A DNA stretch of 64,000 bases, taken from Thalassobaculum sp. OXR-137. Lineage in GTDB: Bacteria > Pseudomonadota > Alphaproteobacteria > Thalassobaculales > Thalassobaculaceae. Each line of letters begins with the position of its first letter. Within the stretch, counting starts at the first letter, position 1. The notes under the pieces were generated by a model that saw nothing but the letters and a program-made list of their open reading frames with translations, searched no databases and was not told the DNA's origin. The stretch lies in assembly GCF_034377285.1 (NCBI RefSeq), contig NZ_CP139715.1, positions 4,820,001 to 4,884,000 of the forward strand. The letters run 5' to 3'. Position numbers and translations under genes: made by a program. This document shows positions 1-64,000 of the stretch, piece by piece.

Positions 1-1
1 C

Positions 2-1672
<1,671 letters not shown>

Positions 1673-1704
1673 TCGCGGTCGCACTGACCTGAGCAGATCC
1701 AAGG

Positions 1705-1736
1705 GGGCGGCGTCTCGACAGAGGCGCCGCCCTTTT
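1705..1736 (+). terminator. Rho-independent terminator of katG
   Basis: A 12-bp stem (1705-1716 with 1721-1732, one G-T wobble) closes a GACA loop and is followed directly by TTTT. It sits 32 bases after the katG stop codon. Confidence 0.9.
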
Positions 1737-1811
1737 GCGTTCGGGAACCGGGTCCGCGACAACCCGTTCCCCAACAGACCCTAATCCCTCCACACGACCA
1801 TGAGGAAACCG

Positions 1812-2132
1812 ATGACCGACCGGATCGTCTGGAAATTCACCCCCGTCGCCCATGCCGAGGATCCGCGCTGGCTCAACCGGGAGATCGCGCAGACCCTGTT
1901 CGTGGAAGCCCCGACCTCCGGCGAGGCGATCGTCGCCGCCACCGCCTGGGACAGCCGCAACGTGACCGGCCATGTCGGCAACGAGAGCGCCCACAACCAC
2001 AGCGCCTTCGCCGACGAGAAGCTGTACCGGATCGACCGGGCCGGCACGGAGGAGGCTGCCAAACTCGATTCCGCTTCCGGGCCGGTCTGGTCCGGTGGTG
2101 AGGCGCTGGTGCTGGACAATCAGACCAACTGA
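1812..2132 (+). CDS. Small protein of unknown function
   Basis: I do not recognise this 106-residue protein. It has no signal peptide or membrane segment and is mixed in composition, with a conserved-looking middle (AATAWDSRNVTGHVGNESAH) and several His and Trp residues. An in-frame ATG lies 12 bases upstream at 1800, but GAGGA at 1802-1806 is well placed for the ATG at 1812, so I chose that start. It stands alone between the katG terminator and a TetR gene, on the same strand. Codon use matches its neighbours, which supports real coding. No function can be given. Confidence 0.7.
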   Translation: MTDRIVWKFTPVAHAEDPRWLNREIAQTLFVEAPTSGEAIVAATAWDSRNVTGHVGNESAHNHSAFADEKLYRIDRAGTEEAAKLDSASGPVWSGGEALVLDNQTN

Positions 2133-2249
2133 CCTCCCGGCGCCGGTAGCTTTCCTTCAAATCCCCTACGACGAATACGGGAACATAGGCGACAGAAAAG
2201 CCGATATCGCCCCTCTCCCAGAGCCACAAATTTGGCCCAACTTCCGAAA

Positions 2250-2288
2250 CTAATCTGTTAATATACAAATGAAATAACAGTGCATTAG
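2250..2288 (+). promoter_or_regulatory. AT-rich palindromic region upstream of TetR gene, possible operator/promoter
   Basis: In an otherwise GC-rich region there are nested inverted repeats: CTAAT (2250-2254) with ATTAG (2284-2288), and CTGTTA (2255-2260) with TAACAG (2275-2280). They end 17 bases before the TetR start at 2306, where an autoregulatory operator would be expected. Inference only. Confidence 0.4.
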
Positions 2289-2305
2289 GAAGCGCCGACA
2301 TATCG

Positions 2306-2947
2306 ATGGCGGACTCTCTTTCCCTTCGCCCCACCCAAGCGCGACGTCTGTCCCGTGAGGAGAAGGCGCGCGAGACCTACAGACTGCTTCTGGAAGCCGC
2401 GGCGCAGGTGGTCGGCACCGACGGTTATGCCGAGGCCTCGATCTCGAAGATTACCCAGCTCGCCGGCGTCGCCCAGGGAACCTTCTACAACTACTTCGAA
2501 TCCCGCCAGGACGTCTTGAACCGGCTGCTGCCCTATATGGGCCGGCAGATGCTCGACCATATCGCCTCGTCCATGCCGCGCGACCTGACCGGACCGGCGC
2601 GCGAGGAGGCACGGCTGCGGGCCTTCTTCGGCTATCTCGACACCCATCCGACCTTCTACCGCATTCTGTACGAGGCCGAGGTCTTCGCGCCCGAGGCTCA
2701 CGCCGAACATTTCCGGATTCTGGTTGAGGGCTACAAGGCGGCGCTGGGCCGGGCGGTCCGGCGCGGCGAGATCCAAGGGTTCGACGAGAACGAGCTGGAG
2801 GCGATCATCTACATGCTGCTGGCCTCGCGGGCCTATATCGCCATGCGCTACGCCCGGGACGGCAACGGCCATACCGGCCCGGTGCCCGAGCATGTGATCC
2901 AGGCCTATATGAAGATGCTGCGCCGGGGCCTGTTCTCGGAAGGGTGA
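2306..2947 (+). CDS. TetR/AcrR family transcriptional regulator
   Basis: This 213-residue protein has a standard TetR N-terminal helix-turn-helix at about residues 22-70, with the family pattern ISKITQLAGVAQGTFYNYF. A helical ligand-binding domain of typical size follows. TetR proteins usually repress nearby genes until a small ligand binds. Its 3' end faces the 3' end of the leftward liv operon across 175 bases, so it is convergent with that operon rather than divergent. It could control it, or the monooxygenase further on, but nothing in the sequence proves either. Palindromes just upstream suggest self-regulation. Confidence 0.9.
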   Translation: MADSLSLRPTQARRLSREEKARETYRLLLEAAAQVVGTDGYAEASISKITQLAGVAQGTFYNYFESRQDVLNRLLPYMGRQMLDHIASSMPRDLTGPAREEARLRAFFGYLDTHPTFYRILYEAEVFAPEAHAEHFRILVEGYKAALGRAVRRGEIQGFDENELEAIIYMLLASRAYIAMRYARDGNGHTGPVPEHVIQAYMKMLRRGLFSEG

Positions 2948-2979
2948 GGGCTTCGTCTCCCTGTCACTCCCGTCCCCCA

Positions 2980-3099
2980 CCCGACGTCCTGGACGCGCGA
3001 GGCCAACGGCCGAGGGCGATCCAGGATCGTGTCCCCGGCGTCGATCACGGGGTCCTGGATCGCCCCCGGCTTTGGGCCGGGGACGTCCAGGAAGTCGGG
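2980..3099. repeat. Long imperfect inverted repeat between convergent genes
   Basis: Left arm about 2980-3032 and right arm about 3047-3099 are imperfect reverse complements of roughly 50 bases (shared blocks: CCCGAC, TCCTGGACG, GGGCGATCCAGGA). The element lies between the TetR gene and the end of livF, could form a long hairpin on both strands, and may act as a bidirectional terminator or an intergenic palindrome family member. Confidence 0.75.
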
Positions 3100-3122
3100 T
3101 AATACTGGATCGAAAAAAACCG

Positions 3123-3863
3123 TCAGATCGCCAGGTACCGCTTGGTGACCTCTTCGTTGGCGCGCAGGCCGGCGATGGTGTCGCGGTAGACGATATGTCC
3201 CTTGTCGATCACCGCCGCATCCTCGGAGATGCCGAGGCAGAAATGCATGTTCTGCTCGGCCAGGACGATGGTGACGCCGGTCTCCCGCAGGGTGCGGATC
3301 AGGTCGCCGATCGCCTGCACGATGATCGGGGCCAGACCCTCCGACGGTTCGTCCAGCAGCAGGACGTCCGGGTTGCCCATCAGGGTGCGCGCGATGGTCA
3401 GCATCTGCTGCTCGCCGCCGGACATCAGCCCCGCCTTGCGGTCCTTCATGCGGGCCAGGATCGGGAAGGTGTCGTAGACCCGCTCCAGGGTCCAATCCTC
3501 CTGCCCGCGCACCCCCTTCTTCATACCGATGAGAAGGTTGTCCTCCACGCTGTGCATGGAGAACACCTGCCGATCCTCCGGCACGTAGCCGATTCCGGCC
3601 CGGGCGATGACATCGGGCCGCGCCCCGGCCAGGTTCTGGCCTTCCATGGCGATGACGCCCTTGCGCGGCTTGGCGATGCCGGCGATGGCCTTCATCGTCG
3701 TGCTCTTGCCGGCACCGTTGCGGCCCAGCAGGGCCAGGGTGCGGCCGCGGGTGACCTCCAGATCGACGCCGAACAGGATCTTGGAGGCGCCGTAGAAGAC
3801 GTCGATATCCTCGACCTTGAGGATCACGTCACCGGCCGTGCTGCCGTTCGTCCCGCCGCTCAT
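3123..3863 (-). CDS. livF: Branched-chain amino acid-type ABC transporter ATP-binding protein LivF
   Basis: ATPase subunit of a high-affinity LIV/HAAT-type importer, 246 residues. It has Walker A GRNGAGKST, a signature LMSGGEQQMLTIARTL and Walker B LLLDEPSEGLAP, the last being typical of LivF. The start ATG at 3863 overlaps the stop of livG by 4 bases, showing translational coupling. It is the last gene of an operon read leftward: binding protein, LivH, LivM, SDR, LivG, LivF. The transported substrate cannot be read from the sequence; these systems also carry amides, urea and aromatic acids, and the neighbouring catabolic genes make an organic acid possible. Confidence 0.93.
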   Translation of the reverse strand: MSGGTNGSTAGDVILKVEDIDVFYGASKILFGVDLEVTRGRTLALLGRNGAGKSTTMKAIAGIAKPRKGVIAMEGQNLAGARPDVIARAGIGYVPEDRQVFSMHSVEDNLLIGMKKGVRGQEDWTLERVYDTFPILARMKDRKAGLMSGGEQQMLTIARTLMGNPDVLLLDEPSEGLAPIIVQAIGDLIRTLRETGVTIVLAEQNMHFCLGISEDAAVIDKGHIVYRDTIAGLRANEEVTKRYLAI

Positions 3864-4618
3864 TGCGAGGCCTCCGCCGTCGACTCCGATCCCAGATAGG
3901 CCTCGACGACCTCCGGATGGCTGCGAATTTCGTCCGCCGTTCCCTGGGCCAGGACCGCGCCGTAGCTCAGCACGGTGATGCCCTGGGCGACCTCGAAGAC
4001 GATGTCCATGTCATGCTCGATGAAGATGAGCGTCATGCCCCCCTGCTCCCACAGGCGGCGCACGGTCCCGATCATCTGCCAGCGCTCCTCCGGACCCATG
4101 CCGGCGGTCGGCTCGTCCAGCATCAGCACCTTCGGCTCGAGCGCAAGCGCCAGACCGATATCCAGCAGCTTCTGGTCGCCGTGGGAGATGTTGGAACTCA
4201 GCAGCTTCGCCACCGAGCCCATGCCCAGCAGCTCGATCAGTTCCTCGGTCCGGCGGCGCACATTGGTCGGGGGGAATACCGACAGCAGCGCTTCCGACTC
4301 GCGGAAATGCGAGGCCACGGCGCACATCAGCGACTGCTCGACCGTCATGCTCGGGAAGATGCTGGCGATCTGGAAGGCGCGGCCGATGCCCTTGCGCACG
4401 ATATCGACCGGCGGCTTGCCGGCGATGTTCTCTTCCTCCAGCAGGATCTTCCCGCTGTCCGGCACCAGGTGTCCGGTGACGAGGTTGAAGAGCGTCGTCT
4501 TGCCGGCACCGTTCGGACCGATCACGGCACTCAGCGAGCCGGCGGGGAAGTTGAGGGAGACGTCGTTGGTGGCGACCACGCCGCCGAACGACTTGACCAC
4601 ATTCTCGAGGCGCAGCAT
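3860..4618 (-). CDS. livG: Branched-chain amino acid-type ABC transporter ATP-binding protein LivG
   Basis: Second ATPase of the Liv-type importer, 252 residues. Walker A is GPNGAGKTT, and Walker B is VLMLDEPTAGMGPEE, where AGM is the LivG hallmark. The C-terminal ALAQGTADEIRSHPEVVEAYLG block is typical of LivG and contacts the permease. The signature motif reads NISHGDQKLLDIGLAL, with SHGDQ in place of SGGQ, which is usual in this subfamily. The ATG at 4618 overlaps the upstream dehydrogenase stop codon (TGATG), and its own stop overlaps the livF start, so it is tightly coupled on both sides. Confidence 0.93.
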   Translation of the reverse strand: MLRLENVVKSFGGVVATNDVSLNFPAGSLSAVIGPNGAGKTTLFNLVTGHLVPDSGKILLEEENIAGKPPVDIVRKGIGRAFQIASIFPSMTVEQSLMCAVASHFRESEALLSVFPPTNVRRRTEELIELLGMGSVAKLLSSNISHGDQKLLDIGLALALEPKVLMLDEPTAGMGPEERWQMIGTVRRLWEQGGMTLIFIEHDMDIVFEVAQGITVLSYGAVLAQGTADEIRSHPEVVEAYLGSESTAEASQ

Positions 4619-5415
4619 CAGCGGTTCCCCTGTCGGCGCACGCCGCCATACGGATGCCAGGAGCCGGCGCTGAAGAAGCCGACATCCACCGGAAGCGCGA
4701 TGCCGGTCACGGCCGACGCTTCATCGGAGGCAAGGAAAGCGACCGCCTTGGCGATCTCCTCCGGCTCGACCATGCGGCCGAGGGTGGAGTTCTCCTCCAG
4801 CAGGGTGACGTCGCGATGGCCGCGGTCGATCTGGTCCTGCAGCGCCGGCGTACGGGTATAGCCCGGCTCCACCGTATTGACCCGGATCCCGGCCCTGCCC
4901 CATTCGGCGGCAAGGTTCATGGTCATGTTGGTCACCGCCGCCTTGCTCGGCGCATAGGCGTGCAGCGGCACCGAGCGCTCGGCGGTCACCGAGCTGATGG
5001 TGACGATGGAGCCGCTGCGGCGCGTCACCATGCGCAGGCCGTAGGCCTTGGCGCAAAGATAGGTGCCGCGCAGGTTCACCGCGATGACGTTGTCGAACAG
5101 CTCCTGCGACAGCTCCTCCGGCGGCAGCGGCGGCTGCACGATGCCGGCGGAGGTCACCAGGATGTCGGTCGGACCGACCTCTCGCTCGCTCTTCTCGGCC
5201 AGGGCCTCGATGGCGTCGGCGTCGCGTACGTCCACGGCATAACCGACCCCGCCGATCTCGGCCGCGACCTTGGCCGCCGCGTCGGCATTCACGTCGGCGA
5301 CCACCACGCGCGCCCCGCGCGCCGCCATCACCCGGGCGCAGGCGGCACCGATGCCGCTGGCTCCGCCCGTGACGACCGCGATGCGGTCCTTCAGGCTTCC
5401 CACGTCACTCATCAT
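4618..5415 (-). CDS. Short-chain dehydrogenase/reductase (SDR) embedded in the liv operon
   Basis: NAD(P)-dependent oxidoreductase of the classical SDR family, 265 residues. The cofactor motif TGGASGIG is near residue 16, an Asp after the second strand (VVVADVNAD) favours NAD, and the catalytic Ser and YxxxK (AYAPSK) are intact. Two ATGs are adjacent (5415 and 5412); the first overlaps the livM stop codon. It is coupled by overlap to both livM and livG, so it is made with the transporter. It probably acts on the imported compound or its first product; the substrate is unknown. Confidence 0.93.
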   Translation of the reverse strand: MMSDVGSLKDRIAVVTGGASGIGAACARVMAARGARVVVADVNADAAAKVAAEIGGVGYAVDVRDADAIEALAEKSEREVGPTDILVTSAGIVQPPLPPEELSQELFDNVIAVNLRGTYLCAKAYGLRMVTRRSGSIVTISSVTAERSVPLHAYAPSKAAVTNMTMNLAAEWGRAGIRVNTVEPGYTRTPALQDQIDRGHRDVTLLEENSTLGRMVEPEEIAKAVAFLASDEASAVTGIALPVDVGFFSAGSWHPYGGVRRQGNR

Positions 5416-6425
5416 TCACGTCCATTCCGATTTTCCGCCGCCAGACGCGCCTGCTGCTTCTCGACCCACCAATCCTTGACGAAATCGAGAATGCCGCGGC
5501 GCAGAACGAGCACGACGAACATGATCACCAGACCGATCACGATCTCGGTGTGCGAGGTGTACATCTGGACCACGTCGTTCAGGATGCGCAGCGCCACCGC
5601 GCCGAGCACCGGTCCCAGGAACACGTTCAGGCCACCGAGCATGATCATGAAGATCGCCTCGCCGGACTGCGCCCAGAATGCCCATTCCGGATAGGCGCCG
5701 GAGGTGAACAGGGCGAGGATCACGCCGCCGACCGCCGCGATCGAGGACGACACCACGAAGCAGATCAGCTTCACCCGGGTGACGTTCACGCCGAGGAAGG
5801 CGGCGCGGGTGGCGTTGTCGCGGATCATGCGCAGGGTGTAGCCGAACGGGCTCTCGGTCATGATCCGCATGATCATCACGCAGACCACGAACAGTACCGC
5901 GCAGAAGACGTAGCGGTGATACTGGTCGCCCAGATCGATGCCCAGGAACTCCGGCCGCGGAATGCCGCCCATCAGCCCCTGGTCGCCGCCGGTCAGGTCC
6001 ACCCAGCTCAGGATCACGCTGTACAGGAACATCTGGAAGGCGAGCGTCAGGAAGGCGAAGTAGATCTCGGTCAGCCGGACGCAGATCGCGCCGATCACCA
6101 CGGCATAGAGACCGGTTCCGACCACCGCCGCCACCAGGGCCACGGGAACCGATGCGGCGCCCATGGCGCCGGTGAAGGCCGGCGACTGCAGCAGCAGGCC
6201 GAAGATATAGCCGCCGAGCGCGAAGAACGCCGCATGGCCGAAGGACACCAGGCCCGTGTAGCCGATCAGCATGTTCAGCGACATGGCGAGCAGGCCGGCG
6301 GCGAAGATCGAGGTCAGGAAGTCGCGCGGCCACGCATGCTCGATGCCGAGACCGATGGCGATCAACACGGCAAGGCCGATGGCGGCAATCAGCAGATCGC
6401 GCCGGAACTGAACAATGAGGGTCAT
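5412..6425 (-). CDS. livM: Branched-chain amino acid-type ABC transporter permease LivM
   Basis: Inner-membrane permease of the Liv-type importer, 337 residues with about eight to ten hydrophobic helices. The LivM hallmarks are visible: GLVSFGHAAFFALGGY in the N-terminal half, and GLNVFLGPVLGAVAL near the C-terminus. ATG 6425 overlaps the livH stop codon (ATGA). The charged C-terminal tail (WWVEKQQARLAAENRN) is cytoplasmic. It pairs with LivH to form the channel. Confidence 0.93.
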   Translation of the reverse strand: MTLIVQFRRDLLIAAIGLAVLIAIGLGIEHAWPRDFLTSIFAAGLLAMSLNMLIGYTGLVSFGHAAFFALGGYIFGLLLQSPAFTGAMGAASVPVALVAAVVGTGLYAVVIGAICVRLTEIYFAFLTLAFQMFLYSVILSWVDLTGGDQGLMGGIPRPEFLGIDLGDQYHRYVFCAVLFVVCVMIMRIMTESPFGYTLRMIRDNATRAAFLGVNVTRVKLICFVVSSSIAAVGGVILALFTSGAYPEWAFWAQSGEAIFMIMLGGLNVFLGPVLGAVALRILNDVVQMYTSHTEIVIGLVIMFVVLVLRRGILDFVKDWWVEKQQARLAAENRNGRE

Positions 6426-7330
6426 CGCACCGCTCCCTGGCCCAGCAGCCCGGTCGGCCGGAAGATCAGCACCAGCGCCATGATCATGAACATCGCGCCG
6501 TCAACGAAGAGCGGGAAGCCGACGCTGCCGATCGAGCGGGTCAGGCCGAGGATGATCGCGGCCAGGAAGGCGCCCGGGATCGAGCCCATGCCGCCGATAA
6601 CCGTGACGATGAAGCTCTCCACCAGAATGCCGAGGCCCATCCCGGGGGTCAGCGAGCGCACCGGTGCCGCTAGCGCGCCGGCAACACCGGCCAGCGCACA
6701 GCCGAAGCCGAACAACAGCGCGAAGTAGACGTTCACCCGGATGCCGAGGGCCGACACCATCGGCGCGTTCAGCGCCGCGGCCCGCACGATCTTGCCGAAC
6801 CGGGTCTTGGTGACCAGCAGCACCGATCCGAGGCCGATGGCGACGGCGACGCCGACCAGGAACAGATAGAAGGGCGGGATGAAGCCGCCGGCGAAGCGCA
6901 GCGGCGGCAGACGGAACTCGGCCGGGATGCCCATGGCCAGGTATTCCGCGCCCCAGATGATCTTCACCAGATCATCGACGATCAGAATGAAGGCGTAGCA
7001 GACCAGGAGCTGCATCAGCAGGTTCTGGCCGTAGACCCGGCTGATGATCAGCCGCTCGAAAAGAATACCGGTAATGCCGGCTCCCACCCCGCCGACCAGG
7101 GCCGCCAGGAAGTAGTTTCCGGTGACCACATAGGTCGTATACGCGAGATACGCGCCGACCATGTAGAAGCTGCCATGGGCGAAATTGATGACATGGAGCA
7201 CGCCGAAGATCAGCGTGACGCCGGACGCCACCAGGAACAGAAGCATGCCGATGATCAGTCCGCTCGTCGCCTGGTTCACCAGGCAGGCAGAGGCCGACAG
7301 ACAGCTGGCAAGCGCATCTAAATCGAACAT
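6422..7330 (-). CDS. livH: Branched-chain amino acid-type ABC transporter permease LivH
   Basis: Inner-membrane permease of the Liv-type importer, 302 residues. The LivH pattern GVTLIFGVLHVINFAHGSFYMVGAY is present near residue 35-60, followed by multiple transmembrane helices. The ATG at 7330 is chosen; an in-frame TTG lies 9 bases upstream, and neither has a strong Shine-Dalgarno sequence. It follows the binding-protein gene after a 98-base gap that contains two stem-loops, and its stop overlaps the livM start. Confidence 0.92.
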   Translation of the reverse strand: MFDLDALASCLSASACLVNQATSGLIIGMLLFLVASGVTLIFGVLHVINFAHGSFYMVGAYLAYTTYVVTGNYFLAALVGGVGAGITGILFERLIISRVYGQNLLMQLLVCYAFILIVDDLVKIIWGAEYLAMGIPAEFRLPPLRFAGGFIPPFYLFLVGVAVAIGLGSVLLVTKTRFGKIVRAAALNAPMVSALGIRVNVYFALLFGFGCALAGVAGALAAPVRSLTPGMGLGILVESFIVTVIGGMGSIPGAFLAAIILGLTRSIGSVGFPLFVDGAMFMIMALVLIFRPTGLLGQGAVR

Positions 7331-7360
7331 AAGGGTCAATCCGCGGATACGAACAGAGAC

Positions 7361-7420
7361 GGGCGCCGGCTTGTGGCCGGCGCCCCGGAAAGTGCCGGGC
7401 GGAGGTCAGTCCCCGCCCGG
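7361..7420 (-). promoter_or_regulatory. Two intercistronic stem-loops between binding-protein gene and livH
   Basis: A 10-bp perfect stem (7361-7370 with 7376-7385) and an 8-bp stem (7395-7402 with 7413-7420) lie in the only sizeable gap of the operon. No T-run follows. Such structures after a binding-protein gene commonly stabilise the upstream mRNA and lower downstream expression, giving excess binding protein. The role is inferred. Confidence 0.6.
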
Positions 7421-7428
7421 ATGCCGCA

Positions 7429-8712
7429 TCAGGCGTACCCGTTGCGCTTCTTCCACTCCGCTTCGTGCTTGTAGATCTCCGACCAGGCGGTCTGGTCGAA
7501 GTCCACCACGTACGGCTCGTTCACGATCGTCTTGGAGTAGCCGACCATGTAGTTGACGAGGGTGTGGTCTTCCTCGCGGATGGTCAGCGTGCCGTCGACA
7601 CCGAACGGCGAGTTGATGGTCAGGCCGGAAGTGGCCTCCGCCATCTTCATCGTGTCGGTGTTGCCGCCGGTCTTCTTCAGCGCCTCGGCGATGAAGTTGA
7701 TCGCGGCCGCGTTCTGCCACGCCCAGTTGGTCGGCAGCACGTCGGCATTGGCCATGTAGCTCTCGTACCAGGCCTCGTTCTCCGGGGTATCCGGAATGTC
7801 CTTGTGGTAGCGGCTACCGGAATACACACCGGCCGGCCGGCTCTTGATGGCCGTCAGCACCGGATAGTCGCCCAGGTTCACCGCGAAGGCCGTGAACTGG
7901 TCGAACAGACCGTACAGGCTGGCCTGGTCGAAGAACGCGACAAGGTCGCCGCCCCACAGGCAGGAGTACAGCACTTCCGGCTGGGCGTTCAGCAGCGCGG
8001 TCACGTTCTCGGTGTAGTCCGGCTGGAACAGCTTCGGCCAGGTCTCGGTGATGACCTCGGTCTCGGGGGCGAAGAGCTTCACGTACTCCATGAACTCTTC
8101 GGTATTGGCGCGGCCGTAGGCGTAGTCCGGGGAGATCGTGGCCCACTTCTTCAGGCCCTTCTCCTTGACCACCTTGGCGGCGACCAGACCGCCGCCGACG
8201 GCGTCGTGGATGCCCTGACGGCAGCCACGGAAGACCCAGTCGACCTGGTTCTTCGGGTCGGCGGTGAGCGACGAGGTCTCGGAGTTGGTATGGATGCAGT
8301 ACTGCTTCATGTCCCGCACCACCTCGTTGACGGCGAAGGATGCGCCCGAGGCTTCTGCGTCGATGATGATCTCGCAGCCTTCGTTGTTCACGAGGTCGCG
8401 GGTCATGCGCGCCGCTTCGTCCGGCTTGCCGCGGGAATCGCGGAAGACCGGCTCCAGCGTGCGGCCTTCGATGCCGCCCGCCTCGTTGATCTTGCGGACT
8501 TCGTTCTTGATCGCGGCGACCGAGGACTCGCCGAGAATGGCGACGCGGCCGGACAGGATGGTCGGCACGCCGATCTTGATCGGGGTGTTCGCGGCCTTCA
8601 GATAGGCCGGGAAGCCGGTGATGCCGGTACCCACGGCGGCAGCCGCAGCGGCGCCTTTCAGGACGGTGCGCCGATCGAGGCCCCGGCGCGGGCTGGAGTG
8701 CGACTTCTTCAT
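7429..8712 (-). CDS. Periplasmic substrate-binding protein of the Liv-type ABC transporter, Tat signal
   Basis: First gene of the liv operon, 427 residues, type I periplasmic binding fold (Peripla_BP_6). The N-terminus has a twin-arginine signal (GLDRRTVLKGAAAAAAVG) ending near AYLKAANTP, so it is likely exported folded by Tat. IKIGVPTILSGRVAILGESS opens the mature ligand-binding domain. The ATG at 8712 has GAGGA about 8 bases upstream; a GTG at 8748 would add 12 residues and lacks such support. The ligand is unknown; amide/urea and branched-chain binders share this fold. Confidence 0.92.
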   Translation of the reverse strand: MKKSHSSPRRGLDRRTVLKGAAAAAAVGTGITGFPAYLKAANTPIKIGVPTILSGRVAILGESSVAAIKNEVRKINEAGGIEGRTLEPVFRDSRGKPDEAARMTRDLVNNEGCEIIIDAEASGASFAVNEVVRDMKQYCIHTNSETSSLTADPKNQVDWVFRGCRQGIHDAVGGGLVAAKVVKEKGLKKWATISPDYAYGRANTEEFMEYVKLFAPETEVITETWPKLFQPDYTENVTALLNAQPEVLYSCLWGGDLVAFFDQASLYGLFDQFTAFAVNLGDYPVLTAIKSRPAGVYSGSRYHKDIPDTPENEAWYESYMANADVLPTNWAWQNAAAINFIAEALKKTGGNTDTMKMAEATSGLTINSPFGVDGTLTIREEDHTLVNYMVGYSKTIVNEPYVVDFDQTAWSEIYKHEAEWKKRNGYA

Positions 8713-8794
8713 TGCGATCCTCACTTGATGACGACCCTCTTGCTTCACGACACGTGGCGAGGGTTCGGATTTTTATGATGGTCTATTCGCCCGG

Positions 8795-8824
8795 AGCATG
8801 GTTACCCCGCGCTCCCAATGTCAA
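8795..8824 (-). promoter_or_regulatory. Possible promoter of the liv operon
   Basis: On the minus strand a perfect TTGACA -35 box lies at 8824-8819. The -10 region (about 8800-8795) matches the consensus poorly. It is about 85 bases upstream of the binding-protein start. Confidence 0.35.
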
Positions 8825-8828
8825 GATA

Positions 8829-8851
8829 ATGAATAGTGAGTCATTGATCAT
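8829..8851 (-). promoter_or_regulatory. 23-bp palindrome, candidate operator of the liv operon
   Basis: An imperfect palindrome (outer ATGA / TCAT, inner TGA / TCA) adjoins the -35 box of the liv operon. It matches the 23-bp palindrome at 13718-13740, in front of the Baeyer-Villiger monooxygenase, at 17 of 23 positions when aligned by eye. Likely a site for one TetR-type regulator. Confidence 0.5.
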
Positions 8852-8943
8852 TTCATCGGGTGAAACTGTTCTGTCTTTCTACCGGCTGGCGGTTCTGATT
8901 TTCCACCGGCGAGCCATGCCGATCTCCCCTTGGGCGAAGGGTG

Positions 8944-9564
8944 TCAGGGTGTCGGCGACGGGTGCTCCGCCACGCCATGGTCGCGCAGACGCTCGCAGAG
9001 CAGGTCGATGCGATCACCGCCCCAAAACAACTCACCCTGGAACACGAACATCGGCACCCCGAACACGCCCATCACCTCGGCCTCGGTGATGACGGCGTCC
9101 ATCTCCGCCCGACCGGGCCCTTCCACATAAGCCTCATAGGCTTGCACGTCGCCGCCGAGTTCGCCGACCACGGCCGACATCTCGGCCAGCACGTCCAGGT
9201 CCAGTTCCCGCTTCCAGAACCGCTCGAACACCGCGTCGTTATAGGCGCGGAAGAATCCCTCGCGCTGGGCGAAGAGCATGCCGGCATTGGCGTAATAGCC
9301 GTTATAGACCCGTGCCGGCCCCTTCAGCGTCAGGCCCTGCTTGTTGGCGTAGCGCCGGGCGTCCATGTAGGAATAGCGCACCCGCCGCCAGGAATGCTCG
9401 GTGCGGGTTTCAACCGCACCAAGATATTCCTCGATCCGCAGGGTGTACGGGCGCCACTCCAGGGCGACGTCGAACCGGTCCTCCAGCGCATAGGTCGGCC
9501 GCACCGCCACGAAGGCGTAGGGGCTCTTGTAGTCGGTGTAGACCCGGATGACGGGCTTGGTCAT
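8944..9564 (-). CDS. DsbA family / 2-hydroxychromene-2-carboxylate isomerase-like protein
   Basis: This 206-residue thioredoxin-fold protein belongs to the DsbA/HCCA-isomerase/GST-kappa superfamily. The N-terminal strand leads into YKSPYAF, where Ser replaces the CxxC of true DsbA and matches the catalytic Ser of HCCA isomerases. The C-terminal GVFGVPMFVFQGELFWGGDR block with the cis-Pro is typical. HCCA isomerases use glutathione to isomerise aromatic catabolites. The ATG at 9564 overlaps the stop of the acyl-CoA ligase gene (ATGA), so the two are coupled. The exact substrate is not known. Confidence 0.88.
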   Translation of the reverse strand: MTKPVIRVYTDYKSPYAFVAVRPTYALEDRFDVALEWRPYTLRIEEYLGAVETRTEHSWRRVRYSYMDARRYANKQGLTLKGPARVYNGYYANAGMLFAQREGFFRAYNDAVFERFWKRELDLDVLAEMSAVVGELGGDVQAYEAYVEGPGRAEMDAVITEAEVMGVFGVPMFVFQGELFWGGDRIDLLCERLRDHGVAEHPSPTP

Positions 9565-11180
9565 GACGGCAGTCCTTCAAATTTCGACGGGGAGGAACCG
9601 CGACGGTCGCCGCCCCGATCCCAGCAGTCGGGAGTGAGGCCGGTCGCGCGGAGCACGTGTTTTTCGACCTTGGCGGTCGGCGTCTTCGGCAGCGCGTCCA
9701 CCGCGCGGATGTAGCGCGGGATCATGAAGGCGGGCAGGCGCGGCTCGAGGAAGGCGACGATCGCCGCAGGATCGATCCGCCGCCCCTCGACCGGCGCCAG
9801 CACGGCCAGCACCTCGTCCTCGGTGACGTCGCTCGGCACCGCGACCACCGCGGCTTCGCGCACGTCCGGATGGGCGAGGATCTCCACCTCCACCTCGTAC
9901 GAGGAGATGTTCTCGCCGCGCCGCCGGATCGCGTCCTTCAGGCGGTCGACGAACTGGTAGTCGCCGTCGGCATCGCGCACGAACATGTCGCCCGTATGGA
10001 ACCAGCCGTTGCGCCAGGCTGCCGCCGTCGCTTCGGGCCGGCCGTGATATCCGTGGGTCATGGTCCAGGGATCGTCGGTGCGGATGATCAGCTCGCCCGG
10101 CGCGCCGTCGGCCACGGCCAAGTCGTTGGCATCGACCAGCCGCACCTCCACGCCGGCGCGCGGCCGCCCGCAGATGTTCGGCTTGGCCGGATTGGCGCCG
10201 GAGATCAGCGGCGTGCTGATCTCGGTCATGTTGAACAGGGTGAACACGTCGACGCCGAACCGCTCCCGGAACGGCGGGCCGGCCTGGCCGAGAGGCACGA
10301 TCATCACCGCGCGCAGCGGGTGGTCGCGGTCGTCGTCGCGCGGCGGCTGCTTCAGCAGGAAGGTCGCCATCGCACCGAGCAGGAAGACGCAGGTCACCTC
10401 CATCCGCCGCACCGCCGGCCAGAAATCGTCGGTGCGGAACCGCTCCACCACCGCGATCGATGCGCCGACGCACAAAGCCATCGAGGCGATGAAGGCGCCG
10501 CCGATATGGAAGATCGGCATGTGCAGCAGGTGCCGGTCGTCGGCCCGGGTGCAGGTCCAGGTCTCCGGGTTCATCGCCGTGTAGCAGTGGAGATAGGATG
10601 ACAGCACCCCCTTCGACCGGCCGGTGGTGCCGGAGGTGAAGATGATCGACTGGGTGTCCCAGGGCGCGATGGGGGTCGCCAGGGGCTCGGGCCCGCCCCC
10701 CTCCCCCAGCAGCACCGCCTCGCCATGCAGGGTGAGCCCGTCGGGCGCGTCGCTTCCCGGCTCCGGTGACGCGACCACGATGCGGGTCAACGCGCCGGTC
10801 GGGACCTCCAGCAGCCGGTCGAGGCAGTCCGGATGCACCACCGCGATGGCCGCACCGGAATCCGCGACCACATGCTCCAGGATCGCCCCGCGATAGGCCG
10901 GGTTCACCGGCACCGAGACCGCGCCGAGATAGTTCGCGGCGAACATCGCCCGCAGACCGAGCGCGCCGTTCGGCATCATCACCAGAACCGCGTCTCCCCG
11001 CTCCACGCCCAGCCGCTGCAGCCCGGCGGCGGTGGCGCGCACCCGGGCCAGGGTCTCGGCGAAAGTCCAGCGCCCGCCGTCCTCGAAGACCGCATAGACG
11101 TCGTCGCCGCGCTCCGCCGCATGGCGTTCGAGCGCGTAGCGCAGGACACAAGTCTCGGCGGACGGCGGAACGCGCGTCAC
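9561..11180 (-). CDS. Acyl-CoA synthetase (AMP-dependent ligase, CaiC-like)
   Basis: Member of the ANL superfamily, 539 residues, activating a carboxylic acid to its CoA thioester through an acyl-AMP. The P-loop motif IIFTSGTTGRSKGV is near residue 175; the hinge region DRLKDAIRRRGENISSYEVE and the catalytic Lys in TPTAKVEK are intact. The middle region resembles crotonobetaine/carnitine-CoA ligase but does not fix the substrate. It starts at GTG 11180, preceded by GAGGAGGAG. It overlaps the isomerase-like gene and lies just after a TetR gene on the same strand. Confidence 0.92.
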   Translation of the reverse strand: MTRVPPSAETCVLRYALERHAAERGDDVYAVFEDGGRWTFAETLARVRATAAGLQRLGVERGDAVLVMMPNGALGLRAMFAANYLGAVSVPVNPAYRGAILEHVVADSGAAIAVVHPDCLDRLLEVPTGALTRIVVASPEPGSDAPDGLTLHGEAVLLGEGGGPEPLATPIAPWDTQSIIFTSGTTGRSKGVLSSYLHCYTAMNPETWTCTRADDRHLLHMPIFHIGGAFIASMALCVGASIAVVERFRTDDFWPAVRRMEVTCVFLLGAMATFLLKQPPRDDDRDHPLRAVMIVPLGQAGPPFRERFGVDVFTLFNMTEISTPLISGANPAKPNICGRPRAGVEVRLVDANDLAVADGAPGELIIRTDDPWTMTHGYHGRPEATAAAWRNGWFHTGDMFVRDADGDYQFVDRLKDAIRRRGENISSYEVEVEILAHPDVREAAVVAVPSDVTEDEVLAVLAPVEGRRIDPAAIVAFLEPRLPAFMIPRYIRAVDALPKTPTAKVEKHVLRATGLTPDCWDRGGDRRGSSPSKFEGLPS

Positions 11181-11235
11181 GGGTGTCTCCTCCTCTTACG
11201 GCCCGGGATGTCGTGGCGCGTCCCTTCGGGCCAGA

Positions 11236-11889
11236 TCAGTCCCCGACCGGCAGCAGCATCGCCGTCACATTGGCGCGCAGGGTTGCGCGGAACCGGGCGA
11301 CCACCGCCTCCCGGCTCTCTACCGCCAGCATCTGCTGGATGGTCACCGTGGAGGCCTGGAAATGGGTGATCGCGCCGGTCAGGTAGAACGCGACCATCTC
11401 CGGATCGCAGGGACCGAACCGGCCCGCCTCCTGACCGGTCCGGATGGCGGCGGCATAGGCCTGGATCAGCGGCAGCAGGTACCAGCGCCGCGCCTTGGCC
11501 GCCCGCGACGGGTTCTCCATCAGCTCGCGCAGCAGCAGAGCCGAATAGTCGCCATGGTCCAGCGACCAGTCGAGGAACCGCTCGACCATCGCCACCACAC
11601 CGTCCAGATCCGCCTCGAACCCGTCCGGGCGGGGCATGTAGGGGGCGATGCTGTCGGCGATGCGTTCCAGCACCTTGCCGTACAGCTTCTCCTTGGAGCC
11701 GAAATGGTAGATCAGCGTGGCGATGGAAACGCCGGAAGCGGCCCCGATCTGACGCAGGCCGGTGGCGGCGAAGCCCTGAGTCGCGAACAACCGTTCCGCT
11801 GCCTCCAGGCAGCCTTCGCGGGTGTCCGGCGCGCCCTGCGGGCGTCCTGCCTTACGCGCCTGGGCTGTCGCCGCCAAACTCGTCTCCAT
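11236..11889 (-). CDS. TetR family transcriptional regulator (CerR-like C-terminal domain)
   Basis: This 217-residue protein has a TetR helix-turn-helix at about residues 20-65 (AAERLFATQGFAATGLRQIG, then GVSIATLIYHFGSKEKLYG). YHFGSKEKL marks the end of the recognition helix. The C-terminal part is the usual helical ligand-binding domain. An 18-bp palindrome lies immediately before its ATG, so it probably represses itself and, being upstream on the same strand, the acyl-CoA ligase and isomerase-like genes after it. An acyl-CoA or related ligand would fit, but that is inference. Confidence 0.92.
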   Translation of the reverse strand: METSLAATAQARKAGRPQGAPDTREGCLEAAERLFATQGFAATGLRQIGAASGVSIATLIYHFGSKEKLYGKVLERIADSIAPYMPRPDGFEADLDGVVAMVERFLDWSLDHGDYSALLLRELMENPSRAAKARRWYLLPLIQAYAAAIRTGQEAGRFGPCDPEMVAFYLTGAITHFQASTVTIQQMLAVESREAVVARFRATLRANVTAMLLPVGD

Positions 11890-11892
11890 AAT

Positions 11893-11910
11893 TAATCGAT
11901 CGATAGATTA
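11893..11910. promoter_or_regulatory. 18-bp TetR-type operator palindrome
   Basis: TAATCGATCGATAGATTA is palindromic at 8 of 9 base pairs and ends 4 bases from the TetR start codon at 11889. Position and symmetry fit an autoregulatory operator. Confidence 0.65.
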
Positions 11911-12015
11911 AATTGAGCGGAAAAAAGGGTCAACGGCGGAAAGCTCCACCGTTGACCCAGGACAGGGACCCGGCATTGGGGACCGGGCCACAGGGATTGG
12001 GTTGTTTGCTCGCCC

Positions 12016-13689
12016 TCAGGCGTTGACCGCCTCGGCCCGGCTGTCGGCGCGGTCGCGGGAGAGGACGAAGCCCTCGTACCCCTTCCCCGCCACCTCGTCG
12101 CAGATCTTGCGGAAGCGGTTCATGCCGCCGGCATAGGGCATGAAGACCCGCGGCTTGCCCGGCACGTTGGCGCCCAGATACCAGGAGTGCCCGGCCTGCG
12201 GCAGCAGGGTGGCGTTGGCCACTTCGTTGACGTGGTCGACCCAGCCGGTGACGGCTTCCTCGGTCGGCTCGATCCGATCGATGCCGTCCTTCTCCATCTT
12301 CTCGATGCAGTCGGCGACCCATTCCACATGCTGCTCGATGGCGACCGGCATGTTGCAGAGCACCGACGGGCTGCCCGGACCGGTGATGGTGAACAAGTTC
12401 GGGAAACCGGCTGCCTGGATGCCCAGATAGGTGCGCGGCCCCGCCTCCCAGGCCTTGTTCAGCGTCACGCCGTCGCGGCCGACGATGCCGAGCTTCAGCA
12501 GGGAACCGGTCATGGCGTCGAAGCCGGTGGCGAAGACGATGATGTCGAGTTCGTACTCGCTGTCGGTCGTCTTCACGCCCTTCTCGGTGATCTCGACGAT
12601 CGGCGTCTCGCGCAGGTTAACCAGGCTGACATTGTCGCGGTTGAAGGCCTGGAAATAGCCGGTGTCGATCGGCGGCCGCTTGGTGGCGAACGGGTGATCG
12701 ATGGCGGCGAGGTCCTTCGCCTTCTGCGGATCCTTCACGATCTCGCCGATCTTCCCCTTCAGGAAGTCGGCCGCGGTGTCGTTGGCCGCCTTGTCGAACA
12801 GCAGATCGTGGAAAGAGGCGCGGAAGCGCAGGCCGCCGACCTCCCAGGCCTTCTCGTAGATCCGGCGGCGCTCCTCGGCGGAGACGTCGAAGACCTTGCG
12901 CTCGCTGATCAGGAACGGATGGCCGTTGGTCGAGGCCCGCATGGTCTGGCGGATCTCGTCGATATTCTCCTTCGCCCAGGTCTTGAACTCCGGCGAGAGT
13001 GGGTGGTTCTGCGCCGGGATCGAGTAGTTCGCGGTGCGCTGGAAAACGGTGAGGTGCTTGGCGGTCTCGGCGATCACCGGCACCGCCTGGATGCCGGTCG
13101 AGCCGGTGCCGATCTGGCCGACCCGCTTGCCGGTGAAGTCCACACCCTCATGCGGCCACTGCCCGGTGTGGTACCACTGGCCCTTGAAGCTGTCGCGACC
13201 GGGAATGTTCGGCACGTTGGCGGAGGACAGGCAGCCCACAGCGGTGATCAGGTACTTGGCCGAGACGGTCGCGCCGTCGTCGGTGGAGACCCGCCAGAGA
13301 TTGGCCTTCTCGTCATAGACCGCGCCGGTCACCTCGGTGTCGAACTGAATGTCGCGCTTCAGGTCGAGCTTGTCGGCGACGAAGTTCAGGTAGCGCACGA
13401 TCTCCGGCTGCTGCGGATAGCGCTCGGACCATTCCCACTCCTTCAGCAACTCGTCGGAGAAGTAGTAGCTGTAGGAGTGGCTTTCGGAATCGCAGCGCGC
13501 GCCCGGATACCGGTTCCAGTACCAGGTCCCGCCGACCCCGTCGCCGCGCTCGATCACCCGGGCGTTCAGGCCGAGGCGGTCGCGCAGCAGGTGGAGCTGG
13601 TACATGCCGGAAAAGCCGGCGCCGATGATGACGGCGTCATACTGGGCCGCACCGTCAGTTTTGGCGGCAGAAGTCGATCCGATGGTCAT
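12016..13689 (-). CDS. Flavin-dependent Baeyer-Villiger monooxygenase
   Basis: Class B flavoprotein monooxygenase of 557 residues, related to cyclohexanone monooxygenase, which inserts oxygen next to a ketone to give an ester or lactone using FAD, NADPH and O2. The FAD motif GAGFSG is near residue 25, the Baeyer-Villiger fingerprint FKGQWYHTGQWP near residue 170 is complete, and a second Rossmann motif GTGSTG follows directly. The start ATG at 13689 has GAGGAGG about 12 bases upstream; the frame stays open further upstream, but that part is not coding. An operator-like palindrome and a divergent AraC gene lie upstream. Confidence 0.95.
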   Translation of the reverse strand: MTIGSTSAAKTDGAAQYDAVIIGAGFSGMYQLHLLRDRLGLNARVIERGDGVGGTWYWNRYPGARCDSESHSYSYYFSDELLKEWEWSERYPQQPEIVRYLNFVADKLDLKRDIQFDTEVTGAVYDEKANLWRVSTDDGATVSAKYLITAVGCLSSANVPNIPGRDSFKGQWYHTGQWPHEGVDFTGKRVGQIGTGSTGIQAVPVIAETAKHLTVFQRTANYSIPAQNHPLSPEFKTWAKENIDEIRQTMRASTNGHPFLISERKVFDVSAEERRRIYEKAWEVGGLRFRASFHDLLFDKAANDTAADFLKGKIGEIVKDPQKAKDLAAIDHPFATKRPPIDTGYFQAFNRDNVSLVNLRETPIVEITEKGVKTTDSEYELDIIVFATGFDAMTGSLLKLGIVGRDGVTLNKAWEAGPRTYLGIQAAGFPNLFTITGPGSPSVLCNMPVAIEQHVEWVADCIEKMEKDGIDRIEPTEEAVTGWVDHVNEVANATLLPQAGHSWYLGANVPGKPRVFMPYAGGMNRFRKICDEVAGKGYEGFVLSRDRADSRAEAVNA

Positions 13690-14091
13690 AATTGCTGGTT
13701 TCCTCCTCAGGCTTGAGATGAATAATGAACCATCATTCATATTCTCGCAACCCGGCTTCGCATGGGGGCCGGCGCGACCCGGTCGGCTGGGGAGGAACCC
13801 GGATCGCAAGGTCAATAACACTTCGGCATAAAAGGATATTGACCAATCGCCAAAATTTTGTGGATACTCATGTATGCATCGTTTGAGTTGAGTCGATCTC
13901 CCGGCCCTCGGACTATGATCGGTATTTAGGGAGTACCGGTCAGAGAGCCAAAACGGAGACCGTCCGCCGGCATGAGCGACGCATGGGCGTCCTGTTTGAG
14001 GCGCCGCGCCTAGCCGAAGAGTGGGGGCTCTCAGGTTGCGCATGGGATGTCGTCGGATATCCCTGCCCGCCCGTCATTGGGGGATGACGAC
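13690..14091. other. Divergent intergenic region between monooxygenase and AraC regulator
   Basis: About 400 bases without a gene. The half next to the monooxygenase holds the palindrome at 13718-13740. The middle (13815-13880) is AT-rich and includes TTGACC at 13849-13854, a possible -35 box for the rightward AraC gene. I see no RNA gene. Confidence 0.5.
13718..13740 (-). promoter_or_regulatory. 23-bp palindrome, candidate operator of the monooxygenase gene
   Basis: ATGAAT at one end and ATTCAT at the other enclose ATG / CAT; 9 of 11 base pairs are symmetric. It lies 29 bases upstream of the monooxygenase start and closely resembles the palindrome at 8829-8851 before the liv operon. Confidence 0.55.
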
Positions 14092-15180
14092 ATGTCGCAA
14101 CACGCCGCCCTGCCGTCGCTGTCGCTGAGGCCCGGCACCGCGCCGAACGAGGAACTGTTCTGGCACTGGCGGACCGGGATATCGCACTATTTCCGCTCGG
14201 TTCCGCTGGTCGATCCGCGTCGGCCCACTCGGGCGCCGGAAGTCCATTTCTTCAACGCCGGCAGCTTCCACTTCTATCATACCGATCTGTCGGAGCAGCA
14301 ATACGTGCGGGATGCCGCCTGGCTGCGACGCAACGACGATTCCGACCCCGTGGCCCTGCAGCTTTTTCTGCGCGGAACCAATCAGGTCGAGAATGCCGGC
14401 CATTCCTTCGTGATGGACCGGGGCGCGGTCACCGCCGTCAACCTGGGATACGAGGTCCACTCGTCCTGCACCGAAGCCGAAGCCCTGACGCTTGCGCTGC
14501 CGCGGGCGATGGTGGCCGAACACCTTCCGACGTTGCATGAAACCATCGGAACGCTGTTTCCCCTGGACACAACCCCCGGGCGGCTGCTGGCCGACTTCAT
14601 GATGTCCCTGCGGGAAACGCTACCCAAGGCCTCGGCGGCCGATGCGCCGCTTCTGTCAAAGGCCCTGTTCGGCCTGCTGCAGGTGCTGGTCGCCGATGGC
14701 GAGCCCCATGCCATCGACGCGCGCGACGGCGCTCTGACGGCCGTGCAGCGGTATATCGAAATGAACCTGGGCAATCCGGACCTGGGCGTGGCGAGCATCT
14801 GCGCCAAGTACAGGATGTCCCGCGCAACCCTCTACCGGCTGTTTCAGGACAAGGGCGGCGTGCAGGGGTACATCCGGCGCCGGCGGCTGATGGCCTGCTT
14901 CCAGGCGCTGAGCAGCGAAAGCCAGATGAAACGCGGAATCTTCGACATCGGGCTGGAATACGGTTTCACCAGCCCGAGCCATTTCACCACCCGCTTCCGC
15001 GACGAATTCGGCATGACGCCGAGCGAGGTCCGCGAGTCCGCCCAGGCGCATCACGCCCGGGGCGTGGCCGCGATCCTCACCCCCGCCTCTTCGGACCTGC
15101 CGGACGTGGAGCTGATGCGGCGCTGGTCCCTCGAGCTGGGCGATCACGATCGGCACAAACCGGCGAACGACCGGTTCTAA
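14092..15180 (+). CDS. AraC family transcriptional regulator
   Basis: This 362-residue protein has an N-terminal AraC-binding-like domain (about residues 30-200) and two C-terminal helix-turn-helix motifs: ICAKYRMSRATLYRLFQDKG, and then IFDIGLEYGFTSPSHFTTRF, which carries the conserved AraC signature. I chose ATG 14092 because GGGGG lies 10-14 bases upstream; ATG 14047 has no ribosome site. It is divergent from the Baeyer-Villiger monooxygenase, which it probably activates. It converges with the flavin reductase gene only 6 bases after its stop. Confidence 0.92.
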   Translation: MSQHAALPSLSLRPGTAPNEELFWHWRTGISHYFRSVPLVDPRRPTRAPEVHFFNAGSFHFYHTDLSEQQYVRDAAWLRRNDDSDPVALQLFLRGTNQVENAGHSFVMDRGAVTAVNLGYEVHSSCTEAEALTLALPRAMVAEHLPTLHETIGTLFPLDTTPGRLLADFMMSLRETLPKASAADAPLLSKALFGLLQVLVADGEPHAIDARDGALTAVQRYIEMNLGNPDLGVASICAKYRMSRATLYRLFQDKGGVQGYIRRRRLMACFQALSSESQMKRGIFDIGLEYGFTSPSHFTTRFRDEFGMTPSEVRESAQAHHARGVAAILTPASSDLPDVELMRRWSLELGDHDRHKPANDRF

Positions 15181-15186
15181 CGCCGG

Positions 15187-15792
15187 TCACTCCGCCGCTT
15201 CGGGACGGCGCAGGCTGAATACCTCGGTGACCGCGGCGTAATCCATGTAGCCGCAGCGGGCCAACGCCTGGGCGGCGGCCGTGTCGAACAGCCCGTTCTT
15301 CAGGAACGCCTCGTCGATATGCACGCCGACGACCTCGCCCAGGACCATGTAGCGGTTGGTCGGCTCGCCCTGCAGGTTCTTGAGCTGGATGAAGTCGGTG
15401 ACCTTGCACTCCAGCGCGGCCGGCGAGGCCGCGACCCGCAGCGGACGGACCAGGCGGCACGGCGCGGTCTCCAGGCCGGCCAGCTCGAACTCGTCCACCT
15501 CGGCGCCGACCGGGCCGGACGACGCATTCATCTGATGGGCCAGCGGCAGGGTGGACAGGTTGCACACGAACTCGCCGGTGTCGCGGGCATTGGCCGGGCT
15601 GTCCTTCAGCCCCTCGCTGGTGAAGCTGACCATCGGCGGGTTGGTGTTGATGGCGCTGAAGAAGCTGTAGGGCGCCAGATTGTTCCGGCCGTCCTTGTCG
15701 ACGGTCGAGATCCAGCCGATCGGCCGCGGGGCGACGATCGCCTTGAACGGATCGTGCGGCAGGCCGTGCCCACTCTGGGGTTCGTAGAACAT
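15187..15792 (-). CDS. Flavin reductase domain protein (FMN-binding split barrel)
   Basis: A 201-residue protein of the flavin-reductase-like / NADH:FMN oxidoreductase family. The N-terminal AIVAPRPIGWISTVDKDGRNNLAPYSFFSA block is the family's FMN-binding signature, and the central VCNLSTLPLAHQMNASS region fits. Such proteins supply reduced flavin to two-component monooxygenases or act as stand-alone FMN proteins. It starts 13 bases after the end of the inositol-monophosphatase-like gene on the same strand, so they are probably co-transcribed. The partner enzyme is not identified. Confidence 0.9.
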   Translation of the reverse strand: MFYEPQSGHGLPHDPFKAIVAPRPIGWISTVDKDGRNNLAPYSFFSAINTNPPMVSFTSEGLKDSPANARDTGEFVCNLSTLPLAHQMNASSGPVGAEVDEFELAGLETAPCRLVRPLRVAASPAALECKVTDFIQLKNLQGEPTNRYMVLGEVVGVHIDEAFLKNGLFDTAAAQALARCGYMDYAAVTEVFSLRRPEAAE

Positions 15793-15805
15793 CTGGGTCC
15801 CTCGA

Positions 15806-16630
15806 TCAGTCGTCGAACATCCGGGTCCGGCTGCGGAACTGCTCCAGCAGGCCCGGCGTCCCGGCGATCAGAGTGTCCGCATGCGGGCCCTTGCGTCCAG
15901 GCACGAACGGCACGCCGTCCCCGCCCGCCTCACGCACGATTAGCATGCCGGCCGCCACGTCCCAATCCAGCAGATAAGGATCCCAGGTGGCGTCGAGCCG
16001 ACCGTCCGCCACATAGGCGAGCTGGATCGCCGCACAACAGTAGTTGCGGGTCTGCGCGCCGGCCTCGATCAGGGCGGTGACGGTGCGATTGAAGATTTCC
16101 GGCGCGTGACGCGGCGAATGGCCGATGCCGACCACTGCCTCTTCCAGCCAGGCGGCCCCGGTGACGCGAATGGCGGTGCCATTGCGGAAAGCCCCGCCGC
16201 CGGCGGTCGCCCAGAAGGTCTCGCCCGCGTTCGGATCGTGGATCACCCCGACCCGCGCCACCCCGTCCTCGCGATAGGCGATGGAGACGACGAACTGGGG
16301 AATGCCGCGCAGAAAGTTCTGGGTCCCGTCGATGGGGTCGACCACCCAGCCCGTGGCACCGTCGCCCCCGGCTTCGTTGTCGCCGGCACCGCCGGTGCCG
16401 AATTCCTCGCCCAGCACCCGGTCGTCGGGGAAGTCGCGGGCGATCTCGCCGCGGATCAGTTCCTCCACCTCGCGATCGGCCGCGCTGACCAGATCCTGCG
16501 GCCCCTTCGTCTCGATCAGCAGGGCCTCGCGGTTCTCGAAGAACCGGCGGGCCAGGCGGCCCGCTTCCTCGGCGGCGCGGCGGGCCGTCTCAAGCCGCTT
16601 GGCGTCGGCATTGGGGGATGCTGCGGACAT
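15806..16630 (-). CDS. Inositol monophosphatase family protein
   Basis: Mg2+-dependent phosphatase of the IMPase/SuhB/CysQ family, 274 residues. The metal-binding motifs are intact: E in VLGEEFG, WVVDPIDGTQNFLRGIP, and the C-terminal WDVAAGMLIVREAGG. Substrates in the family include inositol phosphates and PAP, and the sequence does not decide between them. The ATG at 16630 has GGAG about 8 bases upstream; the frame extends further upstream without a convincing start. It is divergent from the molybdenum-hydroxylase gene across 140 bases and is followed by the flavin reductase. Confidence 0.92.
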   Translation of the reverse strand: MSAASPNADAKRLETARRAAEEAGRLARRFFENREALLIETKGPQDLVSAADREVEELIRGEIARDFPDDRVLGEEFGTGGAGDNEAGGDGATGWVVDPIDGTQNFLRGIPQFVVSIAYREDGVARVGVIHDPNAGETFWATAGGGAFRNGTAIRVTGAAWLEEAVVGIGHSPRHAPEIFNRTVTALIEAGAQTRNYCCAAIQLAYVADGRLDATWDPYLLDWDVAAGMLIVREAGGDGVPFVPGRKGPHADTLIAGTPGLLEQFRSRTRMFDD

Positions 16631-16770
16631 GGGAACTCCAGCGGGAAATGACGCCAGCGGTTTAGAACCGCCGGCCGCGCGACGCAACGCCCGCGGGTGT
16701 GGCCCTCTTATGCGCGGGCACTTTCCTGCTAAGCTGCCGGCTTCCGGATACGCCCTCTCCACAATGGGAT

Positions 16771-19116
16771 ATGACCGTGACGACCTCAGCCGCCGCCAAG
16801 CCCTCCCTGCGCCTCGAAGACCAGCGTTTCCTGACCGGCAAGGGTCGGTATGTCGACGACCGGCCGGATGCCGGCCATCTCCACGCCCGCTTCGTGCGCG
16901 CCGACCTCGCCCATGCGGAGATCCGTGGGATCGACATCTCGGCCGCAGCGGAGATCCCCGGCGTGATCGGCATTTGGACGGGCGCAGATCTCGTGGCCGA
17001 CGACATCGGCCCGATGCCCTGCAGCGTCGTCGCCGCAACCGTGGAGCCGATCATCATCCCGCCGCACCACGCGCTCGCCGTCGACCGGGTGCGCTATGTG
17101 GGCGAGCCGGTGGTGCTGGTCGTGGCCGAGAGCGGCGAGGCCGCCGCCGATGCCACCGAGGCGGTGATGGTCGAGTACGAAGACCTGCCCGCCGTGGTGA
17201 CGATCGATGCCGCCGAGGCCGGGGACGCGCCGCTGATCTGGCCGCAGGCGCCGGGCAACTGCGCCTATCGGTTCGTGAAGGGCGATGGGGAGGCGGTGGC
17301 CACCGCCATGGGCTCCGCCGCCCACGTGGTCGAGCTCGACCTGGACAATCACCGGGTCTCCGCCTTCCCGCTGGAGCCGCGCGCCGCCGTCGCCGAGTAT
17401 GACGCCGAGAGCGAGCGCTTCACCATGGACCTGACCGGCCAGGGACTGCACGGCATCCGTGGCGATTTGGCCGGCCCGGTCTTCGGCCTGCCGGCCGACC
17501 GCTTCCACCTGCGGGCCGACGATGTGGGCGGTGGGTTCGGGCTGAAGAACTTCCTGTTCAGCGAGTGGGTCTGCCTGCTCTGGGCCGCGCGCAGGACGGG
17601 ACAGCCGGTGCGCTGGCTCGCCACCACCGGGGAGGAACTGGCCGGTTCCATTCACGGCCGGGCGGTCGCCTCCAAGGCCAAGCTCGCCCTCGACGGCGAC
17701 GGAACCTTCCTGGCGCTGGACGTGGAGATGGTCGCCGATATGGGCGCCTACCTGTCCAGCGGCGGGCCGAACGCCTCCACCAACGCCGCCTCCACCGCCA
17801 TGGGCGGAGTCTACCGGATCCCGGCGATCCACATGCGCAGCCGCGGCATCTTCACCAACACCGCCCCGGTCGACGCCTATCGCGGCGCCGGCAAGCCGGA
17901 GGCGAATTTCGTCATCGAACGGCTGATCGACGCCGCCGCCCGGCGCTGCGGCTTCGACCCGGTCGAACTGCGCCGGCGCAACATCGTGGACACCTTCCCC
18001 TATCCCAAGGCGCTCGGCGCGGTGCTCGACTGCGGCCGGTTCCGCGGCAACCTGGACGACGCCGTCGCCCTGGCCGACCGGGACGGGTTCGAGGCGCGGC
18101 GCGAGGCGGCCGCCCAGTCCGGCAAACTGCTCGGCCTCGGCATCGCCTGCTTCCTGGAAAGCTCCCGCGGCGCGCCGCAGGAGGAGGTGGAGGTGCGCTT
18201 CGCCGCCGACGGCAAGGTCGAGCTGGCGACCGGCACCGAATCCAATGGCCAGGGGCACGAGACCGTCTTCACCCGCCTAGCCGCCGAGCGGCTGGGCCTG
18301 CCGATGGACGGCTTCCGGTACGTCCAGGCCGACACCTTCGCCACCCGCACCGGCGCCGGCCACGGCGGCGCGCGGACCATGCACATGGGCGCCGGTACCC
18401 TAATGCTCGCGATGGACGCGATGCTGGAGAAGGCCGCCCCCCTCGCCGCCCGGCTCCTGCAGGCCGATCCGGAGGACGTCACCTTCGCGCAAGGCCGGTT
18501 CAGCGCCGGGACCGACGACCGCTCGGTCTCCCTGCTGGAGGTCGCCGCCGCCGCGCGTAGCAGCGACGCCTCGCCGGAGACCGGAGAGACAGGCCTCGAC
18601 ACCGCCGTATTCCGAAAGGATGTGCCGTTCACCTTCCCCGGCGGCTGCCACATAGCCGAGGTCGAGATCGAGCCGGAGACCGGCCATGTGACGCTGACCC
18701 GCTACATCGCCGTGGACGATTACGGCCGCATCGTCGACCCGCAGCTCACGGAGGGTCAGCTCCATGGCGGCGTGGTCCAGGGCATCGGCCAGGCGCTCGG
18801 CGAGCGGATCGCCTACGACGCGGACAGCGGCCAGCTTCTCAGCGGGTCGCTGATGGACTACGCCCTGCCGCGGGCGGTGGACCTGCCGATGTTCGACGTC
18901 ACCTTCGCCGGCGAGGCGACCACGGCAAATCCGCTGGGGGCGAAGGGCGTGGGCCAGGCCGGCTGCATCGCCGCCCCGCCGGCGGTGATCAACGCCGTCG
19001 TGGACGCGCTGTCGCCCCTGGGCGTGGACCACATCCAGATGCCCGCCACCTCGGAGCGGGTGTGGCAGGCAATCGCCGGGCGGGGCGAGCGGCCCAGCGG
19101 CGGGACGGCGACATGA
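16771..19116 (+). CDS. Xanthine dehydrogenase/CO dehydrogenase family molybdopterin-binding large subunit, orphan
   Basis: Molybdenum hydroxylase catalytic subunit of 781 residues, the usual size for the CoxL/aldehyde-oxidase type. Recognisable blocks are LRLEDQRFLTGKGRYVDD at the N-terminus, GGGFGLKNFL, DAYRGAGKPEANFVIERL, and GAKGVGQAGCIAAPPAVIN near the C-terminus. In most family members the last block reads GVGE, with the catalytic Glu; here residue 729 is Gln (codon CAG 18955-18957). Neither the small 2Fe-2S subunit nor the FAD subunit is encoded next to it, so the partners must be elsewhere or absent. The start ATG 16771 is chosen because homology begins there. The substrate is unknown. 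Confidence 0.9.
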   Translation: MTVTTSAAAKPSLRLEDQRFLTGKGRYVDDRPDAGHLHARFVRADLAHAEIRGIDISAAAEIPGVIGIWTGADLVADDIGPMPCSVVAATVEPIIIPPHHALAVDRVRYVGEPVVLVVAESGEAAADATEAVMVEYEDLPAVVTIDAAEAGDAPLIWPQAPGNCAYRFVKGDGEAVATAMGSAAHVVELDLDNHRVSAFPLEPRAAVAEYDAESERFTMDLTGQGLHGIRGDLAGPVFGLPADRFHLRADDVGGGFGLKNFLFSEWVCLLWAARRTGQPVRWLATTGEELAGSIHGRAVASKAKLALDGDGTFLALDVEMVADMGAYLSSGGPNASTNAASTAMGGVYRIPAIHMRSRGIFTNTAPVDAYRGAGKPEANFVIERLIDAAARRCGFDPVELRRRNIVDTFPYPKALGAVLDCGRFRGNLDDAVALADRDGFEARREAAAQSGKLLGLGIACFLESSRGAPQEEVEVRFAADGKVELATGTESNGQGHETVFTRLAAERLGLPMDGFRYVQADTFATRTGAGHGGARTMHMGAGTLMLAMDAMLEKAAPLAARLLQADPEDVTFAQGRFSAGTDDRSVSLLEVAAAARSSDASPETGETGLDTAVFRKDVPFTFPGGCHIAEVEIEPETGHVTLTRYIAVDDYGRIVDPQLTEGQLHGGVVQGIGQALGERIAYDADSGQLLSGSLMDYALPRAVDLPMFDVTFAGEATTANPLGAKGVGQAGCIAAPPAVINAVVDALSPLGVDHIQMPATSERVWQAIAGRGERPSGGTAT

Positions 19117-19133
19117 CAAACGCCGCTCCATTT

Positions 19134-19237
19134 CTTTTCACTCCCCGGACTTGTTCCGGGGCAAGGCCAGAGCTCTCGTGAACAAAGGATCTGTCACGCT
19201 GAGGCCCTGCCCCGGAACAAGTCCGGGGAGTGAAGAG
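19134..19237. repeat. Near-perfect 35-bp inverted repeat
   Basis: Arms 19134-19168 and 19203-19237 are reverse complements with two mismatches, separated by 34 bases. It sits between the convergent molybdenum-hydroxylase and IclR genes, and probably folds as a bidirectional terminator or belongs to an intergenic palindrome family. The short hairpin at 27308-27336 shares its CACTCCCC end. Confidence 0.85.
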
Positions 19238-19276
19238 AGCGGAAACCTTGGTGCGATAGGTTAGAGGAAGCGCCCC

Positions 19277-20053
19277 TCACCCGCCCAACTGCCGGGAGAT
19301 CGCCGCACAGGTTTCCAGCAGCGGACGCCAGTAGGCCTCCCGGTCGTCCCGCAGGCGGAAGTTCGGCACCGACACGCTGACACTCGCCACCGGCAGTCCC
19401 CCCGCATCCCGGATCGCCGCGCCGAAGCAGACGATCCCGGTCTCGTTCTCCTCCTCGTCCGAGCTGTAGCCGAGCCGTCGGGCGGCCGCGATCCGGGCGC
19501 GCAGGGCATCGGCATCGGTCACCGACCGGTCCGTCACGGCGGAAAGGGCAAGCCGGCCGATCACCGCCTCCGCCTCGTCCTCCGACAGCGCCGCCAGGAA
19601 CGCCTTGCCGACCGAACTGGTATGAAACGGCACCCGCGTGCCCACCGTGGAGGCCATGCGGACCAGTTCCGGGCTCTCGACCTTGTCGATATAGACCATC
19701 TCGTCGAGCATCCGGACGGCGAGATGCACCGTCTCCCCCGTCCGGTCCCGCAGCGCCTCCAGCCTGTCACGGGCCAGCGGGCGGATGTCCTGCTGGGCCA
19801 GCGCCCGGTGGGCGAGACCGATCAGCCGGCTGCCCAGCCCATAGCGCCGGTCGCCGCGCTGGCGGATCAGGCCTTCCGCCTCCAGCGAGGCGAGGATGCG
19901 GTACAGGGTCGGCCGGGTGAGGTCGAGCTGGCGTCCGAGTTCGGCCACGCTCGGCCCGGTCGGATGATCCGCCACGCATTGCAGCACCGCCATGCTGCGC
20001 GAGAAGCTCTGCGCACCCTGGACCGGCCCCGGCTTCGTCCCCTGCTCCGTCAC
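19277..20053 (-). CDS. IclR family transcriptional regulator
   Basis: This 258-residue protein has the IclR N-terminal winged helix (residues 13-75: SRSMAVLQCVADHPTGPSVA, with LTRPTLYRILASLEAEGLI as recognition region) and the C-terminal IclR effector domain (VGKAFLAALSEDEAEAVI; GIVCFGAAIRDAGGLPVASV). It starts with GTG at 20053 and is divergent from the SDR and cupin dioxygenase genes, which it most likely controls. Palindromic AT-rich sequence lies between. IclR proteins often respond to aromatic or sugar-acid ligands; here the ligand is unknown. Confidence 0.93.
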   Translation of the reverse strand: MTEQGTKPGPVQGAQSFSRSMAVLQCVADHPTGPSVAELGRQLDLTRPTLYRILASLEAEGLIRQRGDRRYGLGSRLIGLAHRALAQQDIRPLARDRLEALRDRTGETVHLAVRMLDEMVYIDKVESPELVRMASTVGTRVPFHTSSVGKAFLAALSEDEAEAVIGRLALSAVTDRSVTDADALRARIAAARRLGYSSDEEENETGIVCFGAAIRDAGGLPVASVSVSVPNFRLRDDREAYWRPLLETCAAISRQLGG

Positions 20054-20081
20054 ATCACCCCCAAGGACCGCGCGGCGGGAA

Positions 20082-20109
20082 TTGACACCGCAAGCGTCTG
20101 CTGTAAATT
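20082..20109 (+). promoter_or_regulatory. Probable promoter of the SDR-cupin operon
   Basis: TTGACA at 20082-20087 and TAAATT at 20104-20109, with a 16-base spacer, form a good sigma-70-like promoter in the IclR/SDR divergent region. Confidence 0.55.
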
Positions 20110-20129
20110 CTCATATAGTAGATCAATAT

Positions 20130-20140
20130 CCATAATATGG
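20130..20140. promoter_or_regulatory. Palindrome near SDR start, candidate IclR operator
   Basis: CCATAATATGG is a perfect 11-base palindrome downstream of the promoter. It covers the ATG at 20137, which argues that translation starts at the next ATG, 20152. Confidence 0.4.
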
Positions 20141-20151
20141 ACAAACTGAGC

Positions 20152-20865
20152 ATGTCAACCGGATCCGCCCCCGTCTCCCGGTCCGTCCTCGTCACCGGAG
20201 GCACCAGCGGTATCGGTCTCGCCATCGCCCGGGGATTCGCGGCGGCCGGCTATACGGTCACTGGCGCCGGACTCGGCACCCTGCCGGAACCGGAAGCGAA
20301 CCTGTCCTTTCAGTCCCTCGACGTAACCGACGCGTCGGCCATCGCCGATCTGGCCGCCCGTCACAACCGGCTCGACGTGCTCGTGAACGCCGCCGGGGTG
20401 ATCCGGCGTGGCGACGAGTTGGAGCCGGAGGTCTTCGCCCAGGTGATCGACATCAATCTGAACGGCACCATGCGGATGTGCGCCGCCTTCCGACCGAAAC
20501 TGGCGGCGGCGACGGGCTGCATCATCAACATCGCCTCCATGCTGAGCTATTTCGGCGGCGGGCTGGTGCCGGGCTATGCGGCGTCCAAGGGTGGAGTGGC
20601 GCAGCTCACCAAGTCCCTGGCGATCGCCTATGCCGCCGACGGCATCCGGGTGAACGCGCTGGCGCCGGGCTGGATCGCCACGCCGCTGACCGCCAATCTA
20701 CGCAGCGACGAGGCGCGCAACGCCGCCATCACCGGCCGCACCCCGCTCGGCCGCTGGGGCCAGCCGGAAGAGCTGGCCGGCCCGGCCCTGTTCCTCGCCA
20801 GCGAGACCGCCTCCTTCATCACCGGCACCATTCTGAACGTGGATGGCGGCTACGCGGCCATGTGA
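20152..20865 (+). CDS. Short-chain dehydrogenase/reductase
   Basis: NAD(P)-dependent SDR, 237 residues from ATG 20152. The cofactor motif TGGTSGIG is near residue 13, NAG is in VLVNAAGVI, and catalytic Ser (NIASMLSYF) plus YAASK are intact; it ends with the usual LNVDGGYAAM. An in-frame ATG at 20137 lies in a palindrome and would add 5 residues. It is first of a two-gene unit with the cupin dioxygenase and divergent from IclR, so both probably act in one pathway, perhaps oxidising an alcohol to a ketone before ring or side-chain cleavage. The substrate is unproven. Confidence 0.93.
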   Translation: MSTGSAPVSRSVLVTGGTSGIGLAIARGFAAAGYTVTGAGLGTLPEPEANLSFQSLDVTDASAIADLAARHNRLDVLVNAAGVIRRGDELEPEVFAQVIDINLNGTMRMCAAFRPKLAAATGCIINIASMLSYFGGGLVPGYAASKGGVAQLTKSLAIAYAADGIRVNALAPGWIATPLTANLRSDEARNAAITGRTPLGRWGQPEELAGPALFLASETASFITGTILNVDGGYAAM

Positions 20866-20911
20866 CGAGAATCAAGAAAACGACGGCCAAGAAAACGACG
20901 GAGAAACAGCC

Positions 20912-21439
20912 ATGCCTTTGGAAGCCCCCGACAAGGACCCGATGGTCCCCTACCAGCTCCCCTTTCCCAAGGAAGCCCAGCAGGAGATCGTCGTCCCCAA
21001 CGCGATCCCGACGGACGACCGGCTCTGGGTCAAGCAGGCGGAGAACGTGTTCTTCCGCCCGCTCTGCCTGAACGTGTCCCAGGGCTACTGGATGAACCTG
21101 CTTAAGGTGACCAAGTCGGGCGTGCTGTCCCGCCACCGGCATCCGAACGCGGTGCACGGCTTCGTGCTGAAGGGCCGCTGGTATTACCTGGAACACGACT
21201 GGGTCGCCGAGGAAGGCGGCTATGTCTATGAGCCGCCGGGCGAGACCCACACCCTGGTCGTCCCCGAGGATGTCGAGGAGATGATCACCTACTTCCAGGT
21301 CAACGGCGTGATGTACTACTGCGACCCTTGGGGCAAGCATCTCGGCTACGAGGACGTGTTCACCAAGATCGACATGTGCCGCAAGCACTTCGAGCAGGTC
21401 GGCCTCGGCGCCGACTACGTGGACCAGTTCATCCGCTGA
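20912..21439 (+). CDS. 2,4'-dihydroxyacetophenone dioxygenase-like cupin
   Basis: Single-domain cupin of 175 residues that matches the 2,4'-dihydroxyacetophenone dioxygenase family over its full length. These iron enzymes cleave the aliphatic C-C bond of an alpha-hydroxyketone with O2. The metal-binding cupin motif 1 is visible as SRHRHPNAVHGFVLKG, and the second cupin block begins at PPGETHTLVV, giving His and Glu ligands. ATG 20912 with GGAG about 10 bases upstream is chosen. A 14-base direct repeat (CAAGAAAACGACGG twice) lies in the short gap after the SDR gene. The actual substrate may differ from the founding member. Confidence 0.87.
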   Translation: MPLEAPDKDPMVPYQLPFPKEAQQEIVVPNAIPTDDRLWVKQAENVFFRPLCLNVSQGYWMNLLKVTKSGVLSRHRHPNAVHGFVLKGRWYYLEHDWVAEEGGYVYEPPGETHTLVVPEDVEEMITYFQVNGVMYYCDPWGKHLGYEDVFTKIDMCRKHFEQVGLGADYVDQFIR

Positions 21440-21473
21440 GGCTGTTACGCCCCAGCGGATCGATTGGCGACGG

Positions 21474-22337
21474 TCAGGCCGGCACGATGAACGGCTTGGC
21501 CTGGCTGTCGTAGTCGCCATAGCCGAGCGTATCGCGGAACTCCGCCGGGCTGAGCGCGCCGGAGGTCTCCGCCTGGCCGGCGGCGAGGGCGGCAAGGCCC
21601 GCCTTCATGCCGGCGATGGCCGGCGACAGCATGCCGGTCGGATAGGTGCCGATCTTGAAGCCCAGTTCCGCCGCCTCTTTCTGGCTCGGGCAGGCGCGCT
21701 GCGCACCCGGCGACAGGACGGAGAAGGACGGACGTCCGCCGGCCGCCTCCACCGCGCGGCGGATCTCATCGTTGTCGGCGGGCGAGTCCAGGAACAGGAT
21801 GTCGGCCCCCTCCTCCACATACATCTCGATCCGGGCCACCGCCTCGTCGATGCCCTGGGTCGGCCGGCAGTCGGTGCGCGCCAGGACCAGGATGCCGGAC
21901 TCCTTCGCCGCTTCCACGGCCGCGCGGATCTTCATCCGGGCTTCATCGCGGGACAGGCAGGGCTTGCCGGCGGCGGTCAGCGCCCGCGGGGTGATCTTGT
22001 CCTCGATCAGCACGGCGGCGGCCCCGGCCCGGCCATAGGCCCGCACCGTGCGCTGCACGTTCATCGCGTTGCCGTAGCCGTGGTCGCCATCGGCCAGCAC
22101 CAGGGTCTCCGGGGCCGCGCCATGGACCATGTTGAAGCTGTCGAACATCTCGCCGAAGGACACCAGATCGAGGTCGGGGCCGCCGAGACGGCTGGCCGCC
22201 ACGCAGGAGCCCGACAGGAACGCCGTCTTGAACCCCGCCTGGGCGGCGAGCTTGGCGGAGAGACCGTCCCAGGCCGCCGGCATGACGATGAATTCAGGCT
22301 CGGCCAGAAGGGCGCGCAGTCTTTCGGGAGCGGTCAC
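21474..22337 (-). CDS. Isocitrate lyase/PEP mutase family protein (oxaloacetate decarboxylase-like)
   Basis: TIM-barrel lyase of 287 residues from the ICL/PEP-mutase superfamily. FIVMPAAWDGLSAKLAAQAG opens the barrel, and the metal-binding loop is ADGDHGYGNAMNV; IEDK is present. The KKCGH active-site loop of isocitrate and methylisocitrate lyases is missing, so a decarboxylase/hydrolase role on an oxo-acid is more likely. GTG 22337 is chosen because GAGGA lies about 8 bases upstream and the protein aligns from there. It converges with the cupin gene and is divergent from the amidase. Confidence 0.85.
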   Translation of the reverse strand: MTAPERLRALLAEPEFIVMPAAWDGLSAKLAAQAGFKTAFLSGSCVAASRLGGPDLDLVSFGEMFDSFNMVHGAAPETLVLADGDHGYGNAMNVQRTVRAYGRAGAAAVLIEDKITPRALTAAGKPCLSRDEARMKIRAAVEAAKESGILVLARTDCRPTQGIDEAVARIEMYVEEGADILFLDSPADNDEIRRAVEAAGGRPSFSVLSPGAQRACPSQKEAAELGFKIGTYPTGMLSPAIAGMKAGLAALAAGQAETSGALSPAEFRDTLGYGDYDSQAKPFIVPA

Positions 22338-22501
22338 GGCTGTTTCCTCGCGGTATCGTTTTTTGGTGTCCGGCGACGATAGGAGCCTGCCCCGGCGGCC
22401 ACAAGCCGGGTTCCGCTTCGGCCGCCAGTCCTGCCGAATTGGCATCTTTACCCTGCTCCCTCCGCTTGCTTGAGTTGGCGCCTAACCAGCAGGGGAAGAC
22501 G

Positions 22502-23959
22502 ATGGCGGCGAGCACCGAACTGACGAAGCTGACGGCGCGCGAGGCGGTGCGGCTGCTGGACATGGGCGAAGTCTCGCCGCTGGAGCTGATCGACGCGGCG
22601 GCCGCCCGCATCGCCGAGCTCGAGCCGGCGGTCAACGCCCTTCCGACGCTCTGCCTGGACCGCGCCCGCGAGGCCGCCAAGACCCTGACGGAACGCGCCG
22701 GCAAAGGCGCGCCCGGCTGGCTCGCCGGGCTGCCGGTGGCGATCAAGGACCTGATGGATGTGAAGGGCGTCCGCACCACCTACGCCTCGCCGATCTATGC
22801 CAACCACGTGCCCGACCGCTCCCATCCGCTGGTGGAGAAGATCGAGGACCGTGGCGGGCTGGTCATCGCCAAGTCGAACACCCCGGAATTCGGTGCCGGC
22901 GGCAACACCTACAACGAGGTCTTCGGCAAGACCCGCAACCCTTGGAACACCTCCCTCACCCCGGGCGGCTCGTCCGGCGGCGCGGCGGTGGCGCTGGCCA
23001 CGGGCGAGGTCTGGCTGGCCCACGGCTCCGACCATGGCGGCTCCCTGCGTGGCCCGGCTGCCCATACCTCCGTCGTCGGCCTGCGCCCGTCCCCCGGCCG
23101 GGTCACTCGGGGCACGTCGAACAACCTGTTCAGCCCGAGCTCGGTGGAAGGGCCGATGGCGCGAAACGTGCCGGATATCGCCCTGTTCCTCGACACCATG
23201 GCGGGCCAGTGCCCGCGCGACCCGATGAGCCGCCCGGCCCCGGAGCGCAGCTTCGCCGGCACGGTGGACGCGGCCCTGGCCGACAAGAAGGCCTGGTGGC
23301 CCAAGCGGGTCGCCTTCTCTCCCGATCTCGGCGGCGTCGCTCCCATCTCAAAGGCGGTGCGCGGGGTGATCGGCGAGGCGGTGCGCAATTTCGAAACGCT
23401 CGGCATTCCGGTGGAGGAAGCCTGCCCCGAGATGGGCGGGATCGGCGAGGCGTTTCAGATCCTGCGGGCCATGATCTTCGTGGTGAATCACGGCGAGCGG
23501 CTGAAGACCCACCGCCACCAGATCAAGCCGGACATCATCTGGAACACCGAGAAGGGCCTCGCCCTGTCGCCGGAGGAGATCGCCTGGGCGGAGCGGGAAC
23601 GGGCCGCCTTCTACCGTGGGGTGGCCGATTTCTTCGAGACCTACGACCTGCTGGTGCTGCCAGTGACCGTGCTGCCGCCCTACGACGTCAACAAGACCCG
23701 GATCGACGGTGTCGACGGGGTGAAGTTCGACAATTACATCGCCGCCTCGGCGACCACGTCGTCGATCACCCTGACCGCCTGCCCCTCCCTCTCCCTGCCG
23801 GCGGGTTTCACCGAGGACGGCCGCCCGGTCGGCATCCAGGTGGTCGGCAAACCCCATGACGATGCCGGCCTGCTGGCGGCGGCGGCCCTGCTGGAGGACA
23901 TGACCGGCCTCGCCAGCAAGCTCCCGATCGACCCACGGGCGGGCGAGCCGATCGACTGA
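22502..23959 (+). CDS. Amidase (amidase-signature family)
   Basis: Amide hydrolase of 485 residues with an intact Ser-cisSer-Lys triad. The Lys is in LPVAIKDLMDV, the cis-Ser in TPGGSSGGAAVAL, and the nucleophile Ser in HGSDHGGSLRGPAAH. The family usually has GTDGGGS at the last site; the SDHGG variant is within the known range. ATG 22502 is preceded by AGGGGA. The substrate is unknown. It is followed on the same strand by a flavoprotein monooxygenase and two reductases, which may form a catabolic set. Confidence 0.93.
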   Translation: MAASTELTKLTAREAVRLLDMGEVSPLELIDAAAARIAELEPAVNALPTLCLDRAREAAKTLTERAGKGAPGWLAGLPVAIKDLMDVKGVRTTYASPIYANHVPDRSHPLVEKIEDRGGLVIAKSNTPEFGAGGNTYNEVFGKTRNPWNTSLTPGGSSGGAAVALATGEVWLAHGSDHGGSLRGPAAHTSVVGLRPSPGRVTRGTSNNLFSPSSVEGPMARNVPDIALFLDTMAGQCPRDPMSRPAPERSFAGTVDAALADKKAWWPKRVAFSPDLGGVAPISKAVRGVIGEAVRNFETLGIPVEEACPEMGGIGEAFQILRAMIFVVNHGERLKTHRHQIKPDIIWNTEKGLALSPEEIAWAERERAAFYRGVADFFETYDLLVLPVTVLPPYDVNKTRIDGVDGVKFDNYIAASATTSSITLTACPSLSLPAGFTEDGRPVGIQVVGKPHDDAGLLAAAALLEDMTGLASKLPIDPRAGEPID

Positions 23960-24047
23960 CCCCATGGCGCGACAGCGAGCCCCCTTTGCGACGACGTCCG
24001 AAGGTGGTTGAGTCACCCCCGGATCGGGATTGCACGGGGGCACGGAT

Positions 24048-25319
24048 ATGAAGGTTGAAAAGGTGGAGACGCTGGTCGTCGGCGCGGGCCAGGCGGGTGT
24101 CGCGATGAGCGCGCATCTGGGGTCCCTCGGGGTGCCGCATCTGGTGCTGGAGCGCGGCCGCATCGCTGAGCGCTGGCGGTCCGGCCGCTGGGACTCGCTG
24201 GTCGCCAACGGTCCCGCCTGGCACGACCGGTTCCCCGGCCTGGAATTCGACGACGTCCACCCCGATGGCTTTCCCGGCAAAGAGCGGGTGGCCGCCTATT
24301 TCGCCGACTACGCGGCCAAGGTCTCGGCCCCGATCCGCTGCGGCGTTGAGGTGACCAAGGTCACCCGCCACCCCGATCGGCCGGGCTTCCATGTGGAGAC
24401 CTCCGACGGGCCGATCGACGCGAAATATGTGGTCGCCGCCACCGGGCCGTTCCAACGTCCGATCATTCCTCGCATCGTGCCGCAGAGCGCGCCGGTGACG
24501 CAGATGCATTCCGCCGCCTACCGCAATCCTGACCAGCTCGCCGACGGGTCGGTGCTGGTGGTCGGCTGCGGGTCGTCGGGTGCGCAGATCGCCGACGAGC
24601 TGCTGCGGGCGGGGCGACGGGTCTACCTCTCGGTCGGCCCGCATAACCGCTACCCCCGCCGCTACCGGGAGCGCGACTACTGCTGGTGGCTCGGCGTGCT
24701 CGGCCGCTGGGACGCGGAGACGCCAGACCCGGATACCCAGCACGTCACCATCGCGGTCAGCGGCGCCTATGGCGGCCACACGGTCGATTTCCGCCGGCTG
24801 GCCGAGCGCGGCATGACCCTCGTCGGCCTGACCGCCGGGTATAAGGACGGGGTGATCCGCTTCGCCCCCGACCTCGCGGACAATCTGGCGCGCGGCGACG
24901 AGAGCCTGATGTCGGAACTCGACCAGGCCGACGCCTATATCTCCCGCAACGGCCTCGACCTGCCCGAGGAGCCGGAGATGCGGGTGATCCCCGCCGACCC
25001 GGCCTGCGTCACCGAGCCGACTCTGGAGCTGGATCTGGCCGCCGCGGGGGTGAGTACGATCCTGTGGGCCACCGGCTACGAATACGATTTCGGCTGGCTG
25101 CAGGTCGACGCCTTCGACGCCGCCGGCAAGCCGCAGCACAAGCGCGGTGTGTCGACCGAGGCCGGCCTGTATTTCGTCGGACTGCCCTGGCTGTCGCGGC
25201 GCGGCTCGTCCTTCATCTGGGGGGTCTGGCACGATGCGCTCTACGTGGCCGACCACATCGCCACCCACCGGCAATACTTCGCCTATGACCGCGACGCCCG
25301 GGCGCGCGCCGGGCGCTGA
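24048..25319 (+). CDS. FAD/NAD(P)-binding flavin monooxygenase (CzcO-like)
   Basis: A 423-residue flavoprotein with two Rossmann motifs: GAGQAG near residue 13 for FAD and GCGSSG near residue 175 for NAD(P)H. ERWRSGRWDSL follows the FAD motif as in CzcO/FMO-like monooxygenases, and a C-terminal ATGYEYDF block is typical. It lacks the Baeyer-Villiger fingerprint, so N- or S-oxygenation, or hydroxylation, is more likely. ATG 24048, with GGGGG about 10 bases upstream, is chosen over the upstream TTG at 24030. It lies 88 bases after the amidase on the same strand. Confidence 0.88.
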   Translation: MKVEKVETLVVGAGQAGVAMSAHLGSLGVPHLVLERGRIAERWRSGRWDSLVANGPAWHDRFPGLEFDDVHPDGFPGKERVAAYFADYAAKVSAPIRCGVEVTKVTRHPDRPGFHVETSDGPIDAKYVVAATGPFQRPIIPRIVPQSAPVTQMHSAAYRNPDQLADGSVLVVGCGSSGAQIADELLRAGRRVYLSVGPHNRYPRRYRERDYCWWLGVLGRWDAETPDPDTQHVTIAVSGAYGGHTVDFRRLAERGMTLVGLTAGYKDGVIRFAPDLADNLARGDESLMSELDQADAYISRNGLDLPEEPEMRVIPADPACVTEPTLELDLAAAGVSTILWATGYEYDFGWLQVDAFDAAGKPQHKRGVSTEAGLYFVGLPWLSRRGSSFIWGVWHDALYVADHIATHRQYFAYDRDARARAGR

Positions 25320-25403
25320 CTCCGCAGACGTCATTTCCCGTATGGTCAGGGGGCCCGCCCGCCTCCTACAAGGAAGGCCAACCATCTCGGGAGGACTAAC
25401 TCA

Positions 25404-26300
25404 ATGAATGTCGGTTTTATCGGGCTCGGCCGCATGGGGCGGCCGATGGCATCCAACATGGCCCGCAAGGGCTTCCGCCTCGTCGTCAACGACATCAATC
25501 CGGCGGCCGTCAAGGAGCTCGAGGAGCTTCAGGCCTCCAGCGCGCCGAATGCGGCCGAGGTCGCGAAGAAGAGCGACGTGATCATCACCATGCTGCCCGA
25601 CGGCCCTGTCGTGCGCGAGGTGATCGGCGGCGCCGACGGCGTCATCGCCAACGCCCCCAAGGGCGCGCTCATCATGGACATGAGCACCGTGGAGCCGGGC
25701 ACCACCGACGATCTCGCCGCCCAGGCAAAGGCCAAGGGCCTACGATACGTGGATGCGCCGGTCGGCCGCCTGGCGGCCCATGCGGATCGCGGCGAGTCGC
25801 TGTTCATGGTCGGCGCCGAGCCGGAGGATTTCGAGCTGGTGAAGCCGATGCTCGAGGCCATGGGCACGACGATCTATCACTGCGGCGGTGTCGGCACCGG
25901 CACGCGGACCAAGCTGGTGAACAACTTCCTGGCGGTCGCCTCCTGCCAGTTCAACGCCGAGGCGCTGGCCCTGTCCCAGGGCCTGGGGCTGAACCTGGAG
26001 AGCACGCTGGACGTGATCTACGGCACCACGGCGATGAACGGCCAGCTCAAGATCAACTGGCCGGACAAGGTGCTGGCCGGCGACACTTCCCCGGGCTTCA
26101 CCATCGACCTCGCCCATAAGGACCTGTCGCTGATCATGCAGGCGGCCAACGCCGCGAAGGTGCCGATGCCCATGGCGGCGGCGGCCCGCGAGATGTTCAG
26201 CGCCGCCCGTGCCCGCGGGTTCGGCTCCCAGGACTTCTCGGCCATGGTCGACGCCCATTGCGATCTCGCCAATATCGAGAAGCCGCGCCTCAAGAAGTAA
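25404..26300 (+). CDS. NAD-binding beta-hydroxyacid dehydrogenase, sulfolactaldehyde-reductase (YihU)-like
   Basis: Member of the 3-hydroxyisobutyrate dehydrogenase superfamily, 298 residues. The NAD motif GLGRMGRPMASN opens the protein, and the catalytic Lys is in GTRTKLVNNFL. Instead of the usual DAPVSGG it has VDAPVGR, and the C-terminal half reads SPGFTIDLAHKDLSL and then VPMPMAAAARE, close to YihU, which reduces sulfolactaldehyde or succinic semialdehyde. I infer a small aldehyde-acid as substrate. SD GGGAGG lies about 8 bases upstream. A second, more typical paralogue follows. Confidence 0.87.
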   Translation: MNVGFIGLGRMGRPMASNMARKGFRLVVNDINPAAVKELEELQASSAPNAAEVAKKSDVIITMLPDGPVVREVIGGADGVIANAPKGALIMDMSTVEPGTTDDLAAQAKAKGLRYVDAPVGRLAAHADRGESLFMVGAEPEDFELVKPMLEAMGTTIYHCGGVGTGTRTKLVNNFLAVASCQFNAEALALSQGLGLNLESTLDVIYGTTAMNGQLKINWPDKVLAGDTSPGFTIDLAHKDLSLIMQAANAAKVPMPMAAAAREMFSAARARGFGSQDFSAMVDAHCDLANIEKPRLKK

Positions 26301-26413
26301 CCACGACCGCGTCCCGCCGGCAGCGCATGCCGGCGGGACCTGCTGGCTTTCGGCATAAGGGAGGCGCCGGTCCGACCGCGATGAACCTCTCGGCCATTCA
26401 CGGGAGGAAGACA

Positions 26414-27283
26414 ATGCGTATCGGATTTCTCGGTATCGGGAATATGGGCCGCCCGATGGCCGGCAAGCTGCTTGATGCGGGCCACGAGCTCTGGGTCTAC
26501 GACATCCGCGACGAAGCGATGCAGCCGCTGCTGGAGCGTCAGGCCCGCAAGGCGGCCTCGCCGAGGGATTTGGCGGATGCCTGCGAGACGGTGGTGGTGT
26601 CCCTGCCGACCCTGGCGATCTTCCGTCAGGCCCTGGACGAGTTGCTTACCGGCGAGGCTCTGAAGACCGTGGTGAACACCTGCACCGTCGGCGGTCCGTT
26701 CGTCGCGGAGGTGGAACGCCTCTGCGCCGCGCGCGGCGTGACGGTCATCGACGCGCCGATCAGCGGCGGTCCGGCCGGCGCGACCGCCGGGACGCTCGCG
26801 GTGATGGTGTCCGGCGATCCGCAGACGGTCGAGAGTCTGCAGCCGGTCTTCCGCGCCTGGGGGCCGACCGTCGTGGTGGCCGGCGAGACGGTCGGTGCGG
26901 CGCAGACCATGAAGCTGACCAACAACATCCTGTTCGCCGTCGGCCTCGTCGCGACCTCGGAGGCCATGACCATGGCCGAGAAGGGTGGGATCGCGCCGGA
27001 GACCATGCTGCAGGTGCTGAACAACGGCACCGGGCGAAACTTCTCCACCGCCCATGTCTTTCCGGCGAACATCGTGCCGGGCACGTTCGATTTCGGCGCG
27101 ACCCTGGAGATCCTGATGAAGGACGTCGATCTCGCCATCGAGCAGGGCGAGGCGCTGGGCGTGCCCATGTGGGTCTGCCAGGCCGCGCGGCTGGTGATGC
27201 TGCACGGCACGTTCCAGGGCCGGTCGGCGCAGGACCTGTCGCGGATCGTGGAGATCGTGCGGGAGGGGGCCAAGGAGGACTGA
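26414..27283 (+). CDS. 3-hydroxyisobutyrate dehydrogenase family protein
   Basis: NAD(P)-dependent beta-hydroxyacid dehydrogenase, 289 residues. GFLGIGNMGRPMAGKLL binds the cofactor, DAPISGGPAGATAGTLAVMV is the standard substrate-binding motif, and the catalytic Lys is in AQTMKLTNNILF. ATG 26414 has GGAGG about 6 bases upstream and homology starts there. It is the second such gene in tandem, 113 bases after the first. The two proteins differ in the substrate motif, so they probably act on different hydroxyacids rather than being redundant. Confidence 0.92.
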   Translation: MRIGFLGIGNMGRPMAGKLLDAGHELWVYDIRDEAMQPLLERQARKAASPRDLADACETVVVSLPTLAIFRQALDELLTGEALKTVVNTCTVGGPFVAEVERLCAARGVTVIDAPISGGPAGATAGTLAVMVSGDPQTVESLQPVFRAWGPTVVVAGETVGAAQTMKLTNNILFAVGLVATSEAMTMAEKGGIAPETMLQVLNNGTGRNFSTAHVFPANIVPGTFDFGATLEILMKDVDLAIEQGEALGVPMWVCQAARLVMLHGTFQGRSAQDLSRIVEIVREGAKED

Positions 27284-27307
27284 CGCTCTGACCCATCCCT
27301 CTTCAAG

Positions 27308-27336
27308 TCACTCCCCAAGAAACATCTGGGGAGTGA
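27308..27336. repeat. Short hairpin between convergent genes
   Basis: A perfect 10-bp stem (27308-27317 with 27327-27336) has a 9-base loop and no T-run. Its TCACTCCCC end matches the larger palindrome at 19134-19237. It may serve as a terminator for the reductase gene. Confidence 0.6.
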
Positions 27337-27372
27337 TCGGCAAGGGGGTACGGGAAATGAAGCCTCCGCCGT

Positions 27373-28476
27373 TCAGACCTCGACCTCGATGGTCCCGATC
27401 GGTTGTGTGCAGCAGGCGAGCACATAACCCTCCTCCACCTCGTCCTCGCGGATGCCGCCGTTATGGACCATGTGGGTCTGGCCGGACGCCACCTTGATCT
27501 TGCACGTGCCGCAGACGCCGAACTGACAGCCGCTCGGAATATTGAGCCCGGCTTCGCGCGCCACCGACAGGATGGTGTCGGTCTCGTGGCACGACGCCTC
27601 CAGGTCCGAGGCCAGGAAGCGGATGCGCGCCTTCTTGCTCTCGTCGGGGATCACGTCGTCCGGCTCGTCCACTGCCGCCGGATCGGTCACCGGGGCGTGG
27701 AAGCTCTCCTCGTGATAGCGCTCCATGTCGAAGCCGGCGGCATTCAGCACGTCGCGCACCGCCTGCATGAAGGCGGCCGGTCCGCAGCAGAAGATCTCGC
27801 GCTCGAAATAATCCGGCGCGATCAGCTCCAGCATCAGCCCGTTCAGCCGTCCGCGATAGCCGGTCCACACGCTGTAGGGGTCCGGCTCGCTGACCACCCA
27901 GGCGAGGTTGAAGGACGGCACACGGGCCGCCATGCGTTCCAGCTCGGCCCGGAAGATGATCTCCGAGGGGCGCCGGGCGCAGTTGATGAAGGCGATGTCG
28001 CAATGCCGGCCCTGGTCGAAGAACCAGCGGGTCATCGACATCATCGGCGTGATGCCCGACCCGGCGGAGATGAACAGGTATTTGTCCGACGGCCAGGTAT
28101 GGCAGGAGAAGAATCCGGCCGGCCCGAAGGCCTTCAGCCTTCCACCGACCTGCAGATTGTCGAACAGCCAGCGGGTGCCCACGCTGTCGTCCTGCAGCTT
28201 CACGGTGATGGCGATCAGCATCGGCCGCGACGGGCTGGAGGACAGGGTATAGGTCCGGTGCACCGTGCCCGACGGCAGCGGGATCTCCAGGGTGATGAAC
28301 TGGCCCGGCTGATAGCGGAACCAGCTCTCCTCCGGCGTCTGAAAGCAGTAGGTGCGGGCACTGGCGGTTTCCGGCAGCACCGCCACGCATTCCAGCATCT
28401 GCGACTGGGCGTTCCAGGGAACCAGCTCGTCCAGATTGCGGAAGCGCGGCAGGGCCTCGATCGACCGCATGGTCAC
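27373..28476 (-). CDS. Rieske oxygenase reductase component (FAD, NADH and 2Fe-2S domains)
   Basis: A 367-residue electron-transfer flavoprotein. An FAD-binding barrel (residues 20-130, with HRTYTLSSSP as FAD motif) is followed by an NAD-binding domain (SAGSGITPMMSMTRWF) and a C-terminal plant-type 2Fe-2S domain with the cysteines of CQFGVCGTC and a distal CC. This order fits the reductase partners of quaternary-amine Rieske enzymes such as GbcB. GTG 28476 overlaps the oxygenase stop codon (GTGA), with ATG 28470 as alternative. It passes electrons from NAD(P)H to the oxygenase encoded just before, and should share that transcript's cobalamin riboswitch. Confidence 0.93.
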   Translation of the reverse strand: MTMRSIEALPRFRNLDELVPWNAQSQMLECVAVLPETASARTYCFQTPEESWFRYQPGQFITLEIPLPSGTVHRTYTLSSSPSRPMLIAITVKLQDDSVGTRWLFDNLQVGGRLKAFGPAGFFSCHTWPSDKYLFISAGSGITPMMSMTRWFFDQGRHCDIAFINCARRPSEIIFRAELERMAARVPSFNLAWVVSEPDPYSVWTGYRGRLNGLMLELIAPDYFEREIFCCGPAAFMQAVRDVLNAAGFDMERYHEESFHAPVTDPAAVDEPDDVIPDESKKARIRFLASDLEASCHETDTILSVAREAGLNIPSGCQFGVCGTCKIKVASGQTHMVHNGGIREDEVEEGYVLACCTQPIGTIEVEV

Positions 28477-29717
28477 GCGACCTCGCTACGGCGCTCCGGG
28501 GTGCCGCCGAGACGGCGGCGCATGATGCCGGTGTACCAGTCGACGAACTGGATCACCCCGGCCTCCTGGGTCGGCGAGTACGGACCCGGCTGATAGGCCG
28601 GAGAGTTCACACCGATCTGGTTCTCCTCGACCACCTTGCGGTCCTGGTCGTTGGTGGCGAGCCAGACCTTGGTCAGCTCGTCGAGGTCGTAATCCACCCC
28701 CTCCACCGCATCGCGATGCACCAGCCACTTGGTGGTGACGGCGGTCTGCAGCGGGCCGACCGGCAGCACCCGGAACGAGATCGCATGGTCGCCGAGCACG
28801 TGGTTCCAGGTGGTCGGGTAGTGGTAGAGCAGCAGCGCGCCCAGGCCGGAGCCGCGGACCGCGTCGCTGAGCGGCCGCTTCACGGCCGCCTTGCCCGACA
28901 GGGTGTAGCTCTCCGCATTGCGCAGCAGCGGCATGCGGGTGATGCGGTACTGGGCGTCATCGGCCATGTCGAAGCCGCTCGGCAGGCCCAGCGCGCGGCA
29001 TTTGTCCCACAGCGCGATAAGGGCCGGATCGCCTTCGCTGGCGTTCGGATCGGCATGGGTGACCGTGTCGGGGAAGGTGCGGCAGAGCTCGGGATGGCTG
29101 CCGGCGCAGTGATAGCACTCGCGGTTGTTCTCCCAGACCAGCTTCCAGTTGCCGTTCTCGATGATCGTGGTCTCGTGCACCACCTTGGCATCGCGCAGCC
29201 GGTGCGGGGCCAGATACGGCTCGATCATCGCGCGGATCGGGGCGAAGTCGGGGGCATGGTCGGCGACGCATATGAAGAGATATCCCGCCACGCCCTCGCA
29301 ATGCACCGGCTTCAGCCCGTAGGACGCGGGGTCGAAGCCCGGGCCCATGTCGCGGGCGAAGAGCAGCCGGCCGTCGAGCTCGTAGGTCCACTGGTGATAG
29401 GGGCAGACCAGCTTGGCCACCGCCCCTTTCTCCGCCGAGCACAGGCGGGAGCCGCGGTGGCGGCAGGCATTGTGAAAGGCGCGGATCTCGCCGTCGGCGC
29501 CGCGGATCACGATCACCGGATAGGCGCCGACCTGGACCGTCAGGTAGCAGCCGGGCTTGGCAAGCTCGCAGTCATGGCCGACGAACAGCCAGTCGCGGTA
29601 GTAGATCAGCTCCAGGTCCAGGGCGTAGGTCTCGGGCGAGACGTACAGGTCCCGCTCCAGGCTGAAGCCGGATTTCTGGCGAAGAAGAAGTTCCTGAGTC
29701 CGAAGCCGCGCATCCAT
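28473..29717 (-). CDS. Rieske non-haem iron oxygenase alpha subunit, GbcA/CntA-type (quaternary amine) demethylase-like
   Basis: This 414-residue oxygenase carries the Rieske cluster ligands in CRHRGSRLC and CPYHQWTYELDG, and the mononuclear iron site in NRECYHCAGSHPEL. The residue two before Tyr-His, which bridges the two metal centres, is Glu here rather than the usual Asp, as in carnitine monooxygenase CntA and related quaternary-amine oxygenases. The N-terminal KSGFSLERDLYVSPETYALD also resembles the betaine/stachydrine demethylase group. I infer oxidative N-demethylation of a methylated amine. The start ATG 29717 follows GGGGTG. A cobalamin riboswitch lies 138 bases upstream on the same strand. 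Confidence 0.92.
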   Translation of the reverse strand: MDARLRTQELLLRQKSGFSLERDLYVSPETYALDLELIYYRDWLFVGHDCELAKPGCYLTVQVGAYPVIVIRGADGEIRAFHNACRHRGSRLCSAEKGAVAKLVCPYHQWTYELDGRLLFARDMGPGFDPASYGLKPVHCEGVAGYLFICVADHAPDFAPIRAMIEPYLAPHRLRDAKVVHETTIIENGNWKLVWENNRECYHCAGSHPELCRTFPDTVTHADPNASEGDPALIALWDKCRALGLPSGFDMADDAQYRITRMPLLRNAESYTLSGKAAVKRPLSDAVRGSGLGALLLYHYPTTWNHVLGDHAISFRVLPVGPLQTAVTTKWLVHRDAVEGVDYDLDELTKVWLATNDQDRKVVEENQIGVNSPAYQPGPYSPTQEAGVIQFVDWYTGIMRRRLGGTPERRSEVA

Positions 29718-29854
29718 CACATCACCCCGCGTCGAAGACACGTTTCACAAAGGCGGGTCCGGTGGATGGGATCGGCGCCGGCGGCCGGCGGTCCTGAGAG
29801 CGGACATGCCGACGCACAGCCCGCCGATCGCCCACCGCGATCCCCTGGCCGTTC

Positions 29855-30035
29855 CGAGGCTGGTTTCCGGACTCTGAAGCGGTCCTTTCGGACCCGCGCG
29901 GCGCCTTCCCGGTCATCCCAGTGGCTCTTTGCCGCGCTGCGCACTCCAATACCGTTGCAGGGGCAGTCCCGGGATTTCACCGGCTTCCCAATTCTCCGCC
30001 CGCCGGCTCCTCCAGGCCGGACGGACAGCACCTCG
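29855..30035 (-). ncRNA. Cobalamin riboswitch upstream of the Rieske oxygenase operon
   Basis: Read on the minus strand, the conserved core is present in order: GGTGC, GGGAAGCCGGTG, CCGGGACTGCCCCTGCAAC, GAGCCACTGG, CCGGGAAGGC, and the B12-box-like GAGTCCGGAAACCAGCC. A P1 helix pairs CGAGG (30035-30031) with CCTCG (29859-29855) at the very ends. Its 3' end is 138 bases before the oxygenase ATG. Cobalamin riboswitches normally switch genes off when B12 is plentiful. A possible expression-platform hairpin (GATCGC/GCGATC) lies at 29826-29842. Confidence 0.92.
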
Positions 30036-30130
30036 ACAGACTAAGGCTACGCCCGATCGGGCCCAGGCGTTGCGTCCCAGCGCGACCTGAGTTTGTCCGC
30101 CGACGACATACCCGGCGGCACAGGAAACGA

Positions 30131-30158
30131 TTGACGGCGCAGCGCAAATCATTACTAA
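30131..30158 (+). promoter_or_regulatory. Probable promoter of the nrdAB leader
   Basis: TTGACG at 30131-30136 and TACTAA at 30153-30158 (16-base spacer) lie in AT-richer sequence and end 6 bases before the riboswitch P1 helix, so the transcript would begin at the riboswitch. Confidence 0.5.
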
Positions 30159-30163
30159 ATGCA

Positions 30164-30355
30164 GCGTTCACGGTCTCTGGATGACCAACATCTAGGGCTA
30201 AGAGGGAATCCCGGTGCGCCTTCGGGCAAAGCCGGAGCTGCCCCCGCAACTGTTAGCGGCTAGCGGCTGTCGAGAGGGGTCACTGGTGTCCATGGGACGC
30301 TGGGAAGGCCAGACAGTCGTTCGGACCCGCGAGCCAGGAGACCTGCCGTGAGCGC
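30164..30355 (+). ncRNA. Cobalamin riboswitch upstream of nrdAB
   Basis: Conserved elements appear in order: GAGGGAATCCCGGTG, GAGCTGCCCCCGCAACTGT, GTCACTGG, GGGAAGGCC and the B12 box GAGCCAGGAGACCTGCC (30331-30347). P1 pairs 30164-30173 with 30346-30355 (one G-T wobble). It precedes a class I ribonucleotide reductase, a known target: the B12-independent enzyme is repressed when cobalamin is available for the B12-dependent class II enzyme. Confidence 0.96.
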
Positions 30356-30429
30356 ATATCCGTCCCGGGCGGGGTGATCCGGAAGGCGCTTGCTGGGCTG
30401 TTGCCCATTCCCGCAGGCCCTGCCGACTC

Positions 30430-30450
30430 CCCCTCCACCGACACGAGGGG
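30430..30450 (+). promoter_or_regulatory. Hairpin covering the nrdA Shine-Dalgarno sequence
   Basis: CCCCTC (30430-30435) pairs with GAGGGG (30445-30450), the ribosome-binding site that ends 5 bases before the nrdA ATG at 30456. This is the expected translational expression platform of the upstream riboswitch. Confidence 0.6.
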
Positions 30451-30455
30451 TGTCC

Positions 30456-32384
30456 ATGTCTACGCAACTGGCCTACGACTTCGACGAATCCGGCAATTTC
30501 CCGCCCGCTCCCATCGCGCCGAAAGCGGCGGCCCCAAGGCCTGCCGCAGCGAAAGCAGAGCCGCAGCGGGCACCCCTGCCGCGTCCGCTGGCCAAGGCGC
30601 CGACGCCGGACGATCTGGTGCTGGACCGGAGCCGCGATTCGCTGCTGACCGAGTTCGGCAAGGCCACCCTGCGCGACCGCTACCTGATGCCGGGCGAGGA
30701 CTTCCAGGCAATGTTCGCCCGGGTCTCCTGCGCCTATGCCGACGACATCGACCACGCCCAGCGGCTGTACGACGCCATGTCGCGGCTGTGGTTCATGCCG
30801 GCGACCCCGATCCTGAGCAACGGCGGCACCACCCGCGGCCTACCGATCTCCTGCTTCCTGAACACCGTGCCGGATTCCCTCGACGGCATCGTGAACACCT
30901 GGAACGAGAACGTCTGGCTGGCGGCGAACGGCGGCGGCATCGGCACCTATTGGGGCAAGGTCCGCTCCATCGGCGAGCAGGTGAAGGGCACCGGCGAGAC
31001 CTCGGGCATCATCCCCTTCATCCATGTCATGGACGGCCTGACGCTGGCGATCAGCCAGGGTTCCCTGCGGCGCGGCTCGGCGGCGGTGTATCTCGACATC
31101 CACCACCCGGAGATCGAGGAGTTCCTCGAGATCCGCAAGGCCAGTGGCGACTTCAACCGCAAGGGCCTGAACCTGCATCACGGCATCAATGTCACCGACG
31201 ATTTCATGGAGGCGGTGCGTGACGGCGCGATGTTCGACCTGAAGAGCCCGAAGAACGGTGAGGTCATGCGCCAGGTCGATGCGCGCCAGCTCTGGCAGCG
31301 AATCCTGGAGACCCGACTGCAGACCGGCGAGCCGTACCTGCTCTACATCGACAGCGTGAACAACAACCTGCCCAAGCATCAGCGCGAGCTGGGGCTGAAA
31401 GTCTCCACCTCCAACCTGTGCAGTGAGATCACCCTGCCGACCGGGGCCGATCACCTGGGCGAGGAGCGCACCGCCGTGTGCTGCCTGTCGTCGCTCAACA
31501 TCGAGACCTGGGAGCAGTGGAACGAGGAGCCGGGCTTCGTCGAGGACGTGCTGCGGATGCTCGACAACGTGCTGACCAGCTTCATCGAGAACGCCCCGGA
31601 CGGCATGTCCCGGGCGCGCTACTCCGCCATGCGGGAGCGCTCGGTCGGTCTCGGCGTCATGGGCTTCCACTCCTTCCTGCAGGCCCAGGGAATCCCGTTC
31701 GAAAGCGCCCTGGCCAAGTCCTGGAACATGCGGATCTTCAAGAAGATCCGGCGCGAGGCCGACGCCGCGTCCGTGGCACTGGCCGAGGAACGCGGTCCCT
31801 GCCCCGACGCCGCCGAGCGCGGGATGCAGAGCCGGTTCAGCCACAAACTGGCGATCGCCCCGACCGCGTCCATCAGCATCATCTGCGGCGGCACCAGCGC
31901 CTGCATCGAGCCGATCCCGGCCAACATCTACACCCACAAGACCCTGTCCGGCGCCTTCACCGTGCGCAACCCGCACCTCAAGAAGCTGCTGGCGACCAAG
32001 GGCGCGGACACGCCGGAAACCTGGGAGAGCATCCTGGAGCATGAGGGCTCGGTGCAGCATCTCGACTGCCTGACGGAAGACGAGAAGTCGATGTTCCGCA
32101 CCGCCTTCGAGATCGATCCGCGCTGGCTCATCGACTTCGCCGCCGACCGCGCGCCCTTCATCTGCCAGAGCCAGTCGCTCAACCTGTTCCTGCCGGCCGA
32201 CATCCATAAGTGGGACCTGCACATGCTGCACTGGACCGCTTGGGAGCGGGGCATCAAGAGCCTGTACTATTGCCGCTCCAAATCGGTCAGCCGGGCCGGC
32301 TTCGCCGGGCAGTTGGAGAAGGTCGAACGCCAGGCCTTCACGGTCGAGCCGACCGATTACGAGGAGTGCCTGTCATGTCAGTGA
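30456..32384 (+). CDS. nrdA: Class I ribonucleoside-diphosphate reductase, alpha subunit
   Basis: Catalytic subunit of aerobic ribonucleotide reductase, 642 residues, making dNDPs. Conserved sites are present: the redox Cys in PISCFLNTVP, the thiyl-radical loop SNLCSEITLP, the second redox Cys in AVCCLSSLN, the Tyr pair of the radical path (SLYYCRSK), and a C-terminal CxxC tail (EECLSCQ). It is about 120 residues shorter than Escherichia coli NrdA, and the N-terminal ATP-cone is missing; residues 10-50 are Ala/Pro-rich instead. ATG 30456 has GAGGGG upstream. It overlaps nrdB by 10 bases. Expression is under a cobalamin riboswitch. Confidence 0.95.
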   Translation: MSTQLAYDFDESGNFPPAPIAPKAAAPRPAAAKAEPQRAPLPRPLAKAPTPDDLVLDRSRDSLLTEFGKATLRDRYLMPGEDFQAMFARVSCAYADDIDHAQRLYDAMSRLWFMPATPILSNGGTTRGLPISCFLNTVPDSLDGIVNTWNENVWLAANGGGIGTYWGKVRSIGEQVKGTGETSGIIPFIHVMDGLTLAISQGSLRRGSAAVYLDIHHPEIEEFLEIRKASGDFNRKGLNLHHGINVTDDFMEAVRDGAMFDLKSPKNGEVMRQVDARQLWQRILETRLQTGEPYLLYIDSVNNNLPKHQRELGLKVSTSNLCSEITLPTGADHLGEERTAVCCLSSLNIETWEQWNEEPGFVEDVLRMLDNVLTSFIENAPDGMSRARYSAMRERSVGLGVMGFHSFLQAQGIPFESALAKSWNMRIFKKIRREADAASVALAEERGPCPDAAERGMQSRFSHKLAIAPTASISIICGGTSACIEPIPANIYTHKTLSGAFTVRNPHLKKLLATKGADTPETWESILEHEGSVQHLDCLTEDEKSMFRTAFEIDPRWLIDFAADRAPFICQSQSLNLFLPADIHKWDLHMLHWTAWERGIKSLYYCRSKSVSRAGFAGQLEKVERQAFTVEPTDYEECLSCQ

Positions 32385-33463
32385 TTCCCGACTCCCTGGT
32401 CCATCTCGACCCGCGCGAGCTGATCGGCACCGGCCGGGTCGGCCTGCTGGAATCGACCGGCACCTACGACGTCAGCCGCTACGGCTGGGCCTACGAGTTC
32501 TGGAAGCGCCAGCAGCAGACCCACTGGATGGGAGAGGAAGTCCCGCTCGGCGGCGACCTGAAGGACTGGGCCTCGCCGCGGGTCTCCGAGGCGGAGCGGG
32601 CCCTGCTGACCCAGATCTTCCGCTTCTTCACCCAGTCGGACGTGGAGGTGGGCGACAACTACCTGAAGCGCTACATCCCGATTTTCCAGCCGCTGGAAAT
32701 CCAGATGATGATGGCGGCCTTCACCAACATGGAGACCGTGCATATCGACGCCTATGCCCTGCTGCTGACCACCCTGGGCATGCCGAAGGCGGAGTTCGAG
32801 GCGTTCCGCGACTACGACGCCATGCGCTCCAAGGCCGACTACATGCACACCTTCGGCGTCGGCACGGTCGGCGACGTGGCGCGTACCCTGGCGATGTTCG
32901 GCGCCTTCACCGAAGGCATGGCGCTGTTCGCCAGCTTCGCCATGCTGCTGAACTTCCCGCGCCACAACAAGATGAACGGCATGGGCCAGATCGTGAGCTG
33001 GTCGGTGCGCGACGAGAGCCTTCATTGCGAGGGCATCGTGCGGCTGTTTCACGAGTGGAACCGCGAGACCGGCGCGCTCACGCCGGCGGTGCGCGACGAC
33101 ATCGTCGACGTGGCCAAGACCATGGTCGGGCTGGAGGAGAGCTTCGTCGATCTGGCCTTCGAGCTGGGCGAGATCGAGGGCATGACGGCGCAGGACATCA
33201 AGGACTACGTCCGCTACATCGCCGATTGGCGCCTGACCCAGCTCAAGCTGCCGACGGTCTTCGGCAATTTCGAAGTGGCCGAGGGCGGCTACCGCCAGCT
33301 CAAGCCGCATCCCCTGCCCTGGCTGGTGGAGATCCTGAACGGGGTCGAGCACGCGAATTTCTTCGAGCAGCGGGCGACCGAATACTCCAAGGCCGCCAGC
33401 CGCGGCAGCTGGGACGGCGCCGATGGCGTGTGGTCGATGTTCGAGGGCCGCAAGCGGGCTTAG
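32375..33463 (+). CDS. nrdB: Class I ribonucleoside-diphosphate reductase, beta subunit
   Basis: Radical-generating diiron subunit, 362 residues. Metal ligands and the radical Tyr are visible in METVHIDAY (E, H and Y in the spacing of E. coli E115, H118 and Y122), and the second ligand pair in SVRDESLHCEG. The presence of Tyr points to a tyrosyl-radical enzyme. ATG 32375 lies inside the end of nrdA with GAGGAG at 32361-32366, so the two are translationally coupled. No ATP-cone is found at its N-terminus either. A complex inverted repeat follows the gene. Confidence 0.95.
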   Translation: MSVIPDSLVHLDPRELIGTGRVGLLESTGTYDVSRYGWAYEFWKRQQQTHWMGEEVPLGGDLKDWASPRVSEAERALLTQIFRFFTQSDVEVGDNYLKRYIPIFQPLEIQMMMAAFTNMETVHIDAYALLLTTLGMPKAEFEAFRDYDAMRSKADYMHTFGVGTVGDVARTLAMFGAFTEGMALFASFAMLLNFPRHNKMNGMGQIVSWSVRDESLHCEGIVRLFHEWNRETGALTPAVRDDIVDVAKTMVGLEESFVDLAFELGEIEGMTAQDIKDYVRYIADWRLTQLKLPTVFGNFEVAEGGYRQLKPHPLPWLVEILNGVEHANFFEQRATEYSKAASRGSWDGADGVWSMFEGRKRA

Positions 33464-33483
33464 GCCGACTGTCGGATTAGCCT

Positions 33484-33593
33484 GGCCCTTCGACACGTCG
33501 TTCCGCTCCTGCTCAGGGCGAGGTCCTTGTTTGATTGTATGATGACCTCGCCCTGAGCAGCCCCGGATCACATCCGGGGCGTGTCGAAGGGCC
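33484..33593. repeat. Nested inverted repeats (cruciform-like element) after nrdB
   Basis: Three perfect pairings are nested: outer 33484-33497 with 33580-33593, inner 33510-33525 with 33544-33559, and a small hairpin 33561-33568 with 33572-33579. The core words (CCCTTCGACACG, CTCAGGGCGAGG) look like a dispersed palindromic family. It lies between convergent genes. Confidence 0.85.
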
Positions 33594-33619
33594 GGGCTAC
33601 AGTACTGCTCGAAATGCAA

Positions 33620-33645
33620 AAGAGGCGGCCCGCGGGCCGCCTCTT
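33620..33645 (-). terminator. Terminator for the TonB receptor gene (possibly bidirectional)
   Basis: A perfect 26-base palindrome (AAGAGGCGGCCC and its complement) lies between convergent genes. On the minus strand the stem is followed by TTTTGC, so it fits best as the receptor's terminator. Confidence 0.75.
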
Positions 33646-33671
33646 CGCTTGAGAGATAGTTTTCCTGAGGC

Positions 33672-35813
33672 TTACCAGGTCGCCTTCAGGGTCAGCATGA
33701 CCTCGCGGCCGGCCCCGTAGGAGCAGACGTATTCGGTCTGACAGCCTGTCACGTAGCGCTTGTCGGCGACGTTGGTGGCCGAGAGGTTCAGGTCCAGGTT
33801 CTCGGACAGCTCATACCCCGCGTACAGGTCGAACAGGGTCGCGTCCGGCACGGTCAGCGTGTTGGCGTCGTTGGCATAGCTCTCGCCGCGGTGGCGCACG
33901 CCGGCGCCGATCGACACGCCGTCCAGCAGCGGGCCCTGGAAGGCGTATTCCGCCCGCAGCGTCAGCTCGTGGTCCGGGATCAGGGTCGGGGTGTTGCCGA
34001 TCAGCGAGGCATCGGTGTCCTCGGTCACCTCGGCGTCCAGCACCGTCGCCGTCGCCGCCAGGGTCAGGCCGAAGCCGAACTGGTAGCCGCCCTCGAACTC
34101 GAACCCGGTCGAGCGCACCGCGCCGAGCTGGTTGTAGTTCGGGAACGCCCCTGTCACCACGTTCTCCCGGTCGATCTGGAACACCGCACCCATGAGGTAG
34201 AAATTCTCACCCTCCGGTGCCCATTTCACGCCAGCCTCCACCTGCTCGCCGGTCTCCGGCTCGGTCACACCGTTGGCCGGCGAGGTGATCAGCGGGTTGA
34301 AGAAGCTCGAGTAGCTGACATAGGGCGTGATGCCGAGCGGGAACTCGTAGCCCACCGCCGCGCGCCAGGAGCTTTCGCTGTCGCTGCGCTCGAACCCGGC
34401 GGCACCGTCCTGCTCGGTCTCCACGAAGTCGTGGCGCAGGTTGCCGGTGACGATCCAGCCGTCGCCGAAACGGAGCTGGTCCTGCACATACAGGCCGGTC
34501 TGCGACTGGGTCGTCGTCGCGTCCTGATACGGTGCGCCGAGGGTCGGGGTGCCCGGGTTGGTCGGGTTGACCACCTGATTGGTGCCGAAGCCCGAGGCCT
34601 GGGTCTCGTCGAGCCAGTAGTAGCGGGCATCCAGACCGAACAGCAGGTCGTGGCTGACCGGACCCGTATGCACCGTGCCGTAGTAGCGGATATCGGTCTG
34701 GGCGGTGCGGACCAGGGTGTCGTGCTCGAAGGCGATCAGGCTGAGGGTGCCCTGGGCGTCGCTCGGCGTGGTTGCGTAGCCGGCATAGCCGAACGGGTAG
34801 TAGTAACGCTCCTCGACGCTGGCCACTCCGGCGCGGCCGATGCCGGTCAGGGTGAAGTTGTTGTCGAAGGTATGCTCGGCGATGGCGGTCGCGGAGAACT
34901 GCTCGCGCTTGTAGCTGTCCCACTCCTCGTCGGAGAAGTTGGCGTCCCGGTCGATATAGCCGAACTGGTCGGTCGCGGTGACGGTGCCGGCATAGGGCAG
35001 GAACGTGCTGCCGTTATGTTTCTCGTCGGCCACATGGGCATTGGCCAGCAGGGTGACCTCGGTGCCGTGGCTGGTCTCGAACTTGTAGGACGGGGCCAGG
35101 GTGCCGCGCACGCCCTCGTTCGGGTCGTCGTATTTGTCGCCGCCCTTGATCTTGCCGATCACGCGGTAGGCCTGGCCGTTCTCCAGCGGATCGCCGTAGT
35201 CGAAGGACAGCGATGCGGCCGGTGCATCCTCGATGCCGAGGACGACCTCGCGCACCCGCTCGCCCGGCCGCTTGGAGATGTAGTTGACGATGCCGCCCGG
35301 GTTGGACCCGCCGTACAGCGCCGAGGACGGTCCGCGCAGGACTTCGATCCGCTCCAGCGCGTAGGGGTCGATATAGAACGAGCCGAAGGCGAAGGAGAGG
35401 TTCTGGGCGTTGTCCAGGTAGGTGCCGGTCTGGTCGGCCTGGAAGCCGCGGATCCGCAGCCAGTCGTAGTCGGTGTCGTTGCCGAACACGTCGGCGGTCA
35501 CGCCGGGGGTGTAGCGCAGCGACTCGCTGACGCTGTCGGCGTTGAACCGCTCCAGATCCTCGCGGCCGAGGATCGAGAGGGACTGGGGCACCTCGGTGGC
35601 GAAGACCGGGGCCTTGGATCCGGTGACGGTCGGCGGATTGTTGCTGTCCCCCACCGGGCCGGTCGCGTCCTCCTGATTGCCGAGGACCTTCAGCGGCTCG
35701 AGAACGATGGTCTTGCCGGCGTCCTGCGCCAGGGCGGATCCCGCGGTCGGCACCATCAGGGCGGACAGGACGAAACGCAGGGCCAGGCCCCGTTTGAAAA
35801 CCGATGTGCTCAT
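33672..35813 (-). CDS. TonB-dependent siderophore receptor
   Basis: Outer-membrane ferric-siderophore receptor of 713 residues. A signal peptide ends near GSALAQDAG, followed by a TonB-box-like segment (KTIVLEPLKVLG) and the plug domain (VPQSLSILGREDLER, ESLRYTPGVTADVFG, EVLRGPSSALYGGSNPGGIVN). The beta barrel ends in an aromatic residue (LKATW), as outer-membrane proteins need. ATG 35813 is chosen since the signal peptide starts there. It lies 81 bases after the AraC regulator gene on the same strand, so the two probably form one iron-regulated unit. The siderophore is unknown; ferrichrome/pyoverdine-type receptors are closest in style. Confidence 0.95.
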   Translation of the reverse strand: MSTSVFKRGLALRFVLSALMVPTAGSALAQDAGKTIVLEPLKVLGNQEDATGPVGDSNNPPTVTGSKAPVFATEVPQSLSILGREDLERFNADSVSESLRYTPGVTADVFGNDTDYDWLRIRGFQADQTGTYLDNAQNLSFAFGSFYIDPYALERIEVLRGPSSALYGGSNPGGIVNYISKRPGERVREVVLGIEDAPAASLSFDYGDPLENGQAYRVIGKIKGGDKYDDPNEGVRGTLAPSYKFETSHGTEVTLLANAHVADEKHNGSTFLPYAGTVTATDQFGYIDRDANFSDEEWDSYKREQFSATAIAEHTFDNNFTLTGIGRAGVASVEERYYYPFGYAGYATTPSDAQGTLSLIAFEHDTLVRTAQTDIRYYGTVHTGPVSHDLLFGLDARYYWLDETQASGFGTNQVVNPTNPGTPTLGAPYQDATTTQSQTGLYVQDQLRFGDGWIVTGNLRHDFVETEQDGAAGFERSDSESSWRAAVGYEFPLGITPYVSYSSFFNPLITSPANGVTEPETGEQVEAGVKWAPEGENFYLMGAVFQIDRENVVTGAFPNYNQLGAVRSTGFEFEGGYQFGFGLTLAATATVLDAEVTEDTDASLIGNTPTLIPDHELTLRAEYAFQGPLLDGVSIGAGVRHRGESYANDANTLTVPDATLFDLYAGYELSENLDLNLSATNVADKRYVTGCQTEYVCSYGAGREVMLTLKATW

Positions 35814-35894
35814 GTGGCGATACCCCCAGTAAGGCGCGCCGTCCGCAGCGGTCCCCCTGGACACCGGACGGCGATAAGCGATCGTTCGCCCTGC

Positions 35895-36761
35895 TTAGGG
35901 TCGGGCCGTTCGGCTGTCTTGAACGAACGCCCCGGCTTTTGAACATTCGTGCCGCTTGGTCCAGCGGCCGGGCGACATGCCGGTCGCATGCCGGAAGCAC
36001 CGGCTGAAATGCGCCTGATCGGCAAAGCCGGTATCGTGGGCCACCTGGGACAGCATGGCCCCCTCGCTGAGCAGCCGCTGGGCCTGCTTGATGCGGGTGC
36101 CCATTACCCATTGGTGCGGCGGCATCCCGGCCAGCTCCTTGAACCGCCGGGTGAAGCGGGAGCGCGACATTCCGGCCAGCGAGGCAAGCTCCTCGACGCT
36201 GGGATGCCGGTCGAGCCGGCCGCGGACGTGATCCATCACTTCGTCCAGCCAGGCGGGCGTCGCCCGGGCGGCGCTGAGCTGCGCGCCGAGATGGAAGAAC
36301 TCGTGGATCACCCCGCAGGCCAGCGCCTCGCCGTAGCCGGCCGGTCGCTCGGGCCGCCGGCACTCGTCCGCCAGCAGGGCGCAGAGCCGGCGCAGCTCGA
36401 TGCTGTCGGGCAGGAACAGGGCCTGGTCGAGGCTCACCTGCGGTCCGACGAGCGCCCGCAGGCGGTCGGCGTCCACATGGATGTCGATATGTTCGAGGTC
36501 GCCGGCCGCGGCCAGCCGGCCGCACAGGGCCATGCCGGCCGGCACGAAGAACGCGCTGCACAGCGCAGACACGGCACCCTCGGCCGGGCTCAGCGCGATC
36601 TGCGCCCCGTCGAACAGCATCACGAAGCGCGGATCCGGCGAGACGTAGCGGCCGCCCGCCCCCTGCCCGGCCTCGACCCGCCACAGGTCTATCGCCATCC
36701 AATCGAACTTCAGGCAGCTCACCGCGGCCAGCGGCACGATCCGCTCCACGGTCGATGTCAT
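35895..36761 (-). CDS. AraC family regulator of siderophore uptake (PchR-like)
   Basis: This 288-residue protein has an AraC C-terminal DNA-binding domain (PSVEELASLAGMSRSRFTRR, then VAHDTGFADQAHFSRCFRHA). The N-terminal domain is of the effector-binding type seen in PchR-like activators of siderophore receptors. ATG 36761 (residues MTSTVERIVP) is chosen. An upstream ATG at 36854 would begin inside a Fur-like box, so it is unlikely, although the ribosome site at 36761 is poor. It precedes the receptor and probably activates it when the ferric siderophore is present. Confidence 0.9.
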   Translation of the reverse strand: MTSTVERIVPLAAVSCLKFDWMAIDLWRVEAGQGAGGRYVSPDPRFVMLFDGAQIALSPAEGAVSALCSAFFVPAGMALCGRLAAAGDLEHIDIHVDADRLRALVGPQVSLDQALFLPDSIELRRLCALLADECRRPERPAGYGEALACGVIHEFFHLGAQLSAARATPAWLDEVMDHVRGRLDRHPSVEELASLAGMSRSRFTRRFKELAGMPPHQWVMGTRIKQAQRLLSEGAMLSQVAHDTGFADQAHFSRCFRHATGMSPGRWTKRHECSKAGAFVQDSRTARP

Positions 36762-36833
36762 CCTTGGCTTGAACTGCAACGCCCGCTCCGCCGAACAGTA
36801 TTGAGATCCGTTCGCAGTATACCCCAGGAATTT

Positions 36834-36852
36834 GCAAATGAGAACGATTCGC
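36834..36852 (-). promoter_or_regulatory. Fur-like iron box upstream of the AraC regulator
   Basis: GCAAATGAGAACGATTCGC matches the 19-base Fur consensus at 12 positions and is partly palindromic. It lies 73 bases upstream of the regulator start, as expected for iron repression of the regulator-receptor unit. Confidence 0.6.
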
Positions 36853-36863
36853 ATGTCTCTCCC

Positions 36864-36888
36864 GGGCGGGCGGGTTCGGGCGGGTGGG
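36864..36888 (+). other. G-quadruplex motif
   Basis: Six GGG runs occur within 25 bases, separated by loops of 1, 1, 3, 1 and 1 bases, on the plus strand. It lies 12 bases from the Fur-like box, between the divergent AraC gene and the unknown gene at 37044. Confidence 0.75.
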
Positions 36889-37043
36889 TTAGGAATGCCC
36901 CCGTTTGATTGGATTTGGCGTCGTATTCATTCGTTGATTATCGTAAGACCATATAACTCGGACGTAATTATCCACGTCCATCAAGGACCTAGCGCCGGCG
37001 CGCCGCATCGGAGCGTCCCGAAAGACCGAATATAGAGGTGCCC

Positions 37044-38009
37044 ATGGCCCAGGCCGTCGAGATCGCCCAGAAACTCAAACTGACGTCGATCGCGCTCGGC
37101 TGCCTGACGCGCAAGGAACTCTGCTCGGCCTTCGCCCGGGTCAACCCGAATACCCTGATGACCCTGCAGAACAGCTACAACTGGCAGAGCGGCCGCTCGA
37201 TCCCGCGCAGCTTCAGCATCTTCGAAGACTGGGCGGCCGCCCTGGGGATCGATCAGGGACCGCATTTCGTGATGTCCAGCAGTCTGGGCGAGTTCGTGCG
37301 GGTCCTGGGAGAAAAGTTCAGCCTGCCGGCCGATCTCCTCAAATCCTTCGGCTACGACGGCCCTGCCGCGCCGTCCGCCGACCTTCCTCCCCGGGACGAT
37401 GGCGGCAGCATCTGGACGGGCGGCGGACTGCTCCGGGGCAGTTTCCTGGCCGTGTCGCCTTCGTGGTCGCCGTCCCAGCGCGGTCGGCTGGTCTGCGGTC
37501 CGCTGACCATCGATGTCGTCAACGAAACCCTGGTTGCCAGCTATCAGGAGTCCGTGCTGGGTCAGACCGTCCCGTTTTCGGGAACCGGCACGACCGACGG
37601 ACGGACCTGCCAGTTGATGCTGCGGTGCCCGGCCACCGGCGACGGCTTCCTCATGGCGTTCCACCTGCCTCCCCTGCCCGGGAATTTCGCCGGAGGCATC
37701 TTTGCCGGTAGCGCCATCTACGACCCGAACTCCGAGCCGACCGCCAGCTCCATCGTCCTGCTGCGTAACCACGCGCTCTCCGTCGACGAGCTCGCCACGC
37801 TGTCGCAGTATCTTGCGCCGGAACCTGACGTGATGAGCGACCAATTGGCGAAACTCGGCTATGCCGCCGATGCGGACCAAGTGGCGGAGCGCGAGATTCT
37901 GAGCCTGCTGCTCGACGAGCGGGACGAGGCGACCATCACGGTGCGCCGCGAGCGGGTCACTGCGGTGGCCGTCCTGCTCGACAGGCGCCGACTGGAGACC
38001 GCCGCCTGA
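37044..38009 (+). CDS. Conserved-looking protein of unknown function
   Basis: I do not recognise this 321-residue protein. It has no signal peptide or membrane helix. The N-terminal 110 residues are helical with a pattern suggestive of a DNA-binding or effector module (LTRKELCSAFARVNPNTLMT, then FEDWAAALGI). A beta-rich middle (residues 125-245) and a helical, charged C-terminus (AEREILSLLLDERDEATI) follow. ATG 37044 with GAGG upstream is chosen over GTG 37038. It reads toward the small secreted proteins and the export operon, so a regulatory role for them is possible but unproven. Confidence 0.75.
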   Translation: MAQAVEIAQKLKLTSIALGCLTRKELCSAFARVNPNTLMTLQNSYNWQSGRSIPRSFSIFEDWAAALGIDQGPHFVMSSSLGEFVRVLGEKFSLPADLLKSFGYDGPAAPSADLPPRDDGGSIWTGGGLLRGSFLAVSPSWSPSQRGRLVCGPLTIDVVNETLVASYQESVLGQTVPFSGTGTTDGRTCQLMLRCPATGDGFLMAFHLPPLPGNFAGGIFAGSAIYDPNSEPTASSIVLLRNHALSVDELATLSQYLAPEPDVMSDQLAKLGYAADADQVAEREILSLLLDERDEATITVRRERVTAVAVLLDRRRLETAA

Positions 38010-38178
38010 GTCAGGTCTCCCCGGAGCAACCGCCGGAAACTACAAAAGAATGCAATTCGCTGCCGTAGCGAGTTCCACACCCGTTCCAGCATAATTCAAT
38101 CCAGAACACGGCGCGGTCGATTGAGCGTCCGCTGAATCACGCGCCGTTTTTCGTCACCGTTCATAAGGTATCGACGAG

Positions 38179-38553
38179 ATGAAAGCAGCGATTGCCGCCC
38201 TTTTCGTTCTTGCGGCCGTGCCGCACGCGGCGGACGCGGCCGATTTCACCTTCACGAGCTGTTCGTCTGACGCGGTGCTGAGCGTGCGCGTCTTTAACCA
38301 CGACGACCCGGTCAAGATGTTCACGGCGTCATCGGCTCGGAATGTCCGGGTCAGGGATCAGGTAAACCTGTCGTGCAAGACCGATCAGTGCCTGGTGCAG
38401 GTGAATGCCGATTTCGAGTTGGGCATGCAGAATCAGGTCCAGCACACCCTCAAGGATTTTGCGCCGGACGGCGGCTCCGTCTGCTTCGGGATCCGCTTCA
38501 ACAACTGGAACTCTCCGAGCGTGCGGGTGACCCGGGGGCAATGCAGTTGCTGA
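38179..38553 (+). CDS. Small secreted six-cysteine protein, paralogue 1
   Basis: A 124-residue protein with a cleavable signal peptide (MKAAIAALFVLAAVPHAADA). The mature part has six cysteines: one near the N-terminus (FTSCSSD), a CxxxxC pair (LSCKTDQC), one in GGSVCFGI, and a terminal CSC. The same pattern recurs in the genes at 38833 and 39347, and paralogue 3 also shares length, the word NxxDPVxM and DGGSVC. The cysteines probably form disulphides in the periplasm or outside. I do not recognise the family. It lies upstream of the TolC/PAS-HlyD/MacB-like export operon, which could carry it; this is inference. Confidence 0.8.
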   Translation: MKAAIAALFVLAAVPHAADAADFTFTSCSSDAVLSVRVFNHDDPVKMFTASSARNVRVRDQVNLSCKTDQCLVQVNADFELGMQNQVQHTLKDFAPDGGSVCFGIRFNNWNSPSVRVTRGQCSC

Positions 38554-38832
38554 CCGGCGACGGCCGCGAAGGCCAACCCCGACCGCCGATCCACAAGAAG
38601 CTGCAAATGAATGCAAATCATTACACTAGGTAGCACTCATACGGGCAGCGCACAGTCGAGTTCGTGGGGAATGAGGACGGGATATCGGCTACGGAGCGGA
38701 CCGCTCCGTCGAGGAGAATGATGTTGAACACGTCCCCATCCGCTCCGGCGACGCGCATTCTGTCCCGCCCGGGCCTTCGCGGACTGGACCGGCAACCGAC
38801 CGAGCGTGCCGGCGGATACCGGACCTGATCGG

Positions 38833-39309
38833 ATGAGCGCCATCGCACCGCCGCATCGCACCCGAGGCGGCAACGGCATCCCCTGGTTCGCCGGCGCGCC
38901 GGCACTCGCGTTCCTGCTGATCTCCGCTATCGGCGGCTCGGCACAGGCGGGCGAGTTCAGGGCGCATAACTGCAGCAACGCCCCCGACGGTGAAATCGAA
39001 GTGAAAACCTTCAACTCCACCGATATCCACCAGCTCTTCCCGTTCTCGGTCGTTCGGATCGACGCCGGGGCGAGCGCGGCGTTGACCTGCAACACGTCAC
39101 GCTGCAGCTACATCTTCTCCTATCCGAAGATCGCCGACGCCGAGACGCGCGCGGCCAGGACGGGAACGCCGGCCGAGGACATGGAGCACTTCCAATACCC
39201 TCTGCCGGTGCAGTCCAGCACCGTCTGCTTCTTTCCGAAATATACCGCCACGGGAGAGCTGGAGACCCGGTCTCCGCCGATCCTCCATGTCAGCGACTGC
39301 AGTTGCTGA
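38833..39309 (+). CDS. Small secreted six-cysteine protein, paralogue 2 (divergent)
   Basis: A 158-residue protein with a longer N-terminus and a hydrophobic export signal ending near GGSAQAGEF. The six-cysteine layout of its neighbours is kept: HNCSN, a CxxxxC pair (LTCNTSRC), STVCFF, and terminal DCSC. Between the third and fourth cysteine it has an insertion (ADAETRAARTGTPAEDMEH) absent from the other two. ATG 38833 is chosen; GTG 38806 is possible. A 279-base gap separates it from paralogue 1, and paralogue 3 begins only 38 bases after its stop, so 2 and 3 are probably co-transcribed. Confidence 0.78.
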   Translation: MSAIAPPHRTRGGNGIPWFAGAPALAFLLISAIGGSAQAGEFRAHNCSNAPDGEIEVKTFNSTDIHQLFPFSVVRIDAGASAALTCNTSRCSYIFSYPKIADAETRAARTGTPAEDMEHFQYPLPVQSSTVCFFPKYTATGELETRSPPILHVSDCSC

Positions 39310-39346
39310 CACCGAAAGCCACGACCCACCACAGGAGTATGCGCCC

Positions 39347-39721
39347 ATGAAATCCGCGATCGCCGCCTTCCTGATTGTGTTGACCCTGCCCAACGTGGTC
39401 CTGGGCGCGACCTTCACGTTCAAGAATTGCTCTCCCGACACCACGATCACCGCCCATTCGTTCAACTATAACGACCCGGTCCGCATGGTCGCCGCCTCCT
39501 CGGCGTATAAGATGCGGGAGGGCGATATGCGGACCCTGAACTGTCCGGCGGATATGTGCTTCGTCAAGACGCACGTCACCTTCCTCAACTCCGACGAGAA
39601 ACGCGTCATACACAATGTGAGGGACATGGTGACCGACGGCGGCTCGGTGTGCCTGAAGATGCGTCCCAATACATGGAACACCGACGAGGCGACCGTCTCC
39701 TACGGCCAGTGCTCCTGCTGA
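39347..39721 (+). CDS. Small secreted six-cysteine protein, paralogue 3
   Basis: A 124-residue protein, the same length as paralogue 1, with a signal peptide (MKSAIAAFLIVLTLPNVVLG). Cysteines are at KNCSPD, LNCPADMC, GGSVCLK and the terminal QCSC. The segment FNYNDPVRMVAASSAYKMREGD aligns with FNHDDPVKMFTASSARNVRVRD of paralogue 1. AGGAG lies about 10 bases before the ATG. It is the last small gene before the export operon, 207 bases from the TolC-like start and separated from it by a hairpin. Function is unknown; a secreted peptide, inhibitor or structural protein are all possible. Confidence 0.82.
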   Translation: MKSAIAAFLIVLTLPNVVLGATFTFKNCSPDTTITAHSFNYNDPVRMVAASSAYKMREGDMRTLNCPADMCFVKTHVTFLNSDEKRVIHNVRDMVTDGGSVCLKMRPNTWNTDEATVSYGQCSC

Positions 39722-39736
39722 TCGCCGCCCAAGCCA

Positions 39737-39768
39737 CACCGCGGCGTAGCCATGCGCATGCCGCGGTG
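39737..39768 (+). terminator. Hairpin after the six-cysteine genes
   Basis: CACCGCGGC (39737-39745) pairs perfectly with GCCGCGGTG (39760-39768). The T-run is weak (TCTTCC, then CTTTT 12 bases later). It could partly end the small-gene transcript or set its ratio to the exporter. Confidence 0.4.
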
Positions 39769-39928
39769 GGTCTTCCGGATCTTTTCGACCGCACCGCTTG
39801 GGAATTTTCGAAAGAAAGCAAGAAGTTGCGCTTGGAGGAACCCATGCCGTACCCGCATAGTGCCGGGCGCCCCGGGTGCGTGTCCCTTGCCTAGACTACC
39901 CGCCCAGCTCAAAGGTAAACCGTTTTCA

Positions 39929-41449
39929 GTGCCTTTCCGCTTTCCAACCCTGCTCGACCGGCGGTCTCCGCTTGCTCGATCGGCGCCGAGTTGGCGGCGG
40001 CTTGCCTCCGTGGCGGTGGTTGCGGGTCTGACGCTGGTCTCCGGCCAGGTCTGCGCTCAGTCGCCGAACGATCCTGGAAGCGGAACGCCCCTCGTACTGA
40101 CCCTCCCCGCCGCCGTCGCCCTGGCGCTGCGGGACAATCTGACCCTGCGCAGCACCTATCTGGACCGGATCGTCCAGCGGCTCAGCCTGGAAGTCGCCGA
40201 GGAGGCGTTCACGCCGAAGCTGGATATCGGCGGGCGCGCGGGTTTCCAGCGCAGCCAGGAGGGTGAGGATCAGGTCGTGGTCGGCACCACGCCCACGGTC
40301 ACTGTCGGTCTGCCGACCGGCGGCGATCTGTCCTTCGTGTGGTCTGCCGACGCCGCGGATGGCGACAATTCCGGACGACGGTTCAGTTCGGGCACCGGCA
40401 TCACCCTCACCCAGCCCCTGCTGCGCGGCGCCGGCACCGGGATCGGTCGCGCGCCGGTGCGGCGGGCCAGGATCGGCGAGCGCATCAATATTCTGGGGCT
40501 CAAGGACACGGTCGCCGCCACGGTCACCACGGTGATCAGCGGCTACCGGACCTATCAGCAGGCCATCCGCCAGGTGGAGATCGCCCGCCGCGGTCTGGAA
40601 GAGGCGCGCAAGCAGTTCGAGATCAACCGCCAGCTCATCGAGAGCGGTCGGATGGCGTCCCTGGAAAACGTGCAGACGGAACAACGCATCGCCACCCAGG
40701 AGCTGTCGGTGATCGCCGCCGAAGGTGATGCGGCCGAAGCGCGGATCGCCCTTGCCACCCTGCTCAACCTGGACGTCGATACGCCGATCGAGCCGGCGGA
40801 ACCCATCGAACCCCGGCAGGTTACGGTCAGCCTGGAAAATGCCTACGAGACCGCCTTCGACAACCGGGCGGACTGGCAGTCGAACCTCCTGCAGATCGAA
40901 CTCTCCGACATAGACCTGATGATCGCCCGTAACGACCGCCTGCCGCAGGTGGATGTGGAGCTCGGCGCCGGTCGCAGGTCCGGCGTGGAAGACAATCTCG
41001 GCAGCGCGGTCCGCGGAGCGGTGGACGGCCGGCCTGAATGGAGCGCCAGCGTCGTCTTCGCCGTCCCCACCATCGGCACCAAGTCGCTGGTCCTGAACGA
41101 GACCGCCGCCCGGGTCGCCCGGCAGAAGGCGGAGCTCAACAACCAGCTTCTGACGTCCCAGATCCGCAGCGACGTGCGCAACGCCGTCCGCGATGTGGAG
41201 ATGAGCTGGCGCAGGCTTCAGCTCGCGATCCGCGCCCGCGAACTGGCGGCCCAGCAGCTCGCCATCGAGAAAGAGAAGCTTCAGGCCGGGCGCACGTCGA
41301 ATTTTCAGCTTCTGACCTTCGAGCAGACCATGATCGACGCCGCCAACGCGGAGGTCAGCGCCAACATCGCCTATGAGAATGCCTTGACCACATTGGACCA
41401 GACCCTCGGCACGACCCTGGAGACCTGGCAGATCGAGCTGCGCCCGTGA
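39929..41449 (+). CDS. TolC family outer-membrane efflux protein
   Basis: Outer-membrane factor, about 506 residues from GTG 39929. A signal peptide (VAVVAGLTLVSGQVCAQSPN) is followed by two OEP repeats. The first contains PAAVALALRDNLTLRSTYLD and the long coiled coil around EIARRGLEEARKQFEINRQL; the second contains ENAYETAFDNRADWQ and KEKLQAGRTSNFQLLTFEQTM. It forms the outer-membrane exit duct. The frame is open to 39752, but homology and the signal peptide begin after 39929, so the exact start is uncertain. It overlaps the PAS-HlyD gene by 4 bases (GTGA), so it is dedicated to that system. Confidence 0.9.
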   Translation: MPFRFPTLLDRRSPLARSAPSWRRLASVAVVAGLTLVSGQVCAQSPNDPGSGTPLVLTLPAAVALALRDNLTLRSTYLDRIVQRLSLEVAEEAFTPKLDIGGRAGFQRSQEGEDQVVVGTTPTVTVGLPTGGDLSFVWSADAADGDNSGRRFSSGTGITLTQPLLRGAGTGIGRAPVRRARIGERINILGLKDTVAATVTTVISGYRTYQQAIRQVEIARRGLEEARKQFEINRQLIESGRMASLENVQTEQRIATQELSVIAAEGDAAEARIALATLLNLDVDTPIEPAEPIEPRQVTVSLENAYETAFDNRADWQSNLLQIELSDIDLMIARNDRLPQVDVELGAGRRSGVEDNLGSAVRGAVDGRPEWSASVVFAVPTIGTKSLVLNETAARVARQKAELNNQLLTSQIRSDVRNAVRDVEMSWRRLQLAIRARELAAQQLAIEKEKLQAGRTSNFQLLTFEQTMIDAANAEVSANIAYENALTTLDQTLGTTLETWQIELRP

Positions 41450-43248
41450 CCGACGACGCTTCGCGCCCCTCCGGCGCCCATACGCCGCTCTACGAGCGCA
41501 TCTTCGACGACATGTCGGACGGGGTCATGGCGGTCACCCGCCAGGGCCGCATCGTCGCGTTCAACCCGACCGCGGCCGAGATTCTCGCCGTCGACGCCGA
41601 GGATGTGCTTCAGGGTGCGCTCTTCCAGCTCATTGCGGAGGACGGGCGCAACGATGCGCTGATCGACACCATCACCGAGGCGATCGACACCGATCAGGCG
41701 GTCGTCGAGAGGGTGCTTCAACTGGGTACGGGGGAGACCGCCCGCAGCCTGCAGGTCCGCACGTCCCGCCTGCGCGACGAAACCGGCGACGGCGGCGGCG
41801 TGGTCGTCGTGTTCCAGGACATCACCGAGATCGAGTCGCTTCGCCTGCGCGACCGGGAGATGGCAGAGAATCTGAAGGCCCAGAACGGCGAGCTGCAGGA
41901 CGCCTATCGGGACCTCGACCGCAAGTCCAAGGAGCTCGAACAGACCGGCAAGCGGCTGCAGATCGTTCGGCTCGGCGCCACCGGTTTCGTGCTGGTGCTG
42001 TTCGTCGGACTGGGCGTGATCAATTTCTCGGACACGCTGCCGACCGATTTCGGCGTCTCCTCCGGCCCTGCCGACGGCGCCCAGGAAGGACAGGCCGCAC
42101 TCTACACCGTCTACCCGACGCCGGTCCGCGACGTGGTCACGGTGACCGGCTCCCTGAACCCGGGGGCGGTGGTCAACATCACCATGCCCTTCGCCGGACG
42201 CATCGACACGCGGCTGTTCGAATACGGCGTCCCGGTGACCGAAGGATCGGTTCTGCTCTCCCTATCCTCCACCGACATGGAGACCCAGCTCGCCAACGCC
42301 CATTCCGCCTTCATCAAGGCGCAGCGCAACTATCAGGATATCGAGACCTGGACCACCGGGGACGAGGTCGCGGAGAGCCGGCGCCGCCTGGACCAGGCGC
42401 AATACGCCCTGGATGACGCCATCCGCGCCCTGGAGGAAACCAAACGCCTGTTCGAGCGCGGAATCATCGCGCGCCAGGAGATGGAAGGGCAGGTCCAGCG
42501 CGTGCGGTCGCAACGCGATGCGCTGGCCTCCGCCCAGTCCAACCTGGACCGGGTGCTGGAACGCGGCGACGAGCAGAGCCGGCGGATCGCCGCCCTCGAG
42601 CTGCAGAACGCGCGGCGGGCGCTGGAATCGCTGGAGAACCAGGCCGAAGGCGCGATCATCGTCGCCCCGGTCTCCGGGCTGCCCTTCGCGCCGATCACCG
42701 GCAAGGACAAGACGCCGGTGGACCTCGCTGTCGGCTCGCGGGTCGAGGCCGGCGTCACCGCCCTGTCGATCGGCGATGTCGGCCAGTTCTCGGTCGCCGG
42801 CGAGGTCGACGAGGTAGACATCGCGAACATCCGAAACGGCCAGCTCGCGCGCGTCACCGGTCCTGCCTTCCCCGGCATCGTCCTGGAAGGCCATGTGGAG
42901 GCTATCGAGGCCCAGGCCCAGAGCGCCGCCGCCGGACGCGGCGGCCTCGCCCGCTTCGGCGTGAGGGTGCGGATCCCGTCCATTCCGGAAGAGGCCCGCG
43001 GCGTCATCCGGGTCGGCATGAGCGCCACCGTCCAGGTTGTCGTCTACGAGGCACCCGAGGCGCTGGTGGTGCCCACCACGGCCATCGGCAGCGGCCCCGA
43101 CGGCCCCCAGGTCCGGGTCTGGCGCGGCGACGAGGCCGGGCTGTCCGGAACGGCGGAACCGGCCACGGTGACCCTCGGCCGGCCGGTGCCCGCCGGCATC
43201 GAGGTCCTGTCCGGCCTGACCGCCGGCGACCGCATCGTCCTGCCCTAG
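41446..43248 (+). CDS. PAS sensor domain fused to HlyD-type periplasmic adaptor
   Basis: A 600-residue fusion. Residues 15-130 form a PAS domain (YERIFDDMSDGVMAVTRQG, AFNPTAAEILAVD, VVVVFQDITEIESL), residues 130-172 a charged coiled coil, and residues 173-193 one membrane helix. The rest is a MacA/HlyD-like adaptor: barrel-sandwich halves near 240 and 415, a long helical hairpin (residues 280-390, with ALEETKRLFERGIIARQEMEGQ), and beta-barrel and membrane-proximal domains. The topology puts PAS in the cytoplasm and the adaptor in the periplasm. Ordinary adaptors have only a short N-terminal helix. The PAS part could gate export in response to a ligand, redox state or membrane signal; that is inference. 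It lies between TolC and ATPase genes. Confidence 0.9.
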   Translation: MTDDASRPSGAHTPLYERIFDDMSDGVMAVTRQGRIVAFNPTAAEILAVDAEDVLQGALFQLIAEDGRNDALIDTITEAIDTDQAVVERVLQLGTGETARSLQVRTSRLRDETGDGGGVVVVFQDITEIESLRLRDREMAENLKAQNGELQDAYRDLDRKSKELEQTGKRLQIVRLGATGFVLVLFVGLGVINFSDTLPTDFGVSSGPADGAQEGQAALYTVYPTPVRDVVTVTGSLNPGAVVNITMPFAGRIDTRLFEYGVPVTEGSVLLSLSSTDMETQLANAHSAFIKAQRNYQDIETWTTGDEVAESRRRLDQAQYALDDAIRALEETKRLFERGIIARQEMEGQVQRVRSQRDALASAQSNLDRVLERGDEQSRRIAALELQNARRALESLENQAEGAIIVAPVSGLPFAPITGKDKTPVDLAVGSRVEAGVTALSIGDVGQFSVAGEVDEVDIANIRNGQLARVTGPAFPGIVLEGHVEAIEAQAQSAAAGRGGLARFGVRVRIPSIPEEARGVIRVGMSATVQVVVYEAPEALVVPTTAIGSGPDGPQVRVWRGDEAGLSGTAEPATVTLGRPVPAGIEVLSGLTAGDRIVLP

Positions 43249-43257
43249 GAGGACGGG

Positions 43258-43961
<704 letters not shown>

Positions 43962-43962
<1 letters not shown>

Positions 43963-45128
43963 TGCTGTATCAGAACATCGCCGAGGCCATCGCCAACCTG
44001 ATCGGATCACGCCAGCGCACCCTGCTGGCGCTGATCGGCATCGTGATCGGCACCGGGTCGGTGATCGCCATGATCAATATCGGCACCATCGTCTCCGAGG
44101 AGGCGGTGCGCCGCTTCCGCTCGCTGGGGACCGACATCGCCACCTTGAGCTCCTATGGCGGCGGCAGCTCGCTCGGCCGGGAGGAGGTGCAGAGCCTCGC
44201 CGCCGGTATCGGGGCCATCCGCATGGCCGCGCCGATCGTCAATGTCGGCGTCGACGTCACCAAGGACGGGGAGTCCCTGCGGGCGCAGGTTGTCGGCACC
44301 ACCCGGCAGTTCTTTTCGATCAACCGGATCCAGCCGGCCCAGGGCCGCATCGTCGATCTGCTGGACGGCTTCCATACCTTCGCGACCGTCGGCGCGGAGG
44401 TTGCCCGCGGACCGCGGGACGGGCCGCCGCTGACGCTCGGCGACCGCATCCGCATCGGCACCCACGATTTCGAGATCGTCGGCATTCTCGCACCGGTGGA
44501 CCAGAACGCCCTGGTGCCGGTGAATACGGACTGGACCGTCTTCGTGCCGATGGACACCACCCGGCGCCTGAGCGACCGCACGGATATCGGCGACATCCTG
44601 ATCCGCACCGCCGGCGAACTGCCCGCCGGCGCCCTGGAACAGGCGGTCGCGTCCTATCTCTCGGCCTTCCGCCCCGACATCGTCCTGGATGTGCGCACCG
44701 CCCGGCAGCTCATCGACCAAATGCAGACCCAGATGCGGCTCTACACCGTGCTTCTGGGCGCCATCGGCTCGATCGCGCTGATCGTCGGCGGGGTCGGGGT
44801 GATGAACGTGATGCTGGTCTCGGTCACAGAGCGTCGGCAGGAGATCGGCATCCGCATGGCCCTGGGCGCCCGGCGGCGCGATATCCAGTCGCTGTTTCTG
44901 ATCGAGAGCATCCTGCTGTCGGTCACCGGCGGTATTCTGGGCGGTCTGCTCGGCATCGCGGCGGCGTGGGTCTTCGCCGATCAGACCGGCTGGACCTTCG
45001 TCGTCGCCCCCCTGGCGATCCCCCTGGGCGCGGGCGTGTCGGTGACGGTGGGCGTGTTCTTCGGCTTCTATCCCGCCGTCATGGCCTCTCGGCTCAACGT
45101 GGTGGAAGCGCTGCGCGGCGGGACCTGA
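43962..45128 (+). CDS. MacB-type ABC transporter permease (FtsX fold)
   Basis: Permease of 388 residues: one N-terminal membrane helix (RTLLALIGIVIGTGSVIAMI), a large periplasmic domain (about residues 45-260), then three helices with the FtsX pattern (GAIGSIALIVGGVGVMNVML, VTERRQEIGIRMALGARRRD). It ends with the typical FYPAVMASRLNVVEALRGGT. ATG 43962 overlaps the ATPase stop (TGATG). MacB-type pumps move substrates out of the periplasm, including small disulphide-bonded peptides in E. coli, which is why the six-cysteine proteins upstream are plausible cargo. Confidence 0.93.
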
Positions 45129-45190
45129 CGGCGCTGGTTTCACTCAACGGTCACGAAGACGTGGCATGGTCGCGCCATCTCAATCTCATG

Positions 45191-46141
45191 ATGGGGTCCC
45201 GAGCCGTGTCCAATCCAATCCGCATCGCCGGCATCGGTGCCAATCTCGGCGGCGTCCGCGGCGATCTCGACGCCGTGCGCGCCGAGATGAACGCCCTGAT
45301 CGCGCTCGGCGCCGACGTGGTCGAGTGCTACGCCTCCGATCTGGGCGTGGTGGCCGACGCCCGACCGATCCCCGGCCGGGTGGCGGAGCTGCGCGGGATC
45401 TGTGCCGAGCGGCCGCTGGCGGTGACCCTCCATGCCCCGATCCCCATCGACTTCATGGACCGCGACAATATCGATCTGCACCGGCGCGCCGCCCGGGTGT
45501 CAGTGGAACTGGCCGCCGAGATCGGCGCCGGGATCGTCGTCATCCATGCCGGCCGCACCCACCCGGACACCTGGGCGCGGGAGGCCGACGCCCTGCTGGC
45601 CTTCGAGCGCGACGAGCTGTCGGCAATCGGCGATATCGCGGTGGAGGCGGGCGTGCGGATCGCCCTGGAGAACATCAGCCCGAACCCGGCGGTGATCGCC
45701 GGCCGGCTCACCAGCTACTCGCTGGACCCGGCGGCCCTGGCCCGGCAGCTCGATCTGCTGGACCACCCGGGCGTGACCGGCTGCCTCGACTACAGCCACG
45801 CCAACCAGGGCGCCGGGCTGCTCGGCCTCGACCCGATCGCCGGAGCGCGCGCCATGGCACCGCTGACCGGACACATCCATATCAGCGAGGCGAGCGGCCG
45901 GCCCGCCATCCCGTCGATCGCCGCCCAACACGACTGGATGTATTTCGGCATCGGCGACATGCACGCGCCGCTCGGCACCGGCTGCATGGATCTCGACGCC
46001 CTGGCCGATGTCTCCCAGGTGCTGCCCGGCACCTATGCGATCCTGGAACTGCAGGGCCATGCACGGGCGATGCTGGGCGACAGCCTGGACCGGCTGCGGA
46101 CCTTCGCCGGCCGCGTGAACGCCCTGGCGGAAGCGGCATGA
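45191..46141 (+). CDS. Sugar phosphate isomerase/epimerase-like TIM-barrel protein
   Basis: TIM-barrel protein of about 316 residues, AP-endonuclease-2/xylose-isomerase-like superfamily. Metal-binding residues are expected in VTLHAPIPI, VVIHAGRTH, ALENISPNP, GCLDYSHAN and GHIHISEAS, all present in order. Starts at 45188, 45191 and GTG 45206 are in frame; none has a convincing ribosome site, so the exact N-terminus is uncertain. The stop overlaps the start of the GDPD gene (ATGA), so the pair are coupled and may work on related sugar- or glycerol-phosphate compounds. The reaction is unknown. Confidence 0.87.
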   Translation: MGSRAVSNPIRIAGIGANLGGVRGDLDAVRAEMNALIALGADVVECYASDLGVVADARPIPGRVAELRGICAERPLAVTLHAPIPIDFMDRDNIDLHRRAARVSVELAAEIGAGIVVIHAGRTHPDTWAREADALLAFERDELSAIGDIAVEAGVRIALENISPNPAVIAGRLTSYSLDPAALARQLDLLDHPGVTGCLDYSHANQGAGLLGLDPIAGARAMAPLTGHIHISEASGRPAIPSIAAQHDWMYFGIGDMHAPLGTGCMDLDALADVSQVLPGTYAILELQGHARAMLGDSLDRLRTFAGRVNALAEAA

Positions 46142-46872
46142 CCCGCCGACTGCCCCAGATCATCGCCCATCGCGGCGACAGCGCCAACGCGCCGGAGAAC
46201 AGCCTTGCGGCCCTGGACAGTGCCATCGCTGCCGGCGCCGACCGGGTCGAGTGCGACGTGCGGATCGCCGGGGACGGCACCCTGGTCGTCTCCCACGACG
46301 CGGATCTGTCCCGCATCGCCGGGCGCCCGGTGCTGATCGACGATACGCCAGCGGAGGAGCTCGCCCGGATCGCCGCCGCGGCCGGGGCCTCGGTCCTGCC
46401 GCTGGCGACCCTGTTCGAGGCGGCGCGCGGTCGCATTCCGCTGATGCTGGACGTCAAGTCGCTGATCCCCGCCGTGCTGGAGAAGATCGCCGCCGACCTC
46501 GCGAAGACGGGCTTCGATCCGCGGCAGATCGCGCTGGGCCTGCGCGACCCGGCCCTTGTCGGGCCGGCCCGGCTCGTCCTGCCGACCGCGCGCGTTCTGG
46601 CGTTGAACGGCGGCACGACGCCGGTGGAGACTTTCCTGGCCGAGGAGGTGGAGCTGATCCGCCTGTGGGAACGCGACGCCGACGCCGAGACCGTCGCCGC
46701 CCTGCACCGTCAGGGCTGCACCGTCTGGGTGACCACCGGCGGCGCAGGCACCGAGCGGGACGTCGGCGATTGCGGGGCCGACCACCTTTTCCGGCTGATC
46801 GCCGCCGGGGCCGACGGGCTGCTGGTCAACGACCCGGCGCTCGGCCGCCGGGCGGTCCTCAGCGCTGCGTAG
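46138..46872 (+). CDS. Glycerophosphodiester phosphodiesterase family protein
   Basis: GDPD-type TIM-barrel hydrolase, 244 residues. The catalytic HRG is in IIAHRGDSANAPENSLAAL, the metal ligands in RVECDVRIAGDGTLVVSHD, and a later LMLDVKS carries the third acidic/Lys site. It releases glycerol-3-phosphate from phosphodiesters, or acts on a related substrate. There is no signal peptide, so it is cytoplasmic. The start overlaps the isomerase stop. The stop codon lies in a 17-bp tandem duplication shared with the end of the convergent permease gene. Confidence 0.9.
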   Translation: MTRRLPQIIAHRGDSANAPENSLAALDSAIAAGADRVECDVRIAGDGTLVVSHDADLSRIAGRPVLIDDTPAEELARIAAAAGASVLPLATLFEAARGRIPLMLDVKSLIPAVLEKIAADLAKTGFDPRQIALGLRDPALVGPARLVLPTARVLALNGGTTPVETFLAEEVELIRLWERDADAETVAALHRQGCTVWVTTGGAGTERDVGDCGADHLFRLIAAGADGLLVNDPALGRRAVLSAA

Positions 46873-46890
46873 GCCTCAGCGCTGCGTAGG
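46857..46890. repeat. Perfect 17-bp tandem duplication spanning two convergent stop codons
   Basis: CCTCAGCGCTGCGTAGG occurs twice without a gap (46857-46873 and 46874-46890). The first copy holds the GDPD stop TAG, and the second holds the permease stop TGA read on the minus strand. Confidence 0.97.
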
Positions 46891-47775
46891 ATCGAGCCGG
46901 GTCCGCAGCCAATCGCCGAACAGGCTCATCGACAGGGTGGTGACGAAAATCACCCCGCCCGGCAGCACCGCCAGCCACCAGGCGGTGAGCAGGTAGTCTC
47001 GCCCCTCCCCCAGCATCTGGCCGAGCGAGGTAAGCGGCGGCTGGATGCCGAGGCCGAGGAAGCTGAGCGACGTCTCCAGCAGGATCGTCTGCGGGAAGTT
47101 CAGGGTGAGCTGGACGATCAGCGGCCCCATAACGTTCGGCAGGATGTGACGGCCGTAGAGCCGAAGTGGCCGCGCGCCGAGCGCGCGCACGGCCACCGCA
47201 TAGCCCTGCTCGCGGGCCGACAGCACCAGGCTGCGGGTCAGGCGGGCATAGGTCTCCCACCCGGCCAATCCCATCAGGGCGAGGAACAGGTAGAAATTGT
47301 TGCCGAGGAAGGCGAGGACCGCCAGGGCGATGATCAGGAACGGCATGGCCGCCTGCCAATCGACCAGCATCATCACGACTTCATCCACCCACCCGCCGCG
47401 ATGTGCCGCCAGGATACCCAGGAACGTGCCGAGCACCGCGCCGATCAGCGTGCCGAGCAGGGCGAGCGCAATGGAAACCTGGGTAGCGATCAGCAGCCGC
47501 GACAGCAGATCCCGGCCGAGCTTGTCCGTCCCCAGCAGATGGCCCTCAATGGAGAGCGAGGACCAGAACGGCGGCTTGAGCCGGTACAGCAGGTCGGTTT
47601 CCTCATAGCCGTAGGGGGCGAGCAGCGGCGCCAGGACGGCGATCACGGAGACCACCACCAGGATCACGGCGGCGATCCGCACCAGCAACGGCATGCGCCA
47701 GGCCCCGGCGGATTTGGTCGCCGGTGGGGGGGACTGCACCGGGGGAGCGGTGGTCTCGACGGTTTCCGCGCTCAT
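46876..47775 (-). CDS. Dipeptide/oligopeptide ABC transporter permease, DppC-like
   Basis: Inner-membrane permease of 299 residues. An N-terminal helix is followed by the DppC-type GHLLGTDKLGRDLLSRLLI segment, and the permease-ATPase contact motif is in EQGYAVAVRALGARPLRLYGRHILPN. About six membrane helices are present. ATG 47775 overlaps the stop of the DppB-like gene (ATGA). It is the last gene of the leftward peptide-transport operon: binding protein, two ATPases, DppB, DppC. Confidence 0.93.
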   Translation of the reverse strand: MSAETVETTAPPVQSPPPATKSAGAWRMPLLVRIAAVILVVVSVIAVLAPLLAPYGYEETDLLYRLKPPFWSSLSIEGHLLGTDKLGRDLLSRLLIATQVSIALALLGTLIGAVLGTFLGILAAHRGGWVDEVVMMLVDWQAAMPFLIIALAVLAFLGNNFYLFLALMGLAGWETYARLTRSLVLSAREQGYAVAVRALGARPLRLYGRHILPNVMGPLIVQLTLNFPQTILLETSLSFLGLGIQPPLTSLGQMLGEGRDYLLTAWWLAVLPGGVIFVTTLSMSLFGDWLRTRLDPTQR

Positions 47776-48710
47776 CGCGACCGCTCCCGACCGCCGACGC
47801 GGACCCTCGGATCCAGCCACCCATAGGCAAGGTCGACCAGCAGGTTGGCGGAGACCATGGTGATCGCGACCAGGACGACGATGCCCTGGACAATGGAGAG
47901 GTCACGGTCCGCCACGGAACTGGTGAGCAGCCGGCCCACGCCGGGCCAGGCGAAGACGTTCTCGGTCACCACCGCCCCGCCGATCATCCCGCCCAGGCTG
48001 AAACCGACGATGGTCACCACCGGGATCGCCGCGTTGGGGAAGGCATGCCACCACACCTGCCGGAACCGCGAGGCGCCTTCGGCCTCGGCCGTGCGCATGT
48101 AGTCGCGCGACAGCACCTCCAGCATTGCCGAGCGGGTGAAGCGGGCGATGGCGCCTGCGAAGGCGGTGGCCAGCGTGAAGACCGGCATCACCATGTGCTG
48201 CCATGTCCCGTAGCCGGAACTGGGCAGGACGCGGAGGTTCAACGCGAACAGCAGGATCAGCAGGATGCCGAGAAAGAAGTTCGGCATGGAGAAGCCGAAG
48301 ACGGCGAAGGACATGGTCAGCCGGTCGATCCAGCTGTCCCGCCACACCGCCGCCAGCACACCCAGAGGAATGCCGAGCGCCAGCGAACAGAAGAACGTCG
48401 CCAGCCCCAGCTCCAGGGTCTTCGGCACCCGCTGCCAGATCAGGTCGATGGCCGGCTGGCTGTTGCGAAAGGAGATCCCGAAATCGCCGTGCAGCGCCGC
48501 CTGGAAATAGCGCAGATACTGCTCCCACAGGGGCCGGTCGAGACCCCAGGCGGCCCGATAATACTCCCGGATCTCCGGGCCGATGTCGTCAGGCAGGAGC
48601 TGCTGGGTCGGATCGCCGGTGAGACGCAGCACCACGAAGACGAAGGTCACCACCAGCCACAGGGTGACGATCGCCCGCAGCAGCTTGATCGCGGCATAGC
48701 GCAGGTTCAT
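47772..48710 (-). CDS. Dipeptide/oligopeptide ABC transporter permease, DppB-like
   Basis: Inner-membrane permease of 312 residues with the DppB N-terminus (KLLRAIVTLWLVVTFVFVVL), the central DFGISFRNSQPAIDLIWQRV block, and the ATPase-contact motif MRTAEAEGASRFRQVWWHAFPN. It forms the channel together with the DppC-like protein. Its start and stop both overlap the neighbouring genes by 4 bases, which shows tight coupling. Confidence 0.93.
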   Translation of the reverse strand: MNLRYAAIKLLRAIVTLWLVVTFVFVVLRLTGDPTQQLLPDDIGPEIREYYRAAWGLDRPLWEQYLRYFQAALHGDFGISFRNSQPAIDLIWQRVPKTLELGLATFFCSLALGIPLGVLAAVWRDSWIDRLTMSFAVFGFSMPNFFLGILLILLFALNLRVLPSSGYGTWQHMVMPVFTLATAFAGAIARFTRSAMLEVLSRDYMRTAEAEGASRFRQVWWHAFPNAAIPVVTIVGFSLGGMIGGAVVTENVFAWPGVGRLLTSSVADRDLSIVQGIVVLVAITMVSANLLVDLAYGWLDPRVRVGGRERSR

Positions 48711-49771
48711 GGGAAAGCCTTCAGGGGTTGGGGGTCGGCCGCGTCGAGCCTGGCGCCGTCGGCCTGGCTGGCCTCGGCGTGGTGGCAGGCGACCGTGCGG
48801 CCGTCGGCCAACGGCCGCAGCGCCGGAAGTTCGACCCGGCAGCGCTCCGTGGCGAAGGGACAGCGCGGATGCAGCGGACAGCCGCTGGGCGGGTTCATCG
48901 GGCTCGGCGGCTCGCCGTCCAGCCGCAGGGGCCGCACCAGCCGGCCGCGCCGGGACCGGGCGGCCGGGACGGCACCGATCAGCGCCCGGGCGTAAGGGTG
49001 CGCCGGGGCGTCGAACAGGGCGCGGCAGTCCGCCACCTCCACGAACCGGCCGAGATACATCACCGCCACCCGGTCGGCCACGTGACGCACCAGGCTCAGA
49101 TCGTGGGAGATGAAGAGATAGGCCAGCCCCAGCGTGCGCTGCAGGTCGCGCAGCAGGTTGACCACCTGGGCCTGGACCGAGACGTCGAGCGCAGCCACCG
49201 GCTCGTCGCAGACCACCAGTTTCGGTTCCAGCACGAGGGCGCGGGCGATCACCGCACGCTGCTGCTGGCCCCCCGACAGCTCATGCGGATAACGCTTGGC
49301 GAGGTCGCCGCCGAGGCCCACCGCCTCCATCATGGCATCGACCAGGATCCGTCGGTCGGCCGCGGTCGCCACGCCGTGAATCTCCAGCCCTTCGGCCACC
49401 TGACGCTCGACGGTCAGGCGCGGGTCGAGGGCGCTGCGGCTGTCCTGGAAGATGAGCTGCAGGTCCCGGCGCCGGTCTCGCCAGCGGGCATCGTTCGCCG
49501 CCGCCAGATCCTCGCCGTCGAAGCGGATGGAACCGGCGCTGGGGCTCAGCAGGTTGAGCACGAGATTGCCCACGGTCGACTTGCCGCAACCGCTCTCCCC
49601 GACCACGGCCAGGGTCTCGCCGGCGGCAAGCTCGAAGGACACGTCGGCCACGGCGGTCAGCTCGGGACGCGGCCCGAACAGGCTGGTGCGCGGCAGGGTG
49701 AACCGGCGGCTGAGCCCCTCCACGCGCAGCAGCGGGGGCGTCTCCGCGGAGTCGGCCGCGAGCGCGCTCAT
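48707..49771 (-). CDS. Dipeptide/oligopeptide ABC transporter ATP-binding protein, DppF-like
   Basis: ATPase of 354 residues. Walker A GESGCGKST, signature [18 protein letters not shown], Walker B LVVCDEPVAALDVSVQAQV. The C-terminal oligopeptide-ABC extension with the Cys cluster (GCPLHPRCPFATERC) is present and would bind an iron-sulphur cluster as in Dpp/Opp ATPases. ATG 49771 overlaps the preceding ATPase gene; the frame is open further upstream but lacks homology there. Confidence 0.93.
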   Translation of the reverse strand: MSALAADSAETPPLLRVEGLSRRFTLPRTSLFGPRPELTAVADVSFELAAGETLAVVGESGCGKSTVGNLVLNLLSPSAGSIRFDGEDLAAANDARWRDRRRDLQLIFQDSRSALDPRLTVERQVAEGLEIHGVATAADRRILVDAMMEAVGLGGDLAKRYPHELSGGQQQRAVIARALVLEPKLVVCDEPVAALDVSVQAQVVNLLRDLQRTLGLAYLFISHDLSLVRHVADRVAVMYLGRFVEVADCRALFDAPAHPYARALIGAVPAARSRRGRLVRPLRLDGEPPSPMNPPSGCPLHPRCPFATERCRVELPALRPLADGRTVACHHAEASQADGARLDAADPQPLKAFP

Positions 49772-50748
49772 GCCGCCTCCGTCCGCAGGGCGAGCGGATG
49801 ATGGCAGGCCACCGCACCCGTCAGGTCCGGAACCGTCGTCAGGCACATCTGGGAAGCGTGGGGGCAACGCGGCGCGAAAGCGCAGCCCCGGGGCATCGCC
49901 CGCAGGGACGGCACCGTCCCCTCGATCGGGGTCAGGCGCTCCACCTCGTCGTCCAGGAACGGCAGGGAGGTGAGCAGCCCCTGGGTATAGGGATGACGCG
50001 GGCGGGCGAAGACATCGGCGGCGGGCGCCAGTTCGGCGACGCGGCCGGCATACATCACCGCCACCCGGTCGGCGACCTCGGCCACAAGGCCCAGGTCGTG
50101 GGTGACGAACAGCATGCCCATGCCGAACTCCCGTTGGAGACGCGCCAGGAGCTCGACGATCTGCGCCTGCACGGTGACGTCCAGCGCGGTGGTCGGCTCG
50201 TCCGCCACCAGCAGGGCGGGTTCGCCGGCGATGGCCATGGCAATCATCGCGCGCTGCTGCTGGCCGCCGGAGATCTGATGGGGATAGTCGCGCGCCCGAC
50301 GGGCCGGCTCGGGAATACCGACCAGGTCGAGCAGTTCGACGGCGCGGGTTGCTGCCTCGCGGCGGCCGGAGCCGGTGCGGATGCGATAGGCCTCCGCCAC
50401 CTGCCAGCCGAGCGTGCGCACCGGGTTCAGGCCGGTCATCGGGTTCTGGAAGATCATGCCCATGCCCCGGGCACGGCGGGCCCGGTCGGCCCGGCTTCTG
50501 GGGTCCAGCGGAGCGCCCTTGAAGGCGATCTCGCCGCTCTCCACCGACACGCGCCTGCCGAACAGGCCCATCACGGACAGGCAGGTCAGCGTCTTGCCGC
50601 AGCCGCTCTCGCCGACCAGGCCCAGCGTCTCGCCGGGGCCGATCCGCAGCGACACGTCACGGACGGGAAAGACCGGACCGCCCGGAAGGTCGATCCGAAC
50701 GGTCAGGTTGCGGACGTCGAGAAGAGATGGAACGTCGCTCGAATGCAT
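49768..50748 (-). CDS. Dipeptide/oligopeptide ABC transporter ATP-binding protein, DppD-like
   Basis: ATPase of 326 residues. Walker [10 protein letters not shown], signature [17 protein letters not shown], Walker [20 protein letters not shown], and a C-terminal Cys cluster ([15 protein letters not shown]). In Walker A the usual Ser/Thr-Thr after Lys reads TL, which still keeps the key Lys-Thr. ATG 50748 is chosen because homology starts there. It follows the binding-protein gene across a 71-base gap that contains a strong stem-loop. Confidence 0.93.
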
Positions 50749-50772
50749 AGGGATATCCAAATCGGAACGGCG

Positions 50773-50810
50773 ACGGGGGCGACCGGACGGCAAGGTCCGA
50801 TCGCCCCCGT
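50773..50810 (-). promoter_or_regulatory. Intercistronic stem-loop after the peptide-binding protein gene
   Basis: A 16-bp stem (50773-50788 with 50795-50810, one wobble) with a 6-base loop and no T-run lies directly after the binding-protein stop. It probably protects the upstream mRNA and reduces read-through, as in the liv operon of this window. Confidence 0.7.
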
Positions 50811-50819
50811 GCCACGGCG

Positions 50820-52388
50820 TCAGCCGCCGACCCCGAAGGTCAGGTTGTAGGGACGGAAGTCCATGTAGTAGAGCGAGTACGGCTCCCAATGGACCGACTT
50901 CTTGAGCGCGTAGGTCTCAAGCGGGTTGTAGAGCATCGTGCCCGGGACCTCGTCGGTCCAGATGTCCAGCGCCTTGCGGTAGGCGTCCTTGCGGGCCGCC
51001 GTGTCGGTGCCGGAAACCAGCAGGTCCTGCTGCTTGTTGAACTCCTCCGGCGCCTTCCAGGCACGGTCGGGGAAGGCCTTGTTGTTCTGGACGTCGCTGA
51101 TCCGGCCCCACTGGGAGACGAAGGAGCCGCTCGGATCCGGGATGCGGTGGGTGTTGGACCACGGGCGGATGTTCGTGCCCTCGGCCTTGGTGACCTGGGC
51201 CCAGTTCTCCACCGGCTCGACCTTCACGTTCAGGCCGACATCCTTCCACATCTGCTGCATCGCCTGAGCCGCCTCGAGGCTGTTCAGGTAGTAGTTCAGG
51301 GGCAGGCGGTAGACGATCTCCTCGCCCTTGTAGGACGACGACTTGACCAGTTCGCGGGCCTTGTCCGGGTCGAACGCGAACTCCGGATAATCGGCCAGGT
51401 AGATCTCGTAGTCCGGAAGCTGGTGACCGTTCGGGGTGAAGTTCTTGTCGTTCCACAGGGCCTTGCGCAGCAGCGCCCGGTCGATCGCCAGGGAGAGCGC
51501 CTGGCGGACGTTCTTATCCTTCATGAACGGCGCGTCCATGTAGAAGACCAGCATGTGGGTGTTGTCGAGCACGACCTGCTTCACGTCGATGTCGTCGTAG
51601 CCCTGCAGGACCTGGACCTGATCCGGCGGCACGTTGACGATGATGTCGAACTCGCCGCTGACCAGACCGGCGACGCGGGCGGAGGTCTCCGGCACCACCT
51701 TGAAGGTGATGCTGCTGGCGGTCGGCATGCCGCCGAAATACTCGTCGTTGGCGACCAGCTTGATGTACTCGCCGTCGACGAACTCTGCGATCTTGAACGG
51801 GCCGGTGCCGACCGGGCTGCGGCGCACCTGGTCGTAGCCGCGGGTCAGGTAGTCGCGGGCGTTGACGATCCAGCTCGCATAGCCGGCCAGACGCTGCTCC
51901 ATCATCACGTCCGGAACGCGGCTGACGATCCGCACCGTGTACTTGTCGATGCGCTCGGCGTGGCTGATCGTGTTCATCTCCTGCCGACCGGTCGGGACGA
52001 TCGGACGGTCGCCCAGCATGCGGCCCTGGGTGAAGGTGAAGACCACATCGTCGGCGGTCATCTCGTCGCCGTTGTGGAACTTCACGCCCTGGCGCAGCTT
52101 GAACTCGATGGTCTTGTCGTCGATCCGCGTCCAGCTCTCGGCCAGGCCCGGCACCAGCTTGGAGCCGCTGCCCTTGCCGTTCGCGAGGAAGTCGCGGCGG
52201 ATCAGGCTGTCGAACATCGAGTAGATGATGCGGACATGGACGTTGCCCATGCCGTCGGCCGGCTCGAGGGTGTCGGGAAGATCGTTGACCGCGACGACCA
52301 GCTCCGGCCGATCGTCGGCCAAGGCCGGTCCGGCCATCAGGCCGAGCGCGACGAGCGCGCCCACGGCCAGGCGGAAGAAGCCTCTCAT
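50820..52388 (-). CDS. Peptide-type ABC transporter periplasmic substrate-binding protein (SBP_bac_5)
   Basis: First gene of the peptide-transport operon, 522 residues. A Sec signal peptide (FFRLAVGALVALGLMAGPALA) precedes the mature protein. Family patterns include VRIIYSMFDSLIRRDF, SWTRIDDKTIEFKLRQGVKFHNGDEMTADDVVFTF (the family signature region), and YQVRRSPVGTGPFKI with one variation. Ligands of such proteins range from peptides to nickel, opines and glycosides, so the substrate is open. A palindrome overlaps its ribosome-binding site. Confidence 0.93.
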   Translation of the reverse strand: MRGFFRLAVGALVALGLMAGPALADDRPELVVAVNDLPDTLEPADGMGNVHVRIIYSMFDSLIRRDFLANGKGSGSKLVPGLAESWTRIDDKTIEFKLRQGVKFHNGDEMTADDVVFTFTQGRMLGDRPIVPTGRQEMNTISHAERIDKYTVRIVSRVPDVMMEQRLAGYASWIVNARDYLTRGYDQVRRSPVGTGPFKIAEFVDGEYIKLVANDEYFGGMPTASSITFKVVPETSARVAGLVSGEFDIIVNVPPDQVQVLQGYDDIDVKQVVLDNTHMLVFYMDAPFMKDKNVRQALSLAIDRALLRKALWNDKNFTPNGHQLPDYEIYLADYPEFAFDPDKARELVKSSSYKGEEIVYRLPLNYYLNSLEAAQAMQQMWKDVGLNVKVEPVENWAQVTKAEGTNIRPWSNTHRIPDPSGSFVSQWGRISDVQNNKAFPDRAWKAPEEFNKQQDLLVSGTDTAARKDAYRKALDIWTDEVPGTMLYNPLETYALKKSVHWEPYSLYYMDFRPYNLTFGVGG

Positions 52389-52390
52389 GG

Positions 52391-52404
52391 CTCATACTCC
52401 AGTA
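52391..52404 (-). promoter_or_regulatory. Palindrome over the ribosome-binding site of the binding-protein gene
   Basis: CATACT/AGTATG pairs around GG, enclosing the GGAG of the ribosome-binding site just before ATG 52388. It may be an operator or a translational control hairpin. Confidence 0.35.
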
Positions 52405-52555
52405 TGTGAACAGACCTGGAGTGTCGCAGGAGGCGATGTTGGTTATGTGAGAGCTTTGCGGACTCTTTGTTGCTGTTGGCTGGTCGTTTCGATGACCGAG
52501 CGGCTGCAGTTTTGTGACGCCGCCCTCAGCAACCCGGGCCGCACGCGGCGGGCCG

Positions 52556-54022
52556 TCAGGGAGCGAACAGGGGGAAGCTCACCCCCAGCGCCCAGGCCAG
52601 GACGAGGCCCAGGGCGAGGCCGGAGGCGAGCGGACCGGCCCGGACGGCCGAGGCCCGCCCTACGGTGCCGAAGACGAGATAGAAGACGAGCACCACGGGC
52701 GCGATCATCAGCAGGAAGAACAGTCCGCTGAAATCCAGCGCCACGGCGACGCCCAGGGACACCAGGAAGCCGGCCCGCAGGACCAGCCTCTGTGCGATCC
52801 GAGCGCGCAGGGTGAGCACCGCGTCGGCCACCATGAACGGCACAGCACCCAGGGCCATGGCGGCGACGATCCAGAACCGCCCCGCCGTCGGCCAGAAATT
52901 CGCCACGTAGCGGTCCAGCGCAAACCCGAACAGACAGCACCAGCCCAGAACCAGCAGCAGGGCCGCGATGGAGACCCGGCCGACGGGAAGCCTCCATCTC
53001 CAGATCAGCGCGAGCTGGAGCAGGCCGAACAGCGCCAGATGCAGGGCCAGATAATCGGCGACCAGCACCGGCAGCAGGTTCGGATTGAGCGGCACCGCCA
53101 CGAGCGGTGCGAGCACCGCCGGCAGGACCGTCGCCACCGCCACCTGCCGCCAGCTCAGCCTGCCCGATGCCGGTTCGTCTGCCGGCAGAGACCGGGCCAT
53201 CCCGCCGAAGATCAGCACCAGCCCGCCAAACAGGCCGAGGATCGCCCATCCGGTCGGCCAGAGTGTCGTGCCGGCGCCGCGGCCGTAGGCCCGGTCGATC
53301 CAGTCCACCGCCGCCGCCCGCGCGTCCCGGTTCTGCAGGATGGAGACATGATCGGCCAGCGGTGCCACCTCCGCCCGGCGGACCACCGGCCCGGCGGTCA
53401 CCGTCTCGTCCTCCTGTGCGTCCGGCGCAACCAAACGCGCCGCCCGGAGCGCGGCGTCCCGCAATCCCGGCTCCCACGCCCCGGTGATCATCAGCAGGTC
53501 GCGGGGGCTCTGCGACGTTATCGCCTGAGAGAAGGCCGAGATCAGAACCACCGGACCGATATCGTCGCGCTCGGCGGCGACCCGGGCGAGCACGTCGGTC
53601 GCCATGGAATGCCCGAGCAGCGCCACCGGCGCCCGCCCGTCGGAAACCGCGTCGATCACCGCATCGGTCTGCGCCATCAGCAGCCGCGTGGTTCCCTCTA
53701 CCGCGGTCACGTCGCCCGACATCGGCAGCGGATGGCGGCCATGACCGAGGAAATCGAAGCTGAACACCCGGTACCCCGCCCAGGCGAGCGGCAGGGCGTA
53801 CCCCTGCATCATCTGCCGTGAGCCGGCGAAGCCATGGGCCACGACCACGACCGGCCCCTCGGCACCCGCAAGGGCGTAGGCGCTCACCGGCGTCTCGCCA
53901 ACCGTCAGGGTTCGGATTTCCACCCCGCGCCGCGCCCCCTCCAGGACCGCCACCGACCCGAGGATCAGGACCAGCGCCACGGCAATCCGAAGCAGGCGCC
54001 CTGCGGCAGTCAGATCCGGCAT
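52556..54022 (-). CDS. Membrane-anchored alpha/beta hydrolase with C-terminal multi-helix domain
   Basis: A 488-residue fusion. After one N-terminal membrane helix, residues 40-250 are an alpha/beta hydrolase: oxyanion region HGFAGSRQ at 63, and nucleophile elbow GHSMAT with Ser139; the acid and His lie later (a likely His is in APLADHVSIL). Residues about 265-488 contain around seven hydrophobic helices (WAILGLFGGLVLIFGGM, LVADYLALHLALFGLLQLAL and others). This puts the hydrolase outside the cytoplasmic membrane. ATG 54022 is preceded by GGAGGAGG. The substrate is unknown; a lipid or surface ester is possible. Confidence 0.87.
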   Translation of the reverse strand: MPDLTAAGRLLRIAVALVLILGSVAVLEGARRGVEIRTLTVGETPVSAYALAGAEGPVVVVAHGFAGSRQMMQGYALPLAWAGYRVFSFDFLGHGRHPLPMSGDVTAVEGTTRLLMAQTDAVIDAVSDGRAPVALLGHSMATDVLARVAAERDDIGPVVLISAFSQAITSQSPRDLLMITGAWEPGLRDAALRAARLVAPDAQEDETVTAGPVVRRAEVAPLADHVSILQNRDARAAAVDWIDRAYGRGAGTTLWPTGWAILGLFGGLVLIFGGMARSLPADEPASGRLSWRQVAVATVLPAVLAPLVAVPLNPNLLPVLVADYLALHLALFGLLQLALIWRWRLPVGRVSIAALLLVLGWCCLFGFALDRYVANFWPTAGRFWIVAAMALGAVPFMVADAVLTLRARIAQRLVLRAGFLVSLGVAVALDFSGLFFLLMIAPVVLVFYLVFGTVGRASAVRAGPLASGLALGLVLAWALGVSFPLFAP

Positions 54023-54202
54023 CCCCGTCCTCCTCCCACGACCGCGCGCCGGCGACCGGACGACCGCCTTCCGGCAAGTAATAGCGCGGCCCGCCTCCGC
54101 GATCCCGGTCTTTCGCGGCCCGGCGGTCGGGACGGCGCAAGTTGACAGGACCGCGCGGACGCCACATGACGGTGGACGAGACCACCGCACGGAAACCACA
54201 GC

Positions 54203-54859
54203 ATGGCCCGACTGATCCGGCGACTTCTCCTGGCGGTCTTTCTCGTCGTCGTCGTGCTGCCCGTGCTGCTGATGCTGCTGTACCGCGTGGTACCGCCGCC
54301 CGGCACCCCACTGATGCTGGTCCGCAGCGCCCCGGTGGATTACCGCTGGGTGGGGATGTCGGACATCGCCCGCGACGCCGGTCGGGCGGTCGTGGCCTCC
54401 GAGGACCAGACCTTCTGCGAGCATAACGGCATCGACTGGCGGCAGATGAACAAGGTGCTGGAGGAGTTCCGCGAGACCGGCCAGCCCAGCCGCGGGGCCA
54501 GCACCATCACCATGCAGCTCGCCCGCAACCTGTTCCTGCCGCCCTCGCGCTCGATCCTGCGCAAGATGGTCGAGATCCCGCTGGCGCTTGGCCTCGAACT
54601 TCTCGTGCCCAAGAAGCGGATCCTGGAGCTGTACCTGAACGTGGTGGAGATGGGCGACGGCATCTACGGCGTGGAGGCCGCCGCCCAGCGGCATTTCGGC
54701 AAGCCGGCCAGCGCTCTGTCCCGCGGCGAAGCGGCGCGCATTGCGGCCATTCTGCCGAACCCGCTGGACCGCGATCCGGCCCGGATGGGGTCCCGCGCCG
54801 GCGAGATCGCCCGCGACATCCCCAGGCTCACCCAGCTTTACGGATGCTTCGAGGGCTGA
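54203..54859 (+). CDS. mtgA: Monofunctional biosynthetic peptidoglycan transglycosylase
   Basis: GT51 glycosyltransferase of 218 residues that polymerises lipid II into glycan strands without a transpeptidase domain. One N-terminal membrane helix (LLLAVFLVVVVLPVLLMLLY) anchors it. The catalytic Glu is in ASEDQTFCEHNGID, followed by GASTITMQLARNLFL and the second Glu region KKRILELYLNVVEMGDGIYG. Size and order match MtgA. It is divergent from the membrane hydrolase gene. Confidence 0.96.
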   Translation: MARLIRRLLLAVFLVVVVLPVLLMLLYRVVPPPGTPLMLVRSAPVDYRWVGMSDIARDAGRAVVASEDQTFCEHNGIDWRQMNKVLEEFRETGQPSRGASTITMQLARNLFLPPSRSILRKMVEIPLALGLELLVPKKRILELYLNVVEMGDGIYGVEAAAQRHFGKPASALSRGEAARIAAILPNPLDRDPARMGSRAGEIARDIPRLTQLYGCFEG

Positions 54860-55025
54860 CAGCCGGCTGCACACGCACCCCGGCACCAGATCCTTTCGGC
54901 ACGAAATAAATTCATAACGAGATATTCAAACTGAATCTTCTACTTTTCTAGTTTCGATTAAAAAAGACATACCTAAGATATGGACTTAGATTTCGAGAAG
55001 CGATCAATTCTGAGACCCATAGAAC
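54860..55025 (+). promoter_or_regulatory. AT-rich leader of the DUF4347/RTX gene
   Basis: Bases 54897-55025 are strikingly AT-rich for this genome, with A/T tracts (ATTAAAAAAGACATACC) and several possible -10 boxes. This suggests a separately controlled or silenced promoter. No ribosome site stands out; AGAAC precedes ATG 55026. Confidence 0.5.
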
Positions 55026-58000
55026 ATGGCTCATAACTCAGCAATTAATTTAAATTCCACAACTCATTTCGCGGCGACGCCCTGTACCGGAGCGCTCACG
55101 GCCCTGGCCGTCATCGACACCGCTGTTCCGCACCAGGCGCCGCTGCTCAACCTGCTGACGAACGCCTGCCGAATTGCCGGGCTGGCGAAACGGATTTCGC
55201 CGATCCTCGGGCTCGCCGCCGCAATCGCGCAGGCAGGCAGGGGTCTTTCCTCGATCCATCTGTTCAGCCACGGCGCGCCCGGCCTCGTGCATCTGGCGGG
55301 ATCGCACGTCACCGAGGCCGATCTGGCCCGGCCCGACATCGCGGCGCTGCGGCAGGCATTGGCGGGCCGACCGCTGGTCCTCTATGGCTGCTCGGTCGGC
55401 CGGGGCCAAATCGGCCGGCGCTTCGTCGAGGCCCTGTCGGCCGCCCTGGCCGCCCCGGTGCTGGCCTCCTCCACGCCGACCGGTGCCGCGTGGCGCGGCG
55501 GCGACTGGGCGTTCGATCTCTCGGCGGGCGCGCGGCCGCATCACAGTGAGCTTCCTTTCGGCCCGACCCGAATGGCCACCTGGCCGGGCCTTCTGATGGC
55601 GACCGTCACCAGCACCGCCGGCGACAACGTCACGGCCGGCTCACTTGGGCTCGCGGCGACTACAACCGATGCGACGATCAGCTTCAGCAATCTCGACGGC
55701 CAGACCATCACTCTGACGCAGTCGCCGCAATTCGTGCGCGGCTCTGCCACAGAACTCAGTTTCACGAACGGCACCACCTCGCTCACCATCGGCGGGTCGA
55801 CCCTCGTTTCAAATTCGCACCTTTATTTCGAATTGACCGCCGGTCAGTCGCTGACAATCAATTCGGCTTTCGACTTCACGACAGCGGCGAATGTCGTCCT
55901 GGCCGAGGGCGGCGGGACGCTCTCCCTTAACGGGTCGCTCAGCGATGTCGGTCTGCTGTGGATTCAAGACAATTCCAACGCCGAAATCGGAACGACGACC
56001 TCCCCGACCAGTGCGCAGATCGATTCCGGCACCCTGAGGTTCGCGACCAGCGCCACCTATACCACCGCGATCGAATTCGATGGTGCGGGGACGATCCATA
56101 CCGGCAGCAACAACGTCACGCTCTCCGGGAATGTGACATGGTTCGGCGGCACGGCCGCCATGACGAAGTCGGGCTCCGGCACGCTGACGCTCAACGGGAC
56201 AGGGTCCACCGGCGGCACCATGACAATCAGTCAGGGAACGCTGTCGGTCGCGGGCGACAGCAACCTCTCCTCCGGCGCGGTGACGATCAACGGCGGCACG
56301 CTGGCTGTCACGGGCGCCGGCACGATCAACAACACCATCACGATCGGCGCGTCGGGCGGAACGATCAATACAGGCGCCGCCGTCTCTCTGAGCGGCGTGA
56401 TCGGCGGCACGGGAAACCTGACCAAGGCGGGGACCGGCACGCTGACGGTGACCGGAACGAATACCAATTCCGGCACCACCACGGTCAGCGCCGGCACCCT
56501 GTCGGTCGAGTCATCCGGCAATCTCGGCTCCGGGTCCGTCGTCCTGAACGGCGGCGGCCTGGCTGTCACCGGCACGACGACCATCTCCAACGACATCTCC
56601 GGGACCGGCAGCCTGACGAAGTCCGGCACCGGGACCACCATCCTGAGCGGCACGAACACCTATACCGGCGGGACCACGATCGGCGCCGGCACGCTGCAGG
56701 TCTCCGGTGGAAGCGCCCTGGCCGACGGCGGCGCGGTGACCGTCTCCCCCGGAGCCACCCTGGACCTTAACGGCACCAGCGAAACCATCGGCAGCCTCAG
56801 CGGCAGCGGGACTCTCAACATCGGCAGCGGCACCCTCACGCTGACGGACTCCGCGTCCACGACCTTCAGCGGCACGATCAGCGGGAGCGGCACGATCGCG
56901 GGGGGCGGCACCTACACCGTCGCCTCTGGCGCCACCCTGGGCGGCACCAGCACCTTTTCCACGGCGGTCACGGTCGCGAACGGCGGCACCATCGCGCCGG
57001 GCAATAGCCCGGGCATCATCTCGACCGGGAACCTGACCCTCGCCAGCGGCTCGACCGCGACCATGGAGATCGACGGCAACACGGCCGGCACCGGCTACGA
57101 CCAGATCAAGGTCACCGGCACCGTGACCCTCTCCAACGCCACGCTGAACGCGACCCTCGGCTACACGCCAGCCAGTGGAGACGTCTATACGCTGATCGAC
57201 AACGACGGGGTCGACGCCGTCACCGGGGCCTTCGACGGGCTGGCGGAGGGGGCCACCCTCACCATCGGCGGCAGCACCTTCCAGATCAGCTACCTGGGCG
57301 GCACCGGGAACGACGTTACCCTGACCTACCGGCCGCCACCGGCGTCGGACTCCGGCGGAGCGGCCGGCGGCCAGCCGGCATCGGGATCGGGATCGGGATC
57401 GGGATCGGACACGGTTTCGGGCACGGCGGGCAACGATATCCTGCGCGGCTACGCCGGCAACGACACGCTGCGGGGGTATGGCGGCCTCGACGTGCTGTAC
57501 GGCAACGCCGACAGCGACCTGATCTACGGCAACCAGGGCGCCGACACGCTGTACGGGGGACAGGGTACCGACACGCTCTATGGCGGCCAGGATGCGGACA
57601 TACTGTGCGGCAACAACGCGGCAGACCGGCTGCACGGCAACGGCGGCGGCGACCTGGTCTACGGCAACGCGGGGGACGACGGGCTCTGGGGCGAGGACGG
57701 AGCCGACACGCTGTATGGCGGACAGGGCGCCGACACCCTGTCCGGCGGAGCGGGCGACGACCGACTGTTCGGCAATCTCGGTGCCGACGTCTTCCGGTTC
57801 GGCGACGCGGACGGGGCCGATACGGTGCATGACTTCACGATCGGCCAGGACGTGCTGGCGGTCGCAGCCGGCGTCAACGGATCCGGAATCGCCACAACCG
57901 CCGACCTTCTCGCCCGGCTGACCGACGACGGCGCCGGCAACGCCCTGCTCGACCTGTCGGCAGGAAACTCCGTCACCCTGATCGGCGTGTCCGCCAGCCA

Positions 58001-58031
58001 GCTCGGCACCGACAGCTTCCTGATCGGCTGA
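55026..58031 (+). CDS. DUF4347 / autotransporter-type beta-strand repeat / RTX surface protein
   Basis: A 1001-residue extracellular protein. Residues about 25-180 match DUF4347 (LSSIHLFSHGAPGLVHLAGS, LVLYGCSVGRG). Residues about 380-650 are autotransporter-associated beta-strand repeats (units like GSGTLTLNGTG, GTLSVAGDSN, GGTTIGAGTLQVSGGSALAD). A short (SG)n linker leads to RTX calcium-binding nonapeptides at about 800-925 (GGQGTDTLYGGQDADILCG). It ends in GTDSFLIG. There is no N-terminal signal peptide; the RTX end points to type I secretion, whose ATPase is not in this window. It probably acts as an adhesin or matrix protein. The first part of the coding sequence is AT-richer than the rest. 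Confidence 0.88.
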   Translation: MAHNSAINLNSTTHFAATPCTGALTALAVIDTAVPHQAPLLNLLTNACRIAGLAKRISPILGLAAAIAQAGRGLSSIHLFSHGAPGLVHLAGSHVTEADLARPDIAALRQALAGRPLVLYGCSVGRGQIGRRFVEALSAALAAPVLASSTPTGAAWRGGDWAFDLSAGARPHHSELPFGPTRMATWPGLLMATVTSTAGDNVTAGSLGLAATTTDATISFSNLDGQTITLTQSPQFVRGSATELSFTNGTTSLTIGGSTLVSNSHLYFELTAGQSLTINSAFDFTTAANVVLAEGGGTLSLNGSLSDVGLLWIQDNSNAEIGTTTSPTSAQIDSGTLRFATSATYTTAIEFDGAGTIHTGSNNVTLSGNVTWFGGTAAMTKSGSGTLTLNGTGSTGGTMTISQGTLSVAGDSNLSSGAVTINGGTLAVTGAGTINNTITIGASGGTINTGAAVSLSGVIGGTGNLTKAGTGTLTVTGTNTNSGTTTVSAGTLSVESSGNLGSGSVVLNGGGLAVTGTTTISNDISGTGSLTKSGTGTTILSGTNTYTGGTTIGAGTLQVSGGSALADGGAVTVSPGATLDLNGTSETIGSLSGSGTLNIGSGTLTLTDSASTTFSGTISGSGTIAGGGTYTVASGATLGGTSTFSTAVTVANGGTIAPGNSPGIISTGNLTLASGSTATMEIDGNTAGTGYDQIKVTGTVTLSNATLNATLGYTPASGDVYTLIDNDGVDAVTGAFDGLAEGATLTIGGSTFQISYLGGTGNDVTLTYRPPPASDSGGAAGGQPASGSGSGSGSDTVSGTAGNDILRGYAGNDTLRGYGGLDVLYGNADSDLIYGNQGADTLYGGQGTDTLYGGQDADILCGNNAADRLHGNGGGDLVYGNAGDDGLWGEDGADTLYGGQGADTLSGGAGDDRLFGNLGADVFRFGDADGADTVHDFTIGQDVLAVAAGVNGSGIATTADLLARLTDDGAGNALLDLSAGNSVTLIGVSASQLGTDSFLIG
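57381..57404 (+). repeat. Hexanucleotide tandem repeat (TCGGGA)4 in the RTX gene
   Basis: Four exact TCGGGA units, followed by a partial fifth, encode a GSGSGSGS linker just before the RTX repeats. Length changes would keep the frame. Confidence 0.9.
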
Positions 58032-58048
58032 GCGGTAAAACGAGGAAA

Positions 58049-58075
58049 GACCGGGCGTCCATCACACGCCCGGTC
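58049..58075 (+). terminator. Hairpin after the RTX gene
   Basis: GACCGGGCGT (58049-58058) pairs with ACGCCCGGTC (58066-58075) across a 7-base loop, 18 bases after the stop codon. It is followed by C's rather than T's, so it may work with Rho or only stabilise the end. Confidence 0.5.
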
Positions 58076-58170
58076 CCCCCCTCGCAGCCAGCCGACCACT
58101 CCCCAATCGGCTGACCCCGCCACCTGCAGCCGGTCCCACCCGCCTGCGGTGCCTTCCGTCGGCTCTGTCC

Positions 58171-58527
58171 CTAATCGGCGGGGCACCGAGCCATTTCAAT
58201 GTCGGGACACGCGCCGGTCCGCCCACAGCCCAAGGCGTTCGCGGCGAGTTCGTCCGGCCCGACGAACCAGAGCTTGTCCGAGCCGGGGACGAGGTAGACT
58301 TCCGCGCTGTTCGTAACGCGCACCAGACAGCCGCCATCGGGCAGCGGGTCGCCTTCATCCACGTCGTCGGGGTCGATGTCGGTCCTGACCGGCGGCTTGC
58401 TGCGGAAGAGAAGAGCGAGCACCCGGCGGTCCGGCACCAGATGCCGCCGCCCGCCGAGCACCAGATAGGTCGTGCCGCAGTTGGGCGGTTGAAGCAGTGT
58501 TCCGTTGAGGTCGTTGCGCCGTGCCAT
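58171..58527 (-). CDS. Small two-repeat protein of unknown function
   Basis: A 118-residue protein containing two copies of a motif: DLNGTLLQPPNCGTTYLVLG followed by GRRHLVPDRRVLALLF, and GGCLVRVTNSAEVYLVPG followed by KLWFVGPDELAANAL. The pattern (Leu-rich strand, Y-x-V, Gly turn, basic/aromatic residue, Pro-Asp) resembles short YLV-type repeats found in surface proteins of other bacteria, but I cannot name a family. There is no signal peptide. ATG 58527 has GGGAGGA about 7 bases upstream. It is the last gene of the leftward set with the protease, and its cysteines (five) are unusual for a cytoplasmic protein. Confidence 0.78.
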   Translation of the reverse strand: MARRNDLNGTLLQPPNCGTTYLVLGGRRHLVPDRRVLALLFRSKPPVRTDIDPDDVDEGDPLPDGGCLVRVTNSAEVYLVPGSDKLWFVGPDELAANALGCGRTGACPDIEMARCPAD

Positions 58528-58685
58528 CGCCGTCCTCCCCTCGCGGTCTTGCGAGCGGGCCGGGTATTCGGACCCGACCTCGCCCTCCCTGATGTCCCGA
58601 CTGTGCGGCAGCGGCGGCGCGAAGTCCTGAGATCGAGGTGAAATCGACACGAAATTTCGCCTCGTTCCCGAGACCGGCCGGGACC

Positions 58686-58889
58686 TCAATCCGTGGACAG
58701 CGACCAGCGGATCGCCGTGCTCGGCTCGTCGGGGCTCCCCTGGGAGATGACCCGGGCGCCGGGGATGAACAGCATGTTGATCGCGGATGTCTTGGGGAGT
58801 GGGTGGCGTTTGCCGTTGACGACCTGGTAGACGACCATGTCGTCGGGCAGCTGCAGCAACATTCCGTTCAGGTCTGGGCGAAGCACCAT
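58686..58889 (-). CDS. Small single-repeat protein, paralogue of the following gene
   Basis: A 67-residue protein. DLNGMLLQLPDDMVVYQVVN followed by GKRHPLPKTSAINMLF aligns along its length with the first repeat of the 58171 gene. The C-terminal part (FIPGARVISQGSPDEPSTAI) differs. ATG 58889 is preceded by GGAGG at a good distance, which supports real translation despite the short length. It lies 171 bases downstream of the protease gene on the same strand. Function unknown; with its paralogue it could be a substrate, inhibitor or partner of the protease. Confidence 0.75.
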   Translation of the reverse strand: MVLRPDLNGMLLQLPDDMVVYQVVNGKRHPLPKTSAINMLFIPGARVISQGSPDEPSTAIRWSLSTD

Positions 58890-59060
58890 CGGAACCTCCG
58901 GGTTTGATGGGATAGCGCGGCCCGCCGCGCCGTGATGCCTCCCAGCCTCGCCGATGCCTTCCGTGGAATCCTGATCGCTGCGCGAAATCTTCCTGAAGAC
59001 GGTGCCGCAACGATCCGGCCCCGGCGGCGCTCCGGCCGCCGGAGCGTCGGACTGGAGCGG

Positions 59061-61124
59061 TCAATCGTAGTCCGGCGTTCCCAGGTCCACCTCCACGTCG
59101 ATCCGTCCCGCTCCGCCGCGGGCGAACTCCGGCCTTGGCTGCGGGAAGTTGCCGCGATCGGCCTTCTCGGCATATTTCTGCAGCCAGTTCCGGTCGCCCA
59201 CCCCGCCCTTCCGCTTGTCCCGGGCGATCTCGTCGGCGGCGAGCCGGGCGATGCGCGGCGCCGCCACGCTGGTCCCGGACTGCCGGACCAGGTAGCCGCT
59301 CTTCGATCCGGCGCTGAGGACGCCCCGCAGCACCGGAGAATGGTCGCCGAGCGCCGCCGCATCCGGCCCCTTCCGGCTCGGCACCGGTCCGGAGGCGGAA
59401 TAGTCGGAGATCAGGCTGTTGCTGCGGGTATAACTGGCGATGACCAGCGGCGCCTCACCCGTCGCGAGACCGTTCAGGGTCCCGGCCCGGCGGATCGGAC
59501 AGTGGGTCCCCGGCGGATCCACCGGCAGCGGTGCACCGTAGGCGTCGAATTTCTGATAGTCAGGATTGTTGAAATGCGCCTGCCGGCCGCGGGGCGGAAA
59601 GCCCGGCAGGGAGTCGTCGCGGCGGACCCACACTTCCACCGCCGCCCCGTCCTGCGGCGCCGCCGCAGCCGCTTCGTCTGCGCCGAAGCGCTTGCGCCAG
59701 ATCTCCACCCGCCAGTCGCCCATCGGCGCCAGTCCGGCACCGCCGTGGACGCTGTAGGTGCGGTTGACCGACAGGACGATCGACGCCCGGTTCACCGTCC
59801 GGTTGGCCGCCGCATAGGACAGGCGGGCGATCTCCCGTCCGTCGCGGTCCAGCAGGCGGTAGATCCGGTCGGAGCCCGCGGTGATCGTCGCGGACGCCCC
59901 ACCCCCGGGGGCCGTGACGGTCACGCTGACCGGGTTCCAGCCCGTGTGATCGACCGTCGGCAGCCACATCTCCACATGGCTGTCCGTCCGGTCGTCCGGC
60001 AGGATCCTCAGGTCGAGGGTCGCGGTCCCGGTCTCGCCGATCTCGGCCAGGGCATGGGTCCGGGACAGGTTGGTGTTTCCGGCGGGCAGCACCATCCGGC
60101 GGATCGGGCCGTCGCCCCGGTCGACCGCCCGCTGGATGAGACTTGGGATCAAGCCGGAGCCGTCATGCGGTCCGCTCAGCGTGCCGTAGCTGAAGTTGAA
60201 CACCATCGGCGCCACCGAGCCGTCGGGCAGCCGGAACCGCCGACCCTCCCGTTCCAGCCTGTGCAGCGCCAGCAGCAGGCTCGGATACAGATTGGCGCCC
60301 GAGGTGTCGGCGGTGACCCGCCAGGGCAGCGACGCGCAGAGGATCGGCCTGTGCGCCGGTGCCTTGTCCATCGGATAGCCTGCCGCCAGGGCCGCCACGT
60401 GAGTGCCGTGGGACTGCCGCAGCGCCAGGGGCGAGAAGCCGCCGCCGGCAAGGTCGATGGCTCCCGCCGCAACGTACAGGGCGTCCTCGTCGGTCAGGCC
60501 GAAGGCCGTGTACTCCTTAAGCAGCTTGTCGATCGCCCACTTGTCCAGCGAGCGGCCATGCACCTCTCGCCGCCATCCGCGCCGGTGGCGGTCGTGGAGC
60601 GGCGTCGACATGATGTAGGCGAGATGCACCCGGCTGGACGTTTCGCCGTCCCGGAACAGGGAATTGGCGAAGCCCACCGCATCGTCGATGACGGCGGTCA
60701 CGACCGTGTCGTCGTAACAGTGGACGACCTCATCCGGCAGGGGCACACCGTCCTCAGACGGGTCGAGCCGCAGATGCGTCTCCGGGACGACGCCGCCGAG
60801 ATAGACGCCGGCGGTGCCGAAGGCGTTGCCCCGCCGGTTGGCCGACCGGATCAGCGGCGCACGGGCCAGGAGCGTCACGCTCCGCATCCCCTCGGCAGCC
60901 CGGTCCTCCGCGTCATAGACGTCGGGAACCAGAAGCTGACCGGGGAAGTCGCGCTCGGCCAGCTCCTGGAACGCGTCCAGGCTGAGATCCTCCAGATGGA
61001 AGATCGCCGACCACCAGAGCTCGTCGAGCGGGCCGGGGTAGGTGCTCGGATCCCGGCTCAGCCGGTAATCGGTGACCGGGTCCATCGCGCCCGGATCCCC
61101 GTCGTCTTGCCAATCGACCTGCAT
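59061..61124 (-). CDS. Subtilisin-like (S8) serine protease without signal peptide
   Basis: A 687-residue protein with an intact S8 triad: Asp in TAVIDDAVGF (about residue 150), His in SHGTHVAALAAG (about 243) and Ser in SGTSVAAPRIARLA (about 628). The oxyanion Asn is in VLPAGNTN. Between His and Ser there is a large beta-rich insertion (about residues 350-480). The first 140 residues form an acidic, Asp/Glu/Trp-rich N-terminal region rather than an export signal, so it is cytoplasmic or exported by another route. It follows the PAP2/haloperoxidase-like gene by 39 bases and probably shares its transcript. Confidence 0.92.
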   Translation of the reverse strand: MQVDWQDDGDPGAMDPVTDYRLSRDPSTYPGPLDELWWSAIFHLEDLSLDAFQELAERDFPGQLLVPDVYDAEDRAAEGMRSVTLLARAPLIRSANRRGNAFGTAGVYLGGVVPETHLRLDPSEDGVPLPDEVVHCYDDTVVTAVIDDAVGFANSLFRDGETSSRVHLAYIMSTPLHDRHRRGWRREVHGRSLDKWAIDKLLKEYTAFGLTDEDALYVAAGAIDLAGGGFSPLALRQSHGTHVAALAAGYPMDKAPAHRPILCASLPWRVTADTSGANLYPSLLLALHRLEREGRRFRLPDGSVAPMVFNFSYGTLSGPHDGSGLIPSLIQRAVDRGDGPIRRMVLPAGNTNLSRTHALAEIGETGTATLDLRILPDDRTDSHVEMWLPTVDHTGWNPVSVTVTAPGGGASATITAGSDRIYRLLDRDGREIARLSYAAANRTVNRASIVLSVNRTYSVHGGAGLAPMGDWRVEIWRKRFGADEAAAAAPQDGAAVEVWVRRDDSLPGFPPRGRQAHFNNPDYQKFDAYGAPLPVDPPGTHCPIRRAGTLNGLATGEAPLVIASYTRSNSLISDYSASGPVPSRKGPDAAALGDHSPVLRGVLSAGSKSGYLVRQSGTSVAAPRIARLAADEIARDKRKGGVGDRNWLQKYAEKADRGNFPQPRPEFARGGAGRIDVEVDLGTPDYD

Positions 61125-61163
61125 GGGTGCCTCCTGCAGCCTGGAAGAAAAGAGTCGCCGCCG

Positions 61164-62354
61164 TCAGTCGATCGGCTTTTCCCATTCGGCTAGGGCGCGG
61201 TGGCGCAACCAGCGGAATGCCTCCGATCCGGCTTCGTCGCCCTTCGTTTTCTTCGTGCTGCTGGTCATCCAGTGCCGGCCCTTCTTGCCGGCCGAGGATC
61301 GCTGCTGGTCGTCCTTCGGATCATAGAGGTCGTGCCAATGGAAATCCTCATCGGCCGGGAATAGATGCCCGTCGAAATCGGCCGTGCTCCGCGTCTCGAT
61401 CTTCTTCTCGCCCAGGCTCCAGATGAAATCGGCCAGGGTCAGTCCGAGGATTGCGCCAGCCACGCTGTCGACCGGGAAATGCACGCCGGCAACCGTCCGG
61501 TTGACCGCGATCCGCGAGGCCTGACGCATCAGCATCTCGCCCCAGACCGCTTCCTGCTTGGAATCCGGATGGTGGGTCGAATGGCGCCGCAGCTTCCAGA
61601 TCAGCCGGGCGAGCAGGAACGCCTCGGTGGCGTGTCCGCTGGGCAGCGTCGGATGCGTCGGGGTCGGGATCGCCGGCTGGATCTGCGGCGAGAACTCGAT
61701 GGGGCGCGGCAGGGCCAGTCCGTATTTGATCCGCATATACAGGACGTTGGCGCAGCTGAGCGCGGTGTACAGGAACTCCAGGGTGTGCGGCGTTCGGCCC
61801 GGATCCATATACAGGATCGAGGCATAGAACGGAATCAGGGCCGAGGTCTGAACCAGGATCTCGCGGGCCCGGTCCTGACGCAGGTCGGCATAGGCGATCA
61901 GGTACTTCGTCTGCTCGCGCAGCTGTTCGATGGACGGGGCAGCGATCCGCACCAGCGGCTCGGCCGTCATCCGATGCTTCGGCCCGGGATCGACGGCGGT
62001 GCTCAGGACCTGGGCGACCGGCGTCTCTCCCTCCCGATCGACGGTCACGGCCACGCGCGAGGCGAACTCGAACATGAAGATGCTCGCCCGCACCACCGGC
62101 GAGAAATGCGGCAGACCGCGGACCGGGTCATGCGAGACCCGCGGGTCGTGCTCGAGAAACGGAACGGTCGGCCCGACGATCCCGTCCCGGTTGGTGATCA
62201 GCGCCTCCGACGCCACCGGCGATTCCGGCATGCCGAAGCTGCCGAAACTCCCAAAACTTCCGAAACTCCCGAAGCTGCCAAAGCTCCCGAAACTGCCGAA
62301 GCTGCCGAAACTTCCGAAACTGCCCTCAGGCGATCCGCTCAATCCGTTGGTCAT
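61164..62354 (-). CDS. PAP2/vanadium haloperoxidase-like protein with N-terminal SFG repeats
   Basis: A 396-residue protein. Residues 12-41 are ten perfect Ser-Phe-Gly repeats. The C-terminal half has the PAP2/vanadate-site pattern: KYGLALPRP (KxxxxxxRP), TLPSGHATEAF (PSGH) and RIAVNRTVAGVHFPVD (RxxxxxHxxxD). All phosphate/vanadate ligands are therefore present. It lacks the membrane helices of lipid PAP2 phosphatases, so it is closer to soluble haloperoxidase-type or acid-phosphatase-type members. It lies 26 bases after the regulator gene and 39 before the protease gene, all on one strand. Substrate unknown. Confidence 0.88.
   Translation of the reverse strand: MTNGLSGSPEGSFGSFGSFGSFGSFGSFGSFGSFGSFGSFGMPESPVASEALITNRDGIVGPTVPFLEHDPRVSHDPVRGLPHFSPVVRASIFMFEFASRVAVTVDREGETPVAQVLSTAVDPGPKHRMTAEPLVRIAAPSIEQLREQTKYLIAYADLRQDRAREILVQTSALIPFYASILYMDPGRTPHTLEFLYTALSCANVLYMRIKYGLALPRPIEFSPQIQPAIPTPTHPTLPSGHATEAFLLARLIWKLRRHSTHHPDSKQEAVWGEMLMRQASRIAVNRTVAGVHFPVDSVAGAILGLTLADFIWSLGEKKIETRSTADFDGHLFPADEDFHWHDLYDPKDDQQRSSAGKKGRHWMTSSTKKTKGDEAGSEAFRWLRHRALAEWEKPID
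62232..62321 (-). repeat. Ten 9-bp repeats encoding (Ser-Phe-Gly)10
   Basis: Ten contiguous 9-base units code for SFG at the start of the PAP2-like protein. Ser, Phe and Gly codons all vary between units, while the amino acids stay constant. Confidence 0.95.
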
Positions 62355-62380
62355 GCTGGTCTCTCCCCCGTTTGGAAACC

Positions 62381-64000
62381 TCAGTCCGGTACCCCCGCAC
62401 TCCGAAGCGCGTCGGCGATGCGGCGCCCGATCTCGAAATCGGCGCTCGGCGAACTACCGAGCCAAGTGCCGATGCGCAGGTTGGGCTGCAGCCGGAGCAG
62501 TTCGCGGGCCGTCTTCCGCGCCGCCTCCTCCTGGCCGAGATTGATCTGGGCGACGGCTTTGATCCGCAATGTCGAGGTGTGGGTGCGGTTCAGGCGCAGC
62601 GACATGTCGGCGAGTTCCAGCGCCCGCACATGATCCCCGTTCGACAGATGCGCGCCGGCCGCCAGCGCTAGGAAGAAATACCGGTGGGGGTCCAGCGGCG
62701 CGAGCAGCAGGGCGCGCTCGGTATCACGCACCGCCGCGGCTCCCTTGCCCTCGAAGGAGTACAGGGTGCCCCGCAGCAAGCGCCCGACCGCATCGCTGGG
62801 GTTGATGTCGAGGGCGGTGTTGTAGCGGTCCTCCGCCTCGTCCAGCCGCCTGAGCAGGTTCGTCAGCACGAACCCCTCGCTGGTGAGCGCCAGCGAATTG
62901 TCGGGGTCGATCTCCAGCGCCCGGCCGGAGCAGGTCAACGCCGCCTCCGCGTCCTGGGCCGGGGCGTCCGACCAGCCCTGCTGGACCCGCAGGACGTGCC
63001 ACCGCGCCATCCAGGACAGCGGCGCCGGCTCCTGCGGCCACCGCTCGATCAGGGACGACAGCATGCTGTGGGATTCCTCGAAATCCGGCGGCGACAGGCG
63101 GTGCATCAACCCGACCGCGCCGATGAGCTGGGAATAGGCCGGCAGCGACGTGAACGGCATCGACCGGGCGCGCTGGCTCTCGCGCAGGAAGATCGCCCGG
63201 CGGATCCGGCCGACGATGGTCTGGATCGTGTCCGGCTCGTTGAGCAGCGACGGCAGGGTGGTCTCAACCCGGTCCGCCCAGAGGATCCGCCCGGTTTCCG
63301 ATTCCGCGAATTCCAGGCCGAGCAGTACCCGGTCGGCATCGCCCATCATCGTGCCGGAAATGACGTAGTCGGCGCTCAACGTGCGGCCGATCTCCTCGAG
63401 CGAGGCGTCGCGCGACCGGAAATACGTCGCCGACAGCCGGGAGACGACATAGAGCTCCTGGGATCGGGACAGGGCGTAGATGATCTCCTCGGCAACCACC
63501 TCGCCGACGACTTCCTCGGCGACGCTGCCGCTGCCGGCATCGCGGGCACGCAGCGGGATCACGGCGATGGTCGGCAGCAGATCTTCCGACCAGTGGTGGG
63601 CGGCGACCCGGGGAAACGCTGCAGCCACTGCTGGGGTCGGGGGCGGCAGCGGCGCGACCGTCGGCCCGGAGGACGGGCGGGCCGGGGCCGAGGCCGGCTG
63701 CAGAATGAATCCGCGTTTGGGGATCGTCCGCAGCACCTCGCGGGTGCCGTCGCCGATGGCGCGTCGGATATCGGCGATGCACTGGGTCAGGCTGTCGTCG
63801 GTGACGCTGACATTCGGCCAGACCGCCTCGATCAGCCGGTCGCGCGAGACGAGCTGTCCGAGGTTCTCCACCAGCAGCTGGAGCACGCGGGCCGACTGCG
63901 CCCGCAGGAAGACGTCGGATCCCGTCCGGTCCAGCAACCGGCCCGTCTCCGGGTGGTATTCGAGCAGGCCGAGACGCAGCGGAGATTGACACTGACCGGC
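62381..64000 (-). CDS. Winged-helix (CadC/OmpR-type) and TPR transcriptional regulator, 5' end outside window
   Basis: The frame is open to the right edge with no start codon, so the N-terminus is missing by a few residues. The first about 100 residues visible form an OmpR/CadC-type winged helix (LLEYHPETGRLLDRTG, SARVLQLLVENLGQLVSRDR, TIPKRGFIL). A Pro/Ala linker leads to a TolB/adenylate-cyclase-associated domain (IAVIPLRARD, LSADYVISGTMMG), then TPR repeats to the end (ALEIDPDNSLALTSEGFVLT, YNTALDINPSDAVGRLLRGT). It lacks a membrane helix, so unlike CadC it is soluble. As first gene of the leftward set it probably controls the haloperoxidase-like, protease and small genes. Confidence 0.9.
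   Translation of the reverse strand, partial: AGQCQSPLRLGLLEYHPETGRLLDRTGSDVFLRAQSARVLQLLVENLGQLVSRDRLIEAVWPNVSVTDDSLTQCIADIRRAIGDGTREVLRTIPKRGFILQPASAPARPSSGPTVAPLPPPTPAVAAAFPRVAAHHWSEDLLPTIAVIPLRARDAGSGSVAEEVVGEVVAEEIIYALSRSQELYVVSRLSATYFRSRDASLEEIGRTLSADYVISGTMMGDADRVLLGLEFAESETGRILWADRVETTLPSLLNEPDTIQTIVGRIRRAIFLRESQRARSMPFTSLPAYSQLIGAVGLMHRLSPPDFEESHSMLSSLIERWPQEPAPLSWMARWHVLRVQQGWSDAPAQDAEAALTCSGRALEIDPDNSLALTSEGFVLTNLLRRLDEAEDRYNTALDINPSDAVGRLLRGTLYSFEGKGAAAVRDTERALLLAPLDPHRYFFLALAAGAHLSNGDHVRALELADMSLRLNRTHTSTLRIKAVAQINLGQEEAARKTARELLRLQPNLRIGTWLGSSPSADFEIGRRIADALRSAGVPD

Follow-up and report, generated by a model that had tools for sequence, protein, structure and literature searches.

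The window, a stretch of 64,000 nucleotides of the Thalassobaculum sp. OXR-137 genome, codes on its minus strand for a Rieske oxygenase and a reductase, preceded by a cobalamin riboswitch (Table 1). On the opposite strand are a second such riboswitch and the nrdA and nrdB genes. Domain analyses bore out a sequence-only reading of the DNA, which had described a Rieske oxygenase with a fused-domain reductase. With its CxH-CxxH motif (CRH...CPYH at residue 85), catalytic domain and reductase partner, the system belongs to the two-component Rieske non-haem iron oxygenases. The oxygenase scored 522 bits against the NF058607 GbcA model, below the equivalog cut-off of 670, and hence we call it GbcA-like rather than GbcA; all nine relatives tested are also below that cut-off. 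The score of the reductase against NF058606 GbcB, 380.5 bits, is likewise below the cut-off of 500. CobG is not among the six NCBIfam families reported for the oxygenase (E 0.001). The proposed likeness to quaternary-amine demethylases stands, given that the protein is of the GbcA/Stc2 family, with one correction: its closest characterised relatives include the stachydrine demethylase Stc2, so that glycine betaine is the likely substrate only. A relative from Paracoccus versutus, 61.6% identical and devoid of a leader, is encoded next to fdhA and a BCCT transporter gene and near folD, a neighbourhood as would be expected for glycine betaine catabolism.

Table 1. Features of the Rieske and nrdAB loci in the window
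Feature	Position	Strand	Evidence or remarks
GbcB-type reductase, 365 aa	27373..28470	-	FAD, NAD and 2Fe-2S ferredoxin domains
GbcA/Stc2-type Rieske oxygenase, 414 aa	28473..29717	-	PF00355 + PF00848; PDB 3n0q, 3vca, 4qup
Ribosome-binding site and start GCGGGGTGATGTGATGG	29714..29730	-	Start codon ATG 29717-29715; pairs in folds of the 3' part of the leader
P13-like hairpin GATCGCGGTGGGCGATC, 3' of the aptamer	29826..29842	-	Leader comparison
Cobalamin riboswitch aptamer, Rieske operon	29841..30049	-	RF00174, 79.7 bits, E 5.2e-18
3' conserved B12 box GAGTCCGGAAACCAGCC	29858..29874	-	RF00174 match and leader comparison
Peripheral hairpin GCCACTG...GGGAAGGC	29903..29925	-	Missing from the G027 leader
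L5 loop region CTGCCCCTGCAAC	29954..29966	-	One C-to-T change relative to other leaders
Second cobalamin riboswitch, of nrdAB	30154..30364	+	RF00174, 116.9 bits, E 1.2e-28
nrdA, class I ribonucleotide reductase alpha	30456..32384	+	NF006577, 1017 bits
nrdB, class I ribonucleotide reductase beta	32375..33463	+	PF00268; NF007186, 504 bits

The cobalamin riboswitch that had been recognized by eye on the minus strand before the Rieske gene was recovered by a covariance-model search of the window (cmscan), with 79.7 bits for a curated RF00174 cut-off of 31.5 bits and a match that spans positions 1-189 of the 189 of the model. Our own covariance model, R1, scored this leader at 103.6 bits, the window leader being part of the R1 training set. 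The membership features of RF00174 are present, namely the conserved core, L5 with one change, the B12 box and the downstream hairpin. The L5 loop contains CCCCCGC in 48 of the 49 surveyed leaders, from which the window leader differs by a single C-to-T change. Of 52 leaders, 49 match the pattern of the P13-like hairpin. The two outer positions of the stem, which are unconstrained in this pattern, are paired in every one of the nine variants. An ungapped test of L5/L13 complementarity, the basis of the kissing pair, scored no higher than shuffles (5.1 vs 5.6), and the single-sequence fold of the window leader was no better than those of shuffles (z 0.31). The identity of the riboswitch is therefore drawn from the covariance model and from conservation, not from single-sequence folding; on this basis, the segment is confirmed as a cobalamin riboswitch by sequence family. 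The riboswitch itself is ordinary.

We favour the ATG at 29717 over an alternative GTG start in the same frame, at 29741, because of the alignment with the sequence of genome G025 and the presence of GCGGGGTGA 5' of the ATG. The trimmed aptamer end (29854) is 136 nt from this ATG, which fits the 138 bases given in the sequence-only reading, and the end of the Rfam match is 123 nt from it. In folds, pairing of the start region is higher in leader loci (0.69 vs 0.54), a statistic calculated on 51 of 52 leaders, with that of G027 left out for a wrong start choice.

The nrdAB riboswitch, overlooked in the sequence-only reading, is divergent from the Rieske leader, 104 bases away from it, different in sequence and higher-scoring. 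The class I enzyme is the B12-independent isozyme alongside two NrdJ proteins of the same genome (C1:480703 and C1:5154496). The genome contains four RF00174 matches; judging from names read from gene calls, of the remaining two, one lies before a TonB receptor gene accompanied by genes of the BtuF/BtuC/CobQ type and one before an ABC ATPase gene. On the other side of the Rieske pair, genes for an amidase, a flavoprotein and two HIBADH-like proteins are conserved in the genus, and the substitution of isozymes proposed below does not explain them. The genome also has three FAO_M (dimethylglycine/sarcosine dehydrogenase-like) matches.

All same-genus genomes that carry the Rieske gene have the leader (3/3), including G027, in which nrdAB is not found beside the pair and the NrdJ search yielded no class I match. 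An order-level genome search added nothing to the 36 genomes of the family-level search. In homologous loci from named genomes, a cobalamin riboswitch is present 91-222 nt upstream in 49 of 80 cases and missing in 31, and thus the idea that homologues share the leader holds for part of the family: the leader is neither unique nor universal. It was also found in 6 of 12 further class-level loci and in four of seven plasmid-collection loci, plus one weak case; records of S. meliloti and Ruegeria sp. TM1040 carry it as well. We counted 11 leader changes on the family tree, perhaps an overcount, as the leaders of L188-L191 and L193 are not in the leader labels of the tree.

The other seven model matches in the 80 loci precede nrdAB (3), metE (2) and TonB receptor genes (2). 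Two Mesorhizobium loci (L104 and L108) have islands with three riboswitches side by side, in the order riboswitch-nrdAB, riboswitch-gbcAB, metE-riboswitch, and the order in L071 is riboswitch (cut by the contig end)-nrdAB-riboswitch-gbcAB. The metH gene adjoins the gbcAB pair in L070, L072, L082 and L190. By cluster membership, the 49 leader loci have nrdAB or metE as neighbours in at least three cases, metH in at least three and cobF in at least two, and 46 of them have no nrdA or nrdB cluster member in the fetched flanks, as seen with an incomplete gene caller. The counts of neighbours are lower bounds, since the gene caller, trained on the window, called nothing in the leaderless loci L067, L076, L105, L138 and L139 and failed to call the Rieske gene of L064.

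The corrinoid-dependent alternative that had been evoked for this enzyme has its counterparts in the same genome. Pfam domains together with a PDB match indicate MtgB-, MtgC-, MtgD- and RamA-like proteins: two MTTB-family (MtgB-like) proteins, an MtgC-like corrinoid protein and an MtgD-like pterin protein, in addition to MetF-, DUF1638- and RamA-like proteins. The two MTTB proteins match the solved glycine betaine methyltransferase 9yce with 428.6 and 338.7 bits; the MtgC- and MtgB/MttB-like proteins are below the cut-offs of their NCBIfam equivalog/exception models. A search for MtgC gave a match for 37 of the 38 leader loci tested vs 10 of 29 leaderless ones (Fisher p 1.3e-8, a statistic that ignores relatedness); it covered neither the genomes of L184-L193 nor those of another 20 leader loci and 11 leaderless loci of the survey. 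The ten leaderless loci in MtgC-bearing genomes, six of them from the window's own family, count against a link between leader and MtgC. A model of dependent evolution of leader and MtgC fits better (LR 22.1, p 1.9e-4), and an independent-pairs test gave three supported pairs, of which a mean of 1.8 went the expected way and none the opposite way, which is not significant. The co-occurrence is backed by few independent events.

We consider it likely that the Rieske oxygenase and its reductase form an O2-dependent, B12-free quaternary-amine N-demethylase, most likely of glycine betaine, that substitutes for a corrinoid-dependent system. The recurrence of the leader arrangement in many Alphaproteobacteria that also have the B12-dependent system gives it the appearance of a backup enzyme for B12 shortage. 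The presence of the riboswitch, its retention with the gene, its co-occurrence with MtgC, and the clustering with nrdAB, metE or metH in some genomes, where certain pairs lie beside riboswitch-bearing nrdAB and metE, support the B12-free substitute that the sequence-only reading had put forward. GbcAB would replace MtgB-MtgC-MtgD, as NrdAB replaces NrdJ and MetE replaces MetH. With ample cobalamin, the 5' leader would bind the cofactor and translation would be blocked, i.e. the riboswitch would work as a translational OFF switch. When cobalamin is scarce, the leader would open and GbcAB would take over demethylation, the methyl group leaving as formaldehyde instead of methyl-tetrahydrofolate.

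An overlapping variant, in our opinion rather doubtful, is that another amine (stachydrine or another betaine) is demethylated and that the B12-dependent counterpart is an MttB-family enzyme other than MtgB. It draws on the close relationship with Stc2, encoded beside annotated stc3 and stc4 in L192, and on the two MTTB proteins of the genome. However, the Stc2 locus has no leader, both MTTB proteins match 9yce, and the neighbourhood of the leaderless P. versutus relative is of the glycine betaine type. The pair might also be regulated as a biosynthetic gene if the methyl groups and the glycine (a source of ALA) released from betaine were used in cobalamin synthesis. A medium for B12 fermentation with S. 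meliloti contains glycine betaine, as tabulated in PMC8123684; in addition, cobF follows gbcB at a distance of 384 nt, in the same orientation, in Inquilinus L079, and is located upstream of metH-gbcAB in L070. We nevertheless find this proposal improbable: cobF is a neighbour in two of the 49 leader loci, vs three for nrdAB/metE and three for metH, and in five of the seven leaderless genomes examined CobG exceeds its cut-off, so that these are probably B12 makers, although they have no leader.

The presence of a cobalamin riboswitch upstream and the lack of a CobG over the cut-off in the window's genome (best 134 of 234.8 bits) could suggest that the Rieske enzyme is a cobalamin-biosynthetic oxygenase standing in for CobG. 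This role is disfavoured, to the point of being extremely improbable, as CobG exceeds the cut-off in 16 of 31 leader-bearing genomes tested; the protein is a GbcA/Stc2 family member, for which the NCBIfam scan lists no CobG model. As for the leader being a hitch-hiker or a relic, namely an nrdAB riboswitch copy that has no influence on the Rieske gene, the two divergent aptamers in one intergenic region, the L5 change in the window leader and the hairpin loss in G027 might be read that way. We judge it very unlikely because the leader persists with the gene in G027, without adjacent nrdAB, and in distant loci, including the 46 with no nrdA or nrdB member in the fetched flanks; the sequence difference between the two aptamers also argues against it.

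Beyond this locus, we lean towards the view that substitution by GbcAB represents a third class of isozyme pairs in which a B12-free enzyme replaces a B12-dependent one, with cobalamin status setting the route of betaine demethylation in many Alphaproteobacteria. With B12, a corrinoid protein would pass the methyl group to methyl-tetrahydrofolate and methionine, and without it a riboswitch-released, O2-dependent Rieske demethylase would yield formaldehyde; some lineages would have brought together nrdAB, gbcAB and metE, with one riboswitch apiece, in a B12-starvation island. If so, an enzyme of the carbon and nitrogen cycles would join the few functions in which B12 can be replaced, and the existence of two betaine demethylation systems in some soil and marine Alphaproteobacteria would be explained. 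The MtgBCDE study (PMC12478193) argues that betaine breakdown widens the cobalamin demand of the ocean. With O2 present, a bypass under riboswitch control would curb this demand.

The searched portions of the literature yielded no report of gbcA, stc2 or any other Rieske gene under a cobalamin riboswitch. The earlier impression that this gene type is not a standard riboswitch target may nevertheless need correcting: the 2003 survey of Rodionov et al. reportedly lists a B12-regulated pair, 'ardX-frdX' (dioxygenase and ferredoxin component), and may already include this target.

Riboswitch-controlled metE and nrdAB, which are found side by side with gbcAB in L104 and L108, share with it the RF00174 aptamer family and, in the proposed reading, the logic by which B12 represses a B12-free enzyme. 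This class of B12-independent isozymes under cobalamin riboswitches is described in PMC9600662 and PMC3766115. In contrast with methionine synthase and ribonucleotide reductase, the target here is a probable catabolic O2-dependent demethylase. The GbcAB glycine betaine monooxygenase of Pseudomonas and Chromohalobacter, cited as a two-component Rieske system in PMC12478193, is the best curated family for both subunits, although the window proteins, compared via the curated models, are under the equivalog cut-offs. Stc2 of S. meliloti (3vca) matches the oxygenase with 551 bits over nearly its whole length and is in the same family tree, but its locus, unlike that of the window gene, is devoid of a cobalamin leader. 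In PMC12478193, the word 'riboswitch' appears once, in a reference title, and bacteria with GbcAB but without MtgBCDE are reported to have canonical MetH. The presumed B12-dependent counterpart is MtgBCDE, described there for corrinoid-dependent glycine betaine demethylation and methionine synthesis and represented by homologues of its parts in the window's genome; MtgBCDE depends on B12, whereas GbcAB is B12-free.

Covariance searching bore out the cobalamin riboswitch that the sequence-only reading had claimed before the Rieske oxygenase gene, with a match to the whole RF00174 model well above the cut-off of 31.5 bits. The aptamer, itself ordinary, ends 123-136 nt before the ATG of the oxygenase gene (29717), according to where it is cut, and the reductase gene that follows codes for FAD-, NAD- and ferredoxin domains. 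The genome harbours four RF00174 matches, two of them in the window. As judged from the sequences of the gene calls, the third lies upstream of a TonB receptor gene followed by BtuF-, BtuC- and CobQ-like genes, and the fourth upstream of an ABC ATPase gene.

Features of the window discussed in this section
Feature	Positions	Strand	Remarks
Cobalamin riboswitch (leader of the pair)	29841-30049	-	RF00174, 79.7 bits, E 5.2e-18
Rieske oxygenase (GbcA-like)	28473-29717	-	top NCBIfam model GbcA, 522 bits (cut-off 670)
Reductase (GbcB-like)	27373-28470	-	top NCBIfam model GbcB, 380.5 bits (cut-off 500)
Second cobalamin riboswitch	30154-30364	+	RF00174, 116.9 bits; upstream of class I nrdA and nrdB
TonB-dependent siderophore receptor and AraC-type regulator (latter by eye)	33672-36761	-	adjoins nrdB
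Gene cluster beside the pair	20942-27283		cupin-like (by eye), PEP-mutase/isocitrate-lyase-like, amidase, MSMEG_0569-type flavoprotein, two HIBADH-like dehydrogenases; conserved in the congeneric genomes G025 and G027
Three small tandem ORFs	38179-39721	+	signal-like N-termini; related Cys-containing sequences (FTSCSSDAVL..., FRAHNCSNAP..., FTFKNCSPDT...)

By family, the oxygenase is a predicted quaternary-amine N-demethylase, and glycine betaine is its likely substrate. Nine relatives, leader-bearing and leaderless, also all score below the GbcA cut-off (489-543 bits). The closest PDB chains are 3n0q, 3vca and 4qup (551-573 bits), of which 3vca is presumably the stachydrine demethylase Stc2; in the Sinorhizobium meliloti locus L192, genes annotated stc3 and stc4 adjoin an oxygenase of the same type. 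No second homologue of the oxygenase was detected in the window's genome at E 0.001. Three FAO_M matches in this genome are to proteins that could, by prediction, demethylate dimethylglycine and sarcosine. The neighbouring cluster at 20942-27283 may be part of the pathway of the pair or of a separate one.

Close homologues of the oxygenase occur in three of 36 family genomes, all of the window's genus (the window's own, G025 at 95% and G027 at 87%), and all three have the riboswitch upstream. The gene layout of G025 is that of the window. G027 has different genes next to the pair and its riboswitch, and no class I NrdA turned up there in the NrdJ search, which detects it below cut-off in the other two genomes. 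The leader thus belongs to the Rieske gene. The aptamer is unequally intact across the genus, since the G027 leader (L007, 1197-1395) lacks the peripheral GCCACTG...GGGAAGG hairpin while keeping the core, and the L5 loop of the window's leader has one change. Loss of the hairpin might have altered ligand preference in G027. More distant homologues (58-61%) have no leader in any of the six family genomes that code for one. Two other family genomes, G023 and G024, are one-contig assemblies of 1.5 Mb, 99% complete, in the same genus as genomes of 4.7-5.6 Mb; they gave no match to the Rieske gene or to RF00174.

From a scan of the genome collection with one protein, we surveyed the best 80 of the 591 loci that were confirmed, using a covariance model trained on 21 riboswitches of the window's family, including the window's two, and run over 100 sources. 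The expectation that homologues share the leader held for 49 of these 80 loci, in which it lies on the same strand and ends 91-222 nt upstream of the matched gene start (Mesorhizobium, Rhizobium, Labrys, Inquilinus, Aminobacter and Phyllobacterium among them), and failed for 31. Re-scanning with Rfam agreed for three of three leader loci (L064, L079, L116) and yielded no riboswitch in any of the 14 leaderless loci, of 31, that were re-scanned. A sample of 385 class genomes supplied 12 further loci, six of which have the leader, as do four of seven plasmid-collection loci (S. meliloti L189, Cereibacter L190, Ruegeria sp. TM1040 L191, Shinella L193); Rhizobium L188 gave a weak 32-bit match, and no leader was found in Paracoccus versutus L187 or the Stc2 locus L192. 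One contig titled Arenimonas (Gammaproteobacteria; L086) has Rhizobium-type synteny, and the tree places it with Rhizobiaceae; it appears to be a mis-binned contig or a mislabelled MAG.

In a minority of loci, the neighbours of the pair are B12-free isozymes and B12 uptake genes. The remaining seven model matches in the 80 loci precede nrdAB (3), metE (2) and TonB receptor genes (2), named by scan or by clustering with a scanned gene. L104 and L108 contain three riboswitches, one each for nrdAB, gbcAB and a convergent metE (TIGR01371, 1132 bits in L104; named by clustering with it in L108). In L071, the gbcAB leader comes after nrdAB, whose own riboswitch is truncated where the contig ends, and in L092 and L072 a TonB receptor gene under its own riboswitch adjoins the pair. 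Among the 49 leader loci of the best 80, nrdAB adjoins three and metH three; metH lies beside the pair in L070, L072, L082 and L190. The presence of cobF downstream of gbcB in L079 and upstream of metH in L070 counts against a pure isozyme reading.

The proposed corrinoid-dependent alternative does have candidates in the same genome. There are two MTTB-family proteins, one with matches to 4yyc at 804 bits and to 9yce, the glycine betaine methyltransferase, at 428.6 bits; an MtgC-type corrinoid protein adjoining a DUF1638 protein; and an MtgD-type pterin protein flanked by MetF-like and RamA-like proteins. All are named by similarity, as the MtgC-type protein scores 212 bits with the NCBIfam MtgC model (cut-off 370). 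The genome also codes for two NrdJ proteins and a MetH in two pieces (read from gene calls), and has two shorter PF01717 matches but no long MetE. PMC12478193 demonstrates for Ruegeria pomeroyi that MtgC and MtgD take part in glycine betaine demethylation as well as in methionine synthesis.

We searched for MtgC in 68 genomes. These represent 29 of the 49 leader loci and 20 of the 31 leaderless ones (two loci share one genome), together with the G-numbered genomes; G019 and G026, without close homologues, were excluded, and a weak 36% match in G387 was scored absent. MtgC is present for 37 of 38 leader loci (the exception is L095) versus 10 of 29 leaderless ones (Fisher p 1.3e-8, relatedness ignored). 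Modelled on the protein tree, dependent evolution of leader and MtgC fitted better than independent evolution (LR 22.1, p 1.9e-4, some rates at bounds), with fast leader loss where MtgC is absent. The Treekit independent-pairs test, with three supported pairs only, was not significant (mean 1.8 concordant, 0 discordant). The tested loci devoid of both are those of Brucellaceae, of Agrobacterium with part of Rhizobium, of Sphingomonas with G387, and of G371; the evidence therefore comes down to some three or four losses. The ten leaderless loci that retain MtgC oppose the link.

A hairpin pattern 3' of the aptamer, around GATCGCGG-x-GGGCG-xTC, occurs in 49 of 52 leaders. It leaves two outer stem positions free, and each of the nine variants seen has these paired. 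Predicted folds of many leaders place the Shine-Dalgarno sequence and start codon within a hairpin (CAGTCCTTG...GAGGACAGGACATG in Mesorhizobium). Averaged over 51 leader loci, pairing of the start region reaches 0.69, versus 0.54 for 31 leaderless ones (p 1.9e-7, uncorrected for relatedness). This greater pairing suggests that the leader may act by translational repression, such that bound cobalamin would repress translation of the pair. We infer the direction of switching and the ligand by analogy with the B12-free isozyme class.

We found no report of a cobalamin riboswitch on this target in the literature searched, which did not extend to the 2003 surveys; one of these reportedly lists a dioxygenase/ferredoxin pair, 'ardX-frdX', as B12-regulated. 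Should the two pairs be one and the same, the novelty here would lie in the identity of the pair, its breadth of occurrence and its link with MtgC. We place the GbcAB-like pair, as a probable member, with the B12-free isozymes under a cobalamin riboswitch, beside class I NrdAB and MetE.
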